43,588 nt of DNA from a bacterium (GTDB lineage: Bacteria > Margulisbacteria > Marinamargulisbacteria > GCA-2716485 > GCA-002719695): assembly GCA_002719695.1 (NCBI GenBank), contig PBEQ01000008.1, positions 14,725 to 58,312 on the forward strand. Direction: 5' to 3'. This document shows, one piece after another, positions 1 through 43,588 of this stretch; position 1 is the first letter of the stretch, and each line of letters begins with the position of its first letter. The position numbers and the translations under genes are program-made. The notes beneath the pieces were generated by a model that had not been told where the DNA came from, did no database searches, and saw only the letters and a program-made list of their open reading frames with translations.

Positions 1-656
1 GTTATAAATTTTTGATTTGCTTTTCGTAATGCTGTTTCAGGATTAATGTTTTCTTTTCGTAAAACATTTATAATTGCAAATAATAAATCACCAGCTTCTT
101 CTTCTAATGATTCTTGGTTATTTTTTTTGTTTAATTCATGGCTAAATTCATGTATCTCTTCAGAAACTTTTTTTATTGCATCTGTTGTTTTATCCCAATC
201 AAATCCATCTTTGGCAGCTCTTTTTTGGATTTTTTCAGCTTTTATTAAGGCTGGTAAGGGAGGGATGTTATCTAATTGAGATTGACGTGGTTTTTCTTTT
301 TCCTTAATGTCATCCCATTGTTTGAGTACCTCATCAGCCGTATTTAATGTGGTTTTGTTAAAGACATGGGGATGTCTGGCTATCATTTTTTGATTAACAG
401 TTTCAGCAATTGTTTGGATAGAAAATGTTTTGGTTTCATTGGCAATGGTAGCGATCATTATGACTTGGAGTAATACATCTCCTGCTTCTTCAATAATGTT
501 TTCAGTCATATTTGTTTCAATAGCCTCTACTAATTCATAACATTCTTCAATGATACATGGTATTAAACTTTTAAAGGATTGTTCTCTATCCCATGGGCAT
601 CCTTGAGGTGACCGAAGAATATCAACGGTTTCAATGAGTTGATCTAAATGAGTCAT
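1..656 (-). CDS. mazG: MazG-family nucleotide pyrophosphohydrolase (3' end truncated by window edge)
   Basis: Manual reverse translation from ATG at 656: MTHLDQLIETVDILRSPQGCPWDREQSFKSLIPCIIEECYELVEAIETNMTENIIEEAGDVLLQVIMIATIANE...; the CPWD, EExYE and EExGDxLLQV motifs are typical of MazG. The start overlaps the sepF stop (TAATG). Confidence 0.92.
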   Translation of the reverse strand, partial: MTHLDQLIETVDILRSPQGCPWDREQSFKSLIPCIIEECYELVEAIETNMTENIIEEAGDVLLQVIMIATIANETKTFSIQTIAETVNQKMIARHPHVFNKTTLNTADEVLKQWDDIKEKEKPRQSQLDNIPPLPALIKAEKIQKRAAKDGFDWDKTTDAIKKVSEEIHEFSHELNKKNNQESLEEEAGDLLFAIINVLRKENINPETALRKANQKFI

Positions 657-1096
657 TAATTAGCCGCAGCTTCTTTATATAAAAGTTCTCTTTCTATGGG
701 GTTTTCTGTAAATGATGATTCTTCATCAGAGTTTGTGATTAAGATATTCGCTGGTGTAAATAAAAATATATTTTCACCTAATTTCATCATATGGCCATTG
801 ATTGCGTAAGCGGTTCCACATACAAAATCAATTAATCGTTTGCTTGCATCATTGTCTAAAAACTTTAAATTAATAATGACTGGTTTAGAATCTCTAAGAT
901 AAGAGGCGATATTAAGTGAGTCTTCATAAATTCGGGGTTCTAATACTTTGATTTCAGATGCAGCAAATGGTCTTGACGATTTTGAGTTTATAATAGACCC
1001 TTTAAATGGTTTTTGCTCGATAGGTTTTTGAATTCCAGATTCATCTGGTTCTGAGAATCCAAAAAATTGTTTTAGATCGTTAATCATTGATCCCAT
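656..1096 (-). CDS. sepF: SepF-like cell division protein (DUF552)
   Basis: MGSMINDLKQFFGF... and '...SKPVIINLKFLDNDASKRLIDFVCGTAYAINGHMMKLGENIFLFTPANI' match the SepF core. Start re-annotated to MGSM because AAGGAGAT lies just upstream. Adjacent to yggS as in Gram-positives and cyanobacteria. Confidence 0.88.
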   Translation of the reverse strand: MGSMINDLKQFFGFSEPDESGIQKPIEQKPFKGSIINSKSSRPFAASEIKVLEPRIYEDSLNIASYLRDSKPVIINLKFLDNDASKRLIDFVCGTAYAINGHMMKLGENIFLFTPANILITNSDEESSFTENPIERELLYKEAAAN

Positions 1097-1106
1097 GTGT
1101 ATCTCC

Positions 1107-1793
1107 TTATTTTTGAAACAGCATTCGTCCAATACGTATCATTGTCGAACCTTCTTCAATGGCTAATTTATAATCTTGGCTCATGCCCATGCTTAATTCA
1201 CTTGCTTTAGGTAAGTTAGGTGCTGATTTATATAAATTATAAGCATTTTTAAACATATTTTTTGTTATTTCCTTATTTTCTGATAGTGGAACTATAATCA
1301 TTATACCTTTAATTATTACATTTGGAAAAGTAAATAATTGTTTGTTTAAGCTGACAAAATCATGCTCAGAAAACCCAAATTTTTTGGGATCATTAGCAAT
1401 ATTAATTTGAATATAGCAAATGGTTTTTTTGTTTAGTTCTTTTGATATCGAATTTATTTTTTCTAATAAGGAGATACTATCTACAGATTGAATAACATCA
1501 AAGTGTTGGATTGCTTTTTTAACTTTATTACGCTGCAGATGCCCAATAAAATGCCATTCAATATCAGCTAGGTGCTGGAGGTTAGAAATTTTTTCTATAC
1601 CATCTTGGATTTTATTTTCACCAAAAATTCTAAATCCTTGGTCATATAGTTTTTCAATTTGGTTAGATGATGCATACTTTGATGCTACACAGACTCTGAT
1701 AGGGGCCTTGTTTGGCACTTTATCATGCATAGATTTTAGAGTGGCCAGTAATAGCTGAGATTGGTCTTTGATAATATTTTCGTTTGTTTTCAT
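1107..1793 (-). CDS. yggS: YggS/PLPBP family pyridoxal-phosphate-dependent protein
   Basis: 'VCVASKYASSNQIEKLYDQGFRIFGENKIQDGIEKI...IEWHFIGHLQRNKVKKAI...IQSVDSISLLEKIN...LSMGMSQDYKLAIEEGSTMIRIGRMLF' is diagnostic. Confidence 0.95.
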   Translation of the reverse strand: MKTNENIIKDQSQLLLATLKSMHDKVPNKAPIRVCVASKYASSNQIEKLYDQGFRIFGENKIQDGIEKISNLQHLADIEWHFIGHLQRNKVKKAIQHFDVIQSVDSISLLEKINSISKELNKKTICYIQINIANDPKKFGFSEHDFVSLNKQLFTFPNVIIKGIMIIVPLSENKEITKNMFKNAYNLYKSAPNLPKASELSMGMSQDYKLAIEEGSTMIRIGRMLFQK

Positions 1794-1817
1794 TGTTTAG
1801 GTATTGTATCGTAATTA

Positions 1818-2452
1818 TGTCTATCAGAAAAAGAGTTGTTACTATGTCGATTCATTTAGAAAAAAAAACCTGTTTTATTTTATTTATTAGTTGTGTTTTT
1901 TTAGTAATAGGGTTGCTATTGGTAGTAGCATTAAATATGAAGACAGTGCTTGTCTATGAGTCACCGTCTATTCCTGCTCAAGTGGATGCTGTTGTTGTTT
2001 TAGCAGGAGGGACTGGTAATCGTGTTAAAAAGGCTGTATCCGTTTTAAAAAACTATCGCCCTTACTACCTTATTATGACAGGAAGTCCTTTTTATCATAT
2101 TTCAACCCCTCGTTTAATGGGTGAGTATGCCAAGAAATTACAAGCGAATTTACCATTAATTATTTATGAAGAGCAGTCTTATTCTACGTATGATCATATA
2201 AAGTATTTGCCAGCTATATTTGATCGCTATCAGATTCGTACGGTTTTAGTTGTTACATCGTATTATCATACGGCCAGAACGTATTTAATGTTTAATCGTT
2301 ATATTAAAAAATTTGACTTAGATTATGATATTTATGTGCTTGGTTCTGAGGATAATGTTAGTTATTCACATTGGTGGAAAGATCATGAAATGATCGAAAG
2401 GGTTGGTTTAGAATTGATAAAGCGCCTCTATTATTTTTTGTTATTGCCATAG
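1818..2452 (+). CDS. YdcF/SanA/ElyC-like DUF218 membrane protein
   Basis: N-terminal TM, then 'VDAVVVLAGGTGNRVKKAVSVLKNYRPYYLIMTGSP...YEEQSYSTYDHIKYLPAIF...VLVVTSYYHTARTYLMFNRY', a DUF218 pattern. Exact start uncertain (ORF opens at 1784; ATGs at 1818 and 1844). Confidence 0.82.
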
Positions 2453-2475
2453 TTTTTTAATTTTAATTTTTTTAT

Positions 2476-2506
2476 TTGAAATTATTTTTTGAAATTTTTT
2501 TATAAA
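2476..2506 (+). promoter_or_regulatory. Candidate sigma70-type promoter upstream of the giant-protein gene cluster
   Basis: TTGAAA (2476-2481), 19 bp, TATAAA (2501-2506) in a very AT-rich intergenic region. By eye only. Confidence 0.3.
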
Positions 2507-2547
2507 TAATATCTATTAGAGTGTACAAGTTTCGCATTTGATTAGCC

Positions 2548-3201
2548 GTGTATACTAATGTGAAACAGCTACAAGTTTATTTAAATAAGGCTCGATTTGG
2601 AATATTTGTATTATTTATATGGATGTTTTTATATAATGGGTATAGTTTTTCAGAAACATCTAATACATTGATAGATATTAGCAATTCTAGTCAATATAGT
2701 TTATCTATCCTCAAAGATATTTCAAATGGATTAACGGATTTTTTTGGTATTATTAATAGAAAAGTTGGAAGTAAGGCAACAAATATTAATAATAAAGACA
2801 ACAAACTCGTTATTTTATCTATGAGCTTTAATCAATTGTCATCATCTCCAAATAGTTTGGGTAATATTATTGATCCCGATGAAGATGTTGAACCTGCTGT
2901 AACAAGTAAGCCCTTGGTATATCCAAACCCATTTAGACAATCAACACAGAATGGTGCTATTTTGTCATATGATTTGTCTAAAGATTTTTCATTTGAAATT
3001 CATATCTATAATATGTTGTCACAGCGCGTGTTTAAGCAAACATTTCAGGAGGGTGGCCCTGGCGCTAGAAAAGGAGCGAATAGATTGCAGATTAATCAAG
3101 AATCATTAGGGGGTTATTTATTATCATCAGGTGTTTATTTTTATGTGTTTGTTCATAATCAAGATGTGTTAGCAAAAGGTAAAATGGTGGTGAAACCATG
3201 A
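2548..3201 (+). CDS. Exported protein with C-terminal FlgD-Ig-like / T9SS sorting-signal-like domain
   Basis: GTG start; hydrophobic N-terminus (FGIFVLFIWMFLYNGYSFS); C-terminus 'KPLVYPNPFRQST...AILSYDLSKDFSFEIHIYNMLSQRVFKQTF...SGVYFYVFVHNQDVLAKGKMVVKP' has the YPNPF...GVYFY...GKMVV layout. Confidence 0.65.
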   Translation: MYTNVKQLQVYLNKARFGIFVLFIWMFLYNGYSFSETSNTLIDISNSSQYSLSILKDISNGLTDFFGIINRKVGSKATNINNKDNKLVILSMSFNQLSSSPNSLGNIIDPDEDVEPAVTSKPLVYPNPFRQSTQNGAILSYDLSKDFSFEIHIYNMLSQRVFKQTFQEGGPGARKGANRLQINQESLGGYLLSSGVYFYVFVHNQDVLAKGKMVVKP

Positions 3202-4178
3202 TTAAATTAAGATTATATATAATACTTTTATTGTGTATGTTTTGTGTGTCTTCAAATGAGGCATTTGAAACATATTACTTTTCTCCAGATAGTGTGGGTT
3301 CTTCTGCAAGATCGATTCGATTAGGCGGTGTTGAAGGGATGAGTTCACACGCTGATTCTGTATTTGAAAATCCAGCTGCATTGTATCGAATCAAGCGGTT
3401 TTCAAGTTCTTTTTTTCAAACTGAGTTTATGGAAGAGGTTGTGTATCAAAATGTTGCATTTGCAACGCGAACGTCATTTGGCGTTTTTGGGGTTGGTTTT
3501 TTTAATGTTGGTGTTGATAACATTCCTAAAACAGATAAAATCGAGTATGAGGATTATACAGATTATTTTGTGAGATATTATTTTAACTATCAAAACTCTT
3601 TGCTAAAAGGATCGTATCAATATTCTGTATCAGATTATATTCATATTGGCGTTTCTGGTTCTTATTTTTTTAATGATTTTGATACAGTTCGTGGAAGTGG
3701 TTATAACGGTGATTTTGGACTTTTGCTAGATCTTGGCCGATTTGAATTTTCTATGTTAATTCGTAATTTAATTTCATCTAACGAAGTTTTGTACACGGAT
3801 TCGGAAGTTGGTGATAATAGTAGTGATGGAATTACAGAAAAGCTTTCCATTCAAAACATTTATTCGGTAAACTATAAATTAAGGAACTTCACAATGTATG
3901 GTCAATTTAAAACAGTTGGGGAGCAACGAGAGTTGCATAATACGCTTGGATTACAGTTTAATCCACGATTTTTACCTTTTTTAAAAGGATCTGTGGCTTA
4001 TAAACAATATCCTCTTGTTGCTTATGAGGAAGGTGATTTAGCAATGCAAGATAAAAACTCTTTGGTTTTTGGATTAGAACTTAATTTATCAGGTTTGCAT
4101 TTTAATTATGCTTATGAGAGAAGCGATCATATTCAATTTGAACATAAAAATTATTTTTCAGTGGGGTTATCGTTTTAA
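3198..4178 (+). CDS. PorV/UPF0164-like outer-membrane beta-barrel protein
   Basis: Signal peptide, then 'GSSARSIRLGGVEGMSSHADSVFENPAALYRIKRFSSSFFQTEFMEEVVYQNVAFATRTSFGVFGVGFF' (early 'ARSxxLGGA...NPA' layout of PorV/UPF0164 proteins); alternating beta pattern; C-terminal aromatic 'FSVGLSF'. ATGA overlap with the upstream gene. Confidence 0.7.
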   Translation: MIKLRLYIILLLCMFCVSSNEAFETYYFSPDSVGSSARSIRLGGVEGMSSHADSVFENPAALYRIKRFSSSFFQTEFMEEVVYQNVAFATRTSFGVFGVGFFNVGVDNIPKTDKIEYEDYTDYFVRYYFNYQNSLLKGSYQYSVSDYIHIGVSGSYFFNDFDTVRGSGYNGDFGLLLDLGRFEFSMLIRNLISSNEVLYTDSEVGDNSSDGITEKLSIQNIYSVNYKLRNFTMYGQFKTVGEQRELHNTLGLQFNPRFLPFLKGSVAYKQYPLVAYEEGDLAMQDKNSLVFGLELNLSGLHFNYAYERSDHIQFEHKNYFSVGLSF

Positions 4179-4193
4179 TGACATGTTAAAAAA

Positions 4194-7100
4194 ATGTGGG
4201 TATTTATGACATTAGAAATTAGAAAATATTTAATCTTGATTTTCTTATTTATCACAACAGGGTTGTACGCTGGGTATAATGACATGGTTCTTACTCCTTA
4301 TTTGTATGATCATCTTAAACAAGAGCCTTATAATGGTAATTTTGATATTAGAGTAGGCTTTGTAACTGCTAATTATTATAAGAATATGTTTATTTGTCCT
4401 TATTCAGAATCGGATTCTTCTGAATGTCACTTAATCAATGCAACTGTTAATAATGGGCAGACTGTATTAAAACTTGAAAACATGGACGATCTAGATGCTC
4501 TAATTACTGCCAATCTGCAACTTAAATTAAAACTTGATAGTGGTGTTTCAATTATCCCAGAGGATGATAATTATCTTTTTAATTCATCGGCTTTTAGCAT
4601 CTTGAGCTATAAAACTGACTATGTTCAATTTCCTCAAGCTGAAAAGTTAGTTTCTTCATCTAGCTTTGTTAATCCTGTATTAGTTGAATCGGATGTTGAT
4701 TTTGGTTGGATGTTGTTTTCTAAAACAGCTCCTTATCTAGGAAAAAGAGATAGTGCTCAAAATGTTATGGTTGATGTGGCTACTATTAATGTTAAAGAAA
4801 ATTTATATGTAAATGGTCAGCCAATAGGAGAGAGTTTTTTATGGAAAACAAGTAATAAAGGAAGGATTTATGTTGAAACTGGTGTTGATTTAGCGATTAA
4901 GAAATTTTCTGATGGTGTGCCTGTTGGGGAGCCATTATATAGCGTTCAAGTTGTTGGTTCTATTGCTGCAAATGAGTTTTTTCAATCGGATAGTCCTTTT
5001 ACACTTTTTTCAGATTGGGTTACTCGTGATGCTCGTCCAGAGTATTTAGAGCCAGTAAATACCGAAGTTATGTATTTTGAAAAAGTTACACAAAATATTG
5101 GTTTTGGAGTGGCAGATCTCAAAGATAGATTAAATTCAAATGGCATATTATTAACAGGTAATATTAACACTAATACAGTTACATCTGGATCGGTCTTTTT
5201 TAAGAATAATGAATTTTTTGGTGTTAAACATCAAGCTGGTAGCAATGAAATTGTAACGTTTAATCCTATTCAATCAAATGGAAGTGAAAATCAGTTAGCC
5301 TTTTTTAATGATGCTAATAATATTAGCAGTGATCCGAGAGCAAAAATACAGACTAATTCTAATTCGACTGTAACATTATTTGATACGGAACGTTTTTTTC
5401 GTTTAACAGATTCTTTTGCTGTTGTATCTTCAAAAAATAATTATTTGTTTGGTATTAATTTTGATCAAGGAAATGTTGTTATTTCAAAAAATACTGATTT
5501 TGGATATAAACTGGGTGTTAATGGAAAAATTGATGCCAAAGATTATTATTTGCGTGGGTTTCCAATATCTATGCAAATGGCTTCAGGGGAATATTTTTAT
5601 CGAAATTTAGCTGTTTCTACAGAGGATAATTATAAAATTTATTATGATAGAGGTCATATTGCATTGGGTGCTTTTGAGTCTATGGATTCGCGATCTAGTT
5701 TAGAAATTGGAACTCCATTAAGGGAAGATAATCAGGTTCCAATCAATCCAGCTTTGTCTTTTACAAAAAGAGCTCAAGGTTCAGGAGATGATACTGGTTA
5801 CTCTTTGGGTATTAATAGCTCATATAATGATCAATTTTTTTTAGTTAATGGGTATGATTTAAATGTTAATGATCCGTTGTTATCTATTAAGAAAAATTAT
5901 TTAGGAATGGGTATCGTTGAGGCCAAGGCTAATTTACATGTTTCTGGAAATGCAGGAGTATTAATTCAAGGCCAGTTACGGTTTTTTGATGATGTATATC
6001 GTCAGGATGTCATCGATGCGTTTAATCAACCTGGGTCACAGCTTCAATTTAATCCGTATAGTGCTTCATTTAGATCAGGTATGTTTTTTGATTCTGAAAA
6101 TTATTTTACAAATGTCGGTGTTTTTTCTGCTGGTACGGGCTATTCTAACCAGGTTAGTGGCAACTTAGCTGCTGCTTTAGGTGGTGCTAGTCAGCGTGTT
6201 GCAGGTTTTTATTCAACGGCTATGGGTGGGACTTCCAATGATATTCTTTCGGGATTTTCGTTTTCAGGTGGAAAAGGTTCTTATATTGATCATCATGGAT
6301 CATTTGTTTTTTCTCATAGTGGGTTTTTGCCGGTTGGTGTAACAAGTATTTCTCAAGATGACCGTTTAAAAACTACTGATACAAGACAGTTTCTAATTGG
6401 AACACCTCAAAACTCGTTTGCGCCTGCTTATTTAGGGATAAATACTAATAATGCTTATGGATTAGCGACGATTAAAGCACGATCTATTGTTCCCAGTGTT
6501 TTTGAGGAAATGTTATCGTTATCTTCAAGTAATGCAACTATTTTAGTTAATGCCTTAAAAGATGAAAAATTTATTGATTCAGATGGTGATTTATTGGTGT
6601 ATAAAGATCGCTATTTTACACAATATTTTTCGGCAAATGACTTGCCTATTATTGCTAGTATTAACTCGGTTCAGGTTTATCAAAACCTTGTAGCCACTTT
6701 AAATAACAATAACCACAATTATTGGAATTCTAACAATGCTATTACGAGTACTAATTTGAGAGAATGGGCGCTTGTTCCAACAGGTAATTGGGATGACTTA
6801 TTTATGCCCGTTTTAGATGGGAATTCATCTACTCCCGTATTTAATAATAATGCTAACGTGGGAATTAGGTTTCATACATTATTTGTGAGTAAAAATGTTT
6901 CTAAGACAGCTGAAAAATTTAATGATGCTCTTAAAACTATAGGTATCTATGATGAGAATTCATCATTTAAGCAGTGTGGTAATTATGGAACGTGGTCTAC
7001 ATCTACTATTACTAGTGATATTATTGAGGGATATGTTGATACCATAGATTCTGTCCTTTCTAATGAATTAGAAAGCTTTACTAATATAACGACAACCAAT

Positions 7101-10100
7101 GTAAAAGATTTTATGGTGGAAGAATTAGATAAAGAGGGTGTTGATTGTGATGCTTGGCAAGATTTATATATTACGATTGCCACTGTAAACAAGAAAATTT
7201 ATCAAAAGGATGTTGATGTTCCCAATTTTGAAGCATCATTTTGCGACGGAAGTGATACTTGGCAATGTCAATACACATATTATGCATATAGCAACTATTT
7301 AAGTTCAACCGTTTATAGTCAATTATTTGATGCTATTCGTAGTAATATCGATCGCTTTGTATTAGATTTAGATAGTGTTGCATCTGGATCTTATTTGCTT
7401 TCTGATTTGGATCAGGGATTTATAGATGATATCAGTTTTGATGGTAGTACTTCAATTACTAGTGTTGATGTACAAGCTGTTTTAGAAAAACTTTTAACAA
7501 CGAATATCGTATTATTGGAAGGTCAAAATCAAGATGCTGTTTTTCGTGTTCAAAATAATAATAGTATCAATTTAGGATTTGATGAATTTGTTAACAATGC
7601 AGATTTTGCGATTAGTGGTAATATTGCTATCGTTGAGCCTCGTGTTGAATCGTTTATTTCTACTCCATCTTTAATCAAAATAGATAATTTATATGATCCG
7701 TATTTTGATTATAGTTCCAACCAACCGTCATCGTATGCAGATTCTCTTTTAGTAAGAAAAGCGCCTCAATCACAAGTCCCTAGTCCTACGTTTGTAATTA
7801 ATTCAAAAGGTATCGTTGGTTTAGGAGAAGTTGTTTCAACAGATTCTTATTTTTTACAGGTATCAGGAGAACTTATGGCGACTGTTTTTACAACGCCAGC
7901 TGGAGATTTAACACCGCCTGATGATGTTGTTATTGTTTTTTTGCATGAAGATACAACCCCTAATATTTATTTTACTCAAGGATTTTTGGGTTTGGGTGTT
8001 GCTAGTCCAAATTCGTTGTTACATTTAGGCTATTCTTCTTTGCATACTCCGTCTGATCCTGTTCTAACATTTGATTATTTTAATGATGACATCATAAAAG
8101 TAGGTGGAGCAAGTTCTTCAAATCCAGGATTTAAAATAGGGTCTCCGGATTCTTTTTATACAGCCCCAGCTTTGTTTGTGTCTGGAAATCAGACGGGTGA
8201 TCCACAATTACCCGGGTTTTTTACAAGCCAAGCTGGTGTTATATCTGGAAATCTCGGAATTAGTTCTACTTTACAGGTAAATACCGATAATGTGATGGAG
8301 GCAGGATTTGCAAGTAATGAAATTAAAACAAATGTATTATTTTTAAAAAATGATAATAATCAGTTTGTAAAAGTTTCTGCATCAGGGTTTCCTTGGAATT
8401 TTGATATAGACAAACGCTTAATCTATTTAAATGATGGAACATTAATTGGTATTCATACGTCTTTTCCTCAATATGATTTAGATGTTAGTGGGAATTTAAA
8501 TTTTATAGGAAACGAACAAGCTTCTTTTAATGTTCTTAATAATGTTAGGTTACATGAATTATTCTTAACAACAAATGTAACTGATGATGTTACTAACATG
8601 AACTTGGCTTTTAAGGACACTGTTGTTGATAGTAAACTATTTGTTGAATCTCAAAATTTGATCTTAAAGTTTAATAATGTTGATTTTAATCAAACAAGTG
8701 ATATTACTGCTGGAGAGGGGTATTGTGGAGATTTTGTGATTTTTCAACAATTAACGGATGTTTACTCTTCTAAGTTTCACGATCCTGATCCTGATAATGG
8801 TATTCCCCCTTGCTTTGAAGGTCCAGATACTAATTATGAGGGTTATCCTACTTCAGAAGTGAATTTTAGTTTTGATTTTAGAGATGTTACTTATAACTTT
8901 TTTACGTATAATGACACTGCGAAAGATTGGGATTTAGCAACTTCTGGAAGAGTGACTGAGAATATGTCTATCTTGGAAATAACAGGAAATATTTTATTAG
9001 ATTTAGATAGCCCTACTGTTAATACTGATATTGTTTTTCCTAGTTCTGATTCAGAGAATGTTTTGTATTTCGGTAAGTCACAGGATACGTCTATCAGGCA
9101 TAAGGGTGATTATTGGGCGGATTCGTATTCGTTTTCAGCAGTATCTCTGAATGTTGTGATTACAAATAACAGTGGTAACGATTTTACTTCAGCAATTACA
9201 GGCATTGATATTCAAATAGATAATATTGACAGTACAGGTCAAACGAAGAGTTTAACAAATGGAACGGAAGTTGTAGGTTTGTATGTTGATGTTACAAATG
9301 TTAGTGTACAAGATTCAGGAGTTGATACGAGAGGGTATCGCTATCCTGCTGTGTTTATGGGGGATGTTTTAATGGCAACATCTAATGCCTTAACACATAT
9401 AACACGAAATATGGGGGTTTTAACAGGCCGTTTAGAAACAGAGACATCGTATAATTATTTATTAGCTGTTCAAGGTACTTTAAAAGCGGTTGGTCAGAAG
9501 GCTGATCTAATTATATCAGATGGTTTGTTTTCACCTTCGTTACAAGTTAATGCTGGTTTTATCAATGCTTTTAATGCCAATATTGATTCTAATAAAGCAA
9601 GGGTTGGCATTAATAAAACGAATCCACAAGTTGAGCTGGATATTGATGGAAATATTCGCGCTTCTTATTGGGAAGCAAATAAAGGGGCTCTTCGTTCTAA
9701 TTATTTGTCTCATTCAAACGATACGTTTATTGTTAATCAAAATGGATTTGTTGGATTTGGTGTTACTGAGCAAGCTGATAATGATGGAGATGTATTATTT
9801 TACAAATTATTTGATGAAACTTCATTAGCTAATTTATCCAATGCTTTTATTTATAAATCATATCAGTTAGATGTTACTAAAGATATTACTTTTAGTAACA
9901 ATGTTACGGGTTTAAGCTTAGCATTTCCAATGGAAGACGATAATTTCTTTGGTATGATGGATTCTAGCCAGGCAACAGCTGTATTAAAAGGTTTAGATGT
10001 TAATTTGAGCGATATATCTCTTACAAATAATGCACGGTTAATTGGTGTTAGTGTTAATGTTTTGGATAATAGTAATAGTTATGCTGCTGTATTTTTAAGT

Positions 10101-13100
10101 GGAAATGTTGGAATTGGAACAGCAGATCCTGGTTATGATCTTGATGTTAATGGGACTGTTTTTGCAACGAGTTTTAATGCTTTAGAGTCAAAAATTAGTT
10201 CAGTCAATAATCTTACTGTTCAGACCTTAAATACAGCAACAGCTGCTTCTGTAACGTTTAATGTCGTTACAATGAATGCTGTTGATGTTAATACCTTAAC
10301 ATTTGGACCGAATGTTGGATTTAGTTTTGATTCTTTAGTTAGTTCTGGGGGCGGTGATATTTTAAATTTAGACTTAGATAATGATATTTCTGTTACTACC
10401 ATGAATAATGTTTCAACGTTAAATGTTAAGCAAGATAATAATTCTAAACTTATTATTTCAAATCAACTAACGGCTGTAACGGGAAATATTTTTACCAAAG
10501 TTGAATTAATGGATGGATCTGTTTCGGCTATGGAAGTTTTATTGTCGTTAAAATCGCCATCAATTAATTTAACCATTGCTGGTGATAATAAAATGAGTGC
10601 AGGATCTTTAATTGTATCTAATAATCAGTATCAAACATTAGTTGCTGATCAATCTTACTTGTATATTAATGAGAGTTTTCCTGACAGTGATAGTTATCGC
10701 TATCCTGTTAACATAGAATTACAGGTTACAACAAATACAATAAATGGTAATACGACGTCATTTGTATCAGGTAATGTTAAGTCGTGGAATGCTTTAGGTA
10801 TATTTAGTGGGGTAACTGCTAATAATAGTTTAAATGCTATTTCTTTAGAACCACATTCCAATCATCAACAAACCTGGATGGTTGTTTCTAAGCAACTTGA
10901 TAAACAAGCTAATGGTCCAATATTGACCGATACTACCCTTGATTTAAGGCTATATGAATTTGAGAACGAAGATGATAGTAAATTAGATTTTACAAATATT
11001 ACTGCAGGTAGTAATTATATAGCGCCTTCTTTGTATATAACAGCAACGGGTAACGTTGCCTTATTTCCACAGCCGGTTGATCTTCAGGATTTGGCAAGCC
11101 TAGCAACATTTAATGTTTTTGGAACGGCTGCTTTTGAAAATGTTGTGGCACCTACTTTAAATGTTGCTACTATTAATTCTATTGAAAACCTTTCTATAGG
11201 AGAGATTGGGGGCTATATAGCTGTTAATAGTACCGTTACGATGAATGCAACTATGTATGTTGCTGATAAATTAGAAATGAAAATTATGGCTACGGAAGGT
11301 AGTGATAATGATTACTTGGGTATTGTTAACGATGAATTTGCATTATATGCTGCCACGGCTAATGAGGTTGGTACTACTGCAGATTTATGGATGCATGTAA
11401 AGCGTGATGGAGGTTTTAGTGTTAGCGTTAATTTAATGCAGGATTTTACGTTTCGAAATGGTGCTATTATTGTTTTTTCTGATAAAGGGGTGCCTACACC
11501 ATCTAATTTAATGGTTACAACTAATTCATTACCTGATCATTATGTTTTGTCTTTTAATGATCCTTCAACATCCAATCGAGTATCTTTACAATCTACTATT
11601 TCAGGAGATACGGTTTTTGCTAACAATAGCATTACCTTAAATAGTTTAGATATTGGGATTGAACGTAATGAGGTTAATTCTTCTCGAGTTATTAGAGGCT
11701 TAGATATACAAGTTGCTTCTGCAAATTTAAACGATGCTATTGTTGGGTTACGGGTTTCAATGAATGGTCTTGCTAATACAACTAGTTCATTTAAAAATGC
11801 TGCCATTTTTAATGGAGGCGATGTTTTATTGGTATCTAAAAATATTGATTTTGATTCATTTTCTCTTGGAAACCCTTCCGCTAATTTCCATATTGCTTCA
11901 CGTAATATGGGGGCTTCCCCAAATTTTATTATTGCTAATAATAATTTTAATTTACTGACAGTATCGTCCAATAAGGTTGGTGTAGGTGTTTCAACAAATG
12001 CTGTTTTAGATAGTTTGGTCTATGTGGAAACGCAATCGTATTCTTCTAGCACAAACGATGGATCTCTTTTTGCTATTAAGGATCAAAATGGATTGCCTTT
12101 TATTGATATAAAGCAATCAACTAATAATCAGATTACATTAAACAGTACCGTTTTATTTCAAAATCAAGCGACATCTAATTTCACATTTTTAGATACTGAT
12201 AGCATACAACTAAATCAATCGGATGTTTTTACCTTTGATTTTATTAATCACAATATTGGTATGAGACAAGCAACTCCAATTGCTCAATTTCATGCCAAAG
12301 ATGTTTTAACTCGTGAGGTTGTTGATAAAGCAAGAAAGACAATTCAGATACTTGATGCTATTGATAATCAGAATATGAATATAACGGGTTTTGATATTTC
12401 TATTGGGTCTGAAGAAAATAATGAGATGGATGCTGCCGTTTTAAAGGCAATCAATATTGATATGACAACGTTAGATGTTGATCCAGATTCAGTAATTTAT
12501 GGTATGTATGTAGATGTAACAGAAAATGAAACAGTATCTGCTAATAGTATTGTTTTTAAACAGGGTAATGTTGGTATTGGGACTACTCAAATTAACCCAA
12601 GAGATGTGTTAGATATTGAAGGGACATTATATGTTGGAGAAAATTTGCTAACTCCATCTGATAATATTTATATTAATGCTCAACAGGTAACTGCAAGTTC
12701 ATTAGCTGTTAGTAAAGGGTTAGCTGTTAATTCAGATGTTGTATGGACTAATATCGAGACAGAGGAATTGGTTTTTTCAGAAATGTTTGATCCAACTGGA
12801 TCGCAATATTCTTTTGATTTTGATAATTTTTTTCAGGCAGATGATATTACGATTAACATTCTTTCTTTTCCCGATGTAAGTGGTACTGAATTATATCTAA
12901 AGCCTCTAGCAAAATTAGTGATAGGAACAAGTATTACTTTAGAAGATAATCAATCTATTTTAGTTGATTCTGGATCACAAAAAGTTTATATGAGAGATGT
13001 TTATATGGACAGTACCAAGGAGTTATCTGTGTCTACCATAAATGCTCAGGCTCAAATAATAGATGTTTATGGCGGTATTCGTTTAAATAACGTTGCTAAG

Positions 13101-16100
13101 ATAGAGGTGTTAGAAGCTCCTTATTTTCAATTTAGTACTAATACAACTACATTAAATAATTCTTTAACGGCATCTGGTAGCAAAATTTGGTTTACCCCTT
13201 CTGGTAATAAAGAGGTTGCTCTAGGATTAGGGGGTACTTCCTCAGTTCAAAATGGATACATTCCTGTTGCAAGTCAAGGCGGATTAACATTTAACCAGAC
13301 GTTAAGAATTGAAGACTCAGGTAAAAATACAGTCCTGATTGTTTCTAAAAATGAGATCTTAGCTAAACTTGATGCAACAAGTGCCTTTCCTCTCAATGGA
13401 CTAGAAAATATTGATTTGCAATTAAATTATCGTTCTCCTTCAGAACTTAACGCTGCTAATGACTTAAATATGAAAGGATTATATGTTCGGGTTACATCTT
13501 CTAATTTGTCAGATCAGGAAAGTTCAGATGATGTAGTAACTGGCGTTAGTATTAATATGTCAGAGTTAATGGCTGATTATTATTTAGGTGGCGGTGTGTT
13601 AGCCGATGTAAAAAAACATGCTGCTATTTTTGAAGGAGGTCGTGTTTTATTTTCCCCGTCATACAACAGTACGATTCCAACGCCCACTTCTCGTGTTATT
13701 GGCCAGGATACGCAGGGGAATGATATTACGATTGGTGTTGATGTTTATGTTTCTAGTAATATTCACGAGGATACTAATCTTGCGAAACTTTACCAAGATT
13801 TTTTAGTTGAGTTAAGTACGGGTAACAACCAGTCTGTATTTGCTATTGATCATACTATGGGAGTTAATGCAGATGATAATGGTAATCAGCTATTTGTTGA
13901 TATTGGTGTTTCACGTAATAGTACAACAAGTTTTGATACTAATGACTATATGGTTCAAATTGCAACAACCAATAGCGACTTGGTTAGTATCAGATCAAAT
14001 TCAAATGATATGTTTACAATTAAAAATGATACGGTTTTTATAGGTGATACCAGTGGTTTACAACCAAATTTATCTGTTAGTTTTAATATAAAACCTTATA
14101 GTGCTTCTGCGGTTATTGTAAGCATGAATAAACTTAAGATTGATGATAAGGGAGTGGCTGTAGGTGGTTCTTATAACCCTAGTGATCGCGTAGCTAACTT
14201 AGATATTCGTGCTACGAGTCCTACTAGTAATGTGACATTTTCAGATAGTAGTACTACGTTTGGTGTAATTACAAAAAATGTTGATCATATTCAGTTTTTA
14301 ATTAATACGGCAAACGTTACTAATCAGACTAGTTTAGCTAGTGGCCTTGTCCACCCAAATATAGACTTCGCTTTAATAACAACTAACGCAAGCCCTATTT
14401 TTATTGGACATGATAACTCAGCAAGAAATTCAATATTTAATCGGTATGCCGTAGTTATTCAAAATAATGATAACTTACAAGCTGTAGATGATAGTTTTTT
14501 AAGTCTTGGTGTAAGTTCAAATGTCACCATGTCTGAAATCGTATTTGGATCTGAATCATTAAAATTTATGGCTAATAATAACTCTGTTTTAACGTTTTAT
14601 CATCCTAATCGAGATGGTAATTTAAAGGTTGGTTTATTTGTTGATCAGCCTACTGAAACCTTTACATTAAATCGTTTTTCACCTACCCATCATTTTATGC
14701 ATGTTACGGATGATTCCGGTAATGAGCCGTTTTTTATTGATTTAAATAATAAAATTGGCGTTGGTGGCATTACTACTAGTTTAGTAGCTGATTTAACTGT
14801 TTCTGGTCAAATGTTAATTAATCGTATTGAATATTCAGAGGATGCCAAAACGCGTTTGATTGTTAATGGAACGGTTGAAGTTTCTGGAAATAATTATATT
14901 GGTGCTAATCCACTTGTTATCGATATTACCCAAAATAGTATGGAGCAGTTTATTGCTAAGGATATTGTATCTAACTTAAATACGGATATCTGGGATCATA
15001 ATATAGCGGGTTATGCAATAACGATTGGCAACCAAAGTGTTTCAAACTCAGGTTTTCCTCATTATGGTTTATATTCAGATGTAAGGGATCTAGATGCTAA
15101 GGCTGCGGAAGATTCGTACAAGTATGCAGGTGTTTTTTATGGTAAGTCAGGAAGTCAATATGATTCTAAGGTTGTTATTGATTTAGTGGCTGATCCTAGT
15201 AAGTATTGGACACATCATAAGAAACAAGCTTGTACTCAACTTCCGGGTTTTACAACTAACGACGGCAATAACTGTTTAAAAAATGTAAATTATGATTTTC
15301 CGTTAACGGTTATTGCTTCTGATAACTTAAGCACAGGTACGGAGATTGTTTCGTTTCGTAATGGAGATAGTGGAATCACGTTTAATTTTACATTAGTTCC
15401 TTTGGGAGTAACGGCTAATAATAATAATACTAATCTTAAAACAGATGGGGTTTTTGATACTCAATTAACAATGAGAAGTTTTGCTAATACCTTGCCTGAT
15501 GGGGATAATAATATACCGTTAGTTCAAAGTTTTTTAACAGAGATTTGGATTGCTCTTACCGACGCACAGATTATTAATAATGACGGACAGATTAATGAAA
15601 CTAACATGGCACAATTTAATAATATTAATACATTTCCTCCTATCGCATCCATTTCAGAAAATATTTTTGCTGTTTTAGAAAGTTTTACAACTCAAAATGT
15701 TTTTGCGATGCAATATGAGTTTAATTATAATCAAACAGAAGCTAATATTTGTGTTATTGATGATCTTGTTGGAGAAATTTGGGTACCGGAAAGCCCTAAT
15801 AGTCGTCCACATCCTGATTTTGGTGATTGTGTTCATAGTAGTTTTGTTTCAGAAAGTACAGGAACTGGTAATAAAACAATGTTTCCATTAGCATTTTCAA
15901 CGGGTAATGATCCTGCCTTTTTAGAATTATTTAATATTGCTCGAGTAGGGATTAATTTAGTTACAGCTAATAATGCGTTTGTGAATGGCGATGTTAAGTT
16001 TTCAGAAACATTGGTTATTGGCAGTCTTTCGGATTTAGATGTTGGTGTAACAACTGATTATAAAGATACTACTTTAAAACTTTATCAGGGTGGTTCTGAT

Positions 16101-18554
16101 AATGTAAACGATGACAGTATAGGTGACCATTCTTTTAAAACAAAGAATGGGTTTCATATGGATTTTGAAGATTATGTTGCTAGTATTTTTTTAGAGGCAA
16201 ATAGTAACTATTTCCATACTACCCCTAATGTTCATGATTATGTCGATCTTGATCAACATAAACTTACGGTACTTAATAAAGGCGTTATTCGATATCGCTA
16301 TATGTCTTATAAGACTCGTCATCAAGATGTTCGAATTGGACAATATGTTCCTCAGACAGATGCGTTTAATGATCTGATAAATCCTGATGCGACTGTGATT
16401 TTTTCGGGTGGGCCGTGTATTTCTCCGGAATTATCGTCAGATGAAAATTGTTCAGAAAATTTGGATGTTTTATCCATTGGTCGAGACAATCGGTTTCTTG
16501 GAGAAAATATCTATGCTTCTCATCTTAAAGTTAATTTGCAAGAGTTAGCAGGAAATAATGATATCCAATTTAGTATTGGATCTACAATCGGTTCAGAGTT
16601 TCAAGCACCTTTAATTGCGGGTGCCTATATGGATACATCCTATGTTGGTATAGGACGTGCTTTTGATACACTCAATAAACCAAAATCGGTTTTACATGTT
16701 AAAGATTACTCAGATTTTTCAAGTGATGGTTATGTTGAATTTTTTCAAACCAGTTCCATTGATCCTGACTTGTTTTTATATGGTGCAGAAGCCAATCAAG
16801 AGATGTATTTTAAATCAAAAGAACATAGTTATGATAACTTTGGTATCCCTACTAGCCTTAGAACGGCTGCTGAAGAAGGTGCTGGTTGTGATGGTGATTA
16901 TCGGGTGTATGGCAATAAGCCTATTTGGGATAATTTTACACCATTTGGGTCAGATCCAACATATTTTGAGCTTTTGCCTACCCACAATATATGGGAAGAC
17001 CTAAATGATTTTTCAAGAACAGTATTTGCTCCTACTACTAAGAATGAAGTGATAAGTTATATAGGAAGCGGTACTGATGGTTATCAGAATACCATTAATA
17101 GTTTTACTCTTGAAAATGGAGCTCAAAGAGAATCTGTTTATTCCTGCCATTATTTTGCGTGGATTGTTAAAGATGTTTTGGGGGTTGATTATCAAGGGCA
17201 ACCTACTGGCCAAAATGCTAATAGCCCAACATTAGCGACGAGTAATGTTAACCTTTCTTCTACTGCGTTTCCAAATGTAGGTCCACAGCAAACACAGGTA
17301 TGTTCAATTGACCTATATAATTGGAGTGATTTTGTTACAAAATTTAATGCAGGTTGTTATATACAACAAATGAAAGATAATAACATCGCCTTTCCTGATT
17401 TATTACGCTTAGATGACTCTTCGAATTCGCCTCGATTTGTACCACGTTCCCATGATTCTGTTCCGGCAGCTGCATCGCCTGTCACTACTTATGATGCTGG
17501 TACTTATAGAAATTATGGATCTATTGCTGCGAGAGATTGTAAGAAAGTTGATTTTGATACTTTTCCAGACAACGATACTGTAGCCAGAGATACACCACTC
17601 ACATATGGTGAACTCACAGACTCAGAAAAAAGAACATGGTCGTATGTAACTAAAAATGAAGATAAAGATGCTCTTTATCTGATGCAAAACGATAAGAGCG
17701 ATCCGCTTAATATGTGTAGGACAAACTTTGTAAATCCAGTTAAAATCCGTCGATCAGGAGAGTCTGATTTTAACAATAATGACTATTTAACACAAATCGA
17801 AGCTCTTGATGCTTCTAGGCCTATTTTAGCGTTAAACTTTGTTAATTCGACAATTGGAGAAGGGACTAATTTTGCTTCATTTTTTTCAGGGCCTGAGCCT
17901 AACGTTCCTTTAGGAGAAATTGAAGGCATGGATACTAGCATTTCCAGTTCTTTAGGTGCAGGTGTTCAGTTTTCGTCACCTGGAAGAGATTATGCAGAGT
18001 ATATGATTAAAAGAGATCCAAATGAAGTGATTAACCCAGGTGATATTGTTGGTGTTTTTTCTGGTGAAATATCCTTAGATACCCATGATGCTGATACCAT
18101 TATGGTTATATCTAGTGCGCCTGTTGTGGTTGGTAATTTTCCAGGTGATGATGTGAAACATTTATATGAATTAATTGCATTTCTTGGACAGGTTCCTGTA
18201 AAAGTTATCGGAGGGGTTAATCCAGGTGATATTTTGGTTCCTTCTGGTAAAGGTGATGGTACCGCTATTGCTGTTCATGAAGATAACTTATTATCAGAGC
18301 AATTACCACTTATTATTGGCCGAGCTTGGGATGGGTATGAGGGGGATGATGTCGCTTACATTAATACGTTGGTTGGATTTTCGTTTAATATTGATATTAT
18401 TAATCGTTATATTCATAAAGCTGAACAACGCTTGGATGATGAAAAAGATGCTAATAAGCAGTTAGATGAATCATTAAAAGCTCATTTAAAAGAACAACAA
18501 GATTTAATTAAACGGTTAGAAAAAGCCTTATCAATGAACAAGGATTCACAATGA
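4194..18554 (+). CDS. Giant (4786 aa) exported fibre-like protein 1: tail-fibre/trimeric-adhesin-like repeats, YadA-head-like segment, Peptidase_G2-like C-terminus, C-terminal coiled coil
   Basis: Single uninterrupted ORF; N-terminal signal peptide (IRKYLILIFLFITTGLYA); repeated 'GNVGIGTxxPxxxLDVNGTV'-type motifs; C-terminal 'SPGRDYAEYMIKRD...GDIVGVFSGEISLDT...ISSAPVVVGN...GQVPVKVIGGVNPGDILVPSGKGDGTAIA...IIGRAWDG'; terminal Lys/Glu/Asp-rich heptad-like tail. Confidence 0.85.
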   Translation: MWVFMTLEIRKYLILIFLFITTGLYAGYNDMVLTPYLYDHLKQEPYNGNFDIRVGFVTANYYKNMFICPYSESDSSECHLINATVNNGQTVLKLENMDDLDALITANLQLKLKLDSGVSIIPEDDNYLFNSSAFSILSYKTDYVQFPQAEKLVSSSSFVNPVLVESDVDFGWMLFSKTAPYLGKRDSAQNVMVDVATINVKENLYVNGQPIGESFLWKTSNKGRIYVETGVDLAIKKFSDGVPVGEPLYSVQVVGSIAANEFFQSDSPFTLFSDWVTRDARPEYLEPVNTEVMYFEKVTQNIGFGVADLKDRLNSNGILLTGNINTNTVTSGSVFFKNNEFFGVKHQAGSNEIVTFNPIQSNGSENQLAFFNDANNISSDPRAKIQTNSNSTVTLFDTERFFRLTDSFAVVSSKNNYLFGINFDQGNVVISKNTDFGYKLGVNGKIDAKDYYLRGFPISMQMASGEYFYRNLAVSTEDNYKIYYDRGHIALGAFESMDSRSSLEIGTPLREDNQVPINPALSFTKRAQGSGDDTGYSLGINSSYNDQFFLVNGYDLNVNDPLLSIKKNYLGMGIVEAKANLHVSGNAGVLIQGQLRFFDDVYRQDVIDAFNQPGSQLQFNPYSASFRSGMFFDSENYFTNVGVFSAGTGYSNQVSGNLAAALGGASQRVAGFYSTAMGGTSNDILSGFSFSGGKGSYIDHHGSFVFSHSGFLPVGVTSISQDDRLKTTDTRQFLIGTPQNSFAPAYLGINTNNAYGLATIKARSIVPSVFEEMLSLSSSNATILVNALKDEKFIDSDGDLLVYKDRYFTQYFSANDLPIIASINSVQVYQNLVATLNNNNHNYWNSNNAITSTNLREWALVPTGNWDDLFMPVLDGNSSTPVFNNNANVGIRFHTLFVSKNVSKTAEKFNDALKTIGIYDENSSFKQCGNYGTWSTSTITSDIIEGYVDTIDSVLSNELESFTNITTTNVKDFMVEELDKEGVDCDAWQDLYITIATVNKKIYQKDVDVPNFEASFCDGSDTWQCQYTYYAYSNYLSSTVYSQLFDAIRSNIDRFVLDLDSVASGSYLLSDLDQGFIDDISFDGSTSITSVDVQAVLEKLLTTNIVLLEGQNQDAVFRVQNNNSINLGFDEFVNNADFAISGNIAIVEPRVESFISTPSLIKIDNLYDPYFDYSSNQPSSYADSLLVRKAPQSQVPSPTFVINSKGIVGLGEVVSTDSYFLQVSGELMATVFTTPAGDLTPPDDVVIVFLHEDTTPNIYFTQGFLGLGVASPNSLLHLGYSSLHTPSDPVLTFDYFNDDIIKVGGASSSNPGFKIGSPDSFYTAPALFVSGNQTGDPQLPGFFTSQAGVISGNLGISSTLQVNTDNVMEAGFASNEIKTNVLFLKNDNNQFVKVSASGFPWNFDIDKRLIYLNDGTLIGIHTSFPQYDLDVSGNLNFIGNEQASFNVLNNVRLHELFLTTNVTDDVTNMNLAFKDTVVDSKLFVESQNLILKFNNVDFNQTSDITAGEGYCGDFVIFQQLTDVYSSKFHDPDPDNGIPPCFEGPDTNYEGYPTSEVNFSFDFRDVTYNFFTYNDTAKDWDLATSGRVTENMSILEITGNILLDLDSPTVNTDIVFPSSDSENVLYFGKSQDTSIRHKGDYWADSYSFSAVSLNVVITNNSGNDFTSAITGIDIQIDNIDSTGQTKSLTNGTEVVGLYVDVTNVSVQDSGVDTRGYRYPAVFMGDVLMATSNALTHITRNMGVLTGRLETETSYNYLLAVQGTLKAVGQKADLIISDGLFSPSLQVNAGFINAFNANIDSNKARVGINKTNPQVELDIDGNIRASYWEANKGALRSNYLSHSNDTFIVNQNGFVGFGVTEQADNDGDVLFYKLFDETSLANLSNAFIYKSYQLDVTKDITFSNNVTGLSLAFPMEDDNFFGMMDSSQATAVLKGLDVNLSDISLTNNARLIGVSVNVLDNSNSYAAVFLSGNVGIGTADPGYDLDVNGTVFATSFNALESKISSVNNLTVQTLNTATAASVTFNVVTMNAVDVNTLTFGPNVGFSFDSLVSSGGGDILNLDLDNDISVTTMNNVSTLNVKQDNNSKLIISNQLTAVTGNIFTKVELMDGSVSAMEVLLSLKSPSINLTIAGDNKMSAGSLIVSNNQYQTLVADQSYLYINESFPDSDSYRYPVNIELQVTTNTINGNTTSFVSGNVKSWNALGIFSGVTANNSLNAISLEPHSNHQQTWMVVSKQLDKQANGPILTDTTLDLRLYEFENEDDSKLDFTNITAGSNYIAPSLYITATGNVALFPQPVDLQDLASLATFNVFGTAAFENVVAPTLNVATINSIENLSIGEIGGYIAVNSTVTMNATMYVADKLEMKIMATEGSDNDYLGIVNDEFALYAATANEVGTTADLWMHVKRDGGFSVSVNLMQDFTFRNGAIIVFSDKGVPTPSNLMVTTNSLPDHYVLSFNDPSTSNRVSLQSTISGDTVFANNSITLNSLDIGIERNEVNSSRVIRGLDIQVASANLNDAIVGLRVSMNGLANTTSSFKNAAIFNGGDVLLVSKNIDFDSFSLGNPSANFHIASRNMGASPNFIIANNNFNLLTVSSNKVGVGVSTNAVLDSLVYVETQSYSSSTNDGSLFAIKDQNGLPFIDIKQSTNNQITLNSTVLFQNQATSNFTFLDTDSIQLNQSDVFTFDFINHNIGMRQATPIAQFHAKDVLTREVVDKARKTIQILDAIDNQNMNITGFDISIGSEENNEMDAAVLKAINIDMTTLDVDPDSVIYGMYVDVTENETVSANSIVFKQGNVGIGTTQINPRDVLDIEGTLYVGENLLTPSDNIYINAQQVTASSLAVSKGLAVNSDVVWTNIETEELVFSEMFDPTGSQYSFDFDNFFQADDITINILSFPDVSGTELYLKPLAKLVIGTSITLEDNQSILVDSGSQKVYMRDVYMDSTKELSVSTINAQAQIIDVYGGIRLNNVAKIEVLEAPYFQFSTNTTTLNNSLTASGSKIWFTPSGNKEVALGLGGTSSVQNGYIPVASQGGLTFNQTLRIEDSGKNTVLIVSKNEILAKLDATSAFPLNGLENIDLQLNYRSPSELNAANDLNMKGLYVRVTSSNLSDQESSDDVVTGVSINMSELMADYYLGGGVLADVKKHAAIFEGGRVLFSPSYNSTIPTPTSRVIGQDTQGNDITIGVDVYVSSNIHEDTNLAKLYQDFLVELSTGNNQSVFAIDHTMGVNADDNGNQLFVDIGVSRNSTTSFDTNDYMVQIATTNSDLVSIRSNSNDMFTIKNDTVFIGDTSGLQPNLSVSFNIKPYSASAVIVSMNKLKIDDKGVAVGGSYNPSDRVANLDIRATSPTSNVTFSDSSTTFGVITKNVDHIQFLINTANVTNQTSLASGLVHPNIDFALITTNASPIFIGHDNSARNSIFNRYAVVIQNNDNLQAVDDSFLSLGVSSNVTMSEIVFGSESLKFMANNNSVLTFYHPNRDGNLKVGLFVDQPTETFTLNRFSPTHHFMHVTDDSGNEPFFIDLNNKIGVGGITTSLVADLTVSGQMLINRIEYSEDAKTRLIVNGTVEVSGNNYIGANPLVIDITQNSMEQFIAKDIVSNLNTDIWDHNIAGYAITIGNQSVSNSGFPHYGLYSDVRDLDAKAAEDSYKYAGVFYGKSGSQYDSKVVIDLVADPSKYWTHHKKQACTQLPGFTTNDGNNCLKNVNYDFPLTVIASDNLSTGTEIVSFRNGDSGITFNFTLVPLGVTANNNNTNLKTDGVFDTQLTMRSFANTLPDGDNNIPLVQSFLTEIWIALTDAQIINNDGQINETNMAQFNNINTFPPIASISENIFAVLESFTTQNVFAMQYEFNYNQTEANICVIDDLVGEIWVPESPNSRPHPDFGDCVHSSFVSESTGTGNKTMFPLAFSTGNDPAFLELFNIARVGINLVTANNAFVNGDVKFSETLVIGSLSDLDVGVTTDYKDTTLKLYQGGSDNVNDDSIGDHSFKTKNGFHMDFEDYVASIFLEANSNYFHTTPNVHDYVDLDQHKLTVLNKGVIRYRYMSYKTRHQDVRIGQYVPQTDAFNDLINPDATVIFSGGPCISPELSSDENCSENLDVLSIGRDNRFLGENIYASHLKVNLQELAGNNDIQFSIGSTIGSEFQAPLIAGAYMDTSYVGIGRAFDTLNKPKSVLHVKDYSDFSSDGYVEFFQTSSIDPDLFLYGAEANQEMYFKSKEHSYDNFGIPTSLRTAAEEGAGCDGDYRVYGNKPIWDNFTPFGSDPTYFELLPTHNIWEDLNDFSRTVFAPTTKNEVISYIGSGTDGYQNTINSFTLENGAQRESVYSCHYFAWIVKDVLGVDYQGQPTGQNANSPTLATSNVNLSSTAFPNVGPQQTQVCSIDLYNWSDFVTKFNAGCYIQQMKDNNIAFPDLLRLDDSSNSPRFVPRSHDSVPAAASPVTTYDAGTYRNYGSIAARDCKKVDFDTFPDNDTVARDTPLTYGELTDSEKRTWSYVTKNEDKDALYLMQNDKSDPLNMCRTNFVNPVKIRRSGESDFNNNDYLTQIEALDASRPILALNFVNSTIGEGTNFASFFSGPEPNVPLGEIEGMDTSISSSLGAGVQFSSPGRDYAEYMIKRDPNEVINPGDIVGVFSGEISLDTHDADTIMVISSAPVVVGNFPGDDVKHLYELIAFLGQVPVKVIGGVNPGDILVPSGKGDGTAIAVHEDNLLSEQLPLIIGRAWDGYEGDDVAYINTLVGFSFNIDIINRYIHKAEQRLDDEKDANKQLDESLKAHLKEQQDLIKRLEKALSMNKDSQ
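6117..6324 (+). other. YadA-head-like (Hep/Hag-like) left-handed beta-roll segment in giant protein 1
   Basis: 'GVFSAGTGYSNQVSGNLAAALGGASQRVAGFYSTAMGGTSNDILSGFSFSGGKGSYIDHHGSFVFSHSG': short-period G-x-x-S/N-x-A-x-G repeats. Confidence 0.7.
17988..18400 (+). other. Peptidase_G2-like / intramolecular-chaperone-like C-terminal domain of giant protein 1
   Basis: DYAEYM...GDIVGVF...VVVGN...GQVPVKVIGGVNPGDILVPS; homologous to the C-terminus of giant protein 2 (30189-30590). Family assignment from motif recall. Confidence 0.6.
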
Positions 18555-19402
18555 TAATAAAAATGATTTCCTTATTTTTAACATATTGTCGCTCAGAATG
18601 TTCATTTTCTGATCATACCTGTCATGCTTATGAAAGAGATTTAAACCAATTTATAGCGGTGTCAAATTATCAATCATCGGGTTCATTAACGGGTTATTAT
18701 GAATGGTTACAGAGTCAGTCATATGCTCCTAAAACTATTCATAGAAAATTAGCATCTTTACGAAGTTTTTTTCAGTTTTGTATTCAAGAGGGTGTTTTAA
18801 ATCCCAATGTTATGCTTGCTATTCCTCGTAGTGTGGCGCCTGTTCGGATTCCTCAGGTAATGGATGAAGAGACTATTAAATTATTATTTAAATTGCCTAA
18901 TATAACTACCCTTAAAGGATTGCGAGATCGTGTCTTACTTGAATTATTGTATAGCACAGGAATGAGAGTGTCCGAATGTACTTCTTTAACACCATCTCAG
19001 ATTGATTTAATGGAAGGTGTCATTACTGTTAATGGCAAAGGTGATCAACAACGGTTAATTCCTTTAACAAATCGCTCTGTAGAGTATTTAACGTTATATT
19101 TAGCAAAGGTAACGAAAAAATCTTGGGTTTTTGAAGGTCGAAACAACCGTCCTATATCTCGTTTTACGGTTTATTCTATTATTAAATCATACGCAATGCG
19201 CTTATCTAAAACTCAGCCTATTTCTCCTCATAGCTTTAGACATGCATTTGCAACCCATTTGTTAGAAGGTGGTGCCAGACTAAGAGATGTTCAAATTTTA
19301 TTGGGACATAAGCAATTAAATTCAACGCAGGTGTATACGAATATTGCAAACTCTGCTATTAAAAAAACGTTTTTACAGGCACATCCAAGGGGGTTAGTAT
19401 GA
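18551..19402 (+). CDS. XerC/XerD-type tyrosine recombinase
   Basis: Full catalytic set visible: GMRVSE (R), GKGDQQR (K), HSFRH, LGHKQ, TQVYTNI (Y); SAM-like N-terminal core-binding domain. ATGA overlap with giant gene 1. Confidence 0.95.
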   Translation: MIIKMISLFLTYCRSECSFSDHTCHAYERDLNQFIAVSNYQSSGSLTGYYEWLQSQSYAPKTIHRKLASLRSFFQFCIQEGVLNPNVMLAIPRSVAPVRIPQVMDEETIKLLFKLPNITTLKGLRDRVLLELLYSTGMRVSECTSLTPSQIDLMEGVITVNGKGDQQRLIPLTNRSVEYLTLYLAKVTKKSWVFEGRNNRPISRFTVYSIIKSYAMRLSKTQPISPHSFRHAFATHLLEGGARLRDVQILLGHKQLNSTQVYTNIANSAIKKTFLQAHPRGLV

Positions 19403-20112
19403 GTATTAGTTTGATTTTAATACTTATAATTTCAGTTTGTATTCATGAATGGGCCCATGGTTATGCTGCTTTTTTGTTGGGGGATAAAACGCCAATGTAT
19501 TTAAAACGACTTACTTTAAATCCTTTACGTCATCTTGATTTGGTAGGATCTATCATAGTTCCTACTATGTTGGTAATTTCAGGTACGTCTTTTGTTTTTG
19601 GTTGGGCCAAGCCCGTTCCCGTAAATAATCGCTATTTTAAACATCCAAAATCAGGTATGTTACTGGTAGCTATGGCAGGCCCTTTAAGTAATTTTTTCTT
19701 AGCTTTTTTAATGGTTATGGTCATGCCTTTATTGGCATTTATACTAGGATCTCATGGATCGACGGAATTTTTTCTTCAGGTTTGTGTTTATGTTGTTTAT
19801 ATTAATGTAGTTTTAGGTGTTTTTAATTTGATTCCTATTCCCCCATTGGATGGTTCCTATGTTTTAATGCCGTTTATTCCTGTAAAATATCATCATTTGA
19901 TAGCACGGTTTTCTATGTTTGGATTATTTTTTGTGGTTGGATTACTATCAATTTCTTGGTTTCAAGTTTTATTTCATCGTATTATAAAAGCTAGTGTTTC
20001 TTTTTTATTTTCACTTAAAATTGAATCAATGTTTTATAATGCAATATTTTTATTGTTTTTTTCGTTCTATAATATAGGGTATAAAGGAATCTTTATGGAT
20101 TTAAGTTTATGA
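19399..20112 (+). CDS. Site-2-protease-family (M50) membrane metallopeptidase
   Basis: HEWAH (HExxH) in TM1, 'FNPLRHLDLVGSI', and 'GVFNLIPIPPLDGSYVL' (NxxPxPxLDG) are typical of M50 S2P-like proteins. ATGA overlap on both sides. Confidence 0.92.
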   Translation: MSISLILILIISVCIHEWAHGYAAFLLGDKTPMYLKRLTLNPLRHLDLVGSIIVPTMLVISGTSFVFGWAKPVPVNNRYFKHPKSGMLLVAMAGPLSNFFLAFLMVMVMPLLAFILGSHGSTEFFLQVCVYVVYINVVLGVFNLIPIPPLDGSYVLMPFIPVKYHHLIARFSMFGLFFVVGLLSISWFQVLFHRIIKASVSFLFSLKIESMFYNAIFLLFFSFYNIGYKGIFMDLSL

Positions 20113-23100
20113 AACAATTTCTAGTTTATCTTTGTTTAATAGTCATGCTAGTTATAAGTAATAACAGCGTGTTAATTGCGCATAATGATTCTCATGAATT
20201 AGCGATTGATTCAAATTATAACTTTATTGTGCCTCCTCGAATTTCGTTTGATGTTCAGTTAGCGGACTCTTCTGGACCATTAAATGGAAATTATTTTGTT
20301 ACGATTCGTATTGGGTCAAAGGCAAATATTAATGAAAACTATGATATGGTGCCATTTCGGTGGATTCGTTCTTTTTCTAATGTTAATTTTCAAAATGGTG
20401 TTGCAAGTTTTGTTTTAGGCGATAATTCGAACCCTATAACACCAAATGATCTAAGTGATTCTGATACTGTTATACAAATTGAGGTTAATCAATTAACAGC
20501 TGCCTTTCCATTGCCATCTGTTCCTTATTCAATTTATTCACAAAGTAGTCTCCATGCTGAGGAAATAAAAGCTGAGAATATTATTGGATCGTTTATTACA
20601 ACAATGAATATTAGCAATGATTTTATTGTTTCAAAAAATGGTGAAATTGCAGTTTATATTGACTCAACGAATCAGCGTGTTGGGGTTGGGAAAAAACCAG
20701 ATTCATCATATGAAATGGATATTAATGGGAGCGTCAATGCTGCTGCCTATTTTATACAAGGAAGTTCAATAGGTGAAATTTTTTCATGGACAAAAAAAGA
20801 TGGAAATCTATTTTATAATGGTAATGTAGGAATTCATACTGAGGATCCTCAGTATGCTTTACATGTTAGTGGTAATATATCAGCAGAAGAGTATTTTGTT
20901 GTAATGGAAGATGCTAATACAGGTGCGAAACAATATGTGACATTAGAGGATCATTTAGCAGCTCAAGGTTTAAACTGGAAAAGTGATGCAAATGAAACTA
21001 ATAGATTAGGAATTTATTACATAGCAGGAAATGTAGGTATTGGTACATCAGAAAATATTGTAGAATCATTAGTTGTATCAGGTGCTATAAAACTTTCTGA
21101 ATCGATTCAAGATGCAGATGACATTAAGCCAGGAACAATTGAATATCGGGAAAATGACTTTATTGCATATTCAGATGCTGGTGAATTTTCTTTAACTGGT
21201 ATTAAAATTGACCCTAATTCTGATAATCTTAATAGTATTCCACGCGGTTCTATTCCTTATTTTGTTGCGGATGGGTTTTTAGATGTTACTGATAATTTTA
21301 AAGTTGTTACTAGTAATGACTTTTTTGGCGTTGCTATTGGTACTGATAATACAACGGCTGCGTTAACAGTTCAGGGTAATGGCCAGGATTCATACCTAGA
21401 GGTTCTATCTGAGCAAAATGAACCTGTTTTTATAGTGAATAAGGATGGCAATATTTCAGTTGGTACGACTAATATTAATGAAAATATAAAATTTAAGATT
21501 GATGGGATTGTTGATGCAACAGAGTTTTTAAAAAATGGTAATCCATTGGCTAGTAGTTTATCTGAAAATTCATTTTGGAATATAGGAGAAACTCATTACG
21601 GAGAGTTAAATCAAGCGGCAACAGATTTGTTTTATTCGGCAGGTTTTGTTGGTATTGGAACAGCTTCACCAAAAAACATGTTAGAACTATCCTCTTCAAC
21701 GGATTCTGTTGCTTTAACATTTGATATTAATGATGTTGATTTATTTACTATTGGAATTACATCAGAGAATGCATCGACATTTGTTATTTCTCAAGGAAGT
21801 AATTTAGATTTACCTATTTTTTCTTTTTCTACAAAGAATATTGGTGTTGGGCTATCAGAACCAAAAGTATCATTACATGTTAGTGGTAATGCTGGATTTC
21901 TCGTGGAAGGTGAAACAGATTTAACGTATTCATTAAGCCAAGATTTTCCAGAGCCCGTAACGGGTTCTGCTATGTTTTATTATCCGGTTAGAGCCGCCTT
22001 TAGAGCAGGGTATGCATCTGATTTAGAATGGTCTGATGCTAATTTAGGTGCTTACAGTGCTGCTTTTGGTTATAATAATATCGCTTCTGGTCTTGCTTCT
22101 TTTGTTGGTGGTGGCTATGAAAATGTTGCATCTGGCGATTATTCTGTTGTTCCGGGAGGTATTCTTAACAAAGCTATCGGTGATTATAGTTTTGCTGGTG
22201 GGTATTATGCGAGTGCACTCCATAATGGATCTTTTGTTTGGGCAGATACGACATCATCCTTAAATCGTTTTGAATCAGCTCAAAATAATCAGTTTTTAAT
22301 TAGAGCTTATGGTGGTGTTGGTATTAATACGAATCAAACCTCAGAGTCTGCTCTTACTGTTCAACATCAAGGATCTGGGGATATTCTAAGATTAATAGGC
22401 AGTGGAGCTTCAGATCAAACGATAGGGGTTTCTTCAAAAGGTCAGTTTTATATGGGTGATCAACCTTCTCCTTCACATGACGATGCTAAGTTACTTGTTT
22501 CTGGTCGTGTTGGTGTTGGAACTGATGATCCAAAAGCATTGTTTCATATTGAAAATACAGATGATGAACAAGCCTATTTAATGTATATCAAAGGATCTAG
22601 TAGTACGAATGCTTCTTCCAATGTGTTTGTAATAACCAATACTGGAAATGTTGGGATTGGTACAGAACATCCAACCGTAAAATTAGCAGTAAGTGGTAAT
22701 ATTAAGGCAGATAGTTTTTTAATGGTTGATCCTGATGATCCTACCGCTGTTATTCAATTACAGCCATCTAACGGGTCGCCATTTCAAATGTATACTGGTT
22801 TGGGGCGTTCGGATGCCTATCGGTTACAAGGTTTTATTGGCTTAGGTACGATGACTCCGAATACATTGTTAGAACTTTCAAATCAAAATGACGTACAAGC
22901 CTTGCCAATTATTACGTTTGATTACAATGATGTTGATATTGTTCAAATGGGACTGATAACATCCAATGAAGGCGTGTTTTTTGCGATAGCACCAAGTTCT
23001 AATTTTACGTCTGAAAATGCAACCTTTGTTATTACTGGTAATTCGGTTATTTTAGGAAGAGGGGTTGTTCCTCCAAATACGAATTTTGCATTAGACGTAA

Positions 23101-26100
23101 GTGGAAATCTTAATATTGATGGCAAACTAGCAGTAGGAACAGATAATGTGTTAAATGACTATGATGTTTTTGTTAATGGTGCTCTTGCCGTTTCTACTTT
23201 AAATATTGGGGGTTCAGATTTTGAACTACCAGACGATAATTTATGGAAGGTTAATGGTGTTAATTTGTATGCTAGTGATAATTATATCGTTTTAATTGGA
23301 ACGGATAATGCGTCGCAATCGTTAACGGATGCCCTGGTTGTTAGTGGCTCTGTTAGAGTTGATAATTTAATTATTAGTGCTAATCAATTTAAACTTGATG
23401 GTGAGTTGGCTGTTGATCACGTTAGATTTCAAGATCAAGCTGTATCGACTCAGTCTGCTAGTGTTTTTGTAGAAGGAGGAGAATTAGTTTTTGAAAAATG
23501 GGATGGAACTAAAAAGTCATTATCGTCTCCATTACAAGCTATTGAAGGTGATAGTAATCAATCAGGACCACTTGCATTTTGGGTTAATAACAATACTATT
23601 TCAAAATCACCATTTTATTGGGATGGTGGCAAAAAAGAATTAGCTATTACTTCTAATGTTGTTATTTCTAATTATGAAGTCCAAGCGAATGGTTTAGAAG
23701 TATCTACCAATGTTTCTTTTTTAGATAGTATTGGTTTTGCTATCGAGACTACTATTGATCATAAGGGGATCGCTAATTCATCAACTGATTATACGCTGTA
23801 TGATTTAGATTTAAATATTGAAGAGGATTGGGGCCGTCAAGGTACGCCGATTGCTATTAGAGGAATCGATTTGAATTTGCGTAATAATGAGGATACCTTG
23901 ATTTTAAATCAAGCATCTGTCACAGGGCTTTATGTGGATGTTACTAGTGTGAATGTTAGTGAATCTCAGTTTGGTAATAAATATGCTGCTAAGTTTTTAG
24001 GTGGTAATGTTGGAATTGGCATTGAAGATCCATCCGTTGCTCTTGAAGTAAATGGTGTTATCTCTGCTAATTATTTTAATATTACTTCAGGAATATCTAT
24101 TCCTGAGCTTGTAATTAATGAAGGTGTATATGCGTTAGTTGTTAAAAAATCCGGAACGGAGGCTCGTGTTGGTATTGGTACCGAGAGTCCACAAACTAGC
24201 TTAGATGTTGATGGAACTGTATCTGCAAATTTATTAACTGTTTCTGGTTTGTTAGTCTCCACAATGAATATAGGCGATGGAAGTTTTGTAGTTGATGCTA
24301 CTGGAAATATTGGTATTGGAACAGATTTTCCAGAAGCTTCTTTTGAAATTAATAGAGTGTTAGATGGATCAAATCAAAATAGTCCATATATTGCCGAAAA
24401 AATATCGTTAGGAATTGATGGAACAACATTAGTTGGTCAAACATATGTTTTTCAGCAAGATCTTACGGGATTGTATCTAGATTTAGATACAATGACAAAT
24501 TCATCAATTCAAGATGCTGAAATTAGAGGACTTGATCTTGATTTGGTATCGGTTAACTTGCGAGGAGATTCTAAATTATATGGTATGTATGTTGATGTTG
24601 GGGCTCCTCAAACTGAAAATAAAAATCGCTATGCTGCTGTTTTTCTAAATGGAAATGTTGGTATTGGAACAGATAATCCAACTGAAGAACTAGTTGTTAG
24701 CGGTAGTATTAAGGCGGACACCTTAATATTGTCAGAAGGCCTTGAGTTTCAGACTGGCATTACAGTTAATAACTCACTTGTTGTGGAGGATGTTGCAAGT
24801 ATGAATAGGGTTTCTATTAATCATTTATATGTTGAAGATTCTTTTTCAGCTAAAAATCTATCATTTGATAATACAGATATTCAGGCAGATAATGCTACCT
24901 TTGGTACAATAACGGCTAATCAAATTTTAGATGTTTCATATGCTAGTATCGATACGGTTTCAGCAAATAACATTGAAGTTAACAACGCTGTTTTTACAGA
25001 TGCCTTATCTGTTGCAACTGATAACATAGAACCAAATACATTAATGGTTAATGGGACTATCAAAGCAATTTCTGCTATTTTTACTGATACTGTGACGGTT
25101 CCTACCTTATCAGTTAATAATGGCACTACGTTGTTTGCTGGAAATAAAAAAGTAGGTATTGGTACAGATACACCAGAGTCTGCATTGCATATTATAAGTA
25201 GTCCAGATAGTGCTTTTGATCAAGCAAATACGGAAACCTGGAATGCATTAAAGATGGGTGTAGATACAGATATTTCTGGACAAACGGTTGGATTTTTATT
25301 TTCTCCTGATGAGCAAGTATCACAAAATATAGGATCAGGGATTTTAGCTCAACGAACAGAATTTGGACAATCTAGTTTATTATTTTTAACGGATCCACCT
25401 AATGATAGTCCTAAAGTAAGGATGATAATTTCGGATGAAGGAACTGTCGGTATTGGTGATATCTCTAACCCTTTAACATTTTCACAAAAAGATTCTAGTA
25501 ATGAGCCTGTAACATTATATGTAAATGGAACAGCAACATTTACCGATACTGTAACAATGGATCGATTGGAAGTTTCTGAAATTACGGGCGAAGTTAACTC
25601 TCTTATTATTAGTGCTAATAATGGGATTGGTTTTCGTGGTGATGTTAGTTTTAATAATCGTGTTCAACTTGATAAGGCACTGGCTTTTAAAAACTCTCGT
25701 AGTTTACAGATTCAACCAACTGAAGTTCCTAGTTCTGTTGGTTATTTGTATGTCTATAATAACGATTTATTTTATGTCAATCAGTCATCATCCAAAAATA
25801 TTTCCTCAGTGTATTCTGGAGACCCTGGAAAAGTTCCCGTATTTGATGATGAAGGTACTTTAAAAAGTTCGTATCCATTATCATTTAATGATAATACCTT
25901 TACAATAGGTACTTCTAATTCTTATACGCAATTTAAACTTGAATCTGTTGTTTCTTCGGATGATTCTGTTGGTGTTCAAGAAATTATTGTTACATTTGAT
26001 AACCGAACTGGTTCTAATACTAGATTTGTCGCATTTGATATTCAAATGGAGGGAGATGATACCTCTGACAGTCTTGGTATTAATGATACTGCTATTGGAC

Positions 26101-29100
26101 TAAATATTGATGTATCGCGTTTGTCTGGTCAGTCAGCAAATGATAATAAGTATGCGGCTATATTTAATGGAGGAAATGTGGGCGTTGGTATATCAGATCC
26201 TGGCGCTCTGTTACATGTTAAACAAGCTGAAAGTGAGAATATATTTCGTGTTGATGGCGATAACTTTATTAGTTTAATGGTTTCTAGTACGGGTAATGTA
26301 GGTGTTGGAACGGCAACTCCGTTAGCCTTATTTGAAATTAAAAAACCTGTTGCTTCTTATCAAGATGATTTGTTTAAAATTGTTTCAGATAATGTTGAGT
26401 TATTAAGGGTATCGTCTAATGGATCTCTTGTTATTCAGGGGGATGTTTCTGCTAATCTTGGTGTTTTTGATGTTGTTAGTGCCAACGCTCTTCGCATTGC
26501 GGATGGTATGTTTTTTGTAAGTTCTAATGGGAATGTTGCTATTGGTACAGATAATGTTGACTTAGGTACTATAACAATTTTAAAGGAGATAGATTCAGCT
26601 CAGACTTCAGATTACATCGGTGAAAAATTAGATGTTGTAATTGATTTTGAAGGGGATGGCGATTTAACGGGAAGTAACTCAAATTGGGATGCTGATTATA
26701 CGTATAATAAAGATTTAACGGGGTTTGATATATCCCTTTCTAATGCTAATGCTAATCAATTTGGGGATTCTAATGACACAGTAATTGCTAAAGGGATTAA
26801 TGTGACTATGAATAACCTAGATCTTGGTTCTAATGCAAAGGCTTATGGTTTATATGTTGATGTTGGGAATGAAGACAAGGGCGGTACTCGCTATGGTGCT
26901 TATTTTAATGGCAATGTAGGTATTGGAACGTTAACGCCAACGTATTCGTTAACGGTTAGTGGCAATGTCTATAGTTCGGGACTAATTGTTGATGGAAATG
27001 TTTCTGCTAATCAGTTAACGGTTAACAATATTATCGTAAATGGTCTTTTAAATGTTGCTGGAGATGTAACGATTAATGGAACATTAACAGCTACAACGAT
27101 TACAGCAAATTCTTTAATTGTAGATGGTGCGGTTCAAGCTGGAGAAGGTATTTATAACACCGTTACGGTTAATCAAAGATTATTTTTACCTCAATCGAGT
27201 CAATTAATTGTTGGAATGGAGGATGGTTTTTCGGATTCAAATTATATTATGTATGTTAGCGGAAATGTAACGTTTAATGGAATTGTTGATGTTGATAAAT
27301 TAAATGTATCAGTAATTTCAGCTAATAATACAACGATTAATATTAGTAGTGTAATAAGTGCTAATAAAATGATTTCAGGTGAGACTATTAGTCTTAATAT
27401 GGTGCAATTTAGTAATAGTGGTTCTACTGTACCAAATTCATTGTTTGTTGATGGCAATAATTTGTATTTTAATAATAGCTCAAGCTCTCCAATTGATTTA
27501 ACATCTTTTTTAACTTCCGAGTATCCTAATCGAATTCCTGTTTATCATGGTTCAACTCTTACCTTAACTTCAAATGTGTATGCATTACAATTTAAAAATA
27601 ATGATACGTTGCAATTGGGAGGAAGTTTAAGTGCTGGAACCTATCAAAACTTAGGATTAGAAATTGGTGGTCAGGTTACTAAGAATTTTACGGGTCATCT
27701 TGTTAGTGTTAATGTTAAAAATGTGACTAGTGGCTCTAAAAACTTTACCGGTGTAAAAATAAACTTTAAGTCAGAGAATTATGGTGGACCTGATCCAAAT
27801 TTATGGGGCAGACTTTCTGAGGGGGACTCAGCTGTTGGTCTTCATGTTGATTTACAGCAATCTTTAGGAGATTATTATGGATTAGGTGGTAATGTTATTG
27901 CTCCAAAAAAATATGCAGCGCTTTTTAATGGAGGACTTGTTGGAATTGGGACAGATACTCCTCAAGCGGCCTTACATGTAAAGCAGTATGAAAATTATTT
28001 TAATATTAGAAAAGATATTTTTAGAGTGGATACCTTTGGAAGTACTACTCCTGCTTTTCTTGTTGATAAAGATGGTAGGGTAGGGATTAATTCTTTAATG
28101 GATAATGATGCCATTACTGCTCAATTTGTTATTGAAGCGGATTCTACAATAAATCCTTTTGTTGTGTCTAGTAACTCAAAGGTTCAGTTTTCGGTCCAAA
28201 CTAATGGTGTAGGGATTCAAACGGAGACTTTAGGAGGAGCTACGTTAGCGGTATCAGGTAATATGTTTGTTAGAGATAGTTTGGGGAATGACCAATTTTT
28301 TGTAAGTGATGATGGGGTAGCAATAGGTCATACTATTCCAACTGCAGATTTAGACATTAAGGGGGATGGAAGTAAGGCATTGCTAAGAATAAGTGATGGT
28401 GTTAATGATCACGTTTATGTGGATAAGGCTGGTAAATTTTATATGGGGACGTTTAATAGTTCTGATGTCCAGGGAACTCCTTTGTATGATTTCAATATCA
28501 TTAATCCAACAAGTAGTATTGCTTTGATTTCTAATAATAATGATCCATTTGCTACTGTAGGTTTACCAACAAAATTAACCGCTCCAGGCAATAACCCTTA
28601 CGGTGTTTTAGCTGTTAATGGTAGTAACAATAACAATAACTTGCTTTTTATGGGACATGTTACAGCTAATGAATCACTTGTATTATTTGGAGGTAGTAAT
28701 AGTCCTCAATTAAATATTGTTGCCTCAACTGATACGAAAGAAAAATTAATTATGGATGTTACTACGCAAGGCTTGGGAATTAATCGCGATTTTCGTACTG
28801 ATACGGCTTTAGCTGTTAGTGGTAACTTTTTTGTTGGCGCTGATGCTAATAATGCTGCCTTTGTTGTAAGTCCTAATAGTAACTTTGTTGGTGTGAATAC
28901 TACAACTCAAATTGGCTCTGAAACGATGAGAGTGGCTGGATCCTTACTTGTTGATGAGCTGGAAGTTGCTGAAGGTGGTATTACGATTACTACCTTAAAT
29001 GTGAATGGCCAATTTGTTTTAAATGATACCTTGAATGGTACATCAGGATCCACATTTGTTGATTTATATGAGTCGGTTTCTTTGAATATAAAGCTAAATA

Positions 29101-43588: not shown

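What the first reader, a model, noticed from the sequence alone, without database searches (positions are those of the whole stretch)
4194..18554. 4786-aa uninterrupted fibre-like ORF
A 14.4-kb single reading frame encoding roughly 0.5 MDa, with a signal peptide, degenerate 'GNVGIGTxxPxxxLDVNG' repeats and a phage-appendage-like C-terminal domain. It has no YadA-type membrane anchor and no visible T9SS signal at its own C-terminus. It is among the larger bacterial proteins and its anchoring mode is unexplained.
Basis: partly seen in the sequence, partly recalled or inferred. Interest (0 to 1): 0.7.

Follow-up and report, generated by a model that had tools for sequence, protein, structure and literature searches.

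The report
Twin giant phage-fibre-like surface proteins
A marine bacterium related to Marinamargulisbacteria carries two conserved giant proteins built like virus tail fibres, each ending in a predicted self-cutting folding helper, next to genes for an export-tagged small protein and an outer-membrane barrel that may hold the fibres on the cell.

Summary
In detail: the 4,786-codon frame at 4194-18554 is open, starts with a signal peptide, has no later membrane segment and carries VGIGT repeats. It is not a lone oddity. A second giant (20109-30752, 3,547 aa) has the same architecture in the same operon-like gene run. First- and second-position giants form two separate clades, recur across the class (including a single-cell genome) and are under purifying selection (omega 0.12 and 0.08 in one genome pair), so misassembly is very unlikely. 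The C-terminal domain is homologous to the autocleaving chaperone of phage phi29 gp12; the VGIGT repeats match the trimeric beta-helix 'capping loops' of Bdellovibrio MAT fibres. Best reading: giant MAT-like trimeric surface fibres assembled by a G2-type chaperone that probably cuts itself off. The anchoring gap has a candidate: a small protein with a T9SS type-A signal plus a PorV/PorQ-like barrel directly upstream. Where the downstream gene could be read, 18 of 22 such pairs precede a fibre gene, against 0 of 5 PorV-like genes without the small partner. That the pair exports or anchors the fibre is inferred, not shown. New variant of a known kind.

The parts
2548..3201 (+). Small secreted protein (217 aa as called, start codon uncertain) ending in a T9SS type-A sorting domain (about 2917-3195); candidate adaptor or anchor
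   Evidence: TIGR04183 1.5e-6, 28.1 bits against cut-off 23; PNP...GVYFY...GK motifs conserved in 19 homologues
3198..4178 (+). PorV/PorQ-family-like outer-membrane barrel, overlaps the previous gene by 4 nt
   Evidence: NF033709 7.5e-9 but under the cut-off; conserved upstream of the first giant
4194..18554 (+). Giant A, 4786 aa, MAT-like fibre
4194..4271 (+). Giant A: signal peptide, cleavage site estimated by eye
   Evidence: Sequence; hydropathy peak at residues 1-22
4272..4793 (+). Giant A: N-terminal beta domain shared by all giants
   Evidence: Alignments; beta-sandwich with pLDDT 86-96 over residues 21-110 of the giant B model
6831..7493 (+). Giant A: Cys-containing module (aa 880-1100), matched only in the same genus
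15111..15953 (+). Giant A: Cys-containing module (aa 3640-3920), matched only in the same genus
16761..17783 (+). Giant A: Cys-rich module (aa 4190-4530) just before the chaperone; possible binding tip (inference)
   Evidence: Matched only in the same genus
17943..18380 (+). Giant A: G2-type intramolecular chaperone; predicted self-cleavage between R4598 and D4599 (17987/17988)
18381..18551 (+). Giant A: C-terminal helix, probable coiled coil
   Evidence: AlphaFold helix 147-202 of the 203-residue model
18551..19402 (+). XerC/D-type tyrosine recombinase between the giants; probably housekeeping
   Evidence: PF00589 1.5e-40; syntenic
19399..20112 (+). M50 membrane protease; probably housekeeping
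   Evidence: PF02163 3.8e-12; syntenic
20109..30752 (+). Giant B, 3547 aa, paralogue with signal peptide, N-domain, 18 clear VGIGT units, G2 domain (about 30141-30602, DYAEY at 30189) and C-terminal helix

Best explanation
The ORF is one of two paralogous giant, secreted, phage-fibre-like proteins. Shown by sequence: a signal peptide, a conserved N-terminal beta domain, VGIGT units of the triple-beta-helix type, and a C-terminal domain homologous to the phi29 gp12 chaperone followed by a long helix. Inferred from homology: three chains associate at the C-terminal chaperone, the triple beta-helix zips up from there, and the chaperone then cuts itself off in front of the DYAEY motif. Inferred from gene association: the fibre is exported to, and held on, the outer membrane with the help of the adjacent T9SS-signal protein and PorV-like barrel rather than by a signal of its own. 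Likely use, inferred from MAT and phage fibres: contact with a surface or partner cell, A being the faster-evolving fibre with lineage-specific Cys-rich modules. Confidence is for the secreted trimeric fibre with a G2 chaperone; the anchoring step alone is about 0.35-0.4.
For: C-terminal domain: PF11962 in 19 of 19 members, phi29 gp12 by profile and by fold, D and E of DYAEY invariant, E replaced by Q in the 'pre-mature' gp12 structure 3suc. Repeats: profile hits MAT fibre 8ond at 5e-14, other MAT fibres and MyRF stalks; N-domain profile also ends on the MAT loop motif. Pair: two ancient clades, 100/99 support, synteny, purifying selection. Anchoring: 18 of 22 readable CTD-PorV pairs precede a fibre with this N-domain, against 0 of 5 PorV-like genes without the CTD gene, including extra loci (L117, L120) and another class (L128).
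Against: No direct evidence of trimerisation, cleavage, export or surface location. The residue before the predicted cut is Ser in phi29 but Arg in A and Ala in B. This protein alone scores under the PF11962 cut-off. PorV-like and CTD genes also occur without fibres (L124, L125, L127), and a T9SS translocon was not convincingly identified. The locus counts are not corrected for shared ancestry.
Confidence: 0.72

Rival explanations
1. The fibre is retained by its own parts: the N-terminal beta domain binds an unrelated surface element, as postulated for MAT proteins, or the chaperone and helix stay uncut and act as anchor. The CTD/PorV pair is only a neighbour.
For: The MAT N-domain is thought to bind an unidentified surface element (PMC10769870). 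The residue before the cut is not Ser. Bacteroidota proteins with the same domain keep long helical extensions after it and show no evident sorting motif there.
Against: The CTD-PorV-fibre order recurs at separate loci and in another class, while PorV-like genes lacking the CTD gene have no fibre.
Confidence: 0.35
2. The giants belong to a prophage or a phage-tail-like particle.
For: G2 chaperone domains are common in viral contigs (208 hits, up to 37% identity among those kept) and in phage tail spikes.
Against: Signal peptides; no phage structural genes in the window; the locus sits among housekeeping genes in conserved order across the class; no match in annotated phages.
Confidence: 0.03
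3. The giants stay in the periplasm as structural or scaffold proteins and never reach the surface.
For: Only a Sec-type signal peptide is present on the proteins themselves.
Against: Architecture of surface fibres; adjacent outer-membrane export-type genes; fast evolution relative to neighbours (A 47%, B 65%, YchF 83%, AtpA 96% identity to G001).
Confidence: 0.12
4. The frame is an assembly artefact of repeats.
For: Draft genome, 74% complete.
Against: No DNA tandem repeats; colinear giants in independent assemblies including a single-cell genome; omega 0.12.
Confidence: 0.01

Closest known systems
Bdellovibrio mosaic adhesive trimer (MAT) fibres (PMC10769870)
   Same: Signal peptide, conserved beta-rich N-domain, VGIGT-type capping-loop motif, C-terminal autoproteolytic chaperone in one subfamily
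   Different: MAT proteins are typically about 1,000 aa with S74 or lectin-like ends; here 3.5-4.8 kaa with a G2 chaperone and a CTD/PorV partner
phi29 gp12 pre-neck appendage / Peptidase_G2 chaperone (PF11962; 3gqh, 3suc)
   Same: C-terminal domain by sequence and fold, with the D and E of the DxAEY motif
   Different: No Ser before the cut; a long helix follows; the body is a bacterial secreted giant, not a virion part
T9SS adhesins with dedicated shuttles, e.g. SprB with SprF (PMC12618676)
   Same: Giant putative adhesin next to a barrel of the T9SS shuttle type
   Different: The sorting signal is on a separate small protein, is type A, and the barrel is PorV/PorQ-like and upstream
MyRF triple-beta-helix stalk (7dc3, 5yhu)
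   Same: The repeat motif matches its stalk
   Different: Eukaryotic transcription factor with an S74-type chaperone
Bacteroidota proteins with DYAEY domains (L058-L091)
   Same: Same chaperone domain, and in some a recognisable N-domain
   Different: Shorter frames where complete; extra helical C-terminal extension; no PorV-like neighbour within the short flanks

Membership tests
Peptidase_G2 intramolecular chaperones (PF11962) | Profile match | tested here: inconclusive
   19 of 19 members match at E<=0.1, best 1.5e-8, but giant A has 16.7 bits against a cut-off of 25
Peptidase_G2 intramolecular chaperones (PF11962) | Fold of phi29 gp12 C-terminal domain | tested here: met
   Foldseek best hits 3gqh 5.1e-4 and 3suc 9e-4, probability 1.0, TM 0.46-0.57
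Peptidase_G2 intramolecular chaperones (PF11962) | Cleavage-site residues | tested here: inconclusive
   D and E of DxAEY invariant; the Ser before the cut in phi29 is Arg/Ala here and Ala in Dpo31
Peptidase_G2 intramolecular chaperones (PF11962) | Self-cleavage and trimerisation | not testable with these tools
   Needs expression
Mosaic adhesive trimer (MAT) fibres | Capping-loop motif V-G-G/N-x-x-x-P-x-x-x-L in a beta-helix | tested here: met
   Repeat profile finds 8ond 5e-14, 8oml 5e-6, 8ojn 1e-5
Mosaic adhesive trimer (MAT) fibres | Beta-rich N-domain of about 130 aa right after the signal peptide | tested here: inconclusive
Mosaic adhesive trimer (MAT) fibres | Trimer | not testable with these tools
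   Only single-chain prediction was available
S74 (endosialidase-type) chaperone | S74 domain with SDxxxK motif at the C-terminus | tested here: not met
   No S74 hit in Pfam scans; G2-type domain instead
T9SS type-A cargo | Own C-terminal sorting domain | tested here: not met
   No Por_Secre_tail on either giant; it is on the neighbour 2548-3201
YadA-type trimeric autotransporter | C-terminal YadA barrel anchor | tested here: not met
   No Pfam hit; C-terminus is G2 domain plus helix

The most novel reading that the evidence does not exclude
A fibre without its own type IX signal is exported and anchored in trans: a small dedicated T9SS-signal protein, carried by a PorV-like barrel, docks the fibre's N-terminal domain on the outer membrane of a bacterium outside Bacteroidota.
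Probability: 0.35. Interest if true: 0.75.

Novelty: new variant of a known kind. Interest (0 to 1): 0.52.

Why it matters
It ties giant proteins of an uncultured phylum noted as rich in huge proteins (PMC11573180) to a known fibre architecture with a plausible assembly route, and gives a specific, testable answer to how such fibres could be held on the cell. If the trans-anchoring reading is right, it would extend T9SS logic beyond cargo that carries its own signal, and beyond Bacteroidota.

Tried and rejected
Pfam scans of the full giants gave only weak, unrelated hits (Spore_YunB 0.059; Botulinum_HA-17 0.0062, under its cut-off, on a repetitive stretch of B), judged chance matches. PF11962 against the whole genome in six frames found nothing at 0.001, because single members are too divergent; the family profile was needed. 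Foldseek of the N-terminal model gave no match under 0.001; that model is only partly confident (mean pLDDT 67). SprA search: only short local matches, none over the cut-off; the matching 1839-aa frame has no Pfam, NCBIfam or PDB support as SprA. PorU/sortase model: matches fall only in its C-terminal part, around the sorting domain. Paired Cys as a general feature was rejected: only the window's family has many. Prophage and misassembly readings rejected (see rivals). The promoter scan was near shuffled expectation. The original gp12 autocleavage paper was not held, so cleavage chemistry rests on PDB sequences and secondary citations.

Full report
Observation. The frame 4194-18554 is open for 4786 codons and begins with a signal peptide; no other strongly hydrophobic segment follows. 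A second giant frame, 20109-30752 (3547 aa), has the same plan: signal peptide, N-terminal beta domain, VGIGT units, G2-like domain, C-terminal helix. The genes 2548-3201, 3198-4178, 4194-18554, 18551-19402, 19399-20112 and 20109-30752 overlap by 4 nt or lie 15 nt apart, so they look like one operon.

Reality of the frame. TRF finds no tandem repeats in 4194-30752. Of 56 genomes searched (the own genome and relatives), 15 carry the C-terminal domain. Several relatives have two giants about 10-13 kb apart, interleaved with the same xer and usually M50 genes (some add a Nudix-like gene), and usually flanked by ylmE, the CTD protein, the PorV-like gene, ychF, DUF368 and M16. The sources are independent and include a single-cell genome of Candidatus Marinamargulisbacteria (AG-410-N11), whose first giant is 4858 aa. 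Titles of matching contigs place the window among Marinamargulisbacteria relatives. In the close pair G019/G021, omega is 0.118 for A and 0.075 for B (dS is near 1, so values are approximate). A tree of the C-terminal region puts first-position and second-position giants on opposite sides of a branch with 100/99 support, so the pair is old and both copies are kept.

C-terminal domain. All 19 aligned members hit PF11962 at E<=0.1, the best at 1.5e-8; giant A alone scores 16.7 bits against a cut-off of 25. Against the PDB, the family profile finds phi29 gp12 (3gqh 1.2e-5, 6qz9 8.5e-5, 3suc 0.0028) and the Dpo31 chaperone domain (28nb 1.3e-5), both halves of the domain aligning in order. The AlphaFold model (mean pLDDT 86) has 3gqh and 3suc as the only Foldseek hits under 0.001. 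Chain 3gqh starts at the D of DFAEY, and the 'pre-mature' 3suc has Q where E stands in DFAEY; both D and E are invariant in the giants. [quoted passage not shown] That Ser is Arg in A, Ala in B and mostly Ala in relatives; Dpo31 also has Ala. Cleavage is therefore likely but unproven.

Body. A profile of 14 VGIGT units from A and B finds, in the PDB, Bdellovibrio MAT fibres (8ond 5e-14, 8oml 5e-6, 8ojn 1e-5, 8ol4, 8on4) and MyRF stalks (7dc3, 5yhu) as its best hits. The MAT paper describes this loop motif, the trimeric beta-helix, and a conserved N-terminal domain with no PDB homologue and no identified surface partner (PMC10769870). Giant A has 5 units at E<1e-3 and B 18, so A is the more degenerate. 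A also carries Cys-containing modules (aa 880-1100, 3640-3920, 4190-4530) that match only giants of the same genus; the last lies just before the chaperone, near where MAT fibres carry their binding tips. Calling it a tip is inference.

Anchoring. The protein at 2548-3201 has a T9SS type-A sorting domain over NCBI's cut-off, and 3198-4178 is PorV/PorQ-like but under the cut-offs. I collected PorV-like loci from the relatives and scored their neighbours with profiles. Of 24 distinct loci with the small CTD gene directly upstream, 18 have a fibre with the giants' N-domain directly downstream, 4 do not (L124, L125, L126, L127), and 2 could not be read (L108, L123). Of 5 PorV-like genes without the CTD gene, none has a fibre. 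Some positive loci are additional to the main locus (G016:C14, G026:C50) or in another class of the phylum (G031). The loci were chosen from the best PorV hits and share ancestry, so no p-value is claimed. In F. johnsoniae, large type-B adhesins depend on a cognate barrel shuttle, usually encoded next to them (PMC12618676); here the signal sits on a separate small protein. T9SS-type signals ring over the cut-off in 55 of 56 genomes, but a translocon was not convincingly identified.

Verdict. Ordinary parts of the finding are the fibre architecture and its chaperone, both known kinds. New, as far as the searches here show, are the scale, the conserved tandem pair, the G2 chaperone on a MAT-like body, and the association with a CTD/PorV pair. 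The function on the cell (adhesion to a surface, host or prey) is inferred from MAT and phage fibres.

Noticed in passing
window 38617-39324: ATP synthase c-subunit gene encodes three fused hairpins; the middle one has Q (VTQTS) where the other two have E (VTETA, ITETT), suggesting a ring with two ion-binding carboxylates per three hairpins. About 95% identical in two sister species.
   Followed up: partly
56 genomes of the phylum: T9SS type-A sorting signals score over the NCBI cut-off in 55 of 56 genomes, although T9SS is usually described as confined to Bacteroidota.
   Followed up: partly
L129, L139 (G000:C7:6902-12394): Conserved 1.84-kaa protein next to queA; the G001 copy has a short SprA-like match but no Pfam, NCBIfam or PDB family. 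Possible outer-membrane translocon.
   Followed up: partly
G011:C40 and G043:C5: Six-frame open frames of 10,112 and 12,153 aa carrying T9SS-type signals.
   Followed up: no
L125 (G003:C27), from 3741: A CTD-PorV pair followed by a 357-aa gene and then an open frame of at least 5,387 aa without the giants' N-domain.
   Followed up: no
L058, L062, L064, L072 and others: Bacteroidota proteins with the DYAEY chaperone end in a further helical extension of about 100 residues, with no evident T9SS signal.
   Followed up: no
L124 (G000:C27:7898-9534): A second CTD-PorV pair in the window's own genome without a fibre gene next to it.
   Followed up: no
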